IMG/VR virus record: IMGVR_UViG_3300042446_001106 | Coordinates: 1 to 47,834 of that record | DNA length: 47,834 nucleotides | Origin: a virus | Direction: 5' to 3' (one strand) | Shown here: positions 1 through 47,834 of the stretch, in pieces | Layout: the number at the start of each line of letters is the position of its first letter | Position numbering within the stretch: the first letter of the stretch is position 1 | The notes under the pieces: model-generated | Told to the model about the DNA's origin: nothing | Seen by the model: only the letters and a program-made list of their open reading frames with translations | The model's database searches: none | Translations under genes and position numbers: made by a program

Positions 1-2
1 GC

Positions 3-1664
3 CTTGGTACTCCTACTAAACAGTTTAGCTCTTGCGTACTCATTCGTTCGGATGATGATCTAGATTCTATTTTCGCTTCTGGTGAGATGATGGCCAAGTA
101 TGCCAGTAAACGTGCTGGCATTGGTTTAGAGATTGGTCGACTACGTCCATTAGGTAGTCCAATTCGCGGTGGTGAGATTATGCACACAGGTATGATACCT
201 TTCCTGAAAAAATGGTTCGGTGATTTACGATCATGTTCACAAGGAGGTATTCGTAATGCAAGTGCCACTGTTTTCTATCCTATTTGGCATCATCAGTTTG
301 ATGATCTTATTGTTCTTAAAAACAACCAAGGAACAGAAGAAACCCGAGTCCGTCATATGGATTATGGGGTTGTGCTTAGTGCCTTCTTCTGGAGACGATT
401 TAAAAACAAAGAAGACATAACATTCTTTGATCCCAACGAAGTACCAGACTTGTATGAAGCGTTCTATCAAAACACAGAACGCTTTGAAGAGCTTTACGTA
501 AAGTACGAACGTACTCCTGGTTTACGTAAGAAGACCATGTCCGCTGAAGAAGTATTCAAGTCGGGCATACTAAAAGAGCGCACTGATACAGGGCGTATCT
601 ATCTAGTGTTCATTGACAATGTAATGAACCAGGGTCCGTTTGACCCAGAGTACCATACCATTTATCAGAGTAATCTTTGCTGTGAAATCCTCTTACCTAC
701 TCGCTCTTTCAAGCGTCTTGATGACGCTGATGGTCGCATTGCTTTATGTACGCTCGGTAGTATCAACTGGGGAGCTTTCCGCAATCCAGAAGATATGCGT
801 AGGGCTTGCCGTATACTTCACCGCAGTCTTAACAATATCCTTGATTACCAAGACTTTTTAAGTATTCAAAGTAAATTGAGCAACGATGAAATTCGTCCAT
901 TGGGCATTGGTATTACTAATCTCGCCTACTGGCATGCCAAGCGTAGTTTAAAGTATGGAGAGAAAGATTCTCTCCATGAAGTTAAAAGTTGGATGGAACA
1001 TCAAGCCTACTACTTAACTGAAGCTTCAGTTGAGCTAGCTAAGGAACGTGGTCGTTGTGAAGGCAGCGATCGTACACGTTATGGCCAAGGTGTATTCCCC
1101 TGGGAACTACGTGCTAAGGGTGTAAATGAATTAGCAGACTTTACTCCGGAACTAGACTGGGAGACATTACGAGTACAGATGAAAACACATGGTGTGCGCA
1201 ATGCTACGCAAATGGCAGTTGCTCCAGTAGAGTCTAGTTCTGTTGTTATTAACAGTACCAATGGTATTGAAATGCCAATGAGCCTAATCTCAGTTAAAGA
1301 ATCCAAAGCAGGATCGTTTGTACAAGTTGTACCTGAGTACCACAAGTTGAAGAACAAGTATCAACTCATGTGGGAACAAAAAGACTGCGATGGTTATATT
1401 AAGACAGCAGCCGTTATTGCTGCTTACACTGATCAGTCAATCAGTACTAACACATTCTACAATCCTGCACACTTTGCAGATCGTAAAGTGCCAACCACAC
1501 TGATTGCCAAGAACTTGATGCAAGCCCACATGTGGGGATTGAAGACATTCTACTACAGCTTGATTAACAAGCAAGGTAGTAAGGCTGTTGCAGAAGACGC
1601 ACCAACTATGCTAGAACCTATTAACTTTGATGACGAGGAAGACTGCGAGTCTTGTAAACTGTAA
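3..1664 (+). CDS. nrdA: Ribonucleoside-diphosphate reductase alpha subunit, class Ia (5' truncated by window edge)
   Basis: Catalytic subunit that reduces NDPs to dNDPs for phage DNA synthesis. The frame is open from base 3, so the gene starts outside the window; 553 C-terminal codons are present out of the usual 740-760. The first active-site cysteine lies in SSCVL (bases 27-41). The NLCCE motif (672-686) carries the radical cysteine and the glutamate equivalent to E. coli C439 and E441. The YY pair that relays the radical is in KTFYYS near the end, and the protein closes with CESCKL, the C-terminal redox cysteine pair. The stop overlaps the next start as TAATG, suggesting translational coupling. 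Family assignment is secure. Confidence 0.97.
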   Translation, partial: LGTPTKQFSSCVLIRSDDDLDSIFASGEMMAKYASKRAGIGLEIGRLRPLGSPIRGGEIMHTGMIPFLKKWFGDLRSCSQGGIRNASATVFYPIWHHQFDDLIVLKNNQGTEETRVRHMDYGVVLSAFFWRRFKNKEDITFFDPNEVPDLYEAFYQNTERFEELYVKYERTPGLRKKTMSAEEVFKSGILKERTDTGRIYLVFIDNVMNQGPFDPEYHTIYQSNLCCEILLPTRSFKRLDDADGRIALCTLGSINWGAFRNPEDMRRACRILHRSLNNILDYQDFLSIQSKLSNDEIRPLGIGITNLAYWHAKRSLKYGEKDSLHEVKSWMEHQAYYLTEASVELAKERGRCEGSDRTRYGQGVFPWELRAKGVNELADFTPELDWETLRVQMKTHGVRNATQMAVAPVESSSVVINSTNGIEMPMSLISVKESKAGSFVQVVPEYHKLKNKYQLMWEQKDCDGYIKTAAVIAAYTDQSISTNTFYNPAHFADRKVPTTLIAKNLMQAHMWGLKTFYYSLINKQGSKAVAEDAPTMLEPINFDDEEDCESCKL

Positions 1665-2314
1665 TGTTAGAAACTATATGTGACATAATGGTAGACGCTT
1701 ACAAGCGTAATTGGATTACCAGTCGTGATGGTAATGTCAGCATACGACACCACGACCGTGACCACTTTTATATCACACCGAGTGGTGTGCGTAAGCAAAC
1801 ACTACAACCTGATCAATTCAAGAAGATTGGTATTGAGAAAGGCTACTGGGGCCAACCACCGACTATATACCATGCAACTAAAGAGTTAGAATACACTGAA
1901 ATCAGTGCCAATCTAAAGCCCAGCGGAGAACTTCCCTTGCACTTTGGCTTACAGAAAGAAATGGGACAGCATACTGGCGAAGTTCGTGTAGTAGTACACG
2001 TTCATCCTACTTATTGTATTGCTGCCATGCATGCCGGCATTAACCTTAGCACTATCAGTGATGCGTTTCCAGAACTCAACCGCTACACCAAGGTAGCACC
2101 CAATGTAGGCGATGTGCCTCCTATTAGCCAAGAGCTTGCGGATCAGTGCCATAAGATGTTACAGTTAGATAAAGACGGCAATATTGCTTATGATATCGTA
2201 GGTATCAAAGGGCATGGGGTAGTTGCTATTGATACAACACCGTGGCGTGCATACGAGCATATAGAAAGATTAGAACATATTTGCAAGATAGTACTTGCAA
2301 GTGGAAAATATTAA
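1664..2314 (+). CDS. Class II aldolase/adducin-family protein
   Basis: A 216-residue protein of the family that includes L-fuculose-phosphate aldolase and L-ribulose-5-phosphate 4-epimerase. The N-terminus SRDGNVSIR and the ITPSG segment match the phosphate-binding region. HVHPTYC (from about base 1999) gives the zinc-binding His-x-His pair, and GHGVV near residue 185 supplies the later histidine. The substrate cannot be read from sequence. It sits between nrdA and nrdB, overlapping the former by one base and ending one base before the nrdB start codon, so it is co-expressed with nucleotide reduction. A role on a phosphorylated pentose is an inference from that position. Confidence 0.88.
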   Translation: MLETICDIMVDAYKRNWITSRDGNVSIRHHDRDHFYITPSGVRKQTLQPDQFKKIGIEKGYWGQPPTIYHATKELEYTEISANLKPSGELPLHFGLQKEMGQHTGEVRVVVHVHPTYCIAAMHAGINLSTISDAFPELNRYTKVAPNVGDVPPISQELADQCHKMLQLDKDGNIAYDIVGIKGHGVVAIDTTPWRAYEHIERLEHICKIVLASGKY

Positions 2315-2315
2315 A

Positions 2316-3416
2316 ATGTCAAAACAACAATATAATTTAAACACAAAGACAGACTATCTAAGCCGTAAGATGTTTCTGGATCCAGCAGGACCTGTAACTA
2401 TTCAACGCTTTGAAGAAGTTAAATACAAGAAGATTGCAGACTTCGATGCCACAGCCCGTGGTTTCTTCTGGCAACCCGAAGAGATTAGTCTTACCAAAGA
2501 CGCTAACGATTTTAAGGATGCAAGCGATGCAGTTAAACATATATTCACTAGCAACCTACTACGTCAAACAGCACTTGATAGTTTGCAAGGTAGAGGACCA
2601 ACACAGGTATTCACTCCTGTTTGTAGTCTCCCCGAAGTCGAAGCTCTCATGTACAACTGGGGATTCTTTGAAACAAATATCCATAGTAAAAGCTACAGCC
2701 ATATAATCCGCAACATTTATAATGTGCCTAAGGATGTGTTTAACACAATCCATGACACTAAAGAAATTGTGGACATGGCGTCTAGTGTGGGCAACTACTA
2801 TGACAAGCTACACGTTATCAATTGCCGTAAAGAACTTGGGCAAGAAGTCACTGAGAAAGAACACGTTAAAGCCGTTTGGATGGCACTACATGCCAGCTAT
2901 GCACTAGAAGCATTCCGCTTTATGGTTAGCTTTGCTACAAGTTTGGCCATGGTTGAAAACAAGATCTTTATCGGCAACGGTAACATCATCAGCTTGATCC
3001 TACAAGACGAATTATTGCACAAAGGCTGGACAGCCTATATGATTAACCAAGTTATCAAAGAAGATCCTCGCTTTGCTGAAGCTAAACAAGAATGTGAAGC
3101 AGAAGTATATGCATTGTATATGGATGTGATTCGGGAAGAAAAAGATTGGGCCAGCTACCTGTTTAAGATGGGACCAGTTATTGGACTCAATGCAAACATT
3201 CTGCGTGACTTTGTGGACTACACCGCAGTAGATGCATTAAAGCAAATTGGTATTAAGTACCAAGCGGCTGCTCCTAAGTCAACTCCAATTCCTTGGTTTA
3301 ACAAGCATACTGATACTAGTAAGAAACAAACAGCACTACAAGAAAACGAATCGACTAATTACGTCATCGGAGTTATGGGTGAAGGTATTGACTATGATGC
3401 CTTGCCTGTGCTATAA
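2316..3416 (+). CDS. nrdB: Ribonucleoside-diphosphate reductase beta subunit
   Basis: Diiron, tyrosyl-radical subunit of class Ia reductase, 366 residues. Start taken at the ATG one base after the aldolase stop; an in-frame start seven codons earlier would lie inside that gene. Visible ligands: D88 in LDSLQGRGP, E119 and H123 in FFETNIHSKSY, and the ExxH of DELLHKGW. Y127 is placed like the E. coli radical tyrosine Y122. Compared with E. coli, D88 to E119 keeps the 31-residue spacing, but one extra residue (Asn121) separates E119 from H123, giving ExxxH instead of ExxH. The tail (YDALPVL) is of the type that docks on NrdA. Confidence 0.96.
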   Translation: MSKQQYNLNTKTDYLSRKMFLDPAGPVTIQRFEEVKYKKIADFDATARGFFWQPEEISLTKDANDFKDASDAVKHIFTSNLLRQTALDSLQGRGPTQVFTPVCSLPEVEALMYNWGFFETNIHSKSYSHIIRNIYNVPKDVFNTIHDTKEIVDMASSVGNYYDKLHVINCRKELGQEVTEKEHVKAVWMALHASYALEAFRFMVSFATSLAMVENKIFIGNGNIISLILQDELLHKGWTAYMINQVIKEDPRFAEAKQECEAEVYALYMDVIREEKDWASYLFKMGPVIGLNANILRDFVDYTAVDALKQIGIKYQAAAPKSTPIPWFNKHTDTSKKQTALQENESTNYVIGVMGEGIDYDALPVL

Positions 3417-3417
3417 T
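3388..3417 (+). promoter_or_regulatory. sigma70-type promoter for glutaredoxin
   Basis: TTGACT, 18-base spacer, TATAAT, inside the last codons of nrdB and 18 bases before the glutaredoxin start. Allows expression independent of the nrd operon. Confidence 0.65.
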
Positions 3418-3434
3418 AGGACATCGGAGAAATT

Positions 3435-3689
3435 ATGACAACACCAGTTATTGTATGGTCAAAGTACCATTGCCCCTATTGCGATCAAGCAAAGGCATTA
3501 TTAAAACAACAGGGTGTTCCATTTGAAGAACGTAAAATCGGAGATGGATACACCAAGGAAGAATTGTTAGAAGCAGTACCAAATGCTCGAACAGTTCCTC
3601 AAATTATTATCAATGGTGCATCTATTGGTGGTTTTACAGAATTAAGAAAATATATCGACGAAACCGGATTCAACGGTACCGGATACTAA
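3435..3689 (+). CDS. Glutaredoxin
   Basis: 84-residue thiol-disulfide carrier with the CPYC active site at residues 13-16 and the TVP cis-proline motif (RTVPQI) that places the glutathione- or substrate-binding loop. It probably supplies electrons to the NrdAB reductase, as T4 NrdC does. A good Shine-Dalgarno-like GGAGA precedes the ATG. Confidence 0.95.
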   Translation: MTTPVIVWSKYHCPYCDQAKALLKQQGVPFEERKIGDGYTKEELLEAVPNARTVPQIIINGASIGGFTELRKYIDETGFNGTGY

Positions 3690-3702
3690 AAAGGAAACTA
3701 AA

Positions 3703-3993
3703 ATGTTAATCAATAAAGGCGTAGCAGAAGGCGAAGTCATTACCCTCAAACTAACCAGCGGCGAAGAAATTGTTGCTAAACTAGTAGAAGATGGTGCGTT
3801 GTATTACAAACTATCAAAGCCAATGGTTATTGGTATGGGACAAAAAGGTCCAGGTCTAATGCCTTACTTGTTCACTGTTAGTCCAAATGCAGATATTCGT
3901 TTGCAAAAGTCTACAGTCACAGTAGCAGAAGCAACTGACGAAGCATTTGCCAAACAGTTTCTCGAGTCAACAACTGGCATTGCGTTAGTATAA
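3703..3993 (+). CDS. Conserved phage-type small protein, possible Sm-like fold
   Basis: 96 residues, AAGGA upstream. The N-terminal half (GEVITLKLTSGEEIVAKLVE) is a run of short predicted beta strands around a G-E-x-I-x-L-x-x-G-x-E pattern, as in small Sm/Hfq-like barrels. The middle has an unusual MGQKGPGLMPYLF stretch that looks like a conserved surface. I recall similar proteins in marine T4-like phages, but assign no function. The Sm-like idea is tentative. Confidence 0.75.
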   Translation: MLINKGVAEGEVITLKLTSGEEIVAKLVEDGALYYKLSKPMVIGMGQKGPGLMPYLFTVSPNADIRLQKSTVTVAEATDEAFAKQFLESTTGIALV

Positions 3994-4010
3994 CGTCAAT
4001 AATCATAGTG

Positions 4011-4018
4011 TATAAATA
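4011..4018 (+). promoter_or_regulatory. T4-type late promoter box TATAAATA
   Basis: Exact TATAAATA followed by C, four bases before the ATG of the next gene. By T4 spacing transcription would start at about base 4024, that is on or just inside that start codon. The box therefore more likely serves the tail fibre downstream, or produces a leaderless message. Confidence 0.6.
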
Positions 4019-4022
4019 CACT

Positions 4023-4259
4023 ATGACTTATAAAATTAGGGCAGGTGCCCCATTTGATTTAGACAATTTATTCAATAGACCGGCCGTAGATGCCGGTCCT
4101 ATCGTTAATCCATATCCGGATATTATATTAAGTAATATTGACGGTGGAGATTTTATACAGCCTGTTACATTTACAGTAGACGGCGGATTTATTCCGGCTG
4201 CTGGCACTGCAACGTATGACCCTTCTAGAACATACGGACCGGACGATATTGTACCATGA
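4023..4259 (+). CDS. Small hypothetical virion-associated protein
   Basis: 78 residues, rich in Pro, Gly and Asp (FNRPAVDAGPIVNPYPD; TFTVDGGFIPAAG), with no membrane segment or signal. The ATG at 4023 was preferred to a GTG at 4008, which overlaps the late promoter box. The stop overlaps the fibre start as ATGA, so it is translated together with the tail fibre and may be a fibre or baseplate accessory. No family recognised. Confidence 0.6.
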   Translation: MTYKIRAGAPFDLDNLFNRPAVDAGPIVNPYPDIILSNIDGGDFIQPVTFTVDGGFIPAAGTATYDPSRTYGPDDIVP

Positions 4260-5491
4260 CTACTCCAACTGGTAGCATATTATTACGTCGAGGACCTACT
4301 ACTGATCGAGTAGCGTTTGTTCCACTTGACGGTGAAATAATCTACGACGAAAATTTAAAATCAATCTTTATTGGTGATGGTGCTACTTATGGCGGTAATG
4401 CTGTTGGTACAGTCCCAGGCTCAATGTCAAACAGTTTTGCTAACATTCTAGTAGCAGGACAAAGTAATGTAACAGCAGATTCCTACTCTGATAATTTAAC
4501 CTTAGTGGCGGGTACTGGAATAACATTAACCACTGATGCAATCAACGATAGCATTACTATTGCTAGTAGTGCTGCTGGAGCAACCTACGGGATTAGTGCA
4601 GAAACGGCCACGGGTGGTACTAGCTTACGACTAACTGGTAGCAATGTTACTACAGATAATGTTAAGTTTGCAGAAGGTACTGGTATTACAGTTACTCGAA
4701 CAGATGCAGATACTATTACTATTGCTACAACAGTAACTGATACAAACACAACATATGGGATCAGTGCAGAGACAGTAGCCGGCGGTGCCTATTTACGATT
4801 AACAGGCAGCAATGCGTCAACAGACAATATTAAATTTGCCAGTGCTGGCAATGTAACAGTTACTCGAACAGATGCAAATATTATTACAATTAGTGGCAGT
4901 CCACTAGGCGGCGCAGTATTAGATGATATAGATGATGTATCATTAAGTGTTCCAACTAACGGACAATTTTTACGCTACAACGGAACCAACTGGTACAATG
5001 CTACAGCAACCTTAGGCGGTGGATCACTATCTAGCAGTTTTGAAACTATTAAAGTAGCAGGCCAAGCTGATATAGTAGCCGACTCCTCTACTGATATACT
5101 AACCCTAGTTGCTGGGCCTGGGATTACTATTACATCTAATGCAGTAACGGATACTATTACTATTAATAATTCAGATTCTTTAGTTTCAGTATCACCTTCT
5201 GAAATAGCAGCCGGAACTGATCAATCAACTGCTTTAGAACTAACCTCAATTATAAACAATATAACCACAACTGATCTCGGAACAGGGGTTAGACTTCCTA
5301 CAGCAGTAGCAGGTACAAGATTATTAGTGTTTAATAACGGATTGAACACGGCAGCAGTGTATCCGGCCATCGGTGCAGATATTAATGGATTAGGTATAGA
5401 TGTAGCATTTTCATTAGAGGTTGGTGCTCGATTAGAATTTGTTGCAATTACAACTACGCAATGGTATACAATGAATGCAACATATGCATAA
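4256..5491 (+). CDS. Tail fibre protein with tropism-determinant-like N-terminus
   Basis: 411 residues. Residues 5-50 (SILLRRGPTTDR, DGEIIYDENLKSIFIGDG) match the N-terminal attachment module found in many phage tail fibres (RRG...GE..YD...F.GDG). The middle carries imperfect repeats of the type ILVAGQSNVTADSYSDNLTL followed by VAGTGI, and YGISAETATGG... The C-terminal 100 residues form a different, probably receptor-facing domain ending TTQWYTMNATYA. The same repeat type occurs in the minus-strand fibre at 40470-41705, so the two share ancestry. No chaperone gene is seen next to it; a PAAR gene follows. Confidence 0.88.
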   Translation: MTTPTGSILLRRGPTTDRVAFVPLDGEIIYDENLKSIFIGDGATYGGNAVGTVPGSMSNSFANILVAGQSNVTADSYSDNLTLVAGTGITLTTDAINDSITIASSAAGATYGISAETATGGTSLRLTGSNVTTDNVKFAEGTGITVTRTDADTITIATTVTDTNTTYGISAETVAGGAYLRLTGSNASTDNIKFASAGNVTVTRTDANIITISGSPLGGAVLDDIDDVSLSVPTNGQFLRYNGTNWYNATATLGGGSLSSSFETIKVAGQADIVADSSTDILTLVAGPGITITSNAVTDTITINNSDSLVSVSPSEIAAGTDQSTALELTSIINNITTTDLGTGVRLPTAVAGTRLLVFNNGLNTAAVYPAIGADINGLGIDVAFSLEVGARLEFVAITTTQWYTMNATYA

Positions 5492-5500
5492 AGGAATAAC

Positions 5501-5791
5501 ATGACAGGAATTGTTCGAGTCAATGCTGACTCTCATAATGGACATGCAGGACACAGAGTACCCTTCCATAAAACATCTTATGCAAGTGGTAGTGGAAATG
5601 TTTTTGTAAACAGTGAGCCAGCCGTAAGAAAGGGAGATGCATTAGCATGTGGCGACACCGCAGTTGGAGCATCGTCTAACGTATTTGTTAACGGCATCCC
5701 AGTTCACCGTCAAGGTGACTCAACAAGCGGACACGGTAAATGGGTCCCAAACGCCGCCGCCAGTGGTAGCTCTAACGTATTTGCCAATTAG
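5501..5791 (+). CDS. PAAR-domain spike-tip protein
   Basis: 96 residues, built from short repeats containing SSNVFVNG and SGNVFVNS and ending SSNVFAN, with GHA, HRVP, HRQGD and SGHG histidines suited to metal binding at a beta-cone tip. PAAR proteins cap the central spike of contractile tails and pierce the cell envelope. AAAGGA lies in front of the start. Its place behind a tail fibre fits a structural, late-expressed role. Confidence 0.93.
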   Translation: MTGIVRVNADSHNGHAGHRVPFHKTSYASGSGNVFVNSEPAVRKGDALACGDTAVGASSNVFVNGIPVHRQGDSTSGHGKWVPNAAASGSSNVFAN

Positions 5792-5792
5792 G

Positions 5793-5821
5793 TTGATCTT
5801 AAATTAACTACGCTGTATAAT
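5793..5821 (+). promoter_or_regulatory. sigma70-type promoter
   Basis: TTGATC, 17 bases, TATAAT, immediately upstream of the HAD nucleotidase start. GTTGAT (5792-5797) and ATCAAC (5822-5827) form an inverted repeat that brackets the whole promoter. Confidence 0.75.
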
Positions 5822-5827
5822 ATCAAC

Positions 5828-6328
5828 ATGAACATTTATTTAGATATGGACGACGTAGTCGCCGATTGGATGGGATATGCTCGAAATTATCTTAAAGAAC
5901 CTGCATGGCAAGAAGGCGAGATACTTCCCTTACCGGTGTGGAATCGTCTTAAAGATAACCAACGTATGTACAGCAAACTTCCATTAAAGGAAGGGGCAGT
6001 GGAGTTGGTCAATTGGGTTACTGAATATACAGATAAACATCCCGATGTGGGATTGTTCTTCTTAACCGCAGTACCTCATAACAATGATATGCCGTGGGCG
6101 TTTGTTGATAAAGTTTGGTGGGCAAGATCACATTTCCCACATATTCCTGTATTCTTCGGACCATACAGTGATAACAAATGGATGCGATGTGAAAGCGCCG
6201 AGGACATTCTTATCGATGATCGTCGCAGCAATAACGAAGAGTGGGTTAAGGCAGGTGGCCGCGCCCATATGTACCGTAACTGGACAGACTGTAAAGCATG
6301 GTTGGAGGCTGAGTTAGGTCCACTATGA
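5828..6328 (+). CDS. 5'(3')-deoxyribonucleotidase-like HAD phosphatase
   Basis: 166 residues. DMDDVVADW at residues 6-14 is the HAD motif I (Asp nucleophile and acid/base Asp) in the form typical of the NT5C family. FLTAVP near residue 78 is motif II, and ILIDDR near 130 is motif IV. A role in dephosphorylating deoxynucleotides, balancing or recycling pools alongside NrdAB, follows from the family. It overlaps the next gene by ATGA. No Shine-Dalgarno is obvious; with TATAAT ending at 5821 the message would be nearly leaderless. Confidence 0.88.
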   Translation: MNIYLDMDDVVADWMGYARNYLKEPAWQEGEILPLPVWNRLKDNQRMYSKLPLKEGAVELVNWVTEYTDKHPDVGLFFLTAVPHNNDMPWAFVDKVWWARSHFPHIPVFFGPYSDNKWMRCESAEDILIDDRRSNNEEWVKAGGRAHMYRNWTDCKAWLEAELGPL

Positions 6329-6516
6329 ACAGTTTAGAGAAAGTTTGGGCAAGAGCAACTGGCCATTTAATGGGCCAAACAGACCAAGATCGTCCGGATA
6401 TACCTATACTTACTTTAAGAGAAGCACGTATAGCGTTGTTTTTAAAGACCTTCTGGGTCATCATACATGTAATAACGTGTTGTTTCATTATTGCGAACAC
6501 AATACATCACTGGTAA
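6325..6516 (+). CDS. Small membrane protein
   Basis: 63 residues. A hydrophilic N-terminal part (TDQDRPDIPILTLREAR) is followed by one strongly hydrophobic helix (ALFLKTFWVIIHVITCCFII). Start overlaps the upstream stop as ATGA. The arrangement resembles a conserved short phage membrane protein of unknown role. Confidence 0.8.
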   Translation: MNSLEKVWARATGHLMGQTDQDRPDIPILTLREARIALFLKTFWVIIHVITCCFIIANTIHHW

Positions 6517-6541
6517 TAACTATATAACAAAGGAGACAATT

Positions 6542-6736
6542 ATGTCAGCAAACAAATATCAAGAGTTCACAAAAATCGTAGAAGCCATGGAGGCAGACTT
6601 CGAAAAGTTCTATGACAAGGAAGTTGGCGCAGCCGGCACCCGTGTTCGTAAGGCTTGCCAAGATTTGGCTAAGTTGTGCAAAGAAACTCGTAACGATGTG
6701 ACTGCGGTTAAGAACGCTCGAAAAGAAGCGGCCTAA
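6542..6736 (+). CDS. Hc1-type histone-like DNA-binding protein
   Basis: 64 residues preceded by AAGGAG. The pattern F-x-K-I-V-E-A-M-E-A-D-F-E-K-F-Y followed by GAAGTRVRKACQDLAKLC and a Lys/Arg-rich C-terminus matches the histone H1-like Hc1 family of bacterial nucleoid proteins. It lacks the long Lys/Ala tail of chlamydial Hc1, so only the helical core is present. It may compact or coat phage or host DNA. The start is 13 codons inside the longest open frame, chosen by the ribosome site. Confidence 0.85.
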   Translation: MSANKYQEFTKIVEAMEADFEKFYDKEVGAAGTRVRKACQDLAKLCKETRNDVTAVKNARKEAA

Positions 6737-6752
6737 TGTCAACGAAACCCCT

Positions 6753-6760
6753 GGTAAATA
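6753..6760 (+). promoter_or_regulatory. Late-promoter-like box (GGTAAATA)
   Basis: GGTAAATAC, sharing the TAAATAC core of the exact late boxes in this window, 27 bases before the next start codon. Confidence 0.4.
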
Positions 6761-6786
6761 CGTTATATACTTACAAGGGGTATAAT

Positions 6787-7086
6787 ATGAAAAAACTTTT
6801 AACTGTTCTGTTACTAACGGTCAGTGCCACAGCATTTGCTCAGCATAATCATCACTGGCGTCATCATGGCTATCGTCATGTAGGTCCCAACATCGGTTAT
6901 TGGGTAGCACCGTTAGTCATTGGCGGGATTGTAGGGGCTGCAATTGCCAAAGAGAATCAGCAACCTCCTGTAATCGTACAACAACCGCAGTCAGTAATCA
7001 TTCAACGTCAAACAGTTTGTACTGAGTGGAAAGAAATACAAAATTCCGATGGACAAGTCTATCGTGAAAGAACTTGTACACAATAA
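6787..7086 (+). CDS. Exported small protein with His-rich mature N-terminus
   Basis: 99 residues. Start placed at ATG 6787, which has AAGGGG in front and opens a clear signal peptide (MKKLLTVLLLTVSATAFA, cleavage before QHNHH). The mature end is histidine rich (HNHHWRHHGYRH), followed by a glycine-zipper-like hydrophobic segment (LVIGGIVGAAIA) and a C-terminal part with two cysteines (TVCTEW, ERTCTQ). It resembles small periplasmic or outer-membrane proteins with a glycine-zipper. Metal binding through the His cluster is possible but unproven. Confidence 0.8.
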   Translation: MKKLLTVLLLTVSATAFAQHNHHWRHHGYRHVGPNIGYWVAPLVIGGIVGAAIAKENQQPPVIVQQPQSVIIQRQTVCTEWKEIQNSDGQVYRERTCTQ

Positions 7087-7095
7087 GGAAATACT

Positions 7096-7170
7096 ATGGC
7101 AAAATTTAAAGCACATCACCCTCGTTCAGTAAAAGCTACTGCTCGAAGAGTTCTCAAGAAGAAGAAATAA
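7096..7170 (+). CDS. 24-residue basic peptide
   Basis: A very short frame, MAKFKAHHPRSVKATARRVL then four Lys, with AAGGA at good distance and a TAATG overlap with iscU. Eleven of 24 residues are Lys, Arg or His. The coupling to iscU and the clean ribosome site argue that it is translated. It could bind nucleic acid, or serve only to load ribosomes onto iscU. Confidence 0.6.
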   Translation: MAKFKAHHPRSVKATARRVLKKKK

Positions 7171-7556
7171 TGGCCTACTCAGATAAAGTTGTCGACCACT
7201 ATGAAAATCCCAGGAATGTCGGATCTTTTGACAAGAGTGATCCTAGTGTTGGTACTGGTATGGTTGGCGCACCTGCTTGCGGCGACGTAATGAAATTACA
7301 AATAAAGGTTGATCATGATACAGGTATTATTACAGATGCGAAATTTAAAACGTATGGCTGTGGATCGGCTATCGCGAGTTCGAGCCTCATTACGGAGTGG
7401 GTCAAAGGAATGCACATCGACCGAGCAGGAGAAATTAAAAACTCCGAAATCGCCGAAGAACTAGCTCTACCGCCAGTTAAAATACATTGTAGCATATTGG
7501 CTGAAGATGCCATCAAAGCAGCCGTAAATGATTACCGTAACCGACACAGCGGCTAA
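7170..7556 (+). CDS. iscU: Fe-S cluster scaffold protein IscU
   Basis: 128 residues, the normal IscU length. All three cluster cysteines are present (APACGDV, TYGCGSA, KIHCSIL), as is the Asp after the first Cys. The LPPVK motif recognised by the Hsp70 partner HscA in bacteria is intact just before the third Cys. IscU assembles 2Fe-2S clusters from iron and cysteine-desulfurase sulfur. No iscS, hscA, hscB or fdx is in the window, so the phage protein would have to use host partners. The gene overlaps the A-type carrier gene by 29 bases. Confidence 0.96.
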   Translation: MAYSDKVVDHYENPRNVGSFDKSDPSVGTGMVGAPACGDVMKLQIKVDHDTGIITDAKFKTYGCGSAIASSSLITEWVKGMHIDRAGEIKNSEIAEELALPPVKIHCSILAEDAIKAAVNDYRNRHSG

Positions 7557-7854
7557 GAAGATCAAACAGCAGTTGACTAAGCGTGGGAGAGGTGTGGGTA
7601 TTCGAATAGGTGTTAAAACTACAGGATGCAGTGGCCTAGCTTATGTGTTAGAATTTGTGGACAGTTACGAAGCCGAAGTAGGTGTGACTAATTATGCCCA
7701 GCCAGATTTTGCCTTGTTAGTTGATGCCAAATCAGAAGTTTATCTAAAAGGCCTAACTGTTGATTGGGTGCGCAATGGACTCAATGAAGGATTTGAATTT
7801 CGCAACCCAAATGAACGTGATAAATGCGGTTGCGGAGAAAGTTTTAGGGTATGA
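7528..7854 (+). CDS. A-type Fe-S carrier protein (IscA/ErpA family)
   Basis: 108 residues. The family signature cysteines are visible: TTGCSGLAY and the C-terminal CGCG pair in DKCGCGESF. A-type carriers receive clusters from IscU-like scaffolds and deliver them to apo-enzymes. It begins inside iscU in another frame and ends ATGA into the next gene, so the three are translationally linked. Whether it is IscA or ErpA cannot be settled by eye. Confidence 0.95.
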   Translation: MITVTDTAAKKIKQQLTKRGRGVGIRIGVKTTGCSGLAYVLEFVDSYEAEVGVTNYAQPDFALLVDAKSEVYLKGLTVDWVRNGLNEGFEFRNPNERDKCGCGESFRV

Positions 7855-8180
7855 AAAAAGTGTGGGATAGAAAAGCAACTCGAGATTGGATTGCTCAGTT
7901 AGAGCACAGAATCGAAGACATTCGATACTACATGGAACGTACTATTCAGTGGTGTGAAGCTAATGATGTGTACAGTGACAGAACAGTTTTCGCCTGTATC
8001 ATTATGACATCAGTATGGGTTAGCCATCTGCGTAATGAACCCATAACCAAAAAAGAGTTATTTGAAATGCTGGGCGTTAAAGGTTGGGAAGGCATTGATG
8101 ATGCCATATACCAGTTTAACGAGGAATACGAATCGTTTGAACACGAAGAACTACTGGAAATGGTTGCAAGCTCATTTTAA
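7851..8180 (+). CDS. Hypothetical protein linked to the Fe-S pair
   Basis: 109 residues, acidic in its C-terminal third (FNEEYESFEHEELLEM), mainly helical, two Trp-rich patches (WDRKATRDWIAQLEH; WCEAND), no signal. It overlaps the A-type carrier by four bases, so it belongs to the same operon. I do not recognise the family. It is longer than IscX and has no J-domain HPD motif, so it is neither IscX nor HscB. Confidence 0.75.
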   Translation: MKKVWDRKATRDWIAQLEHRIEDIRYYMERTIQWCEANDVYSDRTVFACIIMTSVWVSHLRNEPITKKELFEMLGVKGWEGIDDAIYQFNEEYESFEHEELLEMVASSF

Positions 8181-8209
8181 TTGACTGTTGATAACATAGA
8201 TGTTATAAT
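8181..8209 (+). promoter_or_regulatory. sigma70-type promoter within a 9-bp inverted repeat
   Basis: TTGACT, 17 bases, TATAAT. TAACATAGA (8192-8200) and TCTATGTTA (8213-8221) form a 9-bp inverted repeat with the -10 box in its 12-base loop. Serves the gene at 8239. Confidence 0.78.
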
Positions 8210-8238
8210 AAGTCTATGTTAACTACAAGAAAGTCAAT

Positions 8239-8628
8239 ATGAGTATGCATCTTGAAGGCCCTTGGTTGTCTACTACTGGCAAACGAAAAGGCAAACAAAA
8301 GTTTGCTTCATCAGAAGCCAAACGTCGAGCAGAGCAGTTGGACCAAGATTGGAAAGACATCCAAAAAAAGTGGGGTGTTGAGGCGGAAGAAAAGAAACGT
8401 AAGCGAGCAATGTCCGCTGAGCCGTTGCAGTACTCTTTAAACAGCCCCAATCAACGTACTACTGCACATATTCCCAGTCGTGGCGATAGTACAGGAAATG
8501 CCATACTTAAACCTAATCCAGTTTATACTGGCACTAAAGTTAAAGGTATTGGTACCATGCATAAAAGCAATGCTGTGCCAATTTTTAGCGACGAAGAGGC
8601 TATTGCAATATCTACAATGCGTAGATAA
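8239..8628 (+). CDS. Conserved phage hypothetical protein
   Basis: 129 residues. The N-terminal half is highly charged (GKRKGKQKFASSEAKRRAEQ; KKWGVEAEEKKRKRA). The C-terminal half has a conserved-looking segment: HIPSRGDS, NPVYTGTKVKGIGTMHKSN, SDEEAIAISTMRR. This MHKSN...FS-EEA...MRR pattern is one I associate with many phage hypothetical proteins; the function is unknown. It starts a new transcription unit behind the promoter at 8181. Confidence 0.8.
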   Translation: MSMHLEGPWLSTTGKRKGKQKFASSEAKRRAEQLDQDWKDIQKKWGVEAEEKKRKRAMSAEPLQYSLNSPNQRTTAHIPSRGDSTGNAILKPNPVYTGTKVKGIGTMHKSNAVPIFSDEEAIAISTMRR

Positions 8629-8657
8629 GTAATTAACTATCATAAAAAGGAGAAGAA

Positions 8658-9188
8658 ATGATTAAGCTCATTAAAATCTTACTTGTATTGATCGGTCTAG
8701 CACTTGTTGGATTTATTGGATACAAAGCGGTCATGTATAAACTTGACCCAACTAAGCAATTGGTTATGAAAAACACTTCAGTAACAGCTGAAGTTAGAAA
8801 TAAGCAATTAGAATGCTTGGCTCGTAATATCTATTACGAAGCAGGTAATCAACCTTTTGAAGGTAAAGTTGCTGTAGCACAGGTTACTATTAATCGTGCA
8901 GAAAGCGGACAATTTCCCTCCGATATCTGCAAAGTAGTTTACCAAAAGAATGTAGTGTACGAACGTGTACTTTGTCAGTTTAGTTGGTATTGTGAAACAG
9001 CCACTATGATGAGGCCAAAAAACACAGCCGTATTTAAAGAAAGCGAAATGGTTGCACGACAGGTTCTATTGGAAGGGTTCCGTTTGCCTAGTTTGAAAAA
9101 TGCATTATATTTTCACGCTACGCACATCAATCCAAAATGGAACAGAGAACAAGTAGCCGTTATCGCAGGTCACGTATTTTACAAATAA
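8658..9188 (+). CDS. SleB-type cell-wall hydrolase (endolysin candidate)
   Basis: 176 residues, AAGGAG upstream. An N-terminal hydrophobic helix (LIKILLVLIGLALVGFIGYK) acts as a signal anchor. The catalytic domain has the Hydrolase_2/SleB layout: CLARNIYYEAGNQ with the catalytic Glu, VAVAQVTINR, and near the end ALYFHATHINPKW. These enzymes cleave the glycan strands of peptidoglycan. The anchor suggests a membrane-tethered or signal-arrest-release lysin. A small multi-pass membrane protein follows directly, consistent with a lysis cassette. Confidence 0.9.
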   Translation: MIKLIKILLVLIGLALVGFIGYKAVMYKLDPTKQLVMKNTSVTAEVRNKQLECLARNIYYEAGNQPFEGKVAVAQVTINRAESGQFPSDICKVVYQKNVVYERVLCQFSWYCETATMMRPKNTAVFKESEMVARQVLLEGFRLPSLKNALYFHATHINPKWNREQVAVIAGHVFYK

Positions 9189-9197
9189 AGGAAAGTT

Positions 9198-9518
9198 ATG
9201 CAAATTAGTTTAAGAGAATTGGTTAATCTTAAAAAGATGAGAGACAGCCTCACCGAGAACATTGGACATCTTAGTGCAGAGACACTCGGATGGATTGGTG
9301 TTATTCTAGTACATTTGGCTACTATTCCAACACTAGTTGCAGTACTTACTGGCCTAACCGAAAAGTTACCCCCAGTTGATATGGTTGCCCTAATGTGGTT
9401 AGGCCTGTTTACATTCTTTGTCAGAAGTGTTATTGCCAAAGATTTGTTAAACATTATCACAATTGGTTTTGGATTCTTTGTCCAAGCTATGTTGATGGCA
9501 TTGATTATTTTTAAATAA
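9198..9518 (+). CDS. Multi-pass membrane protein, holin candidate
   Basis: 106 residues with three predicted membrane helices (around residues 29-49, 63-78 and 84-105) and a charged N-terminus. It lies nine bases after the lysin stop with a good ribosome site (AAAGGAAA). Size, topology and position suit a holin, but no family signature is visible, so this is an inference from context. Confidence 0.75.
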   Translation: MQISLRELVNLKKMRDSLTENIGHLSAETLGWIGVILVHLATIPTLVAVLTGLTEKLPPVDMVALMWLGLFTFFVRSVIAKDLLNIITIGFGFFVQAMLMALIIFK

Positions 9519-9528
9519 CCAAAAAACA

Positions 9529-9557
9529 TTGACACATCAACCCTCTGATAGTATAAT
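9529..9557 (+). promoter_or_regulatory. sigma70 promoter nested in a terminator
   Basis: Consensus TTGACA, 17 bases, TATAAT. The -10 box sits in the loop of the rho-independent terminator at 9541-9577, and TAGTAT/ATACTA arms flank it. It reads into the gene at 9604. Confidence 0.8.
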
Positions 9558-9577
9558 AGATACTACAGAGGGTTTTT
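9541..9577 (+). terminator. Rho-independent terminator containing a promoter -10 box
   Basis: CCCTCTG (9541-9547) pairs with CAGAGGG (9566-9572), inner arms TAGTAT/ATACTA extend the stem, then TTTTTATTTT. It ends the lysin transcription unit. Confidence 0.8.
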
Positions 9578-9603
9578 ATTTTAACACACACAGAAAGGTA
9601 GAT

Positions 9604-9732
9604 ATGAGAAACTTTGTAATCGGTACAATCTTTGGATTGGTTTTAGCTACTGTTGGATTCAGCGGCATTGCTAAAATGTTGGATAGAGGCGTAGACACAG
9701 TTAAAACACACTCACAGGAAATGGCAAAATGA
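9604..9732 (+). CDS. Small membrane-anchored protein
   Basis: 42 residues: one membrane helix near the N-terminus (FVIGTIFGLVLATVGFSGIA) and a short hydrophilic tail. The start was placed at 9604 because the promoter ending at 9557 lies inside the longer open frame and AAAGG precedes this ATG. Overlaps the lipoprotein gene by ATGA. Confidence 0.65.
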   Translation: MRNFVIGTIFGLVLATVGFSGIAKMLDRGVDTVKTHSQEMAK

Positions 9733-10202
9733 AAAAGTTTATTTTAATCCCCATTGTTGCGGCACTGGCTGCTTGTTCAGGCATGAAGACCGTTGAGAAT
9801 CGCAAAGAATACGCACAACCTGATTGGTACCAAGAATGCCAGCAAGCAGGTGTTAAAGGTTACTTCTGGTGGAAGAAGGAGTTCGCCTACGCATGTGGCG
9901 GCGGTGAGTCGCTCCACGCTCAAGCAGCCGAAGAGCAGATGTATGCTATTGCAATGAACAACTTTGCAAAACGTATCAACTCAGAAGTCAACAGTGAAAC
10001 AAAGATTGATTTCATCAACGATAAGAAGAGTACAAAAACTTCTATCTCCTATGTGGTTAAGAACACAACTATTCGCGAACACATGAAAACAGAAACTGCA
10101 CAGTTTACTATGCAGGGTCGTCACTATACCTTTGTGCGTCTTGAGATGCCTAAGGAAGTGTTCAACCAATTGATTGCCGAAGCCAAAGCGCAAAAGCAAT
10201 GA
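9729..10202 (+). CDS. LPP20-like outer-membrane lipoprotein
   Basis: 157 residues. Signal peptide with lipobox LAAC (Cys 16), followed by Ser-Gly, favouring outer-membrane sorting. The mature part (PDWYQECQQAGVKGYFWWKK, GGGESLHAQAAEEQMYAIAM) resembles the LPP20 lipoprotein fold: a small domain that begins with P-x-W and contains an AxxxA helix. It overlaps genes on both sides by four bases. It could be an envelope modifier or superinfection-exclusion factor. Confidence 0.82.
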   Translation: MKKFILIPIVAALAACSGMKTVENRKEYAQPDWYQECQQAGVKGYFWWKKEFAYACGGGESLHAQAAEEQMYAIAMNNFAKRINSEVNSETKIDFINDKKSTKTSISYVVKNTTIREHMKTETAQFTMQGRHYTFVRLEMPKEVFNQLIAEAKAQKQ

Positions 10203-10531
10203 AACTACTACTAGTACTGGCATTAGCAGTTCCGGTTGTTTTAACAGGTTGCTCTAGTGCGCCTGTTAAAACAACCCAGCGGCAATACTGCTACACTAGC
10301 CAAGAGATTAAAACTAAAGATAAAGAAACTGTCTCTAGTGAAACCACAGTTAAATGTAATGACGATCCTATTGAACAAATGGTTGTTAAAAAGATTGGCA
10401 TTGCACGAGACTGCGGCGAATACAAATATGTTATGACCCTTAATGGTCGACCTGTTGAAAGGATTGGATATGCATGTCAAAAATATAATGGCACTTGGGA
10501 AGTTGTTCCTCATCCTAGCATGTTCCAATAG
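10199..10531 (+). CDS. Small lipoprotein
   Basis: 110 residues with signal peptide and lipobox LTGC (Cys 18) followed by Ser-Ser. Four further cysteines (QYCYTS, VKCNDD, RDCGEY, YACQKY) suggest two disulfides in the periplasm. It overlaps the preceding lipoprotein gene by ATGA and the next gene by 62 bases in a different frame. No family recognised. Confidence 0.8.
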   Translation: MKLLLVLALAVPVVLTGCSSAPVKTTQRQYCYTSQEIKTKDKETVSSETTVKCNDDPIEQMVVKKIGIARDCGEYKYVMTLNGRPVERIGYACQKYNGTWEVVPHPSMFQ

Positions 10532-10895
10532 TTACGCTCAATCATGGTCTGGTCCGATGAATCGTGATCGTATTAAAAACGATGGATTATTGGCCTTTAC
10601 CTACAACATGTCGATTTATTACGGATCAAGATTACCTAAAGCAGATAATGCTTTGCATTCTCAGGCAGTTTATCACGCACTGAATAATCTTGACAACGGA
10701 GAACTTATTGAATGGTACAATGACCGAACTAACAGTCACGGAAAGGCACGTATAGTTTATACTATACCAGGAAGTGGGACTATTTGTCGACGTATTCATA
10801 GTTTGGTGCAGACAGCTGACCGTTCAAACAACTATGAAGACACTGCCTGTTATAATAACAACACTAATACCTGGACTTTTGTCGATAAATATTAG
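10470..10895 (+). CDS. Exported surface-antigen-like protein
   Basis: 141 residues. Start set at 10470 because AAAGGA lies just upstream and a signal peptide follows (LGKLFLILACSNSYA, cleavage before QSWSG). The C-terminal part (ELIEWYNDRTNSHGKARIVY, then SGTICRRIHS, EDTACYNNNTNTW) has the layout of the C-terminal domain of rickettsial-type 17 kDa surface antigens: W-x-N-x-x-T, G, C-R, ...T-A-C-x-x-x...W. Its first 62 bases overlap the upstream lipoprotein gene out of frame. Likely periplasmic or outer membrane; role unknown. Confidence 0.75.
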   Translation: MHVKNIMALGKLFLILACSNSYAQSWSGPMNRDRIKNDGLLAFTYNMSIYYGSRLPKADNALHSQAVYHALNNLDNGELIEWYNDRTNSHGKARIVYTIPGSGTICRRIHSLVQTADRSNNYEDTACYNNNTNTWTFVDKY

Positions 10896-10898
10896 TCT

Positions 10899-12281
10899 AT
10901 GAAGATTACATTAGCAGATAAATTTATCGCATACCTTGCGCTATTCAGTGGATTGACTATATCTGCTGTGGCCATTTGGTACTCAGTAGCAGGACTGGTT
11001 AGCATTTTTGCGGCCGCAGTAATACCTATTATTGTTATGGGTGTGGTATTAGAGGTTAGCAAACTTATTGCCACAGTATGGCTCAAGCTGAATTGGTCTC
11101 GTGCTCCTGTGTTTATCCGATCATATCTGATAGCGGCCATTGCTATCCTAATGATTATAACATCAATGGGTATCTTTGGATTCCTAAGTAAAGCACACAG
11201 CGATGCTGGTCTAGTGTCAGGCGATGTGCAAGCCAAAATTGCAGTCTACGATGAAAAAATTAAAACAGCCAAAGAAAATATTGAAGCCAACCGCAAACAA
11301 CTTAAACAGATGGATGAGGCGGTTGACCAAGTCATGGGTCGCAGTTCAGATGAGAAAGGTGCCGACAAAGCGGTTTCAATACGCAAAGCTCAGTCTCGTG
11401 ATCGCAGTGCGTTGGCCAAAGACATTGAAGCCAACCAGAAGCTTATTGCTACTCTTAATGACCAAGCCGCACCTATTCGAGCAGAAGTACGAAAAGTAGA
11501 AGCGGAGGTAGGCCCAATCAAATACATTGCGGCATTTGTCTATGGAGATAATCCAGATGCTAACGTACTAGAAAAAGCTGTCACTTGGGTAATCATTATT
11601 ATCGTATCAGTCTTTGATCCGTTAGCAGTTATCCTATTGCTTGCCAGTCAATATAGTTTCCAATGGTTCCGTAAGTCCCGTGAAGATGAAGAACTATTAC
11701 ATAGCACAGTCCCATTGCATGTTGCAGATGAAACTCCTAAAGAGCCTATGAAGTTTGTTGATCCGGGAGAGCATCCTGATGATCACTTAGAAACGGAACT
11801 GGCCGAACCTGAGCCGGTTGTAGAGAAAACTCTAGCAGAACAACATCCTTACTTAAATCAGCCGTTCAGTCATTTTAAAAATTTAACACCCGTAGTTCAT
11901 AAACCTGAACCTGTTGTTGAAGAAAAAACTGATCCACTAGACCAATGGAACAAAATGATTGAAGCGGCTGAAGAAGAAGTAGCTAAAGAAAAAACTCCTG
12001 ACGAAATTCTCAACGAAGGTTTAAACGAACCAACATACCAATTACTTCCAGAATTACAAGAAACATTGAACAAGACAGAGTGGCCAGATAATCCTGCAAA
12101 AGGCGACCGATGCGTAATGTTCGTTGACGGTGCTAATCGAAGTTTTATCTTTAATGGTAACGTTTGGATAGATGCTGATCATTCAGATCCAGGAGCTGTT
12201 AATGCCTTGGACGAATCAAAAAAAAAGAGCACATACATAATCAAAGATCAGAATCAACAGATCAAGAAGACCAAAGAGTAA
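10899..12281 (+). CDS. Large membrane coiled-coil protein
   Basis: 460 residues. Four predicted membrane helices: about 9-30, 33-52, 70-90 and, after a coiled-coil region, 222-245. Between helices 3 and 4 is a long charged coiled coil (KIAVYDEKIKTAKENIEANR...), and the last 200 residues are soluble, acidic and Pro/Glu-rich. Overall it resembles DUF4407-type membrane proteins seen in large phages. It could remodel the inner membrane or hold a complex at it. No enzymatic motif. Confidence 0.82.
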   Translation: MKITLADKFIAYLALFSGLTISAVAIWYSVAGLVSIFAAAVIPIIVMGVVLEVSKLIATVWLKLNWSRAPVFIRSYLIAAIAILMIITSMGIFGFLSKAHSDAGLVSGDVQAKIAVYDEKIKTAKENIEANRKQLKQMDEAVDQVMGRSSDEKGADKAVSIRKAQSRDRSALAKDIEANQKLIATLNDQAAPIRAEVRKVEAEVGPIKYIAAFVYGDNPDANVLEKAVTWVIIIIVSVFDPLAVILLLASQYSFQWFRKSREDEELLHSTVPLHVADETPKEPMKFVDPGEHPDDHLETELAEPEPVVEKTLAEQHPYLNQPFSHFKNLTPVVHKPEPVVEEKTDPLDQWNKMIEAAEEEVAKEKTPDEILNEGLNEPTYQLLPELQETLNKTEWPDNPAKGDRCVMFVDGANRSFIFNGNVWIDADHSDPGAVNALDESKKKSTYIIKDQNQQIKKTKE

Positions 12282-12284
12282 GTT

Positions 12285-12371
12285 ATGTGCAGAACTCAGA
12301 ACAAAATCCAAATTCATTATGGACAAGAATTAAACACCGAGACAGCTAATTATAATATACATAAGCGATAA
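12285..12371 (+). CDS. Possible 28-residue peptide
   Basis: MCRTQNKIQIHYGQELNTET... in a short frame between two real genes. There is no convincing ribosome site, only proximity to the upstream stop. It may be the eroded tail of the upstream gene. Weak call. Confidence 0.25.
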   Translation: MCRTQNKIQIHYGQELNTETANYNIHKR

Positions 12372-12372
12372 T

Positions 12373-12798
12373 ATGAATATTGGAAAAATTAATTTAATTA
12401 CACCTCCGGATAAGTTGTTTAATCTTAATCCCGGATACTTACTAATCAAACCAAGTACTAAGGTAAAGATGCAGTTCCAACAACTGCTTAGTCAAAGTAT
12501 AGATGACTTGAATGTGTATATGTACGATACTGACGAAGTTGACATCGAATGGATGCTAAGTGTTAGTCAGCAAGCAGATTTTATCATTATTGATATTGAC
12601 AACTGCGATTCTGTTACTAAACAGTTTGTTAGCTTTTTACTAGCACAACCAAATACTCACTATTTGACTAGTGACGAAATCACTCCTTGGCACCTAATTA
12701 GCCGCAATAGGATATATAACTTAGACTGGATTTTAGATGCTCTAAAAGACCAGGACGAAGAAAATGATGAACCAGAAGAGGAAAATGATGAGGAATAA
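12373..12798 (+). CDS. Hypothetical protein with acidic tail
   Basis: 141 residues with a compact alpha/beta-looking body (FIIIDIDNCD in mid-protein, WHLISRNRIYNLDWILDAL near the end) and a nearly all-acidic C-terminus (DQDEENDEPEEENDEE). It overlaps the bS21 gene by 11 bases. No family recognised. A TATAAT lies at 12351 but without a convincing -35. Confidence 0.75.
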   Translation: MNIGKINLITPPDKLFNLNPGYLLIKPSTKVKMQFQQLLSQSIDDLNVYMYDTDEVDIEWMLSVSQQADFIIIDIDNCDSVTKQFVSFLLAQPNTHYLTSDEITPWHLISRNRIYNLDWILDALKDQDEENDEPEEENDEE

Positions 12799-13021
12799 TC
12801 ATATTAAGGGAACAGTAATTGTTCTAAAAGAAGGTGAGGATGTTAACCGTGCTCTACGCCGATTTAAAAATAAAATTGAAGATTTAGGTATTCTCAAAGT
12901 ACTTCAATCAAAAGAGTTTTATGAAAAGCCAACTACTGAGCGTAAGCGTAAGAAATCGGCTGCTAAGGCTCGTTGGCGAAAACAGTTGGAAAAAGATGCA
13001 TTACCTAAAAAAATGTATTGA
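12788..13021 (+). CDS. rpsU: Ribosomal protein bS21
   Basis: 77 residues. The family signature is clear: VIVLKEGEDVNRALRRFKNK, then KEFYEKPTTERKRKKSAAKA and a Lys/Arg-rich C-terminus. bS21 sits near the anti-Shine-Dalgarno end of 16S rRNA and affects initiation; phage-encoded copies are known and thought to bias host ribosomes. GAGGA precedes two adjacent ATGs; the second (12788) has the better spacing. The start lies inside the upstream gene. Confidence 0.96.
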   Translation: MRNNHIKGTVIVLKEGEDVNRALRRFKNKIEDLGILKVLQSKEFYEKPTTERKRKKSAAKARWRKQLEKDALPKKMY

Positions 13022-13046
13022 CCTTTTAGATTAGATCTGCTATAAT
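13018..13046 (+). promoter_or_regulatory. sigma70-type promoter and leader hairpin
   Basis: TTGACC, 17 bases, TATAAT. The leader that follows contains GTAAGTT (13047-13053) and AACTTAC (13068-13074), a 7-bp hairpin ending directly at the exonuclease start codon with the weak GAAAG ribosome site in its loop. Confidence 0.75.
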
Positions 13047-13074
13047 GTAAGTTACTTATTTAGAAAGAACTTAC

Positions 13075-13659
13075 ATGGCAAATACAGATTTAATGATTGA
13101 CTTAGAGACATTGGCGACATCTCCGGATGCCGCCATTCTTACGATAGGCGCAGTAAAGTTTGATCCGTTTGGGGATGATGTTAAAGACCCTAAATGTGAG
13201 AAGTTTTATGTTCGAGTAGATCTTGACTCGTGCGATGCACTAGGATTAGTTACTAGTGATGCTACTGTAGAATGGTGGGCTAATCAAAGTAAAGAAGCAC
13301 AGGACGAAGCGTTCAGTGAAGTTGATCGTATCCCGATTACTGAAGCATTTAATCGTCTGTACAAATTTGCCTGGGGTGCCAAACGTGTGTGGTCACATGG
13401 TGCAAGTTTTGACATTGTAATCTGTGAGCATGTGTTTAAAAAGATTGGTAAGGCAGTGCCCTGGCAGTTCTGGGAAGCACGTTGCACACGTACACTATTT
13501 GATATTGGCATTAACCCGCATCGTCCTCCTGTACTCAAACATCACGCATTAGAAGATGCATGGAATCAAGCAGTAGGCGTACAAAATGTGTTTAACACAT
13601 TAAAAACAAGTACTACCAGTGCCGGACAATACATACAACCATTTGCAAGAGAAAGATAA
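13075..13659 (+). CDS. DEDDh 3'-5' exonuclease (DexA/RNase T-like)
   Basis: 194 residues. Exo I motif MIDLETL (residues 7-13) supplies the first Asp and Glu, WSHGASFDIVI the second Asp, and HHALEDAWNQA the final His and Asp of a DEDDh active site. T4 DexA is a similar stand-alone exonuclease. Likely cytoplasmic, acting on DNA ends or RNA. It has its own promoter at 13018. Confidence 0.92.
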   Translation: MANTDLMIDLETLATSPDAAILTIGAVKFDPFGDDVKDPKCEKFYVRVDLDSCDALGLVTSDATVEWWANQSKEAQDEAFSEVDRIPITEAFNRLYKFAWGAKRVWSHGASFDIVICEHVFKKIGKAVPWQFWEARCTRTLFDIGINPHRPPVLKHHALEDAWNQAVGVQNVFNTLKTSTTSAGQYIQPFARER

Positions 13660-13660
13660 T

Positions 13661-13804
13661 ATGAATGATTTTGAAATTGCACTACTAATGGTGCTAATGT
13701 TTATTCAAGGTATTACAGTTGGATACATTCTATGGGCACCACTAACATCTTTCAAACAAGGACTTATTGATGGTCTATCGTTAAAATTCCTTTGGAGAAA
13801 ATAA
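13661..13804 (+). CDS. Small single-pass membrane protein
   Basis: 47 residues dominated by one hydrophobic helix (FEIALLMVLMFIQGITVGYI). GAGAAAG upstream. One base after the exonuclease stop and overlapping the next start as TAATG, so it is part of the same operon. Function unknown. Confidence 0.7.
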   Translation: MNDFEIALLMVLMFIQGITVGYILWAPLTSFKQGLIDGLSLKFLWRK

Positions 13805-14088
13805 TGGACGAACAAACATATGAAGTTATGGCTATCCTACAAGAGGAAGCCGCAGAAGTTATACAGGCTGTTAGCAAATGCTACAGATTCGGCCTGGACC
13901 ACTACAAGCCAGGAAAACCTCAAACTAACCGTCAACATTTAGAAGAAGAGATCGGCGATATGCTAGCTATGATCGACATTCTACAAAAAATGGACGAAGT
14001 TAGTTATAATAACATTGAGGCTGCTAGAGTAGCTAAAATTGAAAAACTAAAGCAGTGGTCCACAATTGAAATAGTTCAGGAAATGTGA
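13804..14088 (+). CDS. MazG-like nucleotide pyrophosphohydrolase
   Basis: 94 residues. EEAAEVIQAVSKCYRFG (from residue 14) and LEEEIGDMLAMIDIL (about residues 49-63) form the ExxE...ExxD metal-binding helices of the all-alpha NTP pyrophosphatase superfamily. MazG-like phage proteins are thought to hydrolyse (d)NTPs or modulate host stress nucleotides. Start chosen at ATG 13804 with GGAGA at good spacing. Confidence 0.88.
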   Translation: MDEQTYEVMAILQEEAAEVIQAVSKCYRFGLDHYKPGKPQTNRQHLEEEIGDMLAMIDILQKMDEVSYNNIEAARVAKIEKLKQWSTIEIVQEM

Positions 14089-14096
14089 GATAAATA
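14089..14096 (+). promoter_or_regulatory. Late-promoter-like box (GATAAATA) for dnaK
   Basis: One mismatch to TATAAATA, 79 bases before the dnaK start. The hsp20 gene has a comparable box at 16060. Confidence 0.45.
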
Positions 14097-14102
14097 AATT
14101 TG

Positions 14103-14174
14103 TACTAAAACGCCGTAAGGGTTTAGTATAGGACATGGTGTCCACAAAATCTTGCTTAAATTAAGGAGAAAATT
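14103..14174 (+). promoter_or_regulatory. Structured dnaK leader sharing 23 bases with the hsp20 leader
   Basis: Two hairpins (TACTAAA 14103-14109 with TTTAGTA 14122-14128; GGACA 14131-14135 with TGTCC 14139-14143) are followed by a 23-base segment (14148-14170) identical to that before hsp20 (16099-16121). The segment ends in the ribosome site AAGGAGAA. Within it CTTA can pair with TAAG overlapping the ribosome site. Confidence 0.65.
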
Positions 14175-16046
14175 ATGAGCAAAGTCATCGGTATCGATTT
14201 AGGTACAACAAATTCATGTGTAGCTATTATTGAAAATGGCGTCGCAAAAGTTATTGAGAATTCAGAAGGCGCACGTACTACACCTAGTATTGTTGCATAC
14301 GCTAATGATGAAATTCTAGTAGGCGCAAGTGCAAAGCGTCAAGCAGTAACAAACCCCAAGAACACAATCTATGCTAGCAAGCGACTAATTGGACGTAAGT
14401 TTGATGAAGCGGCTGTGCAAAAAGACATTGATCTAATGCCTTACACCATCATCAAGGCAGATAACGGTGATGCTTGGGTACAGGTAAATGAGGACAAACT
14501 AGCACCTCCACAAATTTCAGCTGAAGTACTTCGCAAGATGAAAAAGACTGCTGAGGACTATTTAGGTGCAGAGGTTACACAGGCAGTTATTACAGTACCA
14601 GCTTACTTTAATGACAGCCAACGTCAAGCCACTAAGGATGCAGGTAAGATTGCAGGTCTTGAAGTGCTACGTATTATTAACGAGCCTACTGCGGCTGCAC
14701 TGGCCTACGGTGTTGATAAGGCTGACAAGAAAGACAGCAAAGTTGCAGTATACGACTTGGGTGGTGGAACTTTTGATATCTCTATTATTGAGATTGCTAA
14801 TGTCGATGGCGACAAACAGATTGAAGTGTTAAGTACGAACGGTGATACATTCTTAGGTGGTGAAGACTTTGACCAACGCATCATGGACTTCTTGGTTGAT
14901 GAGTTTAAGAAAGAAAATGCAATTGATCTTAAGAAAGACATGCTGGCTCTACAACGCCTAAAAGAGGCTGCTGAAAAAGCCAAGATTGAATTGTCCAGCA
15001 GTGCCAGTACCAGCGTTAACTTGCCCTATATTACAGCAGACGCTAATGGCCCTAAGCATATGAACGTTACTATTAGCCGTAGTAAGCTAGAAAGCCTTGT
15101 TGAAGAATTGATTCAACGTAGTATTGAGCCATGCCGTATTGCTATTAAAGATGCAGGTGTGGATGTTAGCGAAATTGACGAGGTTATCCTTGTTGGTGGT
15201 ATGACACGCATGCCTAAGGTACAAGAAGCAGTTGAGAAGCTGTTCGGTAAGGCTCCACGTAAGGATGTTAACCCAGACGAAGCAGTTGCAGCGGGTGCGG
15301 CTGTACAAGGTGCTGTGCTAGCAGGTGACCGTAATGACGTATTGTTACTTGACGTTACTCCATTGAGCTTGGGTATCGAGACCATGGGCGGCATTATGGC
15401 CAAGTTGATCAACAAGAATACAACTATCCCAACTAAGGCTAGTCAAACATTCTCAACAGCAGAAGACAACCAACCAGCAGTTACTATCAAAGCGTTCCAG
15501 GGTGAGCGTGACCTAGTACAACATAACAAGCTATTAGGCGAGTTTAACTTAGAAGGTATCCAGCCACAACGTCGTGGTCAGCCACAGATCGAAGTTACAT
15601 TGGATATCGATGCCAACGGTATCATGCACGTAAGTGCTAAAGATAAAACCACTGGTAAAGAAAACAAGATTACTATCAAGTCAGACTCGGGTCTAACTAA
15701 AGAAGAAATCGAACGTATGGTACAAGAAGCAGAAGTTAACGCAGAGAGTGATAAGAAGACTCGTGAGTTGATCGAAGCACGTAACCAAGCAGAAGCACAG
15801 ATCCATAGCATTAAGAAAGATATGGAAGAAGTAGATGCAGAGTTATCGGCCGAAGTTAAAGACAAAGTTAACGAAGCTATCACTTCAGTAGATGCAGCAA
15901 TTATCACAGAAGATAAAGATGCCATTACACAAAAACTTAGCGACTTGTTTACTGCGGCTCAACCAGTGATGGAAGCTAAACAAAAGAAAGAAGAAGCTAA
16001 GAAGAATGAAACTCCGGTAGACGCAGAGTTTACTGAAGTTAACTAA
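14175..16046 (+). CDS. dnaK: Molecular chaperone DnaK (Hsp70), full length
   Basis: 623 residues, close to bacterial DnaK. The nucleotide-binding domain has [11 protein letters not shown] at the N-terminus, [26 protein letters not shown] and VGGMTRMP. The linker [10 protein letters not shown] leads to the substrate-binding domain ([20 protein letters not shown]), a helical lid, and the C-terminal DAEFTEVN characteristic of DnaK rather than HscA. Cytoplasmic, ATP-dependent refolding, normally with DnaJ and GrpE, neither of which is seen here, so host co-chaperones must be used. Codon use looks like that of the neighbours, so it is not an obvious recent capture. Confidence 0.98.
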
Positions 16047-16059
16047 CACAGACACACAT

Positions 16060-16067
16060 AATAAATA
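16060..16067 (+). promoter_or_regulatory. Late-promoter-like box (AATAAATA) for hsp20
   Basis: AATAAATAC, one mismatch to the exact late box, upstream of the hsp20 leader hairpin. Confidence 0.45.
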
Positions 16068-16070
16068 CGT

Positions 16071-16125
16071 GTAGGGCGCTCGGGTGAGGCCCTACTATAA
16101 TCTTGCTTAAATTAAGGAGAACATT
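16071..16125 (+). promoter_or_regulatory. hsp20 leader: hairpin plus the shared chaperone segment
   Basis: GTAGGGC (16071-16077) pairs with GCCCTAC (16089-16095). A TATAAT (16096-16101) without a clear -35 follows, then the 23-base segment shared with dnaK (16099-16121), including AAGGAGAA. Confidence 0.65.
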
Positions 16126-16572
16126 ATGAACGCAACATTAAGAACTATTGATACTGCCGCTTTAGCTCAACTGAGTAGAGCACTTGTAGGATTTGATCGA
16201 ATGTTTGACACCTACGAAACTCGATTCGCTAGTCAAACATCTAACTATCCTCCACACAACATTGTTAAGTATGACGAATATCACTACGCTATTGAAATGG
16301 CAGTAGCTGGATTCAAGAAGAGCGAAATCGCTGTAGAAGTTGAGAATGATCAACTGACTATCCGTGGTGAGAGCTTGACTGCTAACGATCCGACAAGGCA
16401 GTACATACACAGAGGCCTAAGTAGTCGAGACTTTGAAAGAAGGATAGGGCTTACTGAACATATGATTGTTAAAGGTGCTGAAATCCAAGACGGCATTTTG
16501 ACCATCAACATCGAACTTGAGCTTCCTGAAGAAAAGAAGCCAAGAGTTGTTGACATTGTAGAAATTAAGTAA
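16126..16572 (+). CDS. Small heat-shock protein Hsp20 (IbpA-like)
   Basis: 148 residues. The alpha-crystallin domain spans about residues 38-135 with the hallmarks AVAGFKKSEI, V-x-N-x-x-L-T-I-R-G-E and YIHRGLSSRDFERR...L. The N-terminal FDRMFDTYE resembles IbpA/B. A C-terminal I-x-I/V-like motif is only loosely kept (VVDIVEIK). These ATP-independent holdases hand clients to DnaK, which is encoded directly upstream with the same leader. Hsp20 is common in T4-like marine phages. Confidence 0.96.
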   Translation: MNATLRTIDTAALAQLSRALVGFDRMFDTYETRFASQTSNYPPHNIVKYDEYHYAIEMAVAGFKKSEIAVEVENDQLTIRGESLTANDPTRQYIHRGLSSRDFERRIGLTEHMIVKGAEIQDGILTINIELELPEEKKPRVVDIVEIK

Positions 16573-16578
16573 TATAAT
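16550..16578 (+). promoter_or_regulatory. Consensus sigma70 promoter for the clpS-bilin operon
   Basis: TTGACA, 17 bases, TATAAT, located in the last codons of hsp20 and abutting the hairpin at 16579. Confidence 0.82.
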
Positions 16579-16602
16579 AAGGGGAAGGCAACTTCCCCTT
16601 TA
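16579..16602 (+). terminator. Hairpin after hsp20
   Basis: AAGGGGAAG (16579-16587), loop GCAA, CTTCCCCTT (16592-16600). Only a short T run follows, so termination may be partial. The hairpin begins right at the promoter -10 end. Confidence 0.6.
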
Positions 16603-16620
16603 AACTATACGGAGAATGAC

Positions 16621-16923
16621 ATGAGCGCAACAGACGTAAAACTTGACGAAAAGATCAAACAAAAGGTTGAAGAACCGCATCGTTGGAAAGTTATCCTATT
16701 AAACGATGACCATACTCCTGTGGACTTTGTTATTGGAATCCTAACAGAGATTTTTAAACACAGCCAAGAAACAGCCAAGGGTATCACAATGCAGATACAT
16801 ACTGAAGGAAGTGGTATTGCTGGAGTTTACAGTTTTGAGATTGCTGAAGTAAAGGCAGTTGAAGCAACTAATCTAGCTAGAGGCAACGGTTTCCCACTCC
16901 AAATTAAAATGGAAGAAGAATGA
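16621..16923 (+). CDS. clpS: ATP-dependent Clp protease adaptor ClpS
   Basis: 100 residues, the normal length. Residues 21-47 (HRWKVILLNDDHTPVDFVIGIL) hold the conserved NDD-x-T-P binding-pocket motif; QIHTEGSGIAGVYS and the EIAEVKA segment complete the fold. ClpS delivers N-degron substrates to ClpAP and inhibits other ClpA substrates. Phage carriage could redirect host proteolysis. GGAGA precedes the start; ATGA overlap with the heme oxygenase gene. Confidence 0.95.
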   Translation: MSATDVKLDEKIKQKVEEPHRWKVILLNDDHTPVDFVIGILTEIFKHSQETAKGITMQIHTEGSGIAGVYSFEIAEVKAVEATNLARGNGFPLQIKMEEE

Positions 16924-17471
16924 GTTTAAAAGAACTAACACACGAAGCACACCGTAACGCAGAAACACAATCATTTGTCAAGATTTTATTCTCTGGCAAA
17001 ATTAATCCAGAGTTGTATGCTGCCTATCTAAAAAATCAACACCCGTGTTATGAAATTTTAGAAGTGTGCGCTATGCCGCATGGATTACTACATGGCTTAC
17101 CTGATATGCGTAGAGCACCCGCTATTTTAGAAGATTACTTAGAGTTGCATGATCCTACGCAGGAAGAGCCTAAAATTTTACCTGCAACTGAACGTTATAT
17201 CAAGTACATTTTAAGTATTAAAGACGAGCCACAGAAATTAATGGCACACTTGTATGTACGTCATATGGGCGATTTGGCAGGTGGACAAATGATTGCAAAA
17301 CGTGTTCCTGGTAGTGGAAAATATTATCAGTTTGAAAATCCCGATGCACTTAAGACTGCAATCCGCGAACGACTAAATGATGACATGGCCGACGAAGCTA
17401 AAGTATGCTTTAAGTACGCCGAAGAGATGTTTAAAGAAATGATGACATTAGTTGAGTTTGTAGATGAGTAA
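16920..17471 (+). CDS. Heme oxygenase
   Basis: 183 residues. The proximal heme ligand is His11 in EAHRNAE. The distal helix with its flexible glycines reads HMGDLAGGQMIAK, preceded by AHLYVR. It opens heme to biliverdin IX-alpha, CO and iron using reduced ferredoxin or another reductase. The next gene encodes a bilin reductase and overlaps by eight bases, so biliverdin is probably passed on. Heme oxygenase genes are known from cyanophages and from uncultured marine phages carrying pcyX. Confidence 0.95.
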   Translation: MSLKELTHEAHRNAETQSFVKILFSGKINPELYAAYLKNQHPCYEILEVCAMPHGLLHGLPDMRRAPAILEDYLELHDPTQEEPKILPATERYIKYILSIKDEPQKLMAHLYVRHMGDLAGGQMIAKRVPGSGKYYQFENPDALKTAIRERLNDDMADEAKVCFKYAEEMFKEMMTLVEFVDE

Positions 17472-18144
17472 TGTTTGGGATACATTGATTGGGATAGAGC
17501 AACTACTTGAATCTAAGTTCTATGCGACAGGTAGTATTATTAACGAACCTGGTATGGATCGATTCAATCAACCCGGGTGGGTAAACAAAGTATGGGCAAG
17601 TAGTCGTTATCGTCGTGCTCATATTGATGTAGTAGATGCTCGCACAACAAAAGGCCTGTGGATGATGCATTGTTGTGTGTTCCCACATACACACAATCCT
17701 GCTCCTATTTTTGGATTTGATGTGATCGCAGGCAAGAATAAGATTACCGGCTGTTTTATTGATTACAGTCCTGCTGGAGATACTAATCATCCTATGATTG
17801 AGTATTTTGGTGAAGAAGTAGCTAGGTACGAGTGGAATAAGCCACGTAAATTGCCTGACTGGGCAGAGCGTATCTTTAGTAAGCATATGGTTGCAGCGGG
17901 TAATGTAAGTGACGAAGAAGAACTTCGTCAAATCTCAAGTCTTGCCAATATTCTAGTAAATCATTACTTAGAGTGCGTTGACGAAACTAATAATACTGCG
18001 GAAAACACTACAGAAGCGCAAAACTACTACGCACAGAATCAGAAGCAAAACCCGCATACTCCCAAAGTTATGGTTAGTCTAGGGCTAAGTGAAGACGATG
18101 TTCAGCACTTTATTCAGGAATGTTTGTTCCCGGAAATCAGCTAA
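17464..18144 (+). CDS. Ferredoxin-dependent bilin reductase (PcyA/PcyX-like)
   Basis: 226 residues. The core matches the family: WASSRYRRAHID, MMHCCVFPHTHNPAPIFG and FDVIAGKNKI, then FIDYSP. His69 and Asp86 are spaced by 17 residues, exactly like the catalytic His88 and Asp105 of PcyA. The product cannot be read off: PcyA gives phycocyanobilin, and phage PcyX gives phycoerythrobilin. The C-terminal region (NNTAENTTEAQNYYAQNQ) is a low-complexity insert before the last helix. It is paired with heme oxygenase; no bilin acceptor protein is in the window. Confidence 0.88.
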   Translation: MSNVWDTLIGIEQLLESKFYATGSIINEPGMDRFNQPGWVNKVWASSRYRRAHIDVVDARTTKGLWMMHCCVFPHTHNPAPIFGFDVIAGKNKITGCFIDYSPAGDTNHPMIEYFGEEVARYEWNKPRKLPDWAERIFSKHMVAAGNVSDEEELRQISSLANILVNHYLECVDETNNTAENTTEAQNYYAQNQKQNPHTPKVMVSLGLSEDDVQHFIQECLFPEIS

Positions 18145-18147
18145 ATA
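18140..18147 (+). promoter_or_regulatory. Late-promoter-like box (GCTAAATA)
   Basis: TAAATAT core eight bases before the start of the internal head protein candidate, overlapping the stop codon of the bilin reductase gene. Confidence 0.4.
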
Positions 18148-18154
18148 TTACACT

Positions 18155-19927
18155 ATGAGATTTACAGAGTTTAAATTAACAGAAGCAGTCCTAAGGGGCT
18201 CGTCATCCACTAGTTGGCCAGGTTACTTGAGAAATATGATTTCTGCTGGTAGTTTGTCGCTAGGTACATCTGGTGAAAAAGCTAAAGGGTTAGTTTTAAC
18301 TCCGGAATCAAAAGAAATTATCAACACCCTTGAAGTAGAAATTAAAGATGCAATAGCAACAAAGGGTAATCTTGAACTAGTTAAATCAAAGATTGAGTCT
18401 ACAGAAATATCGTTTACTAATGGAACAACTGCATTAATTAAATCTGTATTTAAGAGTCCTGAACTTAGATCAGGTGCTGCAGATGTAAAAACTGGCGCAC
18501 GTACTACTAAGTATTGGAACGATGGCGAAGTTGCAGAAACCTTCCTAGGTGTTGCACTATTTGCTCGTTTCAAAAGTAAAAAAGAAATTACCGCAGATCA
18601 AGTATACACAGAATTTAAAAAGTTAAAGGCTATACCTGGCGGTTTTATGATGAAGGGCAAGCGCGGCAATAATCCAGTAGAAATGCTTGCAATTAATAAG
18701 CCAGCTAATAACCAAGCTATTGAAGAAATTTCATCAGATTTATCAAAATTTAAACGTGAATACCCAGATGCATCTACAGAGTTATTAAAGTTAATTGATG
18801 CATCAGTTTCGTATGTTAATCAATCTAGTAATGTTTTTGAAGCTATTGCAAAAGCAGACAACGAACCTAATGCAGATAAGATTATTATTAAAACAGACGG
18901 AGTAAGCGATCAAACTGGAACTAAGGCTGACTTACAATTAAATGTAGGCGACTACGAAAGACTGCTAAGTTTAAAGGCAAATTATGTTAAACAATTTGGT
19001 CAAGACACTGGTGCTAGATATGAAGTTATTCAGACATTCTTTAGTAGATTTATCCCCGATGTAGATATTTCAGCACTTGAATCTCAATGGCCGCAGATGG
19101 ATGCTGCTAATTTAAAGAATTACAGAGCACAAGGCATTGCTAGAGATAAGTTTAACGAAGTTTATAGTTTAGTATCACAAGCATATACTACTGCATCTGA
19201 TGTACTGAATTCTAAATTATCTAAGCCGGCAACTGCAAGTGGGGTAGTAACTGATCTATATAATGGTATCATACACCATGCTCAAGGTAATGAAACAAAA
19301 CAAGTAGTGGTAGTATTAAATCCTAGTGCAAATAAAGCATGGGCTGAATTAGAATTTGGTGAATCCCTAGCAACTTCTCTTGCTTCTTTTAGATTAGAAA
19401 CTAAATTGACCCTAGCAGGGCAAGGTGGTAAGGATAATCATATCTTGCAAATTTTTGGCCGTCCTGCAAACAGTATTGCCGCAGTTGCAATGGATAATAA
19501 TATCTCTTCTGATAAGCAAGCTCAACAGGCACTAGCAGTTGCTAAGAAACGAGCACCTAAGGTTGATCCAGAATTATTATTCCAACTAAGATCTTATGTT
19601 CAGGAAGCTGGTCCTACACTACGTAACATTGTCGAAATGGGGCCTCTGTTAAAAGATATTACAGAAGTACAACAAATACAAAATGTTGCTAACACGCCTG
19701 AACCTGCTGAAGATGAACCACAAGTAGTACAACCGAGCAAATCAACACAGGCAACAAACGTGGCGGCGCCTACTCAAACGACTGCTACAACAAAAGGTGT
19801 ACCAAGCGGTGCAACTAGTATTGCTCCTATGAGTGCAACTATAAACAAAGATCCTGCCGAAGAAGATCCAATGGCTGATAAAGAGTTAGATCGAGTTAAG
19901 AAAAATGCCGGTATTAGCGTCGAATAA
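18155..19927 (+). CDS. Putative packaged internal head protein
   Basis: 590 residues, no signal or membrane segment. The start at 18155 opens MRFTEFKLTEAV, which resembles the T4 capsid-targeting sequence of internal proteins (MKTYQEFIAEA). LTE followed by Ala fits the L/I-x-E cleavage rule of the T4 gp21 prohead protease. The body is mixed alpha/beta with no motif I recognise; the last 90 residues are Pro/Thr/Glu-rich and unstructured. A late-type box precedes it. If right, the protein is packaged with DNA and injected. The assignment rests on a ten-residue motif only. Confidence 0.6.
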   Translation: MRFTEFKLTEAVLRGSSSTSWPGYLRNMISAGSLSLGTSGEKAKGLVLTPESKEIINTLEVEIKDAIATKGNLELVKSKIESTEISFTNGTTALIKSVFKSPELRSGAADVKTGARTTKYWNDGEVAETFLGVALFARFKSKKEITADQVYTEFKKLKAIPGGFMMKGKRGNNPVEMLAINKPANNQAIEEISSDLSKFKREYPDASTELLKLIDASVSYVNQSSNVFEAIAKADNEPNADKIIIKTDGVSDQTGTKADLQLNVGDYERLLSLKANYVKQFGQDTGARYEVIQTFFSRFIPDVDISALESQWPQMDAANLKNYRAQGIARDKFNEVYSLVSQAYTTASDVLNSKLSKPATASGVVTDLYNGIIHHAQGNETKQVVVVLNPSANKAWAELEFGESLATSLASFRLETKLTLAGQGGKDNHILQIFGRPANSIAAVAMDNNISSDKQAQQALAVAKKRAPKVDPELLFQLRSYVQEAGPTLRNIVEMGPLLKDITEVQQIQNVANTPEPAEDEPQVVQPSKSTQATNVAAPTQTTATTKGVPSGATSIAPMSATINKDPAEEDPMADKELDRVKKNAGISVE

Positions 19928-19948
19928 TAGCTGATTTCACCATTTAGA

Positions 19949-19977
19949 TTGCAAGGGCCATTAAAAGGCTATATAAT
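19949..19977 (+). promoter_or_regulatory. sigma70-type promoter, -10 inside a hairpin loop
   Basis: TTGCAA, 17 bases, TATAAT. GCTAT (19968-19972) and ATAGC (19980-19984) enclose the -10. Serves the DUF3307 gene and possibly the curli cluster. Confidence 0.7.
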
Positions 19978-19989
19978 AAATAGCATAAG

Positions 19990-20358
19990 ATGGAACTTTT
20001 AATATTACTCCTACTACTACAGATCAAGCATTGCTATGCTGACTTTGTACTCCAGACCTACATGCAAACGGTTAAAAAAGGCGTGTGGATGGATCCTGTT
20101 GGAATTAGTCATACATTAGATCACATATACTGTTCTTTAATAGCATTATTGTTATTTTCTATATTTGTTCCATTAAGTGCCGTTAGCATATTACTTGTAT
20201 CTTTAGTTGAAGGTGTTGTACATTACCTTGTTGATTACACAAAAGTAAAATACGGTAGCAAGGACAATACAAAACCCCTCTTCTGGACACAGTTTGGCCT
20301 AGATCAACTAGCGCATCAAGCAACCTACCTAGCCATGGTAGCGTATCTTATTAGTTAA
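19990..20358 (+). CDS. DUF3307-type membrane protein
   Basis: 122 residues, three to four membrane helices. KHCYADFVLQ near the N-terminus and the paired HxxxD/HYLVDYTKVKYG and FWTQFGLDQLAHQ motifs match DUF3307, a membrane family of unknown activity whose conserved His and Asp residues suggest metal binding or catalysis at the membrane. It lies between the internal protein candidate and csgF. Confidence 0.82.
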   Translation: MELLILLLLLQIKHCYADFVLQTYMQTVKKGVWMDPVGISHTLDHIYCSLIALLLFSIFVPLSAVSILLVSLVEGVVHYLVDYTKVKYGSKDNTKPLFWTQFGLDQLAHQATYLAMVAYLIS

Positions 20359-20386
20359 AACTACACTTTTCTAAAATTTAGCACCT

Positions 20387-20394
20387 ACTAAATA
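20387..20394 (+). promoter_or_regulatory. Late-promoter-like box ahead of csgF
   Basis: ACTAAATAC, sharing the TAAATAC core, 26 bases before the csgF start, within a small dyad CCTA...TAGG. Confidence 0.4.
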
Positions 20395-20420
20395 CTAGGT
20401 AGATCTCAAGGAGCGAACCA

Positions 20421-20900
20421 ATGAGAAAAATCCTAGTATCAATAGGTCTGATTTTATCAGCAACACTAGCGCAAGCAGAACTAGTACATCAATTTAAAAA
20501 TCCAGCGTTTAGCGGCGTTGGTTTCAGTAGCCACGTACTCACTATCGACAGCATTGAAAAGAGCCGTCGTGACGCTATTGAAGCAGATAAAAAATCTGCA
20601 ATTGCAAAAGCAGAAGCTGAATTGCTGAACACGCCTTTGAATAGATTTATGAGTCTATTCCAAAGTCAAGTATATGCTCAACTTGCAACACAGTTAAGCA
20701 GCAATCTATTTCAAAACAAATGCTCAGCCGCAGACGGATCATCAATCCCGGGCTGCGTAAATCCAACAACCGGTAATTTTGTTCTAGATGGCAATACAGT
20801 CACTTGGGTTAAATCTGTTGACAAAGTTACACTAACAGTAGTAGATGCTAAAGGTACTAGAACTACTGTAGTAGTACCAATTGCCAGCTTTAGTTTTTAA
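20421..20900 (+). CDS. csgF: Curli assembly factor CsgF
   Basis: 159 residues with AAGGAG upstream. Signal peptide ends ATLAQA. The mature N-terminus, ELVHQFKNPAFSGVGFSSH, corresponds to the CsgF segment F-Q-F-R-N-P-N-F-G-G that inserts into the CsgG channel and forms its second constriction. The helical middle and C-terminal beta region (KVTLTVVDAKGTRTTVVVPI) follow the CsgF pattern. In E. coli CsgF couples secretion to nucleation of amyloid at the surface. csgG follows after nine bases. No csgE is seen. Confidence 0.92.
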   Translation: MRKILVSIGLILSATLAQAELVHQFKNPAFSGVGFSSHVLTIDSIEKSRRDAIEADKKSAIAKAEAELLNTPLNRFMSLFQSQVYAQLATQLSSNLFQNKCSAADGSSIPGCVNPTTGNFVLDGNTVTWVKSVDKVTLTVVDAKGTRTTVVVPIASFSF

Positions 20901-20909
20901 GGAGAAAAT

Positions 20910-21848
20910 ATGAAAGCAATTAAATTATCCTTAATTACATTAGCAATAGTAGCCTTAGCAGGTTGTTCAACTGTCCGCCCATGGGGCAGTACTAAAATTA
21001 AAGAAGAAGCCAAAGTAAGTGAAACAATCAACAAGAGTTTCTCTGTTATTCCAGCGCCAGCAGGCCCAGCAGTAACCGTAGCAGTATATGGTTTCAAAGA
21101 CCTAACAGGACAGCGTAAGCCAAGTAGTACATTGAGCTTGTTCAGCACAGCAGTTACACAAGGTGCTGAAGCATACTTGATGAAGAGTCTACAGGAAGTC
21201 GGCAACCGTCAATGGTTCACAGTGGTTGAGCGTGTTGGCCTAGACAACTTGTTAAAAGAGCGTCAAATGATCAAACAGACCCGTGAGATCTATGATGGTG
21301 CAAATGCCAAACCTTTACCTCCACTACAAATGGCAGGTGTTATTCTAGAAGGCGGCATTATTGATTATAACAGCAATACACTAACAGGCGGCACTGGTGC
21401 TCGTTGGTTAGGCATTGGCACATCTACAGCCTACACACAAGATGTAGTTGTTATCAGCTTACGTTTAGTAAGCGTACAAACTGGAGAAGTCCTAACTACT
21501 GTTACAGTGGAAAAGAACTTGCTCAGCACCGCAGATGGTGCCACAGCGTTGAAGTTTTTCAACCAAGCGACTCAGGCATTTGAATTTGATTCAAGCCAAA
21601 CATTTAACGAGCCAGGTAACTATGCCCTACGTTCAGCGATCGAAACAGCAGTTATTGAGTTAATTAAGAAAGGCGAACGTAATGGTTTATGGCAATTCAA
21701 GGAGAAGTCCAATGAGTTGGTTCAAACACAAACCAAGACTAAAGACGCAGCCAAAGCTGCACCCACACCACAGCAGCCCAATATCGGAGCAGGTGTTGAA
21801 GGAAGCAAAGAAAAGAGTATCTGGGGAAGACTCCAGTTCTGGAAATAA
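20910..21848 (+). CDS. csgG: Curli secretion channel CsgG
   Basis: 312 residues (E. coli 277). Lipoprotein signal with lipobox LAGC at residues 16-19. Family signatures: AVYGFKDLTGQRKPSS, FSTAVTQGAEAYLMKSL, WFTVVERVGLDNLLKERQ, and the transmembrane hairpin region around GARWLGIGTSTAYTQDVV. CsgG forms a nonameric outer-membrane pore for unfolded curli subunits. The extra 40 residues at the C-terminus are Lys/Pro-rich. With CsgF upstream and curlin-type substrates downstream this forms a complete export-plus-cargo unit. Confidence 0.96.
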   Translation: MKAIKLSLITLAIVALAGCSTVRPWGSTKIKEEAKVSETINKSFSVIPAPAGPAVTVAVYGFKDLTGQRKPSSTLSLFSTAVTQGAEAYLMKSLQEVGNRQWFTVVERVGLDNLLKERQMIKQTREIYDGANAKPLPPLQMAGVILEGGIIDYNSNTLTGGTGARWLGIGTSTAYTQDVVVISLRLVSVQTGEVLTTVTVEKNLLSTADGATALKFFNQATQAFEFDSSQTFNEPGNYALRSAIETAVIELIKKGERNGLWQFKEKSNELVQTQTKTKDAAKAAPTPQQPNIGAGVEGSKEKSIWGRLQFWK

Positions 21849-21879
21849 AAAGAATAAAGAAAAATAACCAGACTGGGGT

Positions 21880-21908
21880 GTAAAAAAATTTACAGTAAAA
21901 ATTTTTAC
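21880..21908. promoter_or_regulatory. Tandem 14-bp palindromes between csgG and the curlin gene
   Basis: GTAAAAAAATTTAC (21880-21893) and GTAAAAATTTTTAC (21895-21908), almost the same palindrome twice, 15 bases apart, in the 149-base gap. Possible operator for a dimeric regulator; A/T-richness makes chance possible. Confidence 0.45.
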
Positions 21909-21997
21909 ATGTCAGAAAAATAACAGCGGTAGTTTATATATGAGAAGTTCCTTTTAAATAAAATACACAACGGACATTCAAGTCCAAAGGAAATATT

Positions 21998-22858
21998 ATG
22001 AAACAATTATTATTAGTATTAGCATTATTAACAGCGTTCCCAGTAATGGCTCAACAGGCTGTGCTGGCCCCAACTACGCCAACAATCCCGTCAGTGGCTA
22101 CTGTTAGTCCAAACGCAGCCAGTGCATTAGCAGTTAGCACTACCAACAGAGTGTTTATTGATCAAAGCGGTGAGAACCCTAACGTTAATATCACACAAAC
22201 AGGTACAGGCAACACAGTAGGTGCGGACACTACTTACCAAAAAGCACTAACAGGTATCCCTAACAGACTAGGAACACCAACAACTAGAGCCTGGACATTA
22301 AGCAGTCCTGTATATCTAAGAGGTGCTGACCAAACTATTGTTACAGTACAAACAGGCAATAATAACACTATCGGTCTAAGAGCAGAAAATCCTACAACAA
22401 CAGGCGACGGAGTTAATGTTACTATTCAACAAATTGGTAACAGCAACGTAGTTGATGCTGCCTGCGGTGGCGGAACGGCTAGCAATGGAACCACTGCCTT
22501 AACAGGATGTAAGGATGCTGTGTTAAACTGGAAATTTGCTGGCAATACTAACGTGATGCAATTCCGTGGTACAGGTGACAATCTTAACAGCAATGTAGAT
22601 ACAGCTGGTAACAGCAATGAATTTTACATTGACGCTATTGGCAATAGTCATTCACAGACACTAAAAGTTGTTGGTGACTTTAACGTATTCAATGTTAGCC
22701 AAACAAGTACAGGCGCAAGTGGTAGCAGTGCTTGGATAGATGTTACAGGTAGCACCAATAGGTTTACCGTTAACCAAGCTGGAACTGTTGACAGCGTAGT
22801 TAACATCAAGAGTGTAGCCAGTACTGGAACCTGGAACATTAACCAAAAGACCAACTAA
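21998..22858 (+). CDS. Curlin-repeat (CsgA/CsgB-like) secreted protein
   Basis: 286 residues, AAAGGAA upstream. Signal peptide ends FPVMA before QQAVLAP. The mature chain contains curlin-type Q/N-rich strand repeats: NVNITQTGTGNTVG, VTVQTGNNNTIG, VTIQQIGNSNVVD, and later degenerate copies such as GSTNRFTVNQAG and TGTWNINQKTN. The I/V-x-Q-x-G-x-x-N rhythm is that of amyloid-forming curlin. Repeats are less regular than in CsgA and are interrupted by a Cys-containing loop (DAACGGG...GCKD). Likely cargo of the CsgG channel. Confidence 0.85.
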   Translation: MKQLLLVLALLTAFPVMAQQAVLAPTTPTIPSVATVSPNAASALAVSTTNRVFIDQSGENPNVNITQTGTGNTVGADTTYQKALTGIPNRLGTPTTRAWTLSSPVYLRGADQTIVTVQTGNNNTIGLRAENPTTTGDGVNVTIQQIGNSNVVDAACGGGTASNGTTALTGCKDAVLNWKFAGNTNVMQFRGTGDNLNSNVDTAGNSNEFYIDAIGNSHSQTLKVVGDFNVFNVSQTSTGASGSSAWIDVTGSTNRFTVNQAGTVDSVVNIKSVASTGTWNINQKTN

Positions 22859-22867
22859 GGGCTAACA

Positions 22868-24037
22868 ATGAAAGTTGTTGCTCTTATCGTGGGCTTGATA
22901 ATAGCCAGTTCGGCTTGGGCAGAGATTGGCTCTGTTACAGAAGCCAGTGGCACTGCTATCATCAAGCGTGGTAAGGACACAATTCAAATTGCCAAAGGCA
23001 CGCAGATAAAGGTCAACGACAAAGTTGAAACCAAGAACGGAAAAGTCAAGATCGTTTTTAAAGACGATACAAATGTTACTGTTACTGAGTCAAGTAGCCT
23101 TGTTATTGATGACTTCGTTTATGATCCTAAAAGCGGAGCTGGCAAGTTGGGACTCAAAGCCGCCGCCGGCACAGTGCGTTATGTATCAGGAAGCATTGCT
23201 AAAGATCCAAAGAATGTAAAAATCAACACACCCACAGCGGCCATTGCTGTTCGTGGCACTGACTTTGTCATGGCTGTGAGCGAAACAGGTGCTAGTATGA
23301 TCATGTTGATGCCCACTTGCGAAATAGAACAGAACGTAAATTTAAAAGGTCTTAGTTGCGGCAGCGGTGCTATTGATGTAGAAACACCATCTGGCATAGT
23401 TAAATTAAACCGCCCTTATCAAGCCACCCTAGTTGAAACCTTAAACGGTATACCTAGCCCTGCTGTGATAGTTGCTCTTAATGGTATGGCTATTGGCAAT
23501 AACCTAATGGTTAATCCTCCAAGAACAACTACTGGATTAAATGTTATTGCTGCCGCTCGTGCTGCCGCAGTAGCTACTGGCGATGCTAAGAAAGACGATA
23601 AGAAAGATAAGCGTGACGAAAAAGACGAAAAAGACGATGCTAAAGAAGAACGTCAACACGCTGCTAATAAAGATGGGCCTGGCGGCAATAGATCACAGCG
23701 ACAAGGTCGTAGTGCTAATGAAGGCGATGAGGATCCTGGTAATAGAACTAAAGTGGGTTTAGATACTAAAGAAGATACATTAGTCAGTCAAACGGCCACA
23801 GTTAGTGAAACAGAAAACCCTTACCTGTTTAAACTATGGAAAGACAAAAGTGAAACACAGCAGGTTGGTTGGATGTACGAAAGTCTAAGTCCCAACAGCA
23901 GAAACTATGCCAATGTGGTTATGCCTATGAACACTCAGGTACAGGTAATAGTAACACAAGATATGCAGACTAACAGCTGGAACTTTTCAGCAGGTAAAGC
24001 CATAGGACAGATTGTTATCAATCAGAACTACAGATGA
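22868..24037 (+). CDS. Exported FecR-domain protein
   Basis: 389 residues. Signal peptide ends SSAWA before EIGSVTEASG. The FecR domain covers about residues 20-140: GTAIIKRG, KGTQIKVNDKVETKNGKVKI, FKDDTNVTVTESSSLVIDD, and INTPTAAIAVRGTDF. Residues 240-260 are an extreme Lys/Asp/Glu stretch, followed by a C-terminal beta domain. FecR domains outside iron signalling are often near CHASE2 cyclases and surface-protein exporters, as here. It starts nine bases after the curlin gene and overlaps the next by four. Confidence 0.88.
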   Translation: MKVVALIVGLIIASSAWAEIGSVTEASGTAIIKRGKDTIQIAKGTQIKVNDKVETKNGKVKIVFKDDTNVTVTESSSLVIDDFVYDPKSGAGKLGLKAAAGTVRYVSGSIAKDPKNVKINTPTAAIAVRGTDFVMAVSETGASMIMLMPTCEIEQNVNLKGLSCGSGAIDVETPSGIVKLNRPYQATLVETLNGIPSPAVIVALNGMAIGNNLMVNPPRTTTGLNVIAAARAAAVATGDAKKDDKKDKRDEKDEKDDAKEERQHAANKDGPGGNRSQRQGRSANEGDEDPGNRTKVGLDTKEDTLVSQTATVSETENPYLFKLWKDKSETQQVGWMYESLSPNSRNYANVVMPMNTQVQVIVTQDMQTNSWNFSAGKAIGQIVINQNYR

Positions 24038-25863
24038 AAAAAATATTATTTGCCTTAATGTTATTATGCTCTAATGCGTTTGCTGCTATTACTGACGGCA
24101 AGTTCGGTATCAATCAAATATTCGATGTTCAATACAACTGGAGTGGAACTACATTAAATGCCAGCAACTTTATTGCACCGTATAATAAAAACTTTCAAAC
24201 AGTAACAGCAACCAGCGGACAGTACTTTCAGTTCTTTGCCAGCACTACCAATCCGGGAACCTATGGATTGAAGTTGATGAACAGCAATGGCACACAACAT
24301 AGCATTGTTCATGACACCGGCGAGATCACAGCTCTAGGTAATGGTGCTATCTTTTACCTTGGGTCTGGCTGGCTCGGCAATGTTATCACAACATCTACTG
24401 GATATAACTACGGTGCTAGTGCCCAATTCACTAATATGGATACTAGCGTTACTAGCAGTGATTTAAACAATTATACATTTGCTAGTACAACACCCTTGGC
24501 TGCAGGTCAGACAGCACAGCCAGCAGCACCCACTTCCAACTGGCAACCTATTCGAACAACTACAAGTCCAGTACTGATCAGTGACATCTATCCTACCAGC
24601 TATAACAGCCCTAGTAACGAAACAGCAGTTAATGCATTTGACGGTAATGTGGGTACAAAATATCTAAACTTCGACAAGCAGAACGCAGGAGTTACTGTTA
24701 AATTAACTCAAGGCCGAGTAGTTCAAAAGTTTACGTTAACTACTGCTAACGATTCTCCAGAACGTGATCCTGCTAGCTACAAACTATATGGATCAAATGA
24801 CGGCGTTAATTGGACTCTGATTAAAGAAGGTCCGCTATCGTTAAGTGATGGTAGATATGCTGTCAGCGGAGAAATAGCAGTTGCTAACACCAATGCGTAT
24901 GTCTATTACTTTATGTTATTTCCCAGTGTTAAAAACAATAGCGGAAATAGTGTTCAGATTTCAGAAGTTACTTATTACTATGATTTAAATGATGGTGTAA
25001 CCAGTACTGATACTGGATCAGGCGGAACACCTAGTAACCCCGGACAAGCTGGTAGCGTCTGTGCTGACTGTGCTCCTAGTTGGCCAGCAACTAGTGATAT
25101 TACTGTAAACCAAACTACACAACGTAATTCAGCTAAGAATCGTGTAAGTAATGTTTCGTTGGGTAACAGTTTATATGTTGAAGAAAAGATTGGTAGTAGC
25201 GGCAACTCAGTAACTGTAGAACAGACTGGATTTTACAATAAAATTTCGGGTCTAGGTGGAACTACGTATGCAACACTCGAAGGTTCTAGTAACACAGTTA
25301 ATATCAAGCAAGGTGACACACTAGGAAAAAATCTTATTGAGTTTGCCATTAAGGGTAACACCAACAATGTTACTATATGGCAATCACGTAGTCCTGTAAC
25401 AGGATTAAAAGATGGTAGCGAAAGTGGTGGCCACTATATAGGCTTAAACATTAACGGAAGTACTAATACATTATCATTGAAACAGAGTAACGATGGTGGT
25501 GCAACAAGTGGACACTTTGCCTATGTCGATGTTACGGGCACGGGCAACAACGGCGCACTAAAACAAATGGGTAACGGTGAGAAAACATTCTTTGGTATTA
25601 TTAGTGGTAGCACTAATATTTTTGATGTTACACAACAAGGATCAGGCAGTTTCTTTGATCTAAGCCTAACTGGTAACGGACATAATGTTACAGCTAACCA
25701 AAAAGACGCAGGTAGCCATAAAGCCACTATCAACTTAACCAACAATGGTGGTGCTAGTAATGTCACTTTAATACAGCAAGGTGCTACAGCGCAGAATATC
25801 AACATCACACAACAATGTGCTACACTATCAGGGTGTAGTGTTTCAGTGACACAGGGGCAATAG
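24034..25863 (+). CDS. Curlin-repeat adhesin with discoidin-like domain
   Basis: 609 residues. Signal peptide ends SNAFA. An N-terminal beta region (to about 170) is followed by an F5/8 type C (discoidin/CBM32-like) domain at about 185-315: NAFDGNVGTKYLNF, KFTLTTANDSPERDPASYKL, YGSNDGVNWTLI, then QISEVTYYYD. After a short GG/Pro linker with a CADC pair, residues 350-609 carry curlin-type repeats (VTVEQTGFYNKISG, NTVNIKQGD, NNVTIWQS, NVTLIQQGATAQNINITQQ). The architecture suggests an amyloid-anchored carbohydrate-binding adhesin exported through CsgG. Confidence 0.83.
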   Translation: MKKILFALMLLCSNAFAAITDGKFGINQIFDVQYNWSGTTLNASNFIAPYNKNFQTVTATSGQYFQFFASTTNPGTYGLKLMNSNGTQHSIVHDTGEITALGNGAIFYLGSGWLGNVITTSTGYNYGASAQFTNMDTSVTSSDLNNYTFASTTPLAAGQTAQPAAPTSNWQPIRTTTSPVLISDIYPTSYNSPSNETAVNAFDGNVGTKYLNFDKQNAGVTVKLTQGRVVQKFTLTTANDSPERDPASYKLYGSNDGVNWTLIKEGPLSLSDGRYAVSGEIAVANTNAYVYYFMLFPSVKNNSGNSVQISEVTYYYDLNDGVTSTDTGSGGTPSNPGQAGSVCADCAPSWPATSDITVNQTTQRNSAKNRVSNVSLGNSLYVEEKIGSSGNSVTVEQTGFYNKISGLGGTTYATLEGSSNTVNIKQGDTLGKNLIEFAIKGNTNNVTIWQSRSPVTGLKDGSESGGHYIGLNINGSTNTLSLKQSNDGGATSGHFAYVDVTGTGNNGALKQMGNGEKTFFGIISGSTNIFDVTQQGSGSFFDLSLTGNGHNVTANQKDAGSHKATINLTNNGGASNVTLIQQGATAQNINITQQCATLSGCSVSVTQGQ

Positions 25864-25864
25864 G

Positions 25865-26023
25865 ATGTTTAACGCTATAGGCTCAATAATGTTAGCAGGC
25901 ATGCTAGCCCAAGAGCCAAGGTGTGTAAAATGGACCTGGACGGGCGATGTCTACAATCGCAAGGTTGTATGCTTAGAATGGACTAAACCTCCGCCTAAGG
26001 ATAAGGATCCTAAGAAAACATGA
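25865..26023 (+). CDS. 52-residue secreted small protein
   Basis: Starts one base after the adhesin stop and overlaps the next start as ATGA, so it lies fully within the operon. A short hydrophobic N-terminus (MFNAIGSIMLAGMLA) is followed by two cysteines (PRCVKW, VVCLEW) and a Pro/Lys/Asp tail (PPPKDKDPKK). It may be a periplasmic peptide accessory to curli export. No family recognised. Confidence 0.65.
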   Translation: MFNAIGSIMLAGMLAQEPRCVKWTWTGDVYNRKVVCLEWTKPPPKDKDPKKT

Positions 26024-26502
26024 TTGATCCTATCACACTTGGTATTGCTTTCACAGCCGCACAGCAGTCAGTAGGCTATATTAAAAAGGCCATTGCCCTG
26101 GGCAAAGATGTCAACAGTCTTTACGGACAGTTTGCCAAGTTCTTTGAAAACAGCGATAAAATTCACTCTGCCAGCGTAGAGGCACAAAACAGTAAAAAAA
26201 TTCTCACCGACGGTCAGATTAGAGCCATGTCTATACAGATTGCCATGCAGAGCAAGGCTCTACGTGATGCTGAAAAAGAACTAAAAGAGATGTTGATATG
26301 GTCAGGTAATAAAGACGTCTGGGACGAGATGATGGCCGAGCGTGTGCGTATGTATAAAGAACGTGCTAAATTAGAAGCAGACATAAAAAATGCTAGGATT
26401 CAAGCACAGTCTGACATGATAGACAGAGTACTTATAGGTACAAGTTTTATGGCAATAGCGGTCCCTACGGTGATGTTTACTTTTGCTATGATAGTTAGAT
26501 AG
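26020..26502 (+). CDS. Membrane-anchored coiled-coil protein
   Basis: 160 residues. The N-terminal 45 residues (IDPITLGIAFTAAQQSVGYI) are moderately hydrophobic. A long helical coiled-coil middle follows, and a C-terminal membrane helix (VLIGTSFMAIAVPTVMFTFAMIV) closes the protein. I recall similar sequences in T4-like aquatic phage genomes. Within this operon it could bridge the inner membrane and the periplasmic assembly. An i-spanin-like role is an alternative, but the orientation is reversed. Confidence 0.7.
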   Translation: MIDPITLGIAFTAAQQSVGYIKKAIALGKDVNSLYGQFAKFFENSDKIHSASVEAQNSKKILTDGQIRAMSIQIAMQSKALRDAEKELKEMLIWSGNKDVWDEMMAERVRMYKERAKLEADIKNARIQAQSDMIDRVLIGTSFMAIAVPTVMFTFAMIVR

Positions 26503-26509
26503 TAAATAT

Positions 26510-28573
26510 ATGATGAAGAAAATACTATTATCCCCTTGGACAGCACTGGCTACACTAGCCCTGGTGTTATTAGTCCGTCTTGTAGATCCTGCGTTTGTAG
26601 AACGAGTAAGACTTACTTATTTTGATCAACTAATCACAAGCCAGCAGGCCAAAGATGTTCCTGTTTACACGGTCAACATTGACGAAGCAACATTAGACAA
26701 GTTAGGACAGTTTCCGTTCCCTAGAGACATGTATGCTGATATCATCAAAGACTTATACAAGCGTGACGCTGGACTGGTTGTATTCAATGTGCTTATGCCA
26801 GAGAAGGATCGTTTTGGTAAAGATGCGGTGTTAGGTGAAACTCTTAAAAAGTATCCTGTAGTGTTGCCTGCAATAGGCAGTGAGAAACAAAAGAATACTA
26901 ATCATGGAACTCCTGCACAGGTAGTAGGTGCTGATCCTGCTGGAATGGTAGTTGAGTATCCGGGATTGATCAATAACGTTGAGCCACAAGAAAGCCTTGC
27001 CGCTGGTGTTGGCATTGTCAATACATTTCCAGAGATAGATGGTGTTGTTCGTCGTATGCCAATGGTCATACTAAGTCAAGAACAACTACATCCTGCACTA
27101 GCTCTAGAGACTTTACGTGTCGCGGCCAAGGATCCCAAGTTCCAAGTTAAAATAGGAGACATGGGCGTGGAGGCGGTGCGTGTTCCTAAGTTTGGTAAAG
27201 TACCAACGGACAACGAAGGTCGTGTTTGGATCGATTGGTCGGCCACTCCGAGAGAATACAGCTACATGAAGTTGCCAGAATCATTCGACGGTGGCATTGT
27301 TATTGTTGGACTAAGTGCTGCGGGACTGGCTAATCCAGTTAGTACTGCTAAAGGTGAAGTATGGCCACAATATCTACAAGGTGCGGTTATTGGCACTATG
27401 ATAACACAGAGTAATATACAGCGTCCAGGTTGGGCTGATCAAGCTGAAATCATTGCCTTGCTGGCCGCAGGCTTGTTGATGCTATTTTTATCAAGGTGGA
27501 CCTATGCTTTTATTCCTGTTGTTGTCTTTCTCGGTGGCAGTCACTTTGCTATATCTTATCTATATGAAAACTCCAGAATCCTATTGGACGCCACTTGGTT
27601 TGTTGTTGGCTGTAGCTTGGTATACATTCACGCTTATAGTGTCAAATTTCTAAGCGAATACTTACAGAAGTCACAGATTAAGAAACAGTTCGGATCATAT
27701 GTAAACCCTATTATTGTAGAACGACTACAAAAGGATCCTAGCTTTATTAAACTGGGCGGTGAGAAGAAAGAACTTACTGTCATGATGAGTGACATGCGTA
27801 ACTTTACTGGTTTGGGAGAAACATATGGAGATGATGTTGTGGCATTTACGCATACAATGAATCGTTACATGACTGCCATTGCAGAACCTATACTACGCAA
27901 CAATGGATGTTTGATCAAGTTCATTGGTGATGCGTCATTACACGTTCACGGTGCTCCTATTCAAGAGGCGCAAGATCCTGATCACATACTAGCAGGTGTA
28001 CGTACAGGATTAGAAATGTTACACGCTGTTGAACTGTTTAACATTGAACTAGAGAAAGAGGGCAAGCCAAAAGTAGGATGCGGAATAGGTATCAACACAG
28101 GTCCTACCTTGATTGGTAACATCGGAAGTAAGGATCGATTTGCCTATGACGTATTAGGTGATTCAGTTAGTCTAACAGCTCGTCTAGAAGGACAGACAAA
28201 GAACTATGGTGTGCTGATTATCATTAGTGAAGCTACACAGAGTAGAGTAGGAAATGCTTACTTTACATTGCCTTTAGATTGTATTGCGGTCAAGGGTAAG
28301 AACATAGGTGTCAATATCTTTACTGTGTTCTACAATCCAGATGAGAATGTAGCAGCAGAATGGCATAGTGCTAGAGAGCATCATGAACTAATGCTCGAAT
28401 ACTATCGTGAACAAAATTGGGACAAGGCTATTGAACTTTGTCAAGAACTCGTTGGTGAGTTCTATGGTAATATGGATCACTACTATGAGATATGGATTGA
28501 ACGTATTGCCGAAATGCGTAGTAGAAATTTAGCCGCAGACTGGGATGGTACTTACAGAGCTACAAGCAAGTAA
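26510..28573 (+). CDS. CHASE2-domain class III adenylate cyclase
   Basis: 687 residues. N-terminal helix (residues 10-22), periplasmic CHASE2 sensor (about 30-300, with DEATLDKLGQFPFPRDMYAD), three membrane helices (310-375), then the cyclase domain. Metal-binding D428 (MMSDMRNFT) and D474 (KFIGDAS) are present. K470 and D547 fit ATP rather than GTP. R558 is kept, but the transition-state Asn is replaced by Ser554 (GDSVSLTAR). A C-terminal helical region follows. It ends the curli cluster and meets a bidirectional terminator. No Shine-Dalgarno is obvious at the ATGATG start. Confidence 0.93.
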   Translation: MMKKILLSPWTALATLALVLLVRLVDPAFVERVRLTYFDQLITSQQAKDVPVYTVNIDEATLDKLGQFPFPRDMYADIIKDLYKRDAGLVVFNVLMPEKDRFGKDAVLGETLKKYPVVLPAIGSEKQKNTNHGTPAQVVGADPAGMVVEYPGLINNVEPQESLAAGVGIVNTFPEIDGVVRRMPMVILSQEQLHPALALETLRVAAKDPKFQVKIGDMGVEAVRVPKFGKVPTDNEGRVWIDWSATPREYSYMKLPESFDGGIVIVGLSAAGLANPVSTAKGEVWPQYLQGAVIGTMITQSNIQRPGWADQAEIIALLAAGLLMLFLSRWTYAFIPVVVFLGGSHFAISYLYENSRILLDATWFVVGCSLVYIHAYSVKFLSEYLQKSQIKKQFGSYVNPIIVERLQKDPSFIKLGGEKKELTVMMSDMRNFTGLGETYGDDVVAFTHTMNRYMTAIAEPILRNNGCLIKFIGDASLHVHGAPIQEAQDPDHILAGVRTGLEMLHAVELFNIELEKEGKPKVGCGIGINTGPTLIGNIGSKDRFAYDVLGDSVSLTARLEGQTKNYGVLIIISEATQSRVGNAYFTLPLDCIAVKGKNIGVNIFTVFYNPDENVAAEWHSAREHHELMLEYYREQNWDKAIELCQELVGEFYGNMDHYYEIWIERIAEMRSRNLAADWDGTYRATSK

Positions 28574-28575
28574 AC

Positions 28576-28600
28576 AAAAAGGACCCTAGGGTCCTTTTTT
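28576..28600. terminator. Bidirectional terminator
   Basis: AAAAAGGACC, loop CTAG, GGTCCTTTTT between convergent transcription units (cyclase on plus, membrane protein on minus). A and T runs on both sides serve both directions. Confidence 0.88.
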
Positions 28601-28946
28601 AATCATCTCCGGCAGCGCCTTTAATTTCTTCTTTAGTAGCTCGACGTTTACCAATAGGCGGTTCATCTGCTGTTTTATTAATCTCAGCTTCAGCTTTTAC
28701 ACGCTCACGTTCAATGGTCTTGCCACGCAGTTCCATGACAGTTTCAACTTTTTGATTCAACCTGATAAGATCGTTATCAAGCATACGAATACGATCAATA
28801 AGAGCGATAAGAGTTCCATTAGCTGCTCCAATAACAGGTTTAATTTCTGTGGTAACCCATGTCCACACGTAATATATGAAGTATCCCATGCCACCGGCTG
28901 CTATAACCGGGAAACCATAGCGATTGACCATTTCTGCCAAATCCAT
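28599..28946 (-). CDS. Membrane-anchored coiled-coil protein
   Basis: 115 residues. N-terminal MDLAEMVNRYGFPVIAAGG leads into a membrane helix (FIYYVWTW), then an amphipathic helical stretch (LIDRIRMLDNDLIRLNQKVETVMEL) and a charged tail. Its layout parallels the 91-residue protein two genes upstream (MDFFKLVAELGFPIAAAF...), so the two look like paralogues. This N-terminus resembles small holin-like or YvrJ-like phage proteins; function not assigned. Confidence 0.78.
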   Translation of the reverse strand: MDLAEMVNRYGFPVIAAGGMGYFIYYVWTWVTTEIKPVIGAANGTLIALIDRIRMLDNDLIRLNQKVETVMELRGKTIERERVKAEAEINKTADEPPIGKRRATKEEIKGAAGDD

Positions 28947-29125
28947 TATTTGTATCCTCTAAAAAATTTAACTACAGGATCAACTTTAACTAATTCTACT
29001 CGTCCGTTGATATTCTTAACTTCAAACAGATCCCCTGCTCGCCACTCTAATTTATCAATATTAAGTTCTCGATCTAGAACTATTCTATCTTTGTGCAAGT
29101 CCCAATCATAATCAGCGTATTTCAT
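28946..29125 (-). CDS. 59-residue hypothetical protein
   Basis: MKYADYDWDLHKDRIVLDRE... encoded between two membrane proteins and overlapping each by TAATG, a strong sign that it is real. The sequence is acidic and beta-rich (LEWRAGDLFEVKNINGRVEL), resembling a small SH3-like domain. No family recognised. Confidence 0.75.
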   Translation of the reverse strand: MKYADYDWDLHKDRIVLDRELNIDKLEWRAGDLFEVKNINGRVELVKVDPVVKFFRGYK

Positions 29126-29400
29126 TAGTCTTTCCTTTGATCTGCTTGTTCAGCGCGACTAATACGATCGTAGTCGGGCTGTAGGCCTAACGCATGACTA
29201 ACTTTAACATCAATACGCTGTAGTTGATTAGTCATAGTATCAACACGGGCATCTAAGCCTTTAATAATACCACCCATACCATTTACTGAGCTAGTAACAC
29301 CTGCAAGAATAAATTTCAGTGTTAGAAACACAAAGTAGCCTGCGGCAAATGCTGCGGCAATTGGAAATCCAAGTTCTGCTACTAATTTAAAAAAATCCAT
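29125..29400 (-). CDS. Membrane-anchored coiled-coil protein, paralogue
   Basis: 91 residues, AGGAG upstream on the minus strand. N-terminal membrane helix (GFPIAAAFAAGYFVFLTLKF), a glycine-rich hinge (SSVNGMGGI), then a coiled coil (LDARVDTMTNQLQRIDVKV). First gene of a three-gene minus-strand operon. See the paralogue ending at 28599. A holin-like or membrane-scaffold role is possible. Confidence 0.78.
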   Translation of the reverse strand: MDFFKLVAELGFPIAAAFAAGYFVFLTLKFILAGVTSSVNGMGGIIKGLDARVDTMTNQLQRIDVKVSHALGLQPDYDRISRAEQADQRKD

Positions 29401-29419
29401 GTAATCGCTCCTACAAATA

Positions 29420-29427
29420 TATTTACC
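29420..29427 (-). promoter_or_regulatory. Late-promoter-like box on the minus strand
   Basis: GGTAAATA on the minus strand, 20 bases before the start at 29400, sharing the TAAATA core. Confidence 0.4.
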
Positions 29428-29434
29428 AAAATGC

Positions 29435-29463
29435 TTGCGTATAAATACTAGTGACTGTATAAT
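29435..29463 (+). promoter_or_regulatory. sigma70 promoter of the tmRNA with an embedded late box
   Basis: TTGCGT, 17 bases, TATAAT (29458-29463). The spacer contains an exact late box TATAAATA (29440-29447), so the gene could be read early and late. ACTGT (29454-29458) and ACAGT (29465-29469) form a dyad around the -10. Confidence 0.82.
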
Positions 29464-29469
29464 AACAGT

Positions 29470-29850
29470 TATTGTTGTAATCCCTTCAAAGTGAAGGCAT
29501 TCTGGACGCGGGTTCGACTCCCGCCAGGTCCACCAAAAGGATATTTATGAAGTACACCGCATTGTGCCCAAGTTGTTTTATTAGATTTAGTTGGGTAATG
29601 AGGAAAGGCTTAACAAAACATAAGTGTTTTTCTGATGGGCCTGCCATGGTTTCGACAGGGTGAGATAATAGAGACGGCAACACGGTAGGCGATGACCGTA
29701 AATCAAGCAAATAAAGTAAATGCAACAGCAAATACATTCGAGTATTTCCAAGTTGACTTCGACGTTACAGCAATGAACGACGAGCAATTTGCAATCGCAG
29801 CCTAAGAAACTGCAACTCCGGGGTAGGACTTACCTTGTAAAATAAACAAC
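29470..29850 (+). ncRNA. ssrA: Circularly permuted two-piece tmRNA
   Basis: The 3' acceptor piece comes first: T arm GCGGG TTCGACT CCCGC (29508-29524), CAGGTCC (29525-29531), A, then an encoded CCA ending at 29535. A 101-base intervening segment follows. The coding piece starts GGGCCTG at 29637 and continues TTTCGACAGGG. GGGCCUG pairs with CAGGUCC over seven positions (one G-U) to form the tRNA-like acceptor stem, and AGGGUG (29657-29662) can pair with CAUUCU (29498-29503) to start helix P2. The tag frame runs 29722-29805: 27 codons beginning ATANTFEYF and ending NDEQFAIAA, stop TAA. Exact ends of the pieces are inferred; no tRNA fits the acceptor piece in the normal order. Confidence 0.9.
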
Positions 29851-29851
29851 C

Positions 29852-29877
29852 ATAGGACCTTCGGGTCCTATCTTTTT
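29852..29877 (+). terminator. tmRNA terminator
   Basis: ATAGGACC, loop TTCG, GGTCCTAT, then CTTTTT. A textbook rho-independent terminator directly after the coding piece. Confidence 0.93.
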
Positions 29878-29903
29878 GGCTATATTTCCAATATTTCGCA
29901 TCG

Positions 29904-29927
29904 AACATGTGCGTACACGCACATGTT
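29904..29927. promoter_or_regulatory. Perfect 11-bp inverted repeat
   Basis: AACATGTGCGT, AC, ACGCACATGTT, lying between the tmRNA terminator and a TATAAT (29945-29950) that has no good -35. It may be an operator for the gene at 29999 or a second hairpin terminator (four T follow). Confidence 0.6.
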
Positions 29928-29998
29928 TTGCCGGCAAATTCGTGTATAATTGATAGATAGACGAACTAATTAGTTTATATGTTATTAAAAGGAAAAAT

Positions 29999-30898
29999 AT
30001 GACAACTACAATTACAATTAAAGACAAAGCAGTAAACACAACTTACCAAAATGTCACAGGCTTAACAGGCGGAACTGGAACAGGCGCTACTTTTGATGTT
30101 ACTAAAACAGACGGAGTATACTCTGTAGTTCTTGACAGCGTAGCCGCTAGTGCTGGCTCTGGCTATGTTGCAGGTGATACAATCACTCTTGCTGGTACAG
30201 CATTAGGTGGCACTGTAGCCAACAACCTAATTGTTACTGTAGCCACAGTTGGTACATCTGGCAAAGTTGCTACCTTTGGTGTAGTAGGTACTGGTCGTGC
30301 AGGAGATGGCACTGTTGACATTACCGTTGACGTTACAGGTACTACTGGCGTTGACACTTACGCCATGGGAGGTAAGAGCACAGAGTTCACAGTTACTAAA
30401 ACTGCTGACAATGTAAAGTTAGCCAGCACACTAGTTAGTAACATGGAATTTAATCTTGCCAATCACGAGCGTGTTGTGTTCACAGACAAGGCCGTTGCCT
30501 ATGATGCCACAGGTCGTGCAGGGGACGTATATGCATTGTTAGCGGCTGCACTTGGTACAGCAGATGTTACTAAGGCTTATACAGGTGTTGGAATTCGACT
30601 TGCTGATTCAGGTTGGACTAACAAGGAATTAGCCACAGCATTGTTAGCCACTGATGTTTACAAAACAGATGCAGGTGGTGTTAGCAATGAAACATTCATC
30701 AAGCACGTTTACAAAAATGTGTTTGGTACTGATGCAACATTAACACAGGTTACCGATTACACAGCATGGATGACTAACAGCAAGTTGTCACAGGCTGATG
30801 TATTGGTTGCCGCTAGCGAATTAGCCGCGTTTGAAACAACTATTGGTTTAGTGGGTTTAGCAACAACTGGTATTGAATATACTCCAGTCGTTGGATAA
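29999..30898 (+). CDS. Surface-type protein with DUF4214-like C-terminus
   Basis: 299 residues, Thr/Gly/Ala-rich, no N-terminal signal. The N-terminal third contains a motif (AGSGYVAGDTITLAGTALGG) also seen in the 2254-residue fibre on the other strand. The C-terminal third (FIKHVYKNVFGTDATLTQV, DYTAWMTNSKLSQADVLVAA, then FETTIGLVG and GIEY) has the look of DUF4214 regions found at the end of bacterial S-layer and RTX-type proteins exported by type I secretion. AAAAGGAA precedes the start. It could be a virion adhesin or be exported by the host. Confidence 0.72.
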   Translation: MTTTITIKDKAVNTTYQNVTGLTGGTGTGATFDVTKTDGVYSVVLDSVAASAGSGYVAGDTITLAGTALGGTVANNLIVTVATVGTSGKVATFGVVGTGRAGDGTVDITVDVTGTTGVDTYAMGGKSTEFTVTKTADNVKLASTLVSNMEFNLANHERVVFTDKAVAYDATGRAGDVYALLAAALGTADVTKAYTGVGIRLADSGWTNKELATALLATDVYKTDAGGVSNETFIKHVYKNVFGTDATLTQVTDYTAWMTNSKLSQADVLVAASELAAFETTIGLVGLATTGIEYTPVVG

Positions 30899-30914
30899 TT
30901 AATTTACGTCACAA

Positions 30915-30937
30915 AAAAGGGCTCCGAGAGCCCTTTT
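30915..30937. terminator. Bidirectional terminator
   Basis: AAAAGGGCTC, loop CGA, GAGCCCTTTT between the convergent surface-protein and giant-fibre genes, with a T run following on the plus strand and an A run before it serving the minus strand. Confidence 0.88.
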
Positions 30938-30940
30938 CTT

Positions 30941-33900
30941 TTATGCCTGCGCTTCGCCCCAACGTAGAATAACGTTAGCAGGAGTTGCTGCCCCAGCAAC
31001 CTTATACACATTAATAGCTAGTACATCGGGACCATTTGGAAATGTGCCTCGACCACCGATAGCTGTACTTGTTAGTTCTTTTAGTGTTTCTAATGATAGT
31101 GAATCAGTGCCGCCAGGATTAGATACAAAGGAGAACACTTGCTCTCCGGGCAATGCATACTGCGCACCAAACTGGAACGTTAGTGTAGCAGATGCTGATA
31201 TTGCTGAATTTGAAGCCTGTGTAAATGATACACGATATACTGTAGTAGCGCCAAATGTTCGAGTAGTAATAGCATTAACACTAGTACCAGCTGGAAACTG
31301 TGTTTGACTACTAGCTACTCGAGTTCCAATAATAGCTCCTGATGCTAGCCAAGTAGAACCTGTAAAGAACAAATAGCTCAATGATGTGTACGTTGATCCA
31401 CTACCTGCAGCAGTAGTAAGTACTGATTGATCATTACTGACACCGCTTGTACTAGTAGAATTTGCAGCGGCAGACATTACAATTCTAGTATATGGAACGC
31501 TAGATAGTGTTAAGTATGATGGAGTAATACTGAGAATAGTTTGACCACTAGTTAAGAATGTTGCTAAACTCAGTACGTCACCTACTGCAATATTAGTTCT
31601 ATCAGTGGCATCATTTCTAATTAAGAAGTCTGTCCTAGCAGTACTTAATGCTGATCCATATCTAGCAGTGGCTGCTGATGTTACTGTAACTGTCACGTTA
31701 TTTCCAGTTCCTGCTACACTAGTAGCAGTACCAAAATTACTCATAATTACTCTTGCGTAAACAACCCCAGCAATAGTAGTAAAGTTACTGGTAAAGCTAG
31801 ATATTGTTTGACCGCTAATTAAGAACGTTGTAGCAGACAGCACGTCCGACGTTGCCGCAGAAGTTGCCCCGTATTGAGTTTGTGTAATTAAGAAGTCTGT
31901 TCTAGCAGTGCTTACAGCAGTATTGTACGTAGCAGCTACTGAGCTAGCAAATGATATGTTGTTAACAGCAGTATTAGAATTACTAGTAAAATTTGCTGTT
32001 CCTGTCATAACTATTCTAGCATACGTAGTTGCGCCTATTGTGATAAAATTTTGTGTAATACTAGATACTCGTTGACCGCTGGTAACAAAAGTAGTAACAC
32101 TAATTACATCGTTTACTGCAAGAGGTGTTGTAAATGCTGCAAGAGTTGCCTGCGGAATTAAAAAGTCAGTTCTCGCAGTGCTGAATGCAAATTGATAAGT
32201 AGCATTTTGTGCGCTCGACAGCGCTGGAGCATTGGCAAGTCGACTAACTGCGCTAAATGACACGGCAGTAAGTGTTGTTGTTGCCGGCGCAAAACTTTTT
32301 GCAAGCAATGTAGTAGTAAATGAACCTTGCACAGTGGCAGTTGACGTGCTGACATTGCCTCCCCAAGTTACAGAACCACCAGATGCAACCTGTGCAAAGC
32401 TAGGCTGTCCGCCTGCTGCTGATGAATTTAAACTGTTCCACGAGATTTTAGTCGGATCAGTTGGATAATTAATTGGGTTTAACACACCTTCAACAACGAT
32501 CGCACCGTTATTATTTGGTGTTGCACCGGCCCATGTTAGATTAACACCAAACGTTCCGCTAGCACCTGTGCCACTTGTAAACGTTGGTGCTGTTGAGCTG
32601 AATGTTCCTGTACTAGTTGCTTGGTACCAATTTTTAATTCCGTTTGATACATTGCTATAATATAGCCCTGAAGTGGCTGTACCGCCGCTCGACCAAGTAT
32701 TACCAACAAATGGATCTGCAGAATCAACTGGGTCACTAGTCACCGCAATTGAGCTCAATAATAATTGCGCACGATTTAATAGTTCGCGCTCGCCAAGATC
32801 TCCTGTTTGGGCATTACTTACGCTAGGAGCCAAACGAATCAAGAACGCAGTATTTTTATCCACACTGGCCGAAATACCAGTGGCTGCATAGTTAAAGATG
32901 TATCCACGATCTGAATCAAACTGTCCGTCAATCATAAATGCACTACCCCAATGGCTGATAATCGGAGTAATTGTATTTGATATTAAAACAACACCTGATC
33001 CAGCTGAATGGCTGGCTGCAACCCCTCCGGAGAATGTCCTTTGAGCACCTGCCACAAATTGTGTTAAATTAGCTCCACGAGTACAACCCGTCAGCGCAGA
33101 CCCAGTATTACCAGTGTATCGAATCATTTCAGCGTCAACTATAACTGTGCCAGCTGTTGGAAAATAATATGAATCCTGTAATGGTATTGTGGTCTGTGAG
33201 CTAGTCATTGAAGACACTAAAACGTCTTTTGCACCCTCGTTGACTACTTCGTAACGAACAGGTTGATTACCAGTACGCATATACGCTTCTGTGTTTACAT
33301 TACTGTTACGGAAACGGTGTGCAAACACATAGTTACCATCTGCGCCACGTAGCATAAAATCAATAAAGCCAGCACCGTACCAAGTATGCTGGATACCAAT
33401 CATCTGCATTTTACCAATGTCAATATTATATCCACTAGGACCAGATCCGTTGCACGGATCTAAATTCCAATCTGCTTGCGGAACAATTAGGTCAACAGTC
33501 TTACAAATTTTAACGTTAGATACATCTGCTACACCACGGAAATCAGGAGCAACAGTTAAGCTAGTGTCACTGATAATCTGTGTAATAATATGGCTCATTC
33601 CTCTAATAACAACTCTATCTCCAGCTGTTAATTGTTGGCTAAATCGAGTATTAGTTCCAGTAACTAGATTAGAGTTTGCGGCAACGGATATAACTCCTGC
33701 AACCTGAAATGTACTTGACCTACGTACAACAGCTAATGTACGTCCATCATATTGATAGAACATACCGTTTTGATCATCAAAAATACCTGCACGTACAGTA
33801 GAGCCGTGCCATTGTCTCACTGTCATTATACACGGGCTATTTAATGTAGGGGTTGTACTCCCTAGTGTTTGGTAAGCAATAACTGAAAATTGACGTTCCG

Positions 33901-36900
33901 TAATAACATCACTAACAGTATATACTCCATTGTATCCAAATGTAGTAACACCGCTAATAGTAACCTGTGCTCCAACTTGACATCCATGATCAGTATCATC
34001 TGTATTAATTGTAATCACACTGCCGATTGTTGTTCCGGTGGAAGTAATAGTTTGAATATCATAACTAGGTGCAAATAATGCTCCAGTATTATATGTTACT
34101 CCTTTACCTGATTGATAACGAATATATTTCTTACTCATACGGATTGCAGTAGCACCGTGTGCTGATCCGCCAGTACCTAATTGTACGCCACCGTCAAACG
34201 GTCTGTGTACAAAGTAGCTGTCTGGACGAGCATACACGTTACCAATTAATGTATTCTGTATAGCACCAGTTGCTCGAGCAGTATAGCGCAGAGATGTAGT
34301 AGTAGGAACTTGCTCAACAAAGTATGCGCCAGCTGCAAATTGTGCATTTGTGCCGCTACTAGTAATCTGAACAGTAATAGTACTTCCCGGAACAAATCCG
34401 TGTGCAGAAGTGAAGTTAACTTCAACAGTTGAGATAGCACCGTATGTAATGTCAGTATTGCCGCTGGCAATTTCAGAAGTGGTGATTGCATTAAGTGTAA
34501 CAGCACTAATAAAGTTTTTAGTAGGAGCACTGATAGGAGTACCTACTGTAGATACAGTTTGTATAGCACCGCCAGCTGATACTGATAAAATGTTTATACT
34601 TGCTTGTTCACTTACTGAGCTAACTGTAAATCGACCGTTGGTTCCGGACCCACCAATAGTAATAATATCACTGAGAGAATAAGCAGATCCCTGTGAGCTA
34701 ATGTCAAATGACAACACACGCCCGTCAGTGACTGTAAGGACTGTAAGAACTGCATTGTTTCCGCCGCCGGTAACACTAACTGTATTGCCAGCACTATACC
34801 CGCCGCCTGCTGTAGCTATTCCAGCAGCTATAATTGTGCCGGGAACTATATTAGCAGTTCCAGTACCGCTGCCAACTCCAGTAACGGTAAATTTAAGTCC
34901 GGCGGGTGGTTGAGCAGTAATAGTAGTTGATGTACGTAATTGAGAATTGTTAACCGTATACGTTCCCAGGCCGCCGGCCCCCGAAACAAACCCGGTAATA
35001 TATGTTCCCGGAGTAATACTACCCCCAGTAATATATGTACCATTTGCTAGGCTACCCGAAGAAACTGCTGTTATATCAAGAATAGTTCCGGCGCTGCCTG
35101 AACCGTTACTGATAGTACCGGTAAACTGGCCTAGAGCAAGGCCGCCAATTGCTACCCAATCTGTTGTGCCGTTAGTTACGATTTGATAAGAACGCCCTAT
35201 TATAAAATTACCTGCTGTAGTAGTGTTAGCAGTAGCGGTTCCGGTACCACTGCCGACTCCGGTAGCAGTAAATGTTGTTCCAACAGTATTGTTTGGCGAC
35301 CCGATTAGGGTAAAGTCAGTAGTACCTATTGAGACAATATTATAAGATTGATTAATAATAAAATTTCCAGCAACTGTAGGAGTTTCCGGCAACGCAACAC
35401 TTATACCAACCGTTAGGCCAATGCCTGAACCAGTTAATGCAGTAGTATTAGCTAGACCGTTAGTGTATCCAGATCCACCGTTGGTAACTGCTAATGCGCC
35501 ATTTGGCACTCCGATAGTATCGGCAACAATGTCAACAGTTAATCCGGTGCCGGTGCCGCCTGTTGTTGCTATATTATATCCAGTTGTATATCCAGTCCCA
35601 CTTGATGTTAATATACTTGTACCTATTACTTTACCTACAACAATTGGTATGGTAATAGTATTACCTACAACATAACCAGATCCTGCACTGTTAATTGCAA
35701 CAGCAGTTACAACCCCGCCTGACACCGTAGTATCAACTGTAAGGCCAGTACCGGCAGGTGCAGTGGTCGCAACATCAGTAGATGCATTATATCCTTTCCC
35801 TCCAACTAGTGTAGTATTATCTAAACTTGCTACTGTATTTTTTACACTAGCTGCTGTAACTGTAATAGTTGCAGTATTTGCAGGTGCTGTTCCCCCAAGA
35901 TTTGTACCTGCAATTGTTATAGTATCAGTAGCAGTATATCCAGTTCCTGGTGTTGTGACTGTGGTTAGATAGGTGCTTCCAGAACGTGACACTATAAATT
36001 CACCGTTAATTCCCGTTCCTGACGTTGACGTTTGTGACAACCCTGAATATGATTGATTAGTGCCCAGAATGGCGCTAGTTAATGCTCCTCCCAAACTTAC
36101 AGTATTGCCAGTTACATCAGTAACATTAACGGCATATCCGTTGCCGCGATCAAACACTAATCCTGAACTAATACCGGTAGTATCGTTAACTATGATGACA
36201 GTATCTCCAATGGCAGCATTTGTAGTTAAGGTTGTTGATGCTGCTGTCCCGCCTGACCCGGTAACCGCAGTAACTTGGGTACCGGTAGTAACACCAGTAC
36301 CAGCTAGCGGAGATCCAATTGGCGGTGCTGTACCGGTGAAGCCAATAATATCAACGCCAGCAGGAGTTATCAAACTAGTAGTAATATTGCCGCTAGATCC
36401 GGCAGAGAAAATGTTAAATGCTGGAGTTCCTACTGAAGAGCCTGTATAAAATGCACCTTTTCGTAGTTGAGTATAAGTAGAACTTAACTGCTGGCCGTTT
36501 GTTGTTCCGACTTTTGATTTAGCATAATATTTAAATGTTACAAGATCCGTAACTTCGGCAATTAAAAAACTACCTTCTGCACGGCTAAATCCAGTAACTG
36601 AGTTTGCCAGTGCTTTAATTGTAATAGGATCACTTACTACTAACCCATGAGAGTTTAATGTGGTAACAGTTATTAAACTTGAGCCAGACGCTCCGCTGCC
36701 ACTACTTGCATCTGTTACCACATTAACTACTGCAATGTCAGATCCTGGGATTTCGTACACTGACGGATAATTTCTCATCAATCCAATTGCTTGCCATTTA
36801 GTTGGCTGTAGTCCGTACTCAAAGTCAGCATCAAGCATACTTTGTGGAATACCAACTTTTTGACGCTCCATAGCATCAGTAGCAATACTGTTAAATCTAA

Positions 36901-37705
36901 CGATTTGTTCTTTACCTTCTACAAATAACTGAATAGCATCAGTTACCATCATAGCACTAGTATCAATATCAAATATCAATGTGGTAATTTTTTCATTGCC
37001 GTAGAGTGCGCCTGCAAAATCACTATCAAAATTTTCACTATAGGTTAAATCTGCACCCAATGTTGCGTCTGCAAAGTTATAAAGAATAACGTTACGAGTT
37101 GCATTAGTTATTAACAGAATATCTTTAAGTTTAAAGAATCCGGGGAATTTAATGTATCCCCTATTAGAAACTATAGCTGGTAAACTAACTAAGCCGTTAG
37201 TTATAACATTAATAATTGTATTGGTCAAATCTGACAATTTTGTAGCACCGGCTGGCTCAGCAGTATATGCATTGTTAATAACTTGAGTTACTATGCTTTG
37301 TCTAAATCCAAATGCAACATTTGTTAGAATAAAATTCTGTATTAGATCTCCAATAAATGTATGTACATATACTTCAGGCTGACGTGATCCATCAATTTGA
37401 GGAATACCATTTTCAAAATATTTGCTAGCATTATTAACAGTTTGTCTGTTGCCACCTTTACGAAGATCGCTAATATATCCTTCTAAAATATAACTGACAT
37501 CTCGTCGACATTTTTCAGCGTTATAAGAGTAGTAAATAAAAGGATAGATGTTGTTGTCAATATTGTATTGAATATATGCAATTGCTTCTTCTTGAATAAA
37601 CTTTTTGTTTAATTCTAAAAGTGCATGAGTGTTGGGATATAAATTTACGTCCGGAACTACTACACCCGGTACAAACTTATAAGTTGAAATCTGCTTCTTT
37701 GCCAT
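30941..37705 (-). CDS. Giant tail fibre or adhesin (2254 residues)
   Basis: N-terminal 270 residues (LYPNTHALLELNKKFIQEEA, ISDLRKGGNRQTVNNASKY) are globular and probably attach to the virion. The middle is a long stalk of Gly/Thr/Ser beta repeats (GTGYTATDTITIAGTNLGG types, GNFIIGRSYQIVTNGTTDW types). Near residues 1820-2080 are three tandem copies of a roughly 90-residue module built on STARTDFLI...SGQ...I...F...ARIVMS. The C-terminus (GRGTFPNGPDVLAINVYKVA) is compact. No signal peptide. First gene of the minus-strand cluster to be read last; 15 bases separate it from the 400-residue fibre. Confidence 0.88.
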   Translation of the reverse strand: MAKKQISTYKFVPGVVVPDVNLYPNTHALLELNKKFIQEEAIAYIQYNIDNNIYPFIYYSYNAEKCRRDVSYILEGYISDLRKGGNRQTVNNASKYFENGIPQIDGSRQPEVYVHTFIGDLIQNFILTNVAFGFRQSIVTQVINNAYTAEPAGATKLSDLTNTIINVITNGLVSLPAIVSNRGYIKFPGFFKLKDILLITNATRNVILYNFADATLGADLTYSENFDSDFAGALYGNEKITTLIFDIDTSAMMVTDAIQLFVEGKEQIVRFNSIATDAMERQKVGIPQSMLDADFEYGLQPTKWQAIGLMRNYPSVYEIPGSDIAVVNVVTDASSGSGASGSSLITVTTLNSHGLVVSDPITIKALANSVTGFSRAEGSFLIAEVTDLVTFKYYAKSKVGTTNGQQLSSTYTQLRKGAFYTGSSVGTPAFNIFSAGSSGNITTSLITPAGVDIIGFTGTAPPIGSPLAGTGVTTGTQVTAVTGSGGTAASTTLTTNAAIGDTVIIVNDTTGISSGLVFDRGNGYAVNVTDVTGNTVSLGGALTSAILGTNQSYSGLSQTSTSGTGINGEFIVSRSGSTYLTTVTTPGTGYTATDTITIAGTNLGGTAPANTATITVTAASVKNTVASLDNTTLVGGKGYNASTDVATTAPAGTGLTVDTTVSGGVVTAVAINSAGSGYVVGNTITIPIVVGKVIGTSILTSSGTGYTTGYNIATTGGTGTGLTVDIVADTIGVPNGALAVTNGGSGYTNGLANTTALTGSGIGLTVGISVALPETPTVAGNFIINQSYNIVSIGTTDFTLIGSPNNTVGTTFTATGVGSGTGTATANTTTAGNFIIGRSYQIVTNGTTDWVAIGGLALGQFTGTISNGSGSAGTILDITAVSSGSLANGTYITGGSITPGTYITGFVSGAGGLGTYTVNNSQLRTSTTITAQPPAGLKFTVTGVGSGTGTANIVPGTIIAAGIATAGGGYSAGNTVSVTGGGNNAVLTVLTVTDGRVLSFDISSQGSAYSLSDIITIGGSGTNGRFTVSSVSEQASINILSVSAGGAIQTVSTVGTPISAPTKNFISAVTLNAITTSEIASGNTDITYGAISTVEVNFTSAHGFVPGSTITVQITSSGTNAQFAAGAYFVEQVPTTTSLRYTARATGAIQNTLIGNVYARPDSYFVHRPFDGGVQLGTGGSAHGATAIRMSKKYIRYQSGKGVTYNTGALFAPSYDIQTITSTGTTIGSVITINTDDTDHGCQVGAQVTISGVTTFGYNGVYTVSDVITERQFSVIAYQTLGSTTPTLNSPCIMTVRQWHGSTVRAGIFDDQNGMFYQYDGRTLAVVRRSSTFQVAGVISVAANSNLVTGTNTRFSQQLTAGDRVVIRGMSHIITQIISDTSLTVAPDFRGVADVSNVKICKTVDLIVPQADWNLDPCNGSGPSGYNIDIGKMQMIGIQHTWYGAGFIDFMLRGADGNYVFAHRFRNSNVNTEAYMRTGNQPVRYEVVNEGAKDVLVSSMTSSQTTIPLQDSYYFPTAGTVIVDAEMIRYTGNTGSALTGCTRGANLTQFVAGAQRTFSGGVAASHSAGSGVVLISNTITPIISHWGSAFMIDGQFDSDRGYIFNYAATGISASVDKNTAFLIRLAPSVSNAQTGDLGERELLNRAQLLLSSIAVTSDPVDSADPFVGNTWSSGGTATSGLYYSNVSNGIKNWYQATSTGTFSSTAPTFTSGTGASGTFGVNLTWAGATPNNNGAIVVEGVLNPINYPTDPTKISWNSLNSSAAGGQPSFAQVASGGSVTWGGNVSTSTATVQGSFTTTLLAKSFAPATTTLTAVSFSAVSRLANAPALSSAQNATYQFAFSTARTDFLIPQATLAAFTTPLAVNDVISVTTFVTSGQRVSSITQNFITIGATTYARIVMTGTANFTSNSNTAVNNISFASSVAATYNTAVSTARTDFLITQTQYGATSAATSDVLSATTFLISGQTISSFTSNFTTIAGVVYARVIMSNFGTATSVAGTGNNVTVTVTSAATARYGSALSTARTDFLIRNDATDRTNIAVGDVLSLATFLTSGQTILSITPSYLTLSSVPYTRIVMSAAANSTSTSGVSNDQSVLTTAAGSGSTYTSLSYLFFTGSTWLASGAIIGTRVASSQTQFPAGTSVNAITTRTFGATTVYRVSFTQASNSAISASATLTFQFGAQYALPGEQVFSFVSNPGGTDSLSLETLKELTSTAIGGRGTFPNGPDVLAINVYKVAGAATPANVILRWGEAQA
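31560..32250 (-). repeat. Three tandem about 270-base repeats inside the giant fibre
   Basis: The plus-strand motif AATTAAGAAGTCTGT, or a close variant, recurs near 31616, 31885 and 32156, followed each time by a similar segment. Encodes the repeated STARTDFLI modules of the fibre. Confidence 0.8.
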
Positions 37706-37720
37706 TTATTATTTCCTTGG

Positions 37721-38923
37721 TTAGCTTAATGCTATAGACATTGCAATTGCTCTTGTGTCGACGTATCTTTTATTTGATGCATGAGCTGGTTGACTTGGGG
37801 TTGTTGGAACTGAAATGTTTCCAGCAACTGATAAATTTGTTAAGGTTCCAACTGTAGTTATGCTACTAGAGCCTGTCCAGGTACTTAATGCGGTGTTTTC
37901 AACATTACCTAATCCAACCATAGATTTACTAACACCTCCAACAGTGCCTGTAAAAGTAGGGTCATTGATATCTGCTTTAACACTTAATCCGTCATCAACA
38001 TACGTTTTAACTGCTGATTCCGTAGGAACGTTTAAATTGCTATTAGCTGATAATGCAGAATCGTTTGTAAATGCTGTTACTTGTACACCTGTACTGAATT
38101 CAAGTGACGCAAGATTAGTAATTATACCAGTATCATCAGCATCAAGCTGACCAGTCATAACTAATATGTCTGTTAACGGGTCGTAGTTTAAAGGGGTAAC
38201 TCCGCCAAAGATCCCATTATTATTAAATTGAATATTGCCAACGCCGCCACCAGGTGGGTTAGTAGTTCCGCCGCCACCTCCTCCGGACTGTGCTACCCAA
38301 GATAATGCGCCGCCGCCGTTTGTTGATAAAACAAATCCTGCTGTTCCGTCTGCAGCTGGCAATTGATATACAGTGTTTACTGTTAAGTTTGCAGGAGATT
38401 TAAATGAAATATGATTAGTATTATCTGTATCATTGAACCTAAGCTCGCTAGCTGATCTTACTGTAAGAGTGGAGCTTGATGAAAATGTGCCTGTAACTGA
38501 ACTGTTTCCGGTAATAGTTGCTCCGCCTGCTGAAACAGTTAGAGCATTTTCAGCAGTTAGTGTACTGGTAAAATTACCTGTGCTGCCTACATGCAAAGCA
38601 CCACCAATACCAGCACCGCCTAACACAATTAATGCACCATTTCCGCTAGTTGAGCTACTAGTTGAGTTTTGTATGTTCAACGCACCAGTAATTATGCCGC
38701 CATTGAATGTACTAGATAACGATAACGGACGCCATATATTGCTAGATCCGTCATAGTATAAAACCTGACCATTTGTTGCATTAAAAACATCTACATCAGA
38801 TAATGTGTCAAGAGTACTTCCTGGGGGTTGTAAATTCCATGCAACGCCGTCCCATACCCAGGTATTTGAACCTACAGTATGAGTACTGTTAGTAACAGGG
38901 GAATTTGGAAAATTAATAGCCAT
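37721..38923 (-). CDS. Tail fibre protein
   Basis: 400 residues. N-terminal NFPNSPVTNSTHTVGSNTWVWDGVAWNLQ is the common P-x-x-G...W.WDG..W phage fibre attachment motif. The centre has GALNIQNSTSSSTSGNGALI/VLGGAGIGGALHVGS repeats and a Gly-rich linker. The C-terminal AHASNKRYVDTRAIAMSIAL is a typical fibre end region that may trimerise. An AATAAATAC late-type box precedes it on the minus strand. Confidence 0.9.
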   Translation of the reverse strand: MAINFPNSPVTNSTHTVGSNTWVWDGVAWNLQPPGSTLDTLSDVDVFNATNGQVLYYDGSSNIWRPLSLSSTFNGGIITGALNIQNSTSSSTSGNGALIVLGGAGIGGALHVGSTGNFTSTLTAENALTVSAGGATITGNSSVTGTFSSSSTLTVRSASELRFNDTDNTNHISFKSPANLTVNTVYQLPAADGTAGFVLSTNGGGALSWVAQSGGGGGGTTNPPGGGVGNIQFNNNGIFGGVTPLNYDPLTDILVMTGQLDADDTGIITNLASLEFSTGVQVTAFTNDSALSANSNLNVPTESAVKTYVDDGLSVKADINDPTFTGTVGGVSKSMVGLGNVENTALSTWTGSSSITTVGTLTNLSVAGNISVPTTPSQPAHASNKRYVDTRAIAMSIALS

Positions 38924-38939
38924 TTTTAATCTCTTTTTG

Positions 38940-38947
38940 TATTTATT
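38940..38947 (-). promoter_or_regulatory. Late-promoter-like box (AATAAATA, minus)
   Basis: AATAAATAC on the minus strand, 17 bases upstream of the fibre start at 38923, one mismatch to the exact box. Confidence 0.45.
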
Positions 38948-38952
38948 ACATT

Positions 38953-40470
38953 TTAACTAGCTGTAATAGTAAGGGGTTGACTGCTAGTAAACGGCCATCT
39001 TAAATATCTATTAGGGCTTCCCTGTAGGCTAGTTAAATCACTATACCCACCGCCACTATCAACGATTCTATTAGGAGTAGATCCGGTAGTAGATAACCAA
39101 CGTATACAATCATCTGCGGTATAATGTCTCCTACTTCCAACAAGACATGCTAGCACTCCCGTAACTTGGGGAGCAGCCATGCTAGTTCCTTGTATTTTTT
39201 TTATATAAAAATTAACATTGTCAGGATGAGCAACTGCTCCGCTGCCTAAAGTAGCTGTTAACGGCATGGCACTTTGTACAGCTTCACCAGGTGCATACAC
39301 AGTGATTCCGGGACCGCATGTACTAAATGCAGACTTGTTTTCTGTAAGAGCAGCTCGAATAGCACCTACTGAAATTACACTAGTAGGGCCATTAGGAGTT
39401 GAGCCTCTATGGTAATATCTAATATCTGCCCCAGATGTTGTATAATAATTGTTGTAATCTAACCCACCTAGTACATCTTGTTTGTGTGTATCATTGCCGG
39501 CAGCTGCAACTAGGATCATACCTGCATCTATACACGCAGTAATATCTGCATCAACACTGCTAACTCGAATGGGATGAGTATACACGCCTGCATTAAGATT
39601 ATAAACACTTTCAATCATACCGTAAGCACTTTGTGCAGTAACAGCAGTCCACGGAGTTCCTCTATAATTACCACCTACTATATTTTGATAAGTTTGATAA
39701 TAACCCCAACTCATGTTTACTACAGTAGGATTAGTATTAGTTTTTAAATTGTGCCAAAGTCTCATCATGTTAAAACTTGCACTGATTCCAAATGCGTCAA
39801 TGTCAAAAATTTTAATAGCATATAAGTTTGCAGCTCTTGCCCAGCCAAATCTACGCCCTGCGGCTGTCCCTGCACAATGAGTACCGTGCCCGTAGGTATC
39901 AGTATAGTGAGCTGGTCCTTGTGAATATGTCCCGGATAGTCCTGATGCTGCGGGCCAATTAATTTGCTGTAGTCTTAACGTAGTGCCGTCTTGAGCTAGC
40001 CATTCAGGATGTCCGACCTCAATACCCGAATCTTGAATAACAACGTCAACATTCTCTCCTATAGCAGTATAGGCATGTTGATAGTTGAGATTTAACGTTG
40101 AAAACGGATTAACAGTATTTGTACATGAAGGTATTGACCATGCATAATGACTGTTATTTTGTGCAGTAGATCTACTGTAATTCCTAAAAGCATCTAATGT
40201 ATTTCTTCGAAGGAAAATACCGTTTTCTTCTTTAGAACCATATCGAACATCGATAATCCTTGGATCTTGTTTTAACATTTCAGCTTCTGCTCGTGTTAAT
40301 ACAACATCAAAGTTGTAAAGACTATCTTGTTTTTCGTTCCACATCTCAACAGTTCTCTGTGGAATATGAGGTGTTGTTCCTCCTGATGAAGTTATTTCTT
40401 CCATTAAGGCGTCAACATCAACACCTTTGTGAACTGTGACTACGCAACGATTTTGATCTTCTGTACTCAT
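38953..40470 (-). CDS. Subtilisin-family serine protease (peptidase S8)
   Basis: 505 residues from the ATG at 40470, which overlaps the upstream fibre stop as TAATG. Residues 8-80 look like an I9-type propeptide (CVVTVHKG...FDVVLTRAEAEML...DVRYG). Catalytic Asp147 (VIQDSGIE), His195 (YGHGTHCAG), oxyanion Asn in VAAAGND, and the Ser of GTSMAAPQV are all intact. No signal peptide. It sits between two fibre genes, so it is probably a virion-associated protease that trims host surface protein or matures fibres. Confidence 0.94.
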   Translation of the reverse strand: MSTEDQNRCVVTVHKGVDVDALMEEITSSGGTTPHIPQRTVEMWNEKQDSLYNFDVVLTRAEAEMLKQDPRIIDVRYGSKEENGIFLRRNTLDAFRNYSRSTAQNNSHYAWSIPSCTNTVNPFSTLNLNYQHAYTAIGENVDVVIQDSGIEVGHPEWLAQDGTTLRLQQINWPAASGLSGTYSQGPAHYTDTYGHGTHCAGTAAGRRFGWARAANLYAIKIFDIDAFGISASFNMMRLWHNLKTNTNPTVVNMSWGYYQTYQNIVGGNYRGTPWTAVTAQSAYGMIESVYNLNAGVYTHPIRVSSVDADITACIDAGMILVAAAGNDTHKQDVLGGLDYNNYYTTSGADIRYYHRGSTPNGPTSVISVGAIRAALTENKSAFSTCGPGITVYAPGEAVQSAMPLTATLGSGAVAHPDNVNFYIKKIQGTSMAAPQVTGVLACLVGSRRHYTADDCIRWLSTTGSTPNRIVDSGGGYSDLTSLQGSPNRYLRWPFTSSQPLTITAS

Positions 40471-41705
40471 TATGAATATAAAGGTATGTAGCGAACATTT
40501 GACCCAACTGTAAGCTGTAACCATCCTGTAGGTGAAGCTGTATTTGACGGTGTGCCGGTAGTTGAAGCTATTGTCATAGTACCAGTTATATCTAAATCAC
40601 CGTTTAAAATCAACGTTCCTAAGTTATTACCTGTGGTAAAAATAAAATCACCCGCACTAGTGTATGTAGGAGTACCTACCCCATTGCTAGTTAATGTTGA
40701 TGCTATTACACTATCGAACACTACAGCGTCCGTAGTGTTCAAAGATTGATTAAATCCAGAAGCAACGGTAATAGTATCTGTTGCTGCATTTGTTGTTAAG
40801 GTAATGCCCGTTCCAGCAACTAGAGTTAATATATCTGTACTACTATCTGCAACAACGTTAGTTTGTCCTGCAACAGAAATTGTAGCAAAAGAATTTGGAA
40901 TGCCGCTATTGGTGAAAGTTATTGTATCTGATCCAGGAACAGTTGTTATTGTAATACCTGTTCCGCCGACAAATGTTAAGATGTCTGTTATAGAATCTGC
41001 AACAACGTCTGATTGGCCAGCTACTGAGATTGTAGAAAAAGAATTACTGCCACTAGTTATAGTACCTGGCCTCCAATTACTAGCTGCGCTGTTCCATACT
41101 AATGATTGGCCGTTAGTTGGAGCAGCTGTTGCAGTGTCAACATCTGAAAGATCGTTGATTGAAGTAGCTCCACCGATAGTTGTGCCACCTACAGTTGATC
41201 CAGCAGGAAGGTCGATAACACTACCTGTAGAACTGATAGTAGCACTGCCTAGATAAATGGTGCTACTTAGTCGTAAGTCTCTCCATCTTTTATTGTCATT
41301 TCCTAAATCAATTGCTCCGCTTAAATTAGGCAGTAGTGATGCATTAATTGCTGTTGTTCCTAAATTAGTAAGTGAAGTGTTTGCTCCATTAGTAGTGCCC
41401 GAGTCAAGGAGACCTGCAGGAACTATAGGTGTTACCCACTGATTACTATTAATATCTTGGTAGTAAATGTAAAGACTACCGTTCGCTGAATTAAACCAGA
41501 GACTACCTTGGTTAGGAGTATCTGGCGGAGTATCCGCTACAGTCACGCTGGCATTTAGTAGTGTACCACCTAAAATTGTACCGTCAAAAATTCGTAAAGA
41601 TTTCGAAGTACTATCGTAGAAGATTTCCCCTCTGTTCCCGCTGAGTCTATCTAATTCTGCTTTTGGTTTTGGCAATAATCTTAGTGATCTTACTGGTAAT
41701 GACAT
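40470..41705 (-). CDS. Tail fibre protein with shared VAGQ repeats
   Basis: 411 residues. The N-terminal LPVRSLRLLPKPKAELDRLS, then GNRGEIFYDSTSKSLRIFDG, is a fibre attachment module. The middle repeats ISVAGQSDVVADSITDIL followed by GGTGITI, the same repeat type as in the plus-strand fibre at 4256-5491, and has equal length. The C-terminus ends NVRYIPLYS. First gene of the minus-strand adhesion cluster; a TAAATAC late-type box lies upstream. Confidence 0.88.
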   Translation of the reverse strand: MSLPVRSLRLLPKPKAELDRLSGNRGEIFYDSTSKSLRIFDGTILGGTLLNASVTVADTPPDTPNQGSLWFNSANGSLYIYYQDINSNQWVTPIVPAGLLDSGTTNGANTSLTNLGTTAINASLLPNLSGAIDLGNDNKRWRDLRLSSTIYLGSATISSTGSVIDLPAGSTVGGTTIGGATSINDLSDVDTATAAPTNGQSLVWNSAASNWRPGTITSGSNSFSTISVAGQSDVVADSITDILTFVGGTGITITTVPGSDTITFTNSGIPNSFATISVAGQTNVVADSSTDILTLVAGTGITLTTNAATDTITVASGFNQSLNTTDAVVFDSVIASTLTSNGVGTPTYTSAGDFIFTTGNNLGTLILNGDLDITGTMTIASTTGTPSNTASPTGWLQLTVGSNVRYIPLYS

Positions 41706-41725
41706 ATTATTATCTCGCTATCCTG

Positions 41726-41733
41726 TATTTAGC
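41726..41733 (-). promoter_or_regulatory. Late-promoter-like box (GCTAAATA, minus)
   Basis: GCTAAATAC on the minus strand, 20 bases before the fibre start at 41705; matches the TAAATAC core. Confidence 0.42.
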
Positions 41734-41787
41734 TTATTAGCGGGCAGTGTAATGGCGGTAATAAACCAAAGAGTCCAATCAAAAAGA

Positions 41788-41816
41788 ATGACCAAAATTG
41801 GCTAAGAGTGTATAAT
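41788..41816 (+). promoter_or_regulatory. Possible sigma70 promoter of a non-coding transcript
   Basis: ATGACC, 17 bases, TATAAT, pointing into a region without a convincing gene. Confidence 0.5.
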
Positions 41817-41822
41817 AGCTTA

Positions 41823-42317
41823 TTAAAGGCACACAGGCTCCAGGCAAATCAGCGTGACAAAAGGCGTAGCAGCGCCAGCTATATTCTGCCGGGCAAGGTT
41901 CTGATGTGTGACCCAATACCCCGCCGCTTCGCGCCGGCATCTTCTATTCACTACCCGAAAGGATGCTTAAATGTCTCGCCACTGTGAGAAACGTTTGAAT
42001 AGTCGTAACAGTTGCAGATTTCCAATACGCTCATAAGAACAATGGCACCGAGGTTCTTTTAAAAATCGTAGAGAGTGGGGTAAGGTACAGAGCCCAGAAG
42101 CGTGGACAATCCAAATACTCTCTGCTAACGTGTGGCCTTGCGACTCAACAAACATGTAACGGCGCTCATTATATGGGTGCCGTATGACCACATTGATCTA
42201 ACAAAACTTAAAGAAAGAAAAATAATGCGATCGCAAGTGAGCATTGGTCTTTAGACCTTTATTGATTTTTCCTATTGAAGCAATAAGAATATATTAGCTA
42301 AAATCTATTGGAACCTC
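41823..42317 (+). ncRNA. Candidate structured non-coding RNA
   Basis: About 500 bases downstream of the promoter at 41788 with no supported gene. Local hairpins are visible: GGCG/CGCC near 41864, GCATC/GATGC around 41937-41966, AGAGAGT/ACTCTCT around 42070-42125, and a 9-bp stem GGCGCTCAT/ATGGGTGCC (42161-42181, two or more wobble pairs). A 74-codon minus-strand frame with a GTG start (41967-42191) overlaps but has no ribosome site. I do not recognise an RNA family. Confidence 0.4.
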
Positions 42318-42346
42318 TTGATCTATAGCGTAAATAATAGTATAAT
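42318..42346 (+). promoter_or_regulatory. sigma70-type promoter with -10 in a hairpin loop (rubrerythrin)
   Basis: TTGATC, 17 bases, TATAAT. GTAAATAATA (42330-42339) pairs with TATTATTTTAC (42346-42356, one bulge), placing the -10 in the loop. Confidence 0.75.
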
Positions 42347-42367
42347 ATTATTTTACAGGAGACACAC

Positions 42368-42817
42368 ATGTCAATTACAATCAAAAACTTAGAAGCGGCA
42401 TTTGCAGGTGAAAGCCAAGCATTTACCAAATATATGTATTTTGCTAAACTAGCCCGTGCTGAGGGTTTTGAAGATGTTGCTAAACACTTTGAACATACAG
42501 CAAGTCAAGAGCTACTACATGCTCACGGTCACTTAGAATTACTTATCGGTAAGCCTAGTGTCAAGCAGAGCTTGGAAATGGCTATCGAAGGTGAGACCTA
42601 TGAGTTCACTACAATGTATCCGGACTTTAAACGTGCTGCCGAACTTGAGGGTAATACTAAGGCTGCACTTGAAGCAGGACATCAAATTGAAGAAAGCAAA
42701 GAACATGCTGAACAGTTTTCCGCAGTACTAAAAAAAGCTGAGAAACGTTTTTCCGCACTCGCAAAAGTAGAGCAACGTCATGCGACAGCATATCAACAAA
42801 TATTGGAGACACTATAA
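42368..42817 (+). CDS. Rubrerythrin (diiron domain only)
   Basis: 149 residues, AGGAG upstream. Two ferritin-like helix pairs: FAGESQAFTKYMYFA (residues 13-27) with HTASQELLHAHGH, and AIEGETYEFTTMY with EESKEHAEQF, giving the E/ExxH diiron ligands. Rubrerythrins are peroxidases that detoxify hydrogen peroxide. The usual C-terminal rubredoxin domain is absent here and encoded by the next frame, whose start overlaps this stop. Confidence 0.94.
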   Translation: MSITIKNLEAAFAGESQAFTKYMYFAKLARAEGFEDVAKHFEHTASQELLHAHGHLELLIGKPSVKQSLEMAIEGETYEFTTMYPDFKRAAELEGNTKAALEAGHQIEESKEHAEQFSAVLKKAEKRFSALAKVEQRHATAYQQILETL

Positions 42818-42951
42818 TGGAATTAGTACATGTATGCGTAATATGTGGCCACGAGCACAACGAAGAACTGGAAGGTAAGTGGGATGATCTCCCAGAGGAT
42901 TTTCCTTGCCCAGAATGTGGTGGGTTTAAAGCCGACTATGAAGAAATTTGA
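42817..42951 (+). CDS. Rubredoxin-like protein
   Basis: 44 residues with two CxxC knuckles (CVICGHEH at residue 7 and CPECGG at residue 31), matching the FeS4 domain that normally ends rubrerythrin. The middle GKWDDLPEDFPCPECG fits the rubredoxin W-x-x-L-P-x-D-F-x-C-P-x-C-G pattern. TAATG overlap with the rubrerythrin gene implies coupled translation and electron transfer to it. Confidence 0.93.
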   Translation: MELVHVCVICGHEHNEELEGKWDDLPEDFPCPECGGFKADYEEI

Positions 42952-42957
42952 TTAAAT

Positions 42958-42979
42958 AAAAGGGACTAAAGTCCCTTTT
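42958..42979 (+). terminator. Terminator after rubredoxin
   Basis: AAAAGGGACT, loop AA, AGTCCCTTTT; directly before the next start codon at 42983. Confidence 0.82.
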
Positions 42980-42982
42980 ATT

Positions 42983-43855
42983 ATGATACACAGCGTTTCG
43001 AACATCAATCAAGACCAAGATATAGTCGGGTATTTTAATAAAAATAATATATTTTCTAAAAAATTAGAACAAGAATCATTAAAGGATTTTTCTTTTAATG
43101 AATTTACTCTTACTGAATTAGGACTCCCATCTGCTAACGAATTATTAGCATCCACATTGGCAATTAAAGACAAGGTTGGACTACAGGGTTGGATTAATAA
43201 CGGAATTGAAAGCCCTACATACAAGGGATTTAGTTTAACGTATAATCCAGATTTTCACGATAAAACTGCTAGTATCTATCATCAAACTTGGGGATCAAAA
43301 CTTTTAAAGCAAAGTTTTGGAAGAATGAACGGAATAGGTGATTTCTCTTCCATTAGGAATACTTATTACGATACATATGCATTTAGAAAAATATCTAGTA
43401 TAGTTGAAGAACATCTAGGCAATTTATTCTCACATTTCTTTTGTCCTCTATTAAGAAGTAGAGCAGCTTTTTTTACACCTACAATAGTTCCTAAACTGCT
43501 CGACGGATGGCATGTCGATGAACCACCAACTCATATGTTTCGAATAAATATACCATTACAAACTTCAGCAGAGCATGTTTTACAAATTAATGGAAAAGAT
43601 GAATACAACAACAAATTAATAATGACTAAACATCTTGAAGTAGGTAAAGCATACATATGGAATACTCGAATACCGCATCGAATTACAACAACTACGTCTT
43701 GTACAACAGAACGTATACACTTAGTTCTCGGATTTGGGACTTGGATTGATTATAATCCAGTCGACGATACATTTTCTAAGTCACAGTTACATGGACTTCC
43801 ATTGAAAACTATTGTTGAAGAAAAGATGTTTTTAAAAGGAAATATATTTAAATGA
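42983..43855 (+). CDS. Aspartyl/asparaginyl beta-hydroxylase-like dioxygenase
   Basis: 290 residues. The Fe(II) ligands fit HVDE (His-x-Asp) and PHRI, with the oxoglutarate-binding Arg in ERIHLVLGF. The intervening pattern RINIPLQTSAEHVLQINGK and VGKAYIWNTRIPH is that of Asp/Asn beta-hydroxylases. The target is unknown. There is no ribosome site; the start lies four bases behind a terminator, so expression is unclear (readthrough or a late start). A/T-rich codon use differs somewhat from neighbours. Overlaps the nitroreductase gene by ATGA. Confidence 0.82.
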   Translation: MIHSVSNINQDQDIVGYFNKNNIFSKKLEQESLKDFSFNEFTLTELGLPSANELLASTLAIKDKVGLQGWINNGIESPTYKGFSLTYNPDFHDKTASIYHQTWGSKLLKQSFGRMNGIGDFSSIRNTYYDTYAFRKISSIVEEHLGNLFSHFFCPLLRSRAAFFTPTIVPKLLDGWHVDEPPTHMFRINIPLQTSAEHVLQINGKDEYNNKLIMTKHLEVGKAYIWNTRIPHRITTTTSCTTERIHLVLGFGTWIDYNPVDDTFSKSQLHGLPLKTIVEEKMFLKGNIFK

Positions 43856-44613
43856 GTCTAGAAAAAGAAAAACAGATTATAGATACAATTAGAAGGTGTC
43901 AGAGAAATTGGGATCATTCTAAATCTATACCAGATGAACATTTAGCTCATTGGGTTTACATTGCACAAAACTCTCCATCTAAACAAGACGAATCTTATTT
44001 TAATCTTTATGTGATTACTAGTAAAGAAAAAATTGATTTATTGTTAAATCATACTTGGGGGCATACAATGGAAATTGCTCCAGGTAATTTCACTGGCGTA
44101 ACTAGAAATACACAAATGGCTGCTAATGCTTATTTTCTTTTTACATTTAAACTACCTCCAACAAACAGAGAAATAAAAGAAGACGGCAGTCTATATGATC
44201 AAAGTGGAAAAGATTTTGAAGAAAGAAAAAGAAATGGATATGTTGCCATAGGAATAGCAGCAGGACTTATTGCTCAAAGCGCAGCAGATCTAGGATATAA
44301 AACGGGTTTCAATACTAATCATAACAGTCATCAGCGTGGCGGATCTGAACCGTCTACAACAGTGTGGCGAGAAACATTAGGCTTAGAAGGTCATGAAGCT
44401 ATATTAGTTGGATTAGGAATTGGGTATCCTGAAGAAGGTAGGGCTAGAAATGAACACAATGAAACAGAGTTCTTAGTAGGTACCTATCCCGGAACAAGGC
44501 ACAATGTTAACGACGATTATATTTTGATTAACGGAGAACAGCGTCCTACTCCTAAGATTCATTACAAAACCTACAGCGAAAAAACAAAATTAATTAAAGT
44601 TAAACGATTGTAA
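43852..44613 (+). CDS. Nitroreductase-family FMN oxidoreductase
   Basis: 253 residues. AQNSPSKQDESYFNLYVIT is the N-terminal FMN-binding motif, GIAAGLIAQSAADLGYKTGF the central helix, and LVGLGIGYPEEGRARNEHN the C-terminal loop of the family. These enzymes reduce nitro compounds, quinones or flavins with NAD(P)H. Nitroreductase genes occur in other T4-like aquatic phages. It may serve redox balance together with rubrerythrin. Confidence 0.86.
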   Translation: MSLEKEKQIIDTIRRCQRNWDHSKSIPDEHLAHWVYIAQNSPSKQDESYFNLYVITSKEKIDLLLNHTWGHTMEIAPGNFTGVTRNTQMAANAYFLFTFKLPPTNREIKEDGSLYDQSGKDFEERKRNGYVAIGIAAGLIAQSAADLGYKTGFNTNHNSHQRGGSEPSTTVWRETLGLEGHEAILVGLGIGYPEEGRARNEHNETEFLVGTYPGTRHNVNDDYILINGEQRPTPKIHYKTYSEKTKLIKVKRL

Positions 44614-44658
44614 GATTAAAATTAATAGTGGCAAAAAAGCCACATATCAACATGGTTC

Positions 44659-44687
44659 TTGACAAGAGATATAAATACTCATATAAT
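44659..44687 (+). promoter_or_regulatory. tRNA array promoter 1, with late box in the spacer
   Basis: TTGACA, 17 bases, TATAAT; exact late box TATAAATA at 44670-44677 lies in the spacer, as in the tmRNA promoter. Confidence 0.85.
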
Positions 44688-44745
44688 AGAGAGACTGTTA
44701 AGAAGTGCCTGTGAAAAATTTGTTTGCCAGAAATGCAAATAGAGG

Positions 44746-44774
44746 TTGACACAGAGACTAATTAGTAGTACAAT
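44746..44774 (+). promoter_or_regulatory. tRNA array promoter 2
   Basis: TTGACA, 17 bases, TACAAT. Confidence 0.82.
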
Positions 44775-44844
44775 AGAAACAAGTTAGCAAGCAAGGTGTT
44801 CAACAGTGTTGTAAAAATACAACAAAAAAGAATTCCAAAACATG

Positions 44845-44873
44845 TTGACAGGGGCACTGTAAGGTGCTATAAT
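44845..44873 (+). promoter_or_regulatory. tRNA array promoter 3
   Basis: TTGACA, 17 bases, TATAAT: a perfect consensus promoter. Confidence 0.88.
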
Positions 44874-44938
44874 ACATACAAGTTAGCAGGCAATGGTGCT
44901 TACTAACAAAATTTTTAAAGAGATTTAAGAGAAACAAA

Positions 44939-45082
44939 ATGCAATCATTTAACAGACATCAGTTTAATACGATGCCCAAACAGGTAGGCGCAATAGCCTG
45001 CTCTTGGTTATCGATTAATGGACTGTCAAGTTATGATCGCACACCAGAGATTTGCCAGGGGTCCCGGAGGACCGTAGTGTAA
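44939..45082 (+). CDS. 47-residue peptide at the head of the tRNA operon
   Basis: MQSFNRHQFNTMPKQVGAIA... with an AGAG/AAGAGA purine run upstream and a terminator 27 bases after its stop. Two Cys, basic overall, no recognised family. It could be a real early peptide or a leader whose translation controls the terminator. Confidence 0.5.
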   Translation: MQSFNRHQFNTMPKQVGAIACSWLSINGLSSYDRTPEICQGSRRTVV

Positions 45083-45108
45083 CCAAATACACAACAACAC
45101 TCCAAGGA

Positions 45109-45137
45109 CCCCAGGATTAAAAACCCTGGGGTTTTTT
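45109..45137 (+). terminator. Terminator inside the tRNA operon leader
   Basis: CCCCAGG, 9-base loop, CCTGGGG, then TTTTTT. It lies between the promoters and the tRNAs, so all array transcription must pass it or be attenuated. Confidence 0.85.
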
Positions 45138-45156
45138 GTTGCTCGAAACAAAGGTT

Positions 45157-45312
45157 ATGATAGAGACAGATAAGAAGAAACAACGAGAAGCTGAATTTAC
45201 ACGTGAGTATACGCTGACTCAACAAGATCTTCGTAAGATGATTTTGGAAAAGGCAGAACGTGCTCGAATGTATAGTCAAGCCGTTAGAAAGCGCGAGATT
45301 GCTCACGAGTGA
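45157..45312 (+). CDS. 51-residue charged helical protein
   Basis: MIETDKKKQREAEFTREYTL... with AAAGG in front. Almost wholly helical, 19 Lys/Arg/Glu/Asp in the first 36 residues, and no Cys. Might bind nucleic acid or host polymerase. No family recognised. Confidence 0.6.
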   Translation: MIETDKKKQREAEFTREYTLTQQDLRKMILEKAERARMYSQAVRKREIAHE

Positions 45313-45431
45313 TTGTAGACCGCAAAGTGTGAACATACAGGAAACGAGGTCCTGGCTCTGCACTATAAACATTGGAGCAAACGGGCGGCGACTAGGATGG
45401 AATCCCTTTTGAGGGAGGAAAAATTAGATCG

Positions 45432-45485
45432 TATTAAAGTGTTCTTTACGAACAGACAGTCTAAGTAGTTTAGAATGCTTTAATA
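45432..45485 (+). ncRNA. Spacer stem-loop E0 before the first tRNA
   Basis: TATTAAAG... (45432-45445) pairs with ...CTTTAATA (45472-45485) over 14 positions with two G-U pairs; 26-base loop. It is followed by a hairpin ACACAC/GTGTGT (45485-45506) four bases before tRNA-Tyr. Confidence 0.6.
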
Positions 45486-45509
45486 CACACATTCCAAAGA
45501 GTGTGTTTC

Positions 45510-45596
45510 GGAGGATGTTCCCCATTGCCGGCTGTAACCCGGTAGGCATATTAAGTGGGGTGGCGCCAAGTGGTTCGATTCCATCATCCTCCACCA
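45510..45596 (+). tRNA. tRNA-Tyr (GTA), D arm missing
   Basis: Acceptor GGAGGAT/ATCCTCC, A, encoded CCA. Anticodon stem GCCGG/CCGGT, loop CTGTAAC, anticodon GTA at 45534-45536. Only ten bases (45517-45526) lie between acceptor and anticodon stems, too few for a D arm. CCCCA there can pair with TGGGG (45556-45560) in the long variable region. Confidence 0.78.
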
Positions 45597-45602
45597 AATT
45601 AT

Positions 45603-45677
45603 ACTGTCGTCGTCTAGTGGCTAGGACGCTACCCTTTCAAGGTGGAGAAGCGGGATCGATACCCGTCGACAGTACCA
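45603..45677 (+). tRNA. tRNA-Glu (TTC)
   Basis: Acceptor ACTGTCG/CGACAGT, A, encoded CCA; anticodon stem CTACC/GGTGG, anticodon TTC at 45636-45638; T arm GCGGG/CCCGT with loop ATCGATA. Confidence 0.93.
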
Positions 45678-45681
45678 ATAT

Positions 45682-45756
45682 GCCGTAGTAGCTCTCTGGG
45701 AGGGTAACTCGTTGTCTGCGAGACTTAGGTGGGTTCGATTCCCATCTACGGCGCCA
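45682..45756 (+). tRNA. tRNA-Asp (GTC)
   Basis: Acceptor GCCGTAG/CTACGGC, discriminator G as expected for Asp, encoded CCA; anticodon GTC at 45714-45716; A-A mismatch at the top of the anticodon stem. Confidence 0.9.
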
Positions 45757-45763
45757 ATTTTAT

Positions 45764-45841
45764 TGTCCGAGAGCAAGCATGGTGTAGGCGCTTCGCTGTT
45801 AACGAAGAATGAGCTAGGTTCGATCCCTAGTCGGACAGCCA
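45764..45841 (+). tRNA. tRNA-Asn (GTT)
   Basis: Acceptor TGTCCGA/TCGGACA, discriminator G, encoded CCA; anticodon stem CTTCG/CGAAG, anticodon GTT at 45798-45800. Its CCA is the first part of spacer helix E1. Confidence 0.94.
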
Positions 45842-45926
45842 TTATAGAAGCACATACAGATCCGCCCTGCGGCAGGGAGATAGCGTCCGAGCGCTGAAGG
45901 ACTGTTTAAATGTGCTTCTATAATGG
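45839..45926 (+). ncRNA. Spacer stem-loop E1 (Asn-Ala)
   Basis: A perfect 17-bp helix: 45839-45855 (starting with the CCA of tRNA-Asn) with 45910-45926 (ending in the first two G of tRNA-Ala). The 54-base loop holds two more hairpins (CCCTG/CAGGG and AGCG/CGCT) and a TCC/GGA closing pair, giving a multi-branched fold. Confidence 0.75.
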
Positions 45927-45999
45927 GGGCAGTAATGGGTTACGGGTTTGCCTTGCAAGCATACTGTCTAGAAGGGTTCGATTCCCTCGGCCTCCACCA
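45925..45999 (+). tRNA. tRNA-Ala (TGC)
   Basis: Acceptor GGGGGCA with GGCCTCC (one G-U, one mismatch), A, encoded CCA; anticodon TGC at 45954-45956; T arm AAGGG/CCCTC-like with TTCGATT. Short D arm. Confidence 0.82.
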
Positions 46000-46004
46000 G
46001 TTTA

Positions 46005-46066
46005 AGGATGCGAACAGCAAATTCAAAAATTCAACTTTTAATTGAAAAATAAGCATCCTGTTTTAA
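46005..46066 (+). ncRNA. Spacer element E4 (long-loop hairpin, terminator-like)
   Basis: AGGATGC (46005-46011) pairs with GCATCCT (46053-46059), then GTTTTAAT. The loop begins GAACAGCAAATTCAAAAA. A second copy (E5) lies at 47689-47755 with compensating changes in the stem. Confidence 0.65.
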
Positions 46067-46074
46067 TAACGTTC

Positions 46075-46113
46075 AAGGAGAACACAATGAAGCGAAGCTC
46101 AGCTAAACTTTAG
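46075..46113 (+). CDS. 8-codon mini frame with strong ribosome site
   Basis: AAGGAG at 46075-46080, ATG at 46087, then KRSSAKL and TAG (46111-46113). Far too short for a normal protein; it may be a leader peptide or relic. Its end overlaps a 14-base sequence repeated in the D arm of tRNA-Lys(CTT). Confidence 0.25.
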   Translation, partial: KENTMKRSSAKL

Positions 46114-46174
46114 TGTCCCTTAGATCCCCGTATGGTCTAAGGTGGCACGTAAAAGATAATATCAATACGAACAC

Positions 46175-46249
46175 CCATGCTAAACTTTAGTGGCGAAGTA
46201 ACCGGCTCTTAACCGGAGGAACCGAGTTCGATTCTCGGAGCATGGACCA
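46175..46249 (+). tRNA. tRNA-Lys (CTT)
   Basis: Acceptor CCATGCT/AGCATGG, A, encoded CCA; D arm ACTT/AAGT; anticodon stem CCGG/CCGG, anticodon CTT at 46208-46210. Confidence 0.92.
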
Positions 46250-46252
46250 TAT

Positions 46253-46326
46253 GGGGGTGAAACTTTAAGGTGAAGTAACTGGCTTTTAACCAGTAAAACT
46301 CGGATCGTTCCCGAGCACCCCTACCA
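46253..46326 (+). tRNA. tRNA-Lys (TTT)
   Basis: Acceptor GGGGGTG/CACCCCT (first pair G-U), A, encoded CCA; anticodon stem ACTGG/CCAGT, anticodon TTT at 46285-46287; T loop ATCGTTC is unusual. Its D arm matches tRNA-Lys(CTT), so the two are a duplication. Confidence 0.9.
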
Positions 46327-46409
46327 TATAAAAACACATTAGGACTGGTCATAGACCATTGCGGGTATAGTGCCTTCCTCGCCGGGGACTTGAGTGTGTT
46401 TCTATATGG
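46324..46409 (+). ncRNA. Spacer stem-loop E2 (Lys-Met)
   Basis: CCATATA and AAACACA (46324-46338) pair with TGTGTTT and TATATGG (46395-46409), one A-C mismatch. As in E1 the helix runs from the CCA of one tRNA to the first two bases of the next. The loop contains TGGTC/GACCA and GCGGG/CTCGC hairpins. Confidence 0.72.
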
Positions 46410-46482
46410 TAAAGTAGCATAATGGTGGTGCAACACCTTCATACGGTGCCCGGTGTGAGTTCGAATCTCACCTTTACCACCA
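46408..46482 (+). tRNA. tRNA-Met (CAT)
   Basis: Acceptor GGTAAAG/CTTTACC fully paired, A, encoded CCA; anticodon loop TTCATAC with CAT at 46440-46442; T arm GTGAG/CTCAC. Paired first base argues for elongator Met, or Ile(CAT) if the C is modified. Confidence 0.88.
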
Positions 46483-46545
46483 AACAAGGGGCGTGAGATA
46501 ATATCAAGACGATCGTCGCTGGAGCACCTACCCAGCACAAATTTT

Positions 46546-46620
46546 TGCCCGTTAGCTCAATGGCTAGAGCAGTCGACTGATAATCGACCGACACAAGTTC
46601 GATTCTTGTACAGGCAACCA
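46546..46620 (+). tRNA. tRNA-Ile (GAT)
   Basis: Acceptor TGCCCGT/ACAGGCA (one mismatch), A, encoded CCA; D arm GCTC/GAGC; anticodon stem GTCGA/TCGAC, anticodon GAT at 46579-46581; T arm ACAAG/CTTGT. Confidence 0.92.
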
Positions 46621-46627
46621 GTTTTAT

Positions 46628-46701
46628 TCCCGGATAGTGTAGTGGTAACACAACAGACTTTGACTCTGCTATTGTAGGTTCGATTCCTACTCCGGGTGCC
46701 A
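46628..46701 (+). tRNA. tRNA-Gln (TTG)
   Basis: Acceptor TCCCGGA/TCCGGGT (first pair T-T, which suits the weak first pair of tRNA-Gln), G, encoded CCA; anticodon TTG at 46680 minus 20, i.e. 46660-46662. Confidence 0.88.
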
Positions 46702-46708
46702 ATGTTAG

Positions 46709-46800
46709 ACTTATTAGGTGTGGCTATGTTGTAATGGTAGCAACCTAGACTGTGACTCTGGTAGTTCGGGTTCAAATCCCGATAGTCACCCCTAATAAGT
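46709..46800 (+). repeat. 10-bp inverted repeat extending the tRNA-His acceptor stem
   Basis: ACTTATTAGG (46709-46718) and CCTAATAAGT (46791-46800) flank tRNA-His, separated from its acceptor stem by one T-C mismatch, so the precursor has an 18-position helix. Confidence 0.75.
46720..46790 (+). tRNA. tRNA-His (GTG)
   Basis: Acceptor GTGGCTA/TAGTCAC, discriminator C as in His, anticodon stem CTAGA/TCTGG, anticodon GTG at 46752-46754. No encoded CCA, and the base before position 1 is T, so the usual encoded G-1 is absent. Confidence 0.88.
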
Positions 46801-46804
46801 TTAT

Positions 46805-46880
46805 GCAACTTTAGCTGATGTGGTCATAGCGGCGGTCTGAAGAACCGTTGAACCAGGTTCGATCCCTGGAGGTTGCACCA
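46805..46880 (+). tRNA. tRNA-Phe (GAA)
   Basis: Acceptor GCAACTT/AGGTTGC, A, encoded CCA; anticodon stem GCGGT/ACCGT, anticodon GAA at 46839-46841; T arm CCAGG/CCTGG. Confidence 0.92.
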
Positions 46881-46889
46881 AGTTTTGTA

Positions 46890-46978
46890 AGTGTCAGCAA
46901 GAGAAAGACTCGCTAGAAGGCTTCTTCGAAGAGCCAACTAATGTTAAAGAAGGACGGGTTCGAGTCCCGTAAACGCTA
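46890..46978 (+). tRNA. tRNA-like sequence, possible Arg (TCG) or pseudogene
   Basis: Good T arm (ACGGG TTCGAGT CCCGT, 46954-46970) and anticodon arm (GGCTT CTTCGAA GAGCC, anticodon TCG at 46926-46928), but the acceptor stem has only five pairs (AGTGT/ACGCT), no CCA is encoded, and an 18-base variable region is wrong for Arg. Either decayed or specialised. Confidence 0.45.
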
Positions 46979-47087
46979 CGGAGCACCTTTGTCAAGTATC
47001 CCAAGTGACGTATCCTGACCCTGCCGGCTTTGTATCAAGGGAAAATGGTTGCGATGAGAGGGGCGCAACTACTTACAAATTCAACAT

Positions 47088-47162
47088 GCGTCTGTAGTAT
47101 AATGGATAATACTCTAGGCTACGAACTTAGTAATGGTGGTTCGATTCCATCCAGACGCACCA
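47088..47162 (+). tRNA. tRNA-Arg (ACG)
   Basis: Acceptor GCGTCTG/CAGACGC, A, encoded CCA; D arm GTAT/ATAC; anticodon ACG at 47121-47123; T arm GGTGG/CCATC. Confidence 0.93.
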
Positions 47163-47179
47163 GACAGACCCCGCCTTGT

Positions 47180-47268
47180 AGATTGTGCGTTATCAATCTG
47201 CATTTTAAAACACATTAAAGACGTATAACGCGATGCCCTTTGACGGCTAGGATAGTGTGTTTTAAAAT
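47180..47268 (+). ncRNA. Spacer element E3 (Arg-Thr) with predicted kissing loop
   Basis: Hairpin AGATTG/CAATCT (47180-47199) shows loop TGCGTTAT (47186-47193). A second, 13-bp perfect stem (47202-47214 with 47256-47268) has ATAACGCG (47225-47232) in its loop, complementary to the whole first loop (seven Watson-Crick pairs and one G-U). Confidence 0.72.
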
Positions 47269-47271
47269 TTC

Positions 47272-47345
47272 GCCCTTTTAGTATAATGGTATTACACCTG
47301 TTTTGTAATCAGGTTACGGCAGTTCGATTCTGTCATGGGGCACCA
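47272..47345 (+). tRNA. tRNA-Thr (TGT)
   Basis: Acceptor GCCCTTT/ATGGGGC (one mismatch), A, encoded CCA; anticodon TGT at 47304-47306, with a T-T mismatch closing the loop; T arm GGCAG/CTGTC. Confidence 0.88.
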
Positions 47346-47353
47346 AAAGTTTG

Positions 47354-47427
47354 CGCGGGTAGGGCGGCCACCACTCCAGTCTCATAAGCTCGGAGCATCG
47401 ATAGTTCGAATCTATCACCCGCATCCA
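47354..47427 (+). tRNA. tRNA-Met (CAT), possible initiator
   Basis: Acceptor CGCGGGT/ACCCGCA leaves a C1-A72 mismatch, the hallmark of bacterial initiator tRNA; discriminator T, encoded CCA; loop CTCATAA with CAT at 47423 minus 40, i.e. 47383-47385. The three G-C pairs of a true initiator anticodon stem are not present and the D arm is atypical. Confidence 0.75.
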
Positions 47428-47431
47428 ATAT

Positions 47432-47521
47432 GGAAGTATGGCTGAGCATGGCTTAAGGCAGCAGTCTTGAAAACTGAAGGCTCGAAAGGGTCCGTGGGTT
47501 CGAATCCTACTACTTCCGCCA
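47432..47521 (+). tRNA. tRNA-Ser (TGA)
   Basis: Acceptor GGAAGTA/TACTTCC, discriminator G, encoded CCA; anticodon TGA at 47468-47470; long variable arm (AGGCTCGAAAGGGTCC region) as expected for Ser. Confidence 0.93.
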
Positions 47522-47526
47522 ATTAT

Positions 47527-47602
47527 CTCTCTAAAGTGTTATCTGGTTGCATCCGCGGTTTGGGGCCGTGTGGTCCTGGTTCGAATCCAGGTAGGGAGAC
47601 CA
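47527..47602 (+). tRNA. tRNA-Pro (TGG)
   Basis: Acceptor CTCTCTA/TAGGGAG, A, encoded CCA; anticodon stem CGCGG/CCGTG, anticodon TGG at 47561-47563; T arm CCTGG/CCAGG. Confidence 0.92.
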
Positions 47603-47608
47603 AGTTAT

Positions 47609-47683
47609 AGTCGATTAGCTCAGAGGTAGAGCACCACGTTGACATCGTGACTGTCACTGGTTCAATCCCAGTATCGACTACCA
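47609..47683 (+). tRNA. tRNA-Val (GAC)
   Basis: Acceptor AGTCGAT/ATCGACT, A, encoded CCA; D arm GCTC/GAGC; anticodon GAC at 47641-47643; T arm CACTGG/CCCAGT region. Confidence 0.93.
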
Positions 47684-47688
47684 AGTTA

Positions 47689-47755
47689 AGGATAGCAACA
47701 GCAAATTCAAAAAATCTTTTCTGTAAAAAAAGCCAAAAAATGCTATCCTGTTTTA
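47689..47755 (+). ncRNA. Spacer element E5, second copy of E4
   Basis: AGGATAGC (47689-47696) pairs with GCTATCCT (47742-47749), then GTTTTAT. The loop begins AACAGCAAATTCAAAAAA as in E4. Stem bases differ from E4 on both strands while pairing is kept. Confidence 0.68.
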
Positions 47756-47758
47756 TTT

Positions 47759-47834
47759 GCCCCTGTAGCCCAATAGGTAGAGGTAGCAGACTTAAAATCT
47801 GTCGAGTGCGGGTTCGAATCTCGCCAGGGGTACC
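47759..47834 (+). tRNA. tRNA-Leu (TAA), last base of CCA outside the window
   Basis: Acceptor GCCCCTG/CAGGGGT (first pair G-U), A, CC at the window end; anticodon stem GCAGA/TCTGT, anticodon TAA at 47793-47795. The variable region is only about five bases, not the long arm normal for bacterial Leu. Confidence 0.87.

Follow-up and report, generated by a model that had tools for sequence, protein, structure and literature searches.

A phage heme oxygenase and PcyX-type bilin reductase encoded behind ClpS in a conserved chaperone block

The window analysed here, by which we mean the whole stretch of DNA, is a 47,834-bp virus record in which genes for DnaK, Hsp20, ClpS, a heme oxygenase (HO) and a ferredoxin-dependent bilin reductase follow one another on the same strand (Table 1). 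The stop codon of ClpS and the start codon of HO overlap by 4 nt (ATGA), and the HO and reductase ORFs overlap by 8 nt. The original prediction, made from the letters alone, had placed a heme oxygenase and a PcyA/PcyX-like reductase in overlapping genes at 16920-18144, and this description held: both ORFs were placed correctly, both exceed their Pfam cut-offs, and the overlap is there. Across 21 aligned phage HOs, the heme ligand position His11 and the residues Gly117, Asp118, Gly121 and Gly122 are invariant (21/21), and the window HO keeps the GDLxGG distal motif; the enzyme is predicted to open heme to biliverdin IX alpha.

Table 1. Positions of the genes and sequence features of the DnaK-to-PcyX locus in the window
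Feature	Position	Strand	Remarks
DnaK/Hsp70, full length	14175..16046	+	First gene of the conserved block; PF00012, 852 bits
Hsp20 small heat shock protein	16126..16572	+	PF00011, 65.3 bits
Candidate clpS-HO-pcyX promoter, sigma70-like, TTGACA-17-TATAAT	16550..16578	+	12/12 match
Short G+C-rich hairpin, Hsp20/ClpS interval	16579..16600	.	Terminator-like on the - strand; present in several relatives
ClpS, ClpAP protease adaptor (predicted)	16621..16923	+	PF02617, 96.8 bits; NDD motif and conserved His
Heme oxygenase (HO), 183 aa	16920..17471	+	PF01126 Heme_oxygenase, 75.7 bits, cut-off 23; HO-1 type
PcyX-type ferredoxin-dependent bilin reductase, 226 aa	17464..18144	+	PF05996 Fe_bilin_red, 65.4 bits, cut-off 31; His53/Asp55/His69/Asp86

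A putative sigma70-like promoter of clpS-HO-pcyX precedes ClpS, and this assignment is suggestive only because the match partly overlaps the 3' codons of Hsp20. The same interval in 41 distinct relatives gives a 12/12 match in 9 and a score of at least 10 in 11, a level reached by 2.4% of mononucleotide shuffles, while the other 30 of the 41 score lower and have no match.

The reductase belongs on the PcyX side of the PcyA/PcyX division and is not a PebS. In a sequence search of the PDB, its top match was PcyX 5owg (219.7 bits, E 3e-64; 49% identity over 204 residues), whereas PcyA chains reached at most 62.6 bits, with E-values of 3e-16 or weaker. An AlphaFold2 model built from 29 sequences (pLDDT 92.5) contains the fold of ferredoxin-dependent bilin reductases, which is shared with the PcyA and PebS of cyanophages, and Foldseek ranked 5owg first (TM 0.93 by target length, rmsd 1.5), followed by PcyA, with PebS structures far weaker. 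The prediction that the catalytic His and Asp are spaced as in PcyA was borne out, since His69 and Asp86 lie 17 residues apart and align with two PcyA residues likewise 17 apart, which we take to be His88 and Asp105 in PcyA numbering. PebS, unlike the window reductase, has no equivalent of His69 (the position is Asn in P-SSM2 PebS), so the active site is not PebS-like. Position 55 is Glu in 5/5 PcyA references, Asp55 thereby replacing Glu76 of PcyA, and Asp55 has been described as the PcyX-specific catalytic residue in the main text of PMC11480375.

These residues are conserved well beyond the window. A scan of viral contigs with the window reductase gave 346 relatives, of which the best 80 were all aligned (the near set); these are not independent sequences, collapsing from 80 to 52 at 97% identity, and His53, Asp55, His69 and Asp86 are invariant in 80/80 of these best 80 of 346. 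A second scan, with the PcyX of phage Mosig, yielded 194 relatives, of whose best 80 we aligned 75 after dropping 5 that had no complete ORF; Asp55 occurs in 73/73 of the rows aligned at that position, the other 2 of the 75 being gapped there. The phage phycoerythrobilin synthase PcyX 5owg (EBK42635) likewise has Asp55, His69 and Asp86 and an HO partner. PcyA, by comparison, is 25-29% identical to the window reductase, and the freshwater CB_2 enzyme, described as a PcyA, differs from the window reductase in having no Asp55 (PMC11480375). Because Asp55 is present, the predicted product of the window reductase is phycoerythrobilin, a pink bilin.

The family placement was also examined in a tree of 55 rows, which left out PebS and one cyanophage PcyA (Sf-FP1) for their long branches and contained no alphaproteobacterial PcyA. 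Here, too, the expectation that the enzyme falls within the bilin reductase family was upheld: the branch between PcyA and every phage PcyX row had support of 100/100, and the window reductase grouped with PcyX. The Mosig/5owg group was likewise supported at 100/100, while the near group of the window did not form one resolved clade. Matches to the reductase among bacteria were limited to 2/369 genomes of the class, and the four ORFs from these two genomes, which gave saturated branches and of which some were probably the wrong ORF, were excluded from the tree. Mosig- and marine-type PcyX rows are 48-50% identical to the relatives of the window reductase. Asp55-type PcyX now also covers a large group of phages separate from the Mosig-type set.

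The genes just 5' of the pair, namely ClpS, Hsp20 and DnaK, which the original prediction did not mention, are what most sets this locus apart. Among the best 80 of 346 near loci, 68 were testable in that they had at least 3.5 kb upstream; HO preceded the reductase in 65/68, ClpS in 59/68, Hsp20 in 58/68 and DnaK in 55/68, and the whole DnaK-Hsp20-ClpS-HO-PcyX block was found in 55/68, with ClpS missing within 4 kb upstream at 9/68. Starting instead from ClpS (best 80 of 165 relatives, 67 loci with room downstream), HO lay within 600 nt in 65/67 and at about 0.9 kb in the remaining two, the reductase followed in 64/67, and the 4-nt overlap with HO was kept in 59/67. From the side of HO (50 loci, of which 3 had no complete HO ORF), the reductase lay downstream in 46/46 and ClpS upstream in 46/47. 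The ClpS motif starts with ND in 44/44 aligned rows, mostly as NDD with some NDN or NDE, and its His is present in 44/44; the protein is a predicted ClpAP N-degron adaptor. Fourteen loci carry an extra ORF of about 87 aa between ClpS and HO, with no clear Pfam match (for example, L023 9175-9444).

This arrangement sets the window and its relatives apart from the Mosig- and marine-type PcyX, which do not sit in such a block. In Pelagibacter phage Mosig, the genes for HO and PcyX likewise overlap, HO first, and the reductase is 46-49% identical to that of the window, but the neighbors of the pair are 2OG-Fe(II) oxygenases, ferrochelatase and neck genes, with no ClpS. ClpS was found at 0/51 testable Mosig-type loci, against HO at 45/51. 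Some HO-reductase loci without ClpS adjoin T4 gp59-like and late-transcription-coactivator-like genes; L007, L008, L011, L012, L013 and L015 combine such neighbors with another HO type, and the reductase of L007 is 86% identical to that of the window despite its ClpS-less surroundings. Such similar reductases in differing contexts indicate that the HO-reductase pair moves between phage contexts, and, since ClpS is missing at 9/68 near and 51/51 Mosig-type loci, ClpS is dispensable for its persistence.

The HO at the same position of the locus is not always the same protein. Distinct types occur there, most of them either 39-50% or 57-100% identical to the window HO, and parsimony places 12 changes of type on the reductase tree (50 loci), 9 on that of DnaK (35 loci) and 10 on that of ClpS (43 loci), where the minimum possible numbers are 3, 2 and 2, all on quick trees that are partly unresolved and without a shuffle control. 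The 4-nt ClpS/HO overlap is found at 13/16 junctions with type A, 16/25 with type B and 2/2 with type D. Given the repeated changes of type and the mostly kept junction, our reading is that HO has been exchanged repeatedly at this position, with selection favoring an HO that is translated together with the preceding ClpS.

A functional tie between ClpS and bilin synthesis is a candidate link, and the most serious rival is that there is none, HO-pcyX having settled downstream of a chaperone operon, where insertions are tolerated, and being inherited along with it. The block relatives do represent one broad phage lineage, their DnaKs forming a clade of their own, and the pair does occur in ClpS-less contexts, as this account would have it. 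We nevertheless judge it unlikely, given that the HO type has been swapped again and again in place with the ClpS overlap mostly kept, and that nearly every ClpS in the ClpS-anchored set has an adjoining HO. The conserved ClpS/HO overlap, present in dozens of related phages, is a genetic handle that would tie bilin synthesis to protein turnover.

The core of the system, HO with PcyX and in some cases 5-aminolevulinate synthase (AlaS), is already known, since such phage pairs have been published (PMC11480375). The original prediction cited uncultured marine phages as the precedent, which is correct but incomplete, as pelagiphage Mosig and freshwater phages also carry the pair, together with alaS (PMC11480375). 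The hemO-pcyA/X-alaS cassette of that paper unites three activities in one phage, as is the case here, and its broken-cassette arrangement resembles the window phage, in which alaS lies apart from the pair (PMC11480375). The main text of PMC11480375 contains no mention of ClpS, Hsp20 or DnaK, all three of which adjoin the HO-PcyX pair in the window. In the open-licence PMC papers searched, we found no link between ClpS and heme oxygenase in phages, and the ClpS tie of the phage HO-PcyX pair thus appears to be new. The jumbo phage Atu_ph07 encodes ClpA, ClpP and ClpS, with no occurrence of "heme" (PMC6102473), and in pmoC phages an HSP20 gene has been described beside an auxiliary gene (PMC7674155); together, these two cases call for caution in arguing from neighborhood alone.

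A related record, G001 (66,137 bp), is identical to window positions 1-42268 with zero mismatches and runs 23,869 bp further upstream. While no alaS was found within the window itself, G001 carries one at 8543-9742 on the - strand, about 14 kb upstream of window base 1, whose 399-aa product scores 573 bits to TIGR01821 (cut-off 338.55). A TLGK lysine motif is present in the protein, and a Cys-Pro heme-regulatory pair is lacking. AlaS is present in 11/21 related records, G001 included, and missing from 10/21, among them the 345-kb G009, although records may be incomplete. A phage with its own alaS can, on these sequences, feed the pathway that HO-PcyX would drain.

Besides ClpS, other Clp proteins are encoded by this group. 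ClpP is found in 16/24 records, and full-length ClpA-like proteins are encoded in 8/24, which are all the records larger than 200 kb; at 878-888 bits, they score below the 993 of the curated ClpA cut-off. Since ClpS of the block type occurs on records of up to 383 kb, phages of this group probably have very large genomes. Of the four records with both genes, three (G005, G013 and G016) have clpP no more than 1 kb from alaS, and in G002 the two are far apart; the convergent neighbors span 328216-330728 in G005, 44636-46717 in G013 and 10212-12287 in G016. In all three of these records, ClpS and HO are separated by about 270 nt, and the three may belong to a single lineage. Several of the record sample numbers presumably denote freshwater lakes.

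The host was approached through DnaK and tmRNA. The nearest bacterial DnaKs to that of the window come from Comamonadaceae and other Burkholderiales, at up to 75% identity, and the tree sets the phage clade at the beta/gammaproteobacterial level with no family assignable. A tmRNA at 29422-29875 (+), of the permuted kind, matches the betaproteobacterial tmRNA family with 134.2 bits (gathering threshold 84); its tag, as read by ARAGORN, ends in NDEQFAIAA. From these two markers only, we propose with modest confidence a betaproteobacterial host. The DnaK contig L085, labelled Akkermansia muciniphila, groups within the Comamonadaceae and is probably mis-binned. In the family of the candidate host Limnohabitans parvus, AlaS exceeded the cut-off in 0/150 genomes, and therefore, with a phage AlaS, 5-aminolevulinate would be made in such a host by a route new to it; 102 of these genomes gave weaker matches, which presumably come from synthases that are related to AlaS and share its fold.

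The prediction that the phage carries no photosynthesis genes was confirmed within the scope of our searches. The Pfam scan, which covered 32 window proteins and left out some small ORFs and a 2254-aa ORF at 30941-37705, gave no photosynthesis gene. In the 21 related viral records, including G001, the psbA-type family was found in 0/21 and a phycobiliprotein over the cut-off in 0/21, and a lone weak phycobiliprotein match inside a very long ORF was discounted. Bilin acceptors were sought in two families, phytochromes and phycobiliproteins, and a phage-encoded phytochrome was likewise found in 0/21. A phage 2Fe-2S ferredoxin as electron donor was rejected, Fer2 being present in 0/21 related records with a control that worked. 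AmoC, considered with methanotroph phages (pmoC) in mind, was found in 0/21, in a search whose control was also without any match. Plasmid-borne relatives gave no match.

Heme-catabolic genes kept by phages of non-photosynthetic bacteria have been called enigmatic (PMC11480375). With a probability of about two in three, we interpret the locus as part of a phage-fed operon making phycoerythrobilin, co-expressed with ClpS, in a probably betaproteobacterial host without phycobilisomes, a reading in which we infer the enzyme activities, the product, the co-expression and the host. The phage AlaS would condense glycine and succinyl-CoA to 5-aminolevulinate, which would enter the heme pathway of the host; HO would convert heme to biliverdin with release of Fe2+ and CO, and PcyX would reduce biliverdin to phycoerythrobilin with electrons from host ferredoxin. 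HO-PcyX would be expressed together with ClpS through translational coupling at the 4 nt shared by stop and start codon, as part of a block active during infection that would also supply DnaK and Hsp20. The bilin is probably used for a purpose other than photosynthesis; in our view, a redox or protective function, in which the bilin would be an antioxidant or an electron sink, or the loading of a host bilin-binding protein is more likely than iron release alone.

Salvage of iron or heme is an alternative that we hold to be improbable. Here, HO would free hemoprotein iron for the class I ribonucleotide reductase, whose NrdA and NrdB genes the window also carries, and PcyX would just clear biliverdin, which would keep HO turning over; the source hemoproteins might be degraded by ClpAP-ClpS, in keeping with the chaperone and proteolysis genes linked to HO. 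A role in iron supply is also discussed in PMC11480375. Against this stands alaS, which raises heme synthesis, itself an iron consumer, and a four-electron reductase with strictly kept PcyX residues would be an elaborate means of biliverdin disposal. The earlier suggestion that the pathway might serve to remove heme and free its iron thus fits badly, when taken alone, with a phage whose AlaS would add to the heme precursors. Its alaS gene argues instead that the bilin, or the consumption of electrons and O2 during its synthesis, is what is wanted and not iron alone.

A more far-reaching role for ClpS, which we regard as doubtful, would have it direct the ClpAP protease to tetrapyrrole enzymes of the host, glutamyl-tRNA reductase for example, so that AlaS, HO and PcyX impose a flux of the phage's own. 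Bacterial and plant glutamyl-tRNA reductases are Clp substrates, and the plant enzyme is bound by ClpS (PMC6597238). The coupling of ClpS with HO, the ClpA-like proteins in 8/8 records larger than 200 kb, the frequency of ClpP and the proximity of clpP to alaS are all consistent with such a rewiring. On the other hand, the records in which clpP and alaS are adjacent are those with a gap in place of the ClpS-HO overlap and a possibly single origin, ClpS would also be at home beside DnaK and Hsp20 as part of a general set of proteostasis genes, and the HO-pcyX pair persists elsewhere without ClpS. Still more speculative is a full Clp-coupled tetrapyrrole programme in large phages of non-photosynthetic bacteria, in which ClpS, co-translated with HO, would direct ClpAP onto tetrapyrrole enzymes or hemoproteins, while AlaS, HO and PcyX would carry the flux from 5-aminolevulinate to phycoerythrobilin for a use other than light harvesting.

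Adducts of phycoerythrobilin, the predicted product, with phytochrome are photo-inactive, and phytochrome domains are patchily distributed, being present in 4/17 betaproteobacterial genomes with a similar DnaK and absent in 13/17, including three Limnohabitans. Supply of a chromophore to a host phytochrome, as the original prediction suggested, here a bacteriophytochrome or other bilin photoreceptor, altering light responses during infection, is accordingly the least probable of the readings and very unlikely, even though some of these genomes do encode phytochrome domains and a freshwater phage PcyA gave a functional phytochrome chromophore (PMC11480375).

Several further features were noted along the window. 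A homologue of ribosomal protein S21 is encoded at 12764-13021 (+), a little 5' of the DnaK block, and a cluster at 20910-28573 (+) comprises genes for a CsgG-like secretion protein, a FecR-domain protein, an F5/8-type-C-domain protein and a CHASE2-adenylate/guanylate cyclase, the last being 39% identical to the cyclase of Methylophilales phage Melnitz and 33% to that of pelagiphage HTVC008M. An array of 17 tRNA genes at 45603-47834 (+) reaches the end of the record. Directly 3' of pcyX, the ORF at 18155-19927 (+) starts with MRxxEF, an N-terminus common to several otherwise dissimilar ORFs (in G001, at 1042, 1314 and 13409) that, as we presume, resembles the capsid-targeting sequences of T4-like phages.

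Follow-up and report, generated by a model that had tools for sequence, protein, structure and literature searches.

We identified, in a 47,834-nt stretch of viral DNA (hereafter the window), a block of eight adjoining plus-strand open reading frames at 20421-28573 whose identity as a phage-borne curli-type secretion cassette is well supported by homology (Table 1). As to its purpose, we infer that late display of amyloid-anchored lectin fibres may tether infected cells and their debris to neighbouring hosts, while a FecR-domain protein and a CHASE2 cyclase would report the state of the envelope; we give this reading an even chance of being correct. The window derives from a T4-like virus of aquatic bacteria. 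The eight-gene, same-strand layout described in an earlier note on this DNA was borne out by the ORF calls and family profiles, with two four-base overlaps (24034-24037 and 26020-26023), and Pfam searches supported the proposed CsgG (2.8e-51), CsgF (E = 1.2e-10), FecR (6.3e-10) and CHASE2 (7.6e-37) assignments.

Table 1. Features of the curli-type block and its flanks in the window (protein parts in residue numbers).
Feature	Position	Strand	Remark
TAAATA late-promoter core	19977-19982	+	13 nt before DUF3307 gene
DUF3307, flanking membrane-protein gene	19990-20358	+	upstream of block
TAAATA core, T4-type late promoter	20389-20394	+	32 nt before csgF
csgF	20421-20900	+	ORF
csgG	20910-21848	+	ORF
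curlin-1	21998-22858	+	ORF
FecR-domain gene	22868-24037	+	ORF
FecR-domain protein, signal peptide			AF2 model
FecR-domain protein, FecR beta domain	21-190		AF2 model
FecR-domain protein, disordered linker	225-315		AF2 model
FecR-domain protein, C-terminal beta domain	320-386		AF2 model
curlin-2 (discoidin-curlin)	24034-25863	+	ORF
curlin-2 protein, signal peptide			
curlin-2 protein, F5/8-type C (discoidin/CBM32-like) head domain	191-265		
curlin-2 protein, curlin-repeat tail	365-609		
52-aa protein gene	25865-26023	+	ORF
160-aa protein gene	26020-26502	+	ORF
TAAATA core	26503-26508	+	7 nt before cyclase gene
CHASE2-cyclase	26510-28573	+	ORF
phrog_18771 small membrane protein A	28599-28946	-	flanking companion, block membership uncertain
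phrog_18771 small membrane protein B	29125-29400	-	flanking companion, block membership uncertain

Relatives of the block lie on hundreds of viral contigs and in several phage lineages. The search of related phage genomes suggested earlier recovered the same gene order in 58 IMG/VR loci, and csgG and csgF were both present in 59 of the 60 FecR-selected viral contigs inspected. The run csgF-csgG-curlin-fecR is nearly constant; the cyclase is lacking or distant in some blocks, some loci ending too early. The seven block genes analysed, all but the 52-aa one, are under purifying selection (dN/dS ~0.02-0.2). The earlier note had raised the possibility of a chimeric contig; although curli genes originate in bacteria, we consider this, like bacterial contamination, exceedingly unlikely. 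The chimera reading fails because a second contig (L004), which may share reads with the window, is identical to it over 20,936 bases and spans both block borders; the shared gene order, the joint occurrence of csgG and csgF, and the separation of phage from bacterial cyclases described below also speak against it.

The earlier note knew of no characterised phage system of this kind, which proved wrong, as the same block has been published, with proposed roles, for pelagimyophages (HTVC008M; PMC7029224), methylophage Melnitz (PMC9004378) and pelagipodophages (PMC9599517). HTVC008M and Melnitz share with the window the order csgF-csgG-curlin-fecR-curlin-cyclase, the location before tail genes, the lack of CsgE and a T4-like phage background. 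In contrast, the CsgG of the window is only 41-45% identical to theirs, its curlin-2 has a discoidin head, two small genes are added, DUF3307 lies upstream, and the phrog_18771 pair is downstream on the other strand rather than upstream. The pelagipodophage module likewise comprises CsgF, CsgG, CsgA/B, FecR and often a second CsgA/B and an adenylate cyclase, but starts with a histidine kinase, none of which was seen in the window; PMC9599517 takes FecR for an iron regulator and, by term search, mentions no sugar-binding heads, CHASE2 or promoters. Alphaproteobacterial curli operons also run from csgF-csgG into curlin-repeat genes, but have no FecR or cyclase in their 10-kb flanks, save four loci with the phage-form block.

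The predicted CsgF comprises a signal peptide, a conserved N-terminal segment (LVHQFKNPAFSG) and a C-terminal domain; the match of its family profile to E. coli CsgF (6l7a; 8.7e-13) takes in the N-terminal segment. A CsgF with a putative CsgG-binding segment, as expected of a curli system, is thus present, and because this segment is conserved, pairing of CsgG with CsgF is likely kept. CsgG belongs to the outer-membrane lipoprotein channel family (E. coli CsgG 3x2r, 1.6e-68), with an invariant lipobox Cys19, and both proteins align with the solved E. coli structures almost end to end. The stated absence of CsgE held for the window and the complete Melnitz and HTVC008M genomes; none was found in seven related records either, the E. 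coli control being recovered. We do not take this lack to exclude type VIII (curli-type) membership, since alphaproteobacterial modules are also devoid of CsgE, as of CsgC and CsgD (PMC9599517); CsgE increases curli yield, yet is not essential (PMC7029224).

Taken alone, the two window curlins match the Curlin_rpt profile weakly (0.012 and 0.017). The family alignment of curlin-1 matched 8c50 at 2e-10 and E. coli CsgA (8enq) at 1.2e-3, that of curlin-2 matched 8c50 at 1.2e-16, and 19 of 27 curlin-1 family members match Curlin_rpt. Positions of the Q/G/N repeat are invariant among 27 divergent curlin-1 homologues, and both curlins keep the repeat across 27-33 divergent proteins. Curlin-1 is a predicted secreted, CsgA/B-like curlin-repeat protein; subunits of the kind required for curli membership are present, short of strict equivalog cut-offs. 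The earlier statement that CsgA and CsgB as such are missing holds only by strict orthology, since curlin-1 matches solved curlins and the NCBIfam models for CsgB (2e-6) and CsgA (4e-4), the latter two far under curated cut-offs.

For curlin-2, the head matches the F5/8-C profile at 3.5e-9 and its modelled fold resembles galactose-binding CBM32s by Foldseek, at modest model confidence (pLDDT 68.5). Among 33 family members, 12 have an F5/8-C head and two PA14; some have no recognisable sugar-binding head, and forms only 166-219 aa long are almost without one. Pairs of proteins showed head/tail identities of 34%/79% or 78%/49%. As read from these alignments, curlin-2 combines a conserved, predicted amyloid-repeat tail with a head that can be swapped: a CBM32-like discoidin domain, a PA14 domain or no head at all.

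Melnitz, too, has both curlins, and in the window group they are under purifying selection. This bears on the proposal that CsgG, with or without CsgF, has been repurposed as a gated outer-membrane pore for depolarising or weakening the envelope as infection ends, which would leave the remaining genes as regulators or relics (Buchholz et al. 2022). The proposal loses its main argument, the missing fibre genes, because fibre subunits are found even in Melnitz. It would agree with the missing CsgE gate, the late-type promoters, the conserved small membrane protein pair near the block and the unclumped Melnitz cultures (below), but CsgG resides in the outer membrane rather than the energised one, CsgG-CsgF pairing is likely retained, swappable sugar-binding heads would be senseless for a pore, and the neighbouring small proteins match no holin family. 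We regard it as quite unlikely. The phrog_18771 pair lies close to the block in 32 sequences, HTVC008M and Melnitz among them; its topology is suggestive of holins, an identity we rejected because the proteins matched no holin family in Pfam and reached no better than E = 0.05 in PHROGs. Within the block, the 52-aa gene occurs in nine compared sequences, counting the window, and never apart from the 160-aa gene, which was likewise found in nine and encodes a protein with a C-terminal hydrophobic segment (dN/dS 0.02-0.12).

FecR is the sole consistent Pfam domain of the FecR-domain protein (28/28 family members), and the signal peptide directly precedes it. Foldseek matched the model to 4m0n and the 5ix9 anchoring domain, suggesting a resemblance to an ice-adhesin anchoring domain, and by profile comparison the protein resembles leptospiral surface proteins and lipoproteins (Lsa33, 1.1e-8; LipL45, 6.2e-8). 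The C-terminus has two invariant Gln and ININQ ends. We do not claim a curlin repeat there, because profile comparison with curlin-1 found nothing. The protein contains no anti-sigma domain and no sigma or TonB partner is found among the annotated genes; together with the signal peptide, this rules out an iron anti-sigma regulator. The same observations count against the idea that an ungated CsgG pore takes up nutrients or cofactors while FecR senses iron, as proposed in PMC7029224 and PMC9599517, in keeping with the missing CsgE and the name of the FecR domain; uptake would also leave two conserved curlins unexplained and fits poorly with late-type promoters, and we consider it very unlikely.

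The last gene encodes a CHASE2-class III adenylate cyclase, a predicted membrane sensor (class III cyclase profile 3.1e-15, Pfam), with the active-site motifs KFIGDA and YDVLGDSVSLTAR. Both metal aspartates are present (MMSDMR and FIGDA motifs); of the transition-state Asn-Arg pair, the window and most phage cyclases keep the Arg but have Ser in place of the Asn, and Ser occurs at this position in none of 37 bacterial relatives. In the tree, a 100% branch separates the phage cyclases from the 37 bacterial ones, and most phage cyclases share what alignment indicates is a derived active site. Of 38 bacterial contexts, half have FecR near a CHASE2 cyclase, making this a common bacterial gene pair, in which, as in the window, an exported FecR-domain protein stands beside a CHASE2 membrane sensor, with cyclase output in many. 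Published examples are a Campylobacterota cyclase cluster (PMC9239204) and the Burkholderia BiofilmReg FecR-CHASE2-kinase operon, reportedly needed for biofilm (PMC5192318), whose output is a histidine kinase instead of a cyclase. Unlike in the phages, the bacterial pair has no curli link in 26 of 27 curli-bearing genomes checked; the one apparent case for an ancestral linkage, Qipengyuania flava, was rejected for its GGDEF-EAL output and opposite strand.

The recurrence of the pair (PMC9239204) and the derived active site would be consistent with FecR and the cyclase being the functional core, altering host cyclic-nucleotide signalling (for example to steer metabolism or counter nucleotide-based defence) with curli as sensor input. 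The cyclase, however, is the less constant part of the block, the phages searched encode no cyclic-nucleotide receptor, and likeness to Pycsar cyclases is generic only, all of which makes a signalling core rather improbable.

A TAAATA core precedes csgF in 51 of 58 loci, compared with 3% of random 60-mers, providing the TATAAATA-type core expected of a T4-like late transcription unit. An exact TATAAATA scan of the window stayed at chance level; the informative promoter test is the shorter core combined with position and a cross-locus control. The core also precedes the DUF3307 gene (49/52 loci), tail genes of the same contig and, at 7-13 nt, 14 of 39 cyclase genes; HTVC008M and Melnitz have it 11 nt before theirs. 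The cross-locus scan found none upstream of csgG, fecR or curlin-2. In HTVC008M, csgF, gp2 and a baseplate wedge gene each carry TATAAATAG 11 nt upstream. In two relatives the motif is missing from gp23, and in one the ORF after gp23 has TATAAATAT ~10 nt before an internal ATG; a tail-sheath profile search of the relatives gave no match. These motifs suggest that the block is expressed late, which lowers the odds of uptake as well as of early exclusion. Superinfection exclusion or surface masking, in which an amyloid coat hides receptors or traps competitor phages at the infected cell, would suit exported fibres whose variable sugar-binding heads could cover host surface glycans, and a module persisting in several lineages. 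Late expression, though, would fall past the period of greatest benefit, and an exclusion factor has no obvious need of a cyclase; we think it unlikely.

The earlier suggestion that the infected cell exports curlin-type adhesins fits what the block encodes: CsgG together with CsgF, predicted secreted curlins whose repeats are conserved, and a predicted sugar-binding head, all behind a late-type promoter. In the tethering reading, CsgG would form the outer-membrane channel, capped by CsgF, of a late-expressed type VIII cassette; curlin-1 would be exported to form an amyloid strand, which curlin-2 would join through its curlin tail, displaying its sugar-binding head outside the cell. With such heads outside, the infected cell and, after lysis, its envelope debris would become a sticky, lectin-bearing surface that keeps nearby hosts close to the progeny. 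The FecR-domain protein, once exported, would most likely serve as an anchor or plug at the envelope; the CHASE2 cyclase, as its partner, may read the envelope or export state and raise a cyclic nucleotide acting on a host effector. Counted against this reading are Melnitz-infected cultures, which showed no clumping by cytometry or TEM in the sole culture observation so far (PMC9004378), along with the missing CsgE, the modest curlin-2 model, the family members with no recognisable sugar-binding head, the derivation of late expression from a motif and the missing cyclic-nucleotide receptor in the phages searched. In a related scheme, which we deem distinctly unlikely, these fibres would form a self-reporting adhesive organelle: FecR would replace CsgE as plug or anchor at the pore and signal export or contact to the cyclase, timing lysis or host physiology to an armed surface.

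Phage curli blocks occur throughout the oceans. New here are the late-promoter cores, the swapping of curlin-2 heads, the re-reading of FecR, the context of the FecR/CHASE2 pair and the Asn-to-Ser change in the cyclase. Swappable sugar-binding heads and late-type promoters make the adhesion idea specific. If it is true, a lytic virus would be using the cells it kills to catch new hosts, with consequences for our view of host finding by viruses in dilute water.

The eight plus-strand open reading frames that the earlier note had described as a contiguous curli-type cluster were confirmed at 20421-28573, with two 4-base overlaps, and Pfam backed the CsgF, CsgG, FecR, F5/8-type C, CHASE2 and cyclase domains. 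The curlin assignments, weak from single sequences, became firm with family alignments: curlin-1 aligned with the solved curlin 8c50 (2e-10) and with E. coli CsgA (1.2e-3), and curlin-2 with 8c50 (1.2e-16). NCBIfam CsgB and CsgA models matched curlin-1 with scores under cut-off, and the Q, G and N repeat residues held invariant positions across 27 divergent curlin-1 proteins. The CsgF family, N-terminal segment included, aligned with E. coli CsgF. A chimeric contig had been raised as a concern; against it, a second contig (L004) shares 20,936 identical bases with the window, a stretch that crosses both borders of the block. Conservation in related phages was borne out by 58 loci from a CsgG scan of IMG/VR, and by csgG and csgF in 59 of the 60 loci inspected out of 326 candidate relatives from a FecR scan. 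Measured against relatives, seven block genes gave dN/dS of ~0.02-0.2. The curli-type block is real and under selection. Neither CsgE, whose absence had been pointed out, nor a cyclic-nucleotide-binding protein was found in ten phage records that included two complete genomes.

The earlier note knew of no characterized phage system of this kind; the same block has already been published, including in the methylophage Melnitz and the pelagimyophage HTVC008M, with its roles given as proposals. GenBank records of both phages have the same csgF-csgG-curlin-fecR-curlin-cyclase order as the window. Sibling capture was proposed by Zaragoza-Solas et al. 2020 (PMC7029224), and in 2022 a paper in mSystems (PMC9599517) set out the complete module for both podo- and myophages, along with its transfer between phage families and its detection in metatranscriptomes. 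Buchholz et al. 2022 (PMC9004378) instead proposed a lysis pore, arguing from absent csgA/csgB and a diverged CsgF. This premise looks wrong, because both curlins are present in Melnitz and align with the curlin families, and the N-terminal CsgF segment matches that of E. coli.

Curlin-2 is a putatively lectin-headed curlin whose conserved part is the tail. Among 33 curlin-2 proteins, the head carries an F5/8-type C domain in 12 and PA14 in two, and the shortest proteins, 166 and 219 aa long, are nearly headless. The AlphaFold model is of moderate quality (pLDDT 68.5; about 80 over the discoidin and tail regions), and Foldseek grouped the predicted head with galactose-binding CBM32 modules. 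A term search, itself limited, found no mention of sugar-binding heads in the phage curli papers. Some pairs share 79-80% identity in the tail and 34-54% in the head, and one pair is reversed (tail 49%, head 78%); these opposed patterns are a sign of head-tail shuffling.

The FecR-domain protein is not an anti-sigma factor. Its signal peptide lies immediately ahead of the FecR domain, as judged from the sequence and the N-terminal helix of the predicted model; the rest of the protein comprises a linker that is disordered and, at the C-terminus, a small beta domain. FecR was the only consistent Pfam domain over 28 members. Among the structural neighbours of the predicted fold are periplasmic domains of anti-sigma proteins (4m0n, PupR) and an antifreeze protein's "cell surface anchoring domain" (5ix9; 61 residues, 1.0 angstrom), the latter with a weak sequence match in the matching region (E=0.84). 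We take the 5ix9 protein to be the ice adhesin of Marinomonas. The nearest NCBIfam models are the leptospiral surface proteins Lsa33 and LipL45. From these structural and family neighbours we infer that the FecR protein anchors or plugs, a role that would replace the published iron-regulator reading.

In 51 of 58 loci the 60 nt ahead of csgF contain a TAAATA core, usually 26-36 nt before the start codon, compared with 3% of random 60-mers, although these counts are not independent events because the loci are related. The surrounding intergenic sequence is otherwise little conserved. In the same comparison the core was absent upstream of csgG, fecR and curlin-2, and it stands 7-13 nt before the cyclase gene in 14 of 39. 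The T4 late promoter is TATAAATA at -13 to -6. In HTVC008M, csgF has TATAAATAG at 11 nt, and gp2 and a baseplate wedge gene are preceded by the identical motif; two tail genes of the window have the TAAATA core ahead of them. These motifs support late transcription of the block; an earlier study of pelagimyophages reported not finding late promoters. Cores in HTVC008M stand 11 nt away much more often than at any other distance (13 of 27 counted, with two overlapping loci and some sites doubled), and distances in the relatives cluster 10-14 nt before the ATG; L142, L003 and L004-L057 were covered. By T4 geometry, transcription from a core whose T stands 11 nt before the ATG would begin at the start codon itself, implying that late mRNAs of these T4-like phages are putatively leaderless.

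Bacterial contexts of the best CHASE2-cyclase relatives contained a FecR-domain gene in 19 of 38 cases, at ≤250 nt in about 15. Similar pairs have been described in Campylobacterota (PMC9239204) and in Burkholderia, where disrupting the operon abolished biofilm (PMC5192318). A CHASE2 gene lay within 20 kb of csgG in only 1 of 27 curli-bearing genomes, and no FecR/cyclase block occurred within the flank examined at 76 of the 80 bacterial loci with csgG; the remaining four appear to be contigs of phages that were binned into MAGs. Since the pair is common in bacteria but rarely near curli, the phage brings together two bacterial modules, a point already made in part by PMC9599517. In a quick tree, with the bacterial set picked by similarity to the window, 49 of 49 phage cyclases were separated from 37 bacterial cyclases by a branch with 100% SH-aLRT. 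About 41 of 57 phage cyclases have Asp and Ser at the predicted substrate and transition-state positions; bacteria mostly have Ser/Thr and Asn. Phage-type curli blocks in L062, L065, L071, L104 and L237, which are recorded as MAGs of Rhodobacteraceae, Pelagibacter and Flavobacteriaceae, are probably misbinned phage contigs. The Qipengyuania flava pair (table) is a possible cyclic-di-GMP counterpart, and the ~3,300-codon frame of L212 reflects a giant fusion or else an artefact of high GC.

Genes around the block include those for ribonucleotide reductase, an exonuclease, virion structural and tail proteins, a tmRNA and 17 tRNAs; T4-like cyanophages give the nearest match to the large structural protein. 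TATAAATA also occurs at 29440, close to the tmRNA start, and the betaproteobacterial-type tmRNA match is only a hint to the host. A bilin reductase homologue lies upstream in 43 of the compared sequences. The phrog_18771 pair recurs near the block in marine and sister-group phages, on differing sides and strands. Contigs of five relatives (L024, L046, L053, L055, L057) reach 208-383 kb as assembled, exceeding both HTVC008M and Melnitz in size; csgG is present at each end of the 383-kb contig.

Features in the window and in compared loci
Feature	Position	Remarks
DnaK/Hsp70 chaperone gene	window 14175-16046	full-length; E=2.4e-256
Heme oxygenase, then ferredoxin-dependent bilin reductase	window 16920-18144	directly upstream of curli block; Pfam 5.6e-21 and 7.8e-18
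phrog_18771 paralogous small membrane-protein pair	window 28599-29400; L002 10954-11592; L003 6900-7462	
Phage tmRNA	window 29422-29896	adjoins block; Rfam betaproteobacterial and permuted models both match
Subtilase-family protease gene	window 38953-40524	among tail genes; 5e-28
FecR gene beside CHASE2-GGDEF-EAL protein	Qipengyuania flava (L232) 6317-9913	~14 kb from csgG
Bacterial CHASE2-cyclase within single open frame	L212 276-10163	~3,300 codons

The main datum against a tethering role is that Melnitz cultures did not clump; Melnitz curlin-2 is a short form (338 aa), which might be relevant there. Lysis-pore, exclusion, uptake and signalling-first readings of the block stand as rivals. 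The best reading is that curlin-1 amyloid and curlin-2 lectins would be exported late in infection as fibres that tether infected cells or debris to their neighbours, while the FecR/CHASE2-cyclase pair would sense the envelope.

Follow-up and report, generated by a model that had tools for sequence, protein, structure and literature searches.

Permuted tmRNA genes, represented in Rfam by RF04321 (tmRNA_permuted) and RF01850 (beta_tmRNA), carry the 3′ piece of the molecule upstream, followed by an intervening segment (IVS) and the 5′ piece. The available part of the description of a 2025 tmRNA database, which holds 79 phage sequences, defines the IVS as the sequence missing from the mature RNA (PMC11915505). 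Permuted tmRNAs are an already known kind in phages. The 2022 paper on phage Melnitz, in the part available, gives 402 phages with tmRNA, 133 unique structures and 53 called two-piece (PMC9004378). The IVS of one permuted tmRNA, nominally archaeal, contains a tRNA-Ala gene and therefore likewise houses another gene, but an RNA gene; the available part of the same article makes no mention of a protein gene in an IVS (PMC11915505). The Melnitz tmRNA resembles the molecule described here in being permuted, in residing in a curli-bearing T4-like phage and in displaying a conserved IVS frame, while it differs in its alpha type, its 14-residue tag, a glutamine riboswitch behind the gene, a different IVS peptide and no ClpS found in the phage. 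The tmRNAs described by RF04321 and RF01850 share with the present locus the order of the pieces, G3.U70, the T arm, TGGTTTCGAC and a degron-bearing tag frame. In the bacterial set, in contrast, the IVS extends over 5-49 nt (15 of 40 loci could be parsed, mostly from one family) against 101 nt with a putative gene, and tags comprise mostly 10 rather than 27 residues.

The stretch of DNA analysed here, termed the window, corresponds to a viral record 47,834 bases long, which is classed as linear and is thus possibly a fragment. Inspection of its letters, hereafter the sequence-only reading, had proposed a phage-borne circularly permuted two-piece tmRNA and had suggested a covariance search to check it. 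This search places both RF04321 (29473-29805, 135 bits; gathering cut-off 47) and RF01850 (29422-29875, 134.2 bits; cut-off 84) above their gathering thresholds. Both models are covered in full (positions 1-213 of 213 and 1-331 of 331, respectively), and the upstream 3′ piece, IVS and 5′ piece therefore follow each other in the permuted order. A permuted tmRNA was called independently by ARAGORN at 29443-29896, with tag ATANTFEYFQVDFDVTAMNDEQFAIAA. The features of the locus are as follows.

29458-29463, forward strand: −10-like TATAAT shortly before the 3′ piece, with no good −35 and missing from the promoter scan list
29473-29535, forward strand: tmRNA 3′ piece, with a P2 strand and the T arm at about 29508-29524 (RF04321, RF01850, ARAGORN)
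29525-29531, forward strand: acceptor 3′ strand CAGGTCC, followed by A and the encoded CCA at 29533-29535 (direct reading)
29536-29636, forward strand: IVS of 101 nt between the 3′ and 5′ pieces, absent from the predicted mature tmRNA
29537-29541, forward strand: Shine-Dalgarno-like AAGGA, 5 nt before the ATG at 29547 (direct reading)
29547-29663, forward strand: putative IVS gene of the Cys kind, MKYTALCPSCFIRFSWVMRKGLTKHKCFSD forming 30 codons within the IVS, then GPAMVSTG and a stop in the 5′ piece
29637-29851, forward strand: tmRNA 5′ piece, with GGGCCTG at 29637-29643, TGGTTTCGAC, the tag frame and downstream structure (RF04321, RF01850); its 3′ border is presumed
29722-29775, forward strand: N-terminal tag module ATANTFEYFQVDFDVTAM, 18 codons from the resume codon GCA at 29722 (ARAGORN, GUAAAU context, related phage tags)
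29776-29805, forward strand: C-terminal degron NDEQFAIAA with TAA at 29803-29805 (direct reading)
29852-29877, forward strand: terminator-like hairpin (8 pairs, 29852-29871) and T run (hairpin scan)

The acceptor strands GGGCCTG and CAGGTCC, read directly, pair at 7 of 7 positions, as had been noticed from the sequence, and include the G3.U70 pair of the alanine type. Seven distinct acceptor stems occur among the window and 131 viral loci (132 in total); all of their pairs are standard, G.U counted, G.U occupies position 3 in all seven, and two-sided changes are observed at positions 4 and 5. As the search patterns fixed part of the stem, the pairing is tested by the free positions 4 and 5 only. 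The downstream pseudoknot of the beta type is spanned by the RF01850 match, with several helix positions marked as non-standard pairs. By sequence, the locus is thus confirmed as a circularly permuted, beta-type tmRNA. Two-piece processing, alanine charging, use of SmpB and tagging by this RNA would be expected from its resemblance to these families.

The terminator that the sequence-only reading had placed behind the gene corresponds to the terminator-like hairpin and T run at its 3′ side. The sigma70 promoter proposed in front was not confirmed: the scan lists no site with 9 of 12 matches before the gene, the sole trace being the −10 hexamer; over 28400-30200, five promoter-like sites were found against a shuffle mean of 5.2, that is, no excess. 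TATAAT aligns with UAUAAU of the RF01850 consensus, and among 99 distinct upstream regions it lies 70 or 71 nt before TCCACCA in 17 cases (71 in the window). The T4-late-like TATAAATA at 29440-29447 occurs at chance frequency, with three found in the window against a mean of 4.75 expected.

The IVS contains a conserved reading frame that the first reading of the sequence had missed. It reads MKYTALCPSCFIRFSW...GLTKHKCFSD and its stop, at 29661-29663, lies inside the tmRNA 5′ piece. An aligned-peptide search with the patterns MKYTALC and GLTKHKC revealed 28 viral loci with this Cys-kind frame among 39 candidate stretches. The distance from the match to the CCA is 11 nt in 27 of the 28 and 17 nt in one, which carries a two-codon insertion. 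With CCA directly in front at 28/28 loci, no standalone copy of the Cys peptide was seen among those found with these two patterns. The tmRNA 5′ piece follows the frame by exact motif at 15/28 loci; all six loci submitted to Rfam, of which five lack that motif, match RF04321 at 102-140 bits, and the remaining eight are identical to locus L224 over the 100 nt compared. Ten Cys-kind contigs (L224-L233) have a 5′ piece without the usual TGGTTTCGAC; the two of these submitted to Rfam match RF04321 at 102.1 bits, above the cut-off, and the model listed for them is the alpha one. AAGGA is identical in nine distinct Cys-kind sequences and reads AAAGA in the most diverged relative, L236. The ATG is conserved in the compared IVS loci and the Shine-Dalgarno-like site in nearly all of them.

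The mode of evolution of this frame was assessed with a coding permutation test, in which site patterns were shuffled across sites sharing the same reference base (5000 sets). A comparison of 12 distinct sequences in register gives 377 pairwise codon differences, 133 of them synonymous, with variation at 9 of the 29 residues. The synonymous fraction, the small number of variable residues and the lack of stops were jointly reached by 0/5000 permutations, and singly by 197/5000, 2/5000 and 849/5000, respectively. An earlier test with nine sequences gave 60/2000, and the stronger result was obtained after more loci and the variable-residue count had been added. Two-codon insertions in L235 and L236 keep the frame. 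C7, C10, H25 and C27 are invariant in 13 Cys-kind sequences, while the end of the frame varies across loci, giving 35 to 59 residues; a variable stop would be expected if the IVS part is all that matters, and is odd for a gene. There is thus strong indication, by sequence, that the window IVS frame evolves as a protein, making it a candidate small gene. The Cys peptide has no Pfam match up to E = 1 and no PHROG family. A tblastn search returned 18 phage records only at E up to 10; the one inspected lay on the opposite strand of a larger gene. In the predicted structure two strands flank the CPxC motif, at a poor pLDDT of 62.9. By motif only (CPxC...HxC) the peptide may be called zinc-knuckle-like, and that it might act as a small zinc-binding regulator is a guess.

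Other phages appear to carry other peptides in the same place. From the 131 viral loci plus the window, 102 distinct IVSs were taken, and 24 of them contain a frame of at least 15 residues that opens at an ATG close to the beginning of the IVS and ends in a stop with 1 nt left before the 5′ piece. Of these end-to-end frames 21 are strongly hydrophobic (the membrane kind, 19-32 residues). Shuffling of the IVS middle in 300 rounds yielded on average 6.0 full frames (maximum 12) and 0.66 hydrophobic ones (maximum 4). A stop at the IVS end is a property of the membrane kind only; the other 78 of the 102 IVSs, which include the Cys kind, have no such end-to-end frame. In a separate, earlier count, 23 of 93 spacers presented a Shine-Dalgarno-like site and a frame of at least 15 residues, against a mean of 5.66 and a maximum of 13 in 100 rounds of dinucleotide shuffling. 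Codon tests on subgroups of the membrane kind gave 14/2000 for four sequences, and were not significant for three (662/2000) or two (123/2000). The closest system for the hydrophobic IVS peptides is that of the type I toxins Ibs and TisB. The likeness, in small size and hydrophobicity, is one of description, and the membrane-kind peptides differ in being housed in a tmRNA precursor; they are also not the kind found in the window. At four membrane-kind loci (L007, L047, L059 and L060) the downstream neighbour gene is that of the window, at 88% identity, and the content of the slot therefore differs at what is apparently one genomic place.

A third kind is found in a cultured phage. In Melnitz, a Shine-Dalgarno site and an ATG behind the CCA open a 54-residue frame in the tmRNA IVS. 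The Melnitz record annotates only SsrA over the whole stretch, and the frame is mentioned neither there nor in the available part of the paper (PMC9004378). Twenty-one relatives of this kind were identified in viral contigs, in 18 of which the match begins at residue 1, and all five loci submitted to Rfam lie inside RF04321/RF01849 matches. The core is basic and comprises 35 residues. Over these 35 codons, in 11 distinct sequences including Melnitz, 386 of 684 differences are synonymous, a count reached by 0/5000 permutations, as is the low number of variable residues (0/5000). Beyond the core, 8 of the 11 distinct sequences continue into the 5′ piece, while L261-L263 have different ends, with an earlier stop relative to their longer IVS. 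These comparisons suggest that the IVS is a slot for small protein genes, with at least three dissimilar kinds of predicted peptide in phages. The window IVS displays no Rfam cargo, riboswitch or other, up to E = 1. Among the 102 distinct phage IVSs, T-arm motifs are seen in nine and D-arm motifs in two (L021, L033, L037, L100, L110, L034, L055, L078, L090, L106 and L115), and loosened ARAGORN settings flag 11/102. These motifs are perhaps the remains of captured tRNA genes.

The proteolysis tag is also composite. A 27-codon tag frame ending in NDEQFAIAA had been noticed in the sequence-only reading and is recovered both by direct reading and by ARAGORN. It extends over 29722-29805, with the resume codon immediately after GUAAAU, the commonest resume context in phages (59 of 126). 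One resume rule was applied to all loci and altered two tags (L062 and L125); ARAGORN gave no tag for 6 of the 132 loci, all of them cut by contig ends. The 126 tagged loci present 68 distinct tags, of which 41 have 10-15 residues and 27 have 22-34, with none between. The long tags consist of a module followed by an ordinary degron, for example ANADTYDFSAMSFTGNTVRGA-ANDSRFALAA, or ATANTFEYFQVDFDVTAM-NDEQFAIAA in the window. The tag of a bacterial permuted tmRNA (L191), ANDEQFAIAA, shares its final nine residues with the window tag. By sequence, the latter is thus a host-like degron of known type behind an added module of a kind that phages share, a composition which the sequence-only reading had not recognised. 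The Mesoplasma/Mycoplasma tmRNA tag, with 27 residues, is read by Lon. As generally described, it shares its length with the phage tag and offers a precedent for added residues that change the protease, while the phage tag differs in retaining a ClpXP-type C-terminus.

Many nucleotide changes within the phage modules are silent. In 18 distinct sequences of the FDFSAMSF class, which excludes the class of the window's own module (FEYF), the synonymous fraction is 0.422 against 0.234 and was reached by 41/5000 permutations; the number of variable residues in this class is not unusual (944/5000). The motif [ST][FY][DEK][FY] is found repeatedly, in different phages, and isolate XacN1 has a tag, ANANTFDYALAA, that resembles a long-tag module. 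The module peptide therefore appears to be under selection in this one class.

The presence of a ClpS adaptor in the same phage, claimed in the sequence-only reading, was borne out by Pfam, and the gene belongs to a block at 14175-24037 that comprises DnaK, HSP20, ClpS and heme oxygenase and continues with CsgG and two further genes.

14175-16046, forward strand: DnaK/HSP70 (PF00012), upstream of ClpS
16126-16572: HSP20 (PF00011), between DnaK and ClpS
16621-16923, forward strand: ClpS, ClpA protease adaptor (PF02617, 96.8 bits, 6.4e-28)

By eye, the two genes after CsgG are placed like the curlin-repeat and FecR-like genes of Melnitz; the gene in the curlin-repeat place has no Pfam match. An IscU-like protein is also encoded in the window. 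Within the phage collection, the nearest counterparts of CsgG are those of Melnitz and Pelagibacter phage HTVC008M, while the large structural protein has its nearest in Synechococcus phages, affinities which identify the window phage as a T4-like relative of these phages. The last 2.2 kb of the window (45603-47834) hold 17 tRNA genes.

Long tags and ClpS tend to occur together. ClpS is present in 14 of 16 long-tag records and in 2 of 23 short-tag records (p 8.1e-7), a p value that is overstated because the records are related and size-selected. Before the tag rule was applied the counts were 13/15 against 3/24 (p 5.7e-6), L062 having been examined for its outlying ClpS result. Contig size and tag class, rather than random sampling, governed the choice of the 40 records, several of which are nearly identical to each other; L005, with ClpS and no tag, was excluded. 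Both of the ClpS-negative long-tag records are fragments, 29 and 32 kb long, and no ClpS was found in six named isolates with tags of 10-14 residues (0/6). The accompaniment of long-tag phages by ClpS lends support to the earlier suggestion that an interplay with Clp is plausible, and the association may reflect the shared ancestry of long-tag phages alone. The statement that the phage brings its own ribosome rescue was too strong: no SmpB was found in 30 phage records, window included and possibly fragments, and the window tmRNA would therefore need host SmpB. Its proposals that the RNA compensates for host mRNA decay or retargets tagged products are hypotheses.

Taken together, we consider it probable (roughly 0.8) that one precursor RNA serves two uses, as a permuted tmRNA with a module-degron tag and as the carrier of a small protein gene in the IVS. 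Host RNase P and 3′-end enzymes would cut the precursor such that the 3′ piece ends in CCA at 29535 and the 5′ piece starts at 29637, and the two pieces would pair to form an alanine-accepting tRNA-like domain. Together with host SmpB, the RNA would act in the rescue of stalled ribosomes, appending the 27-residue tag. ClpS diverts ClpAP from SsrA-tagged proteins, and the 18-residue module may, in concert with the phage ClpS, alter how host proteases recognise tagged proteins. Either the uncut precursor or the excised segment would serve as the message for the IVS gene. As the predicted closing stem of the IVS hairpin covers the ribosome-binding site, translation of this gene should be in competition with the folding and cutting of the precursor.

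That hairpin could instead be the whole purpose of the IVS, the frames being accidents of conserved ends and base composition. In the window the IVS is predicted to fold into a hairpin that joins both of its ends, more stable than shuffled sequences (MFE −23.3 kcal/mol, z −2.3), with the Shine-Dalgarno and ATG letters inside the closing stem. At least seven pairs between the first 14 and last 20 bases can be formed in 98/102 distinct IVSs, compared with 87/510 mononucleotide shuffles, and the terminal stop belongs to a TGAT or TAAT that ends 98/102 IVSs, frame or none. A processing hairpin, however, accounts for the ends of the IVS and not for the codon pattern of its middle. The synonymous excess and codon-confined changes in two dissimilar IVS families, the in-frame insertions among relatives and the 21 hydrophobic full frames where 0.66 are expected make this explanation very unlikely. 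A comparable argument holds for the tag, whose long frame might reflect RNA structure, as an added helix or pseudoknot arm, rather than a selected peptide. The extra codons do follow the resume site and precede the degron, in the vicinity of structured RNA; the downstream RF01850 helix is only partially paired, and the count of variable residues in the FDFSAMSF class is ordinary. Yet the peptide in that class is kept despite third-position changes, to an extent few permutations match, and the recurrence of [ST][FY][DEK][FY] in different phages, XacN1 among them, renders a purely structural origin unlikely.

Two further explanations concern the RNA as a whole. A molecule like that of phage DS6A, which consists of the TLD only, strongly inhibits tmRNA, perhaps via titration of SmpB, according to the available part of one report (PMC4131195). 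By this precedent, the phage RNA could be a decoy whose tRNA-like domain titrates host SmpB in place of trans-translation, which the failure to find SmpB in the phage records would also suit. A decoy, in contrast, needs neither tag frame nor resume context, degron or stop, all of which are retained, and the selection observed on module peptides in one class makes such a role quite improbable. Phages acquire host RNA genes and the window tmRNA is of the beta type by RF01850, so that a host ssrA captured by chance and now decaying might also be considered. Its acceptor stem, degron and terminator-like hairpin are nevertheless complete, and its tag and IVS are unlike the sampled bacterial ones in ways kept across many phages, which leaves decay scarcely credible.

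The reading of one precursor with two uses can be carried further, in a form that we regard as doubtful though worth stating. The phage IVS may be a general cargo slot in which the precursor doubles as messenger and cutting decides between the two. The Cys-kind frame, and those of Melnitz and its nearer relatives (8/11 distinct sequences), have no stop inside the IVS, and cleavage by RNase P would leave the excised segment as a non-stop message. A ribosome stalled on it could be rescued by the tmRNA just released, with the phage tag added to the peptide. If true, the tmRNA would keep its own passenger in check and come with a substrate already built in.

Within the open-licence PMC articles, among the matches listed, no published report of IVS genes or of modular long tags was found. 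These candidate genes and tags are the new part of the present analysis, and the support for them from sequence is strong. Conserved protein-coding IVS frames, one of them in a cultured phage, would make the tmRNA precursor a dual RNA and render the reason why phages retain two-piece tmRNAs testable. Current annotation masks such frames, as the SsrA-only Melnitz record illustrates. Modular long tags together with ClpS point to phages that adjust the path from rescue to proteolysis during infection.

A pattern scan restricted to IVSs 71-131 nt long and to particular T-arm and acceptor letters revealed at least 119 viral contigs with a permuted tmRNA. In four of four isolates, the Xanthomonas phages X1 and XacN1, Pseudomonas phage PA_L9 and Alcaligenes phage QDWS595, ARAGORN identified unannotated permuted tmRNAs, and RF04321 concurs for X1, XacN1 and PA_L9, the three submitted. 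The jumbo phage XacN1 presents two permuted tmRNA matches of equal score (L241 and L246), perhaps a terminal repeat, and a GOLLD RNA about 1 kb behind the first of them.

The bacterial comparison relies on several samples. In the set of 40 loci, mostly from one family, 39 tags were called, 35 of 10 residues and two of 11; the two longer calls, L182 (26 residues) and L204 (21 residues), were set aside as probable ARAGORN miscalls, and L199 had no call. In a wider sample, the best-scoring 29 loci yielded 27 tags, all of 10-13 residues, and two without a call, one of them L296. RF04321 gave 92 matches in 90 of 299 genomes, of which only that of L296 (genome G301) spans more than 300 nt, compared with 333 nt in the window. 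By eye, this bacterial locus has an IVS longer than 100 nt without an obvious open reading frame and a 22-residue tag with a seemingly doubled AND motif, and thus neither a long IVS nor a long tag is strictly a phage trait. In a sample of 100 genomes, four were above the RF04321 cut-off; one of these, G096 (L142), was rejected, as ARAGORN calls a standard tmRNA there. Pattern scans of genome contigs returned no long IVSs, and short ones in two Herbaspirillum contigs; these counts were left out of the comparison because the pattern demands an encoded CCA, absent from many bacterial genes. Two Herbaspirillum genomes (L121/L122 and L135-L139) contain a standard tmRNA, with tag ANDNSYALAA or ANDNSYAQAA, in addition to a permuted one, and the tags of the permuted genes, ANDSQFLAYGT or ANEPQFVAYGT, have an end other than the usual LAA.
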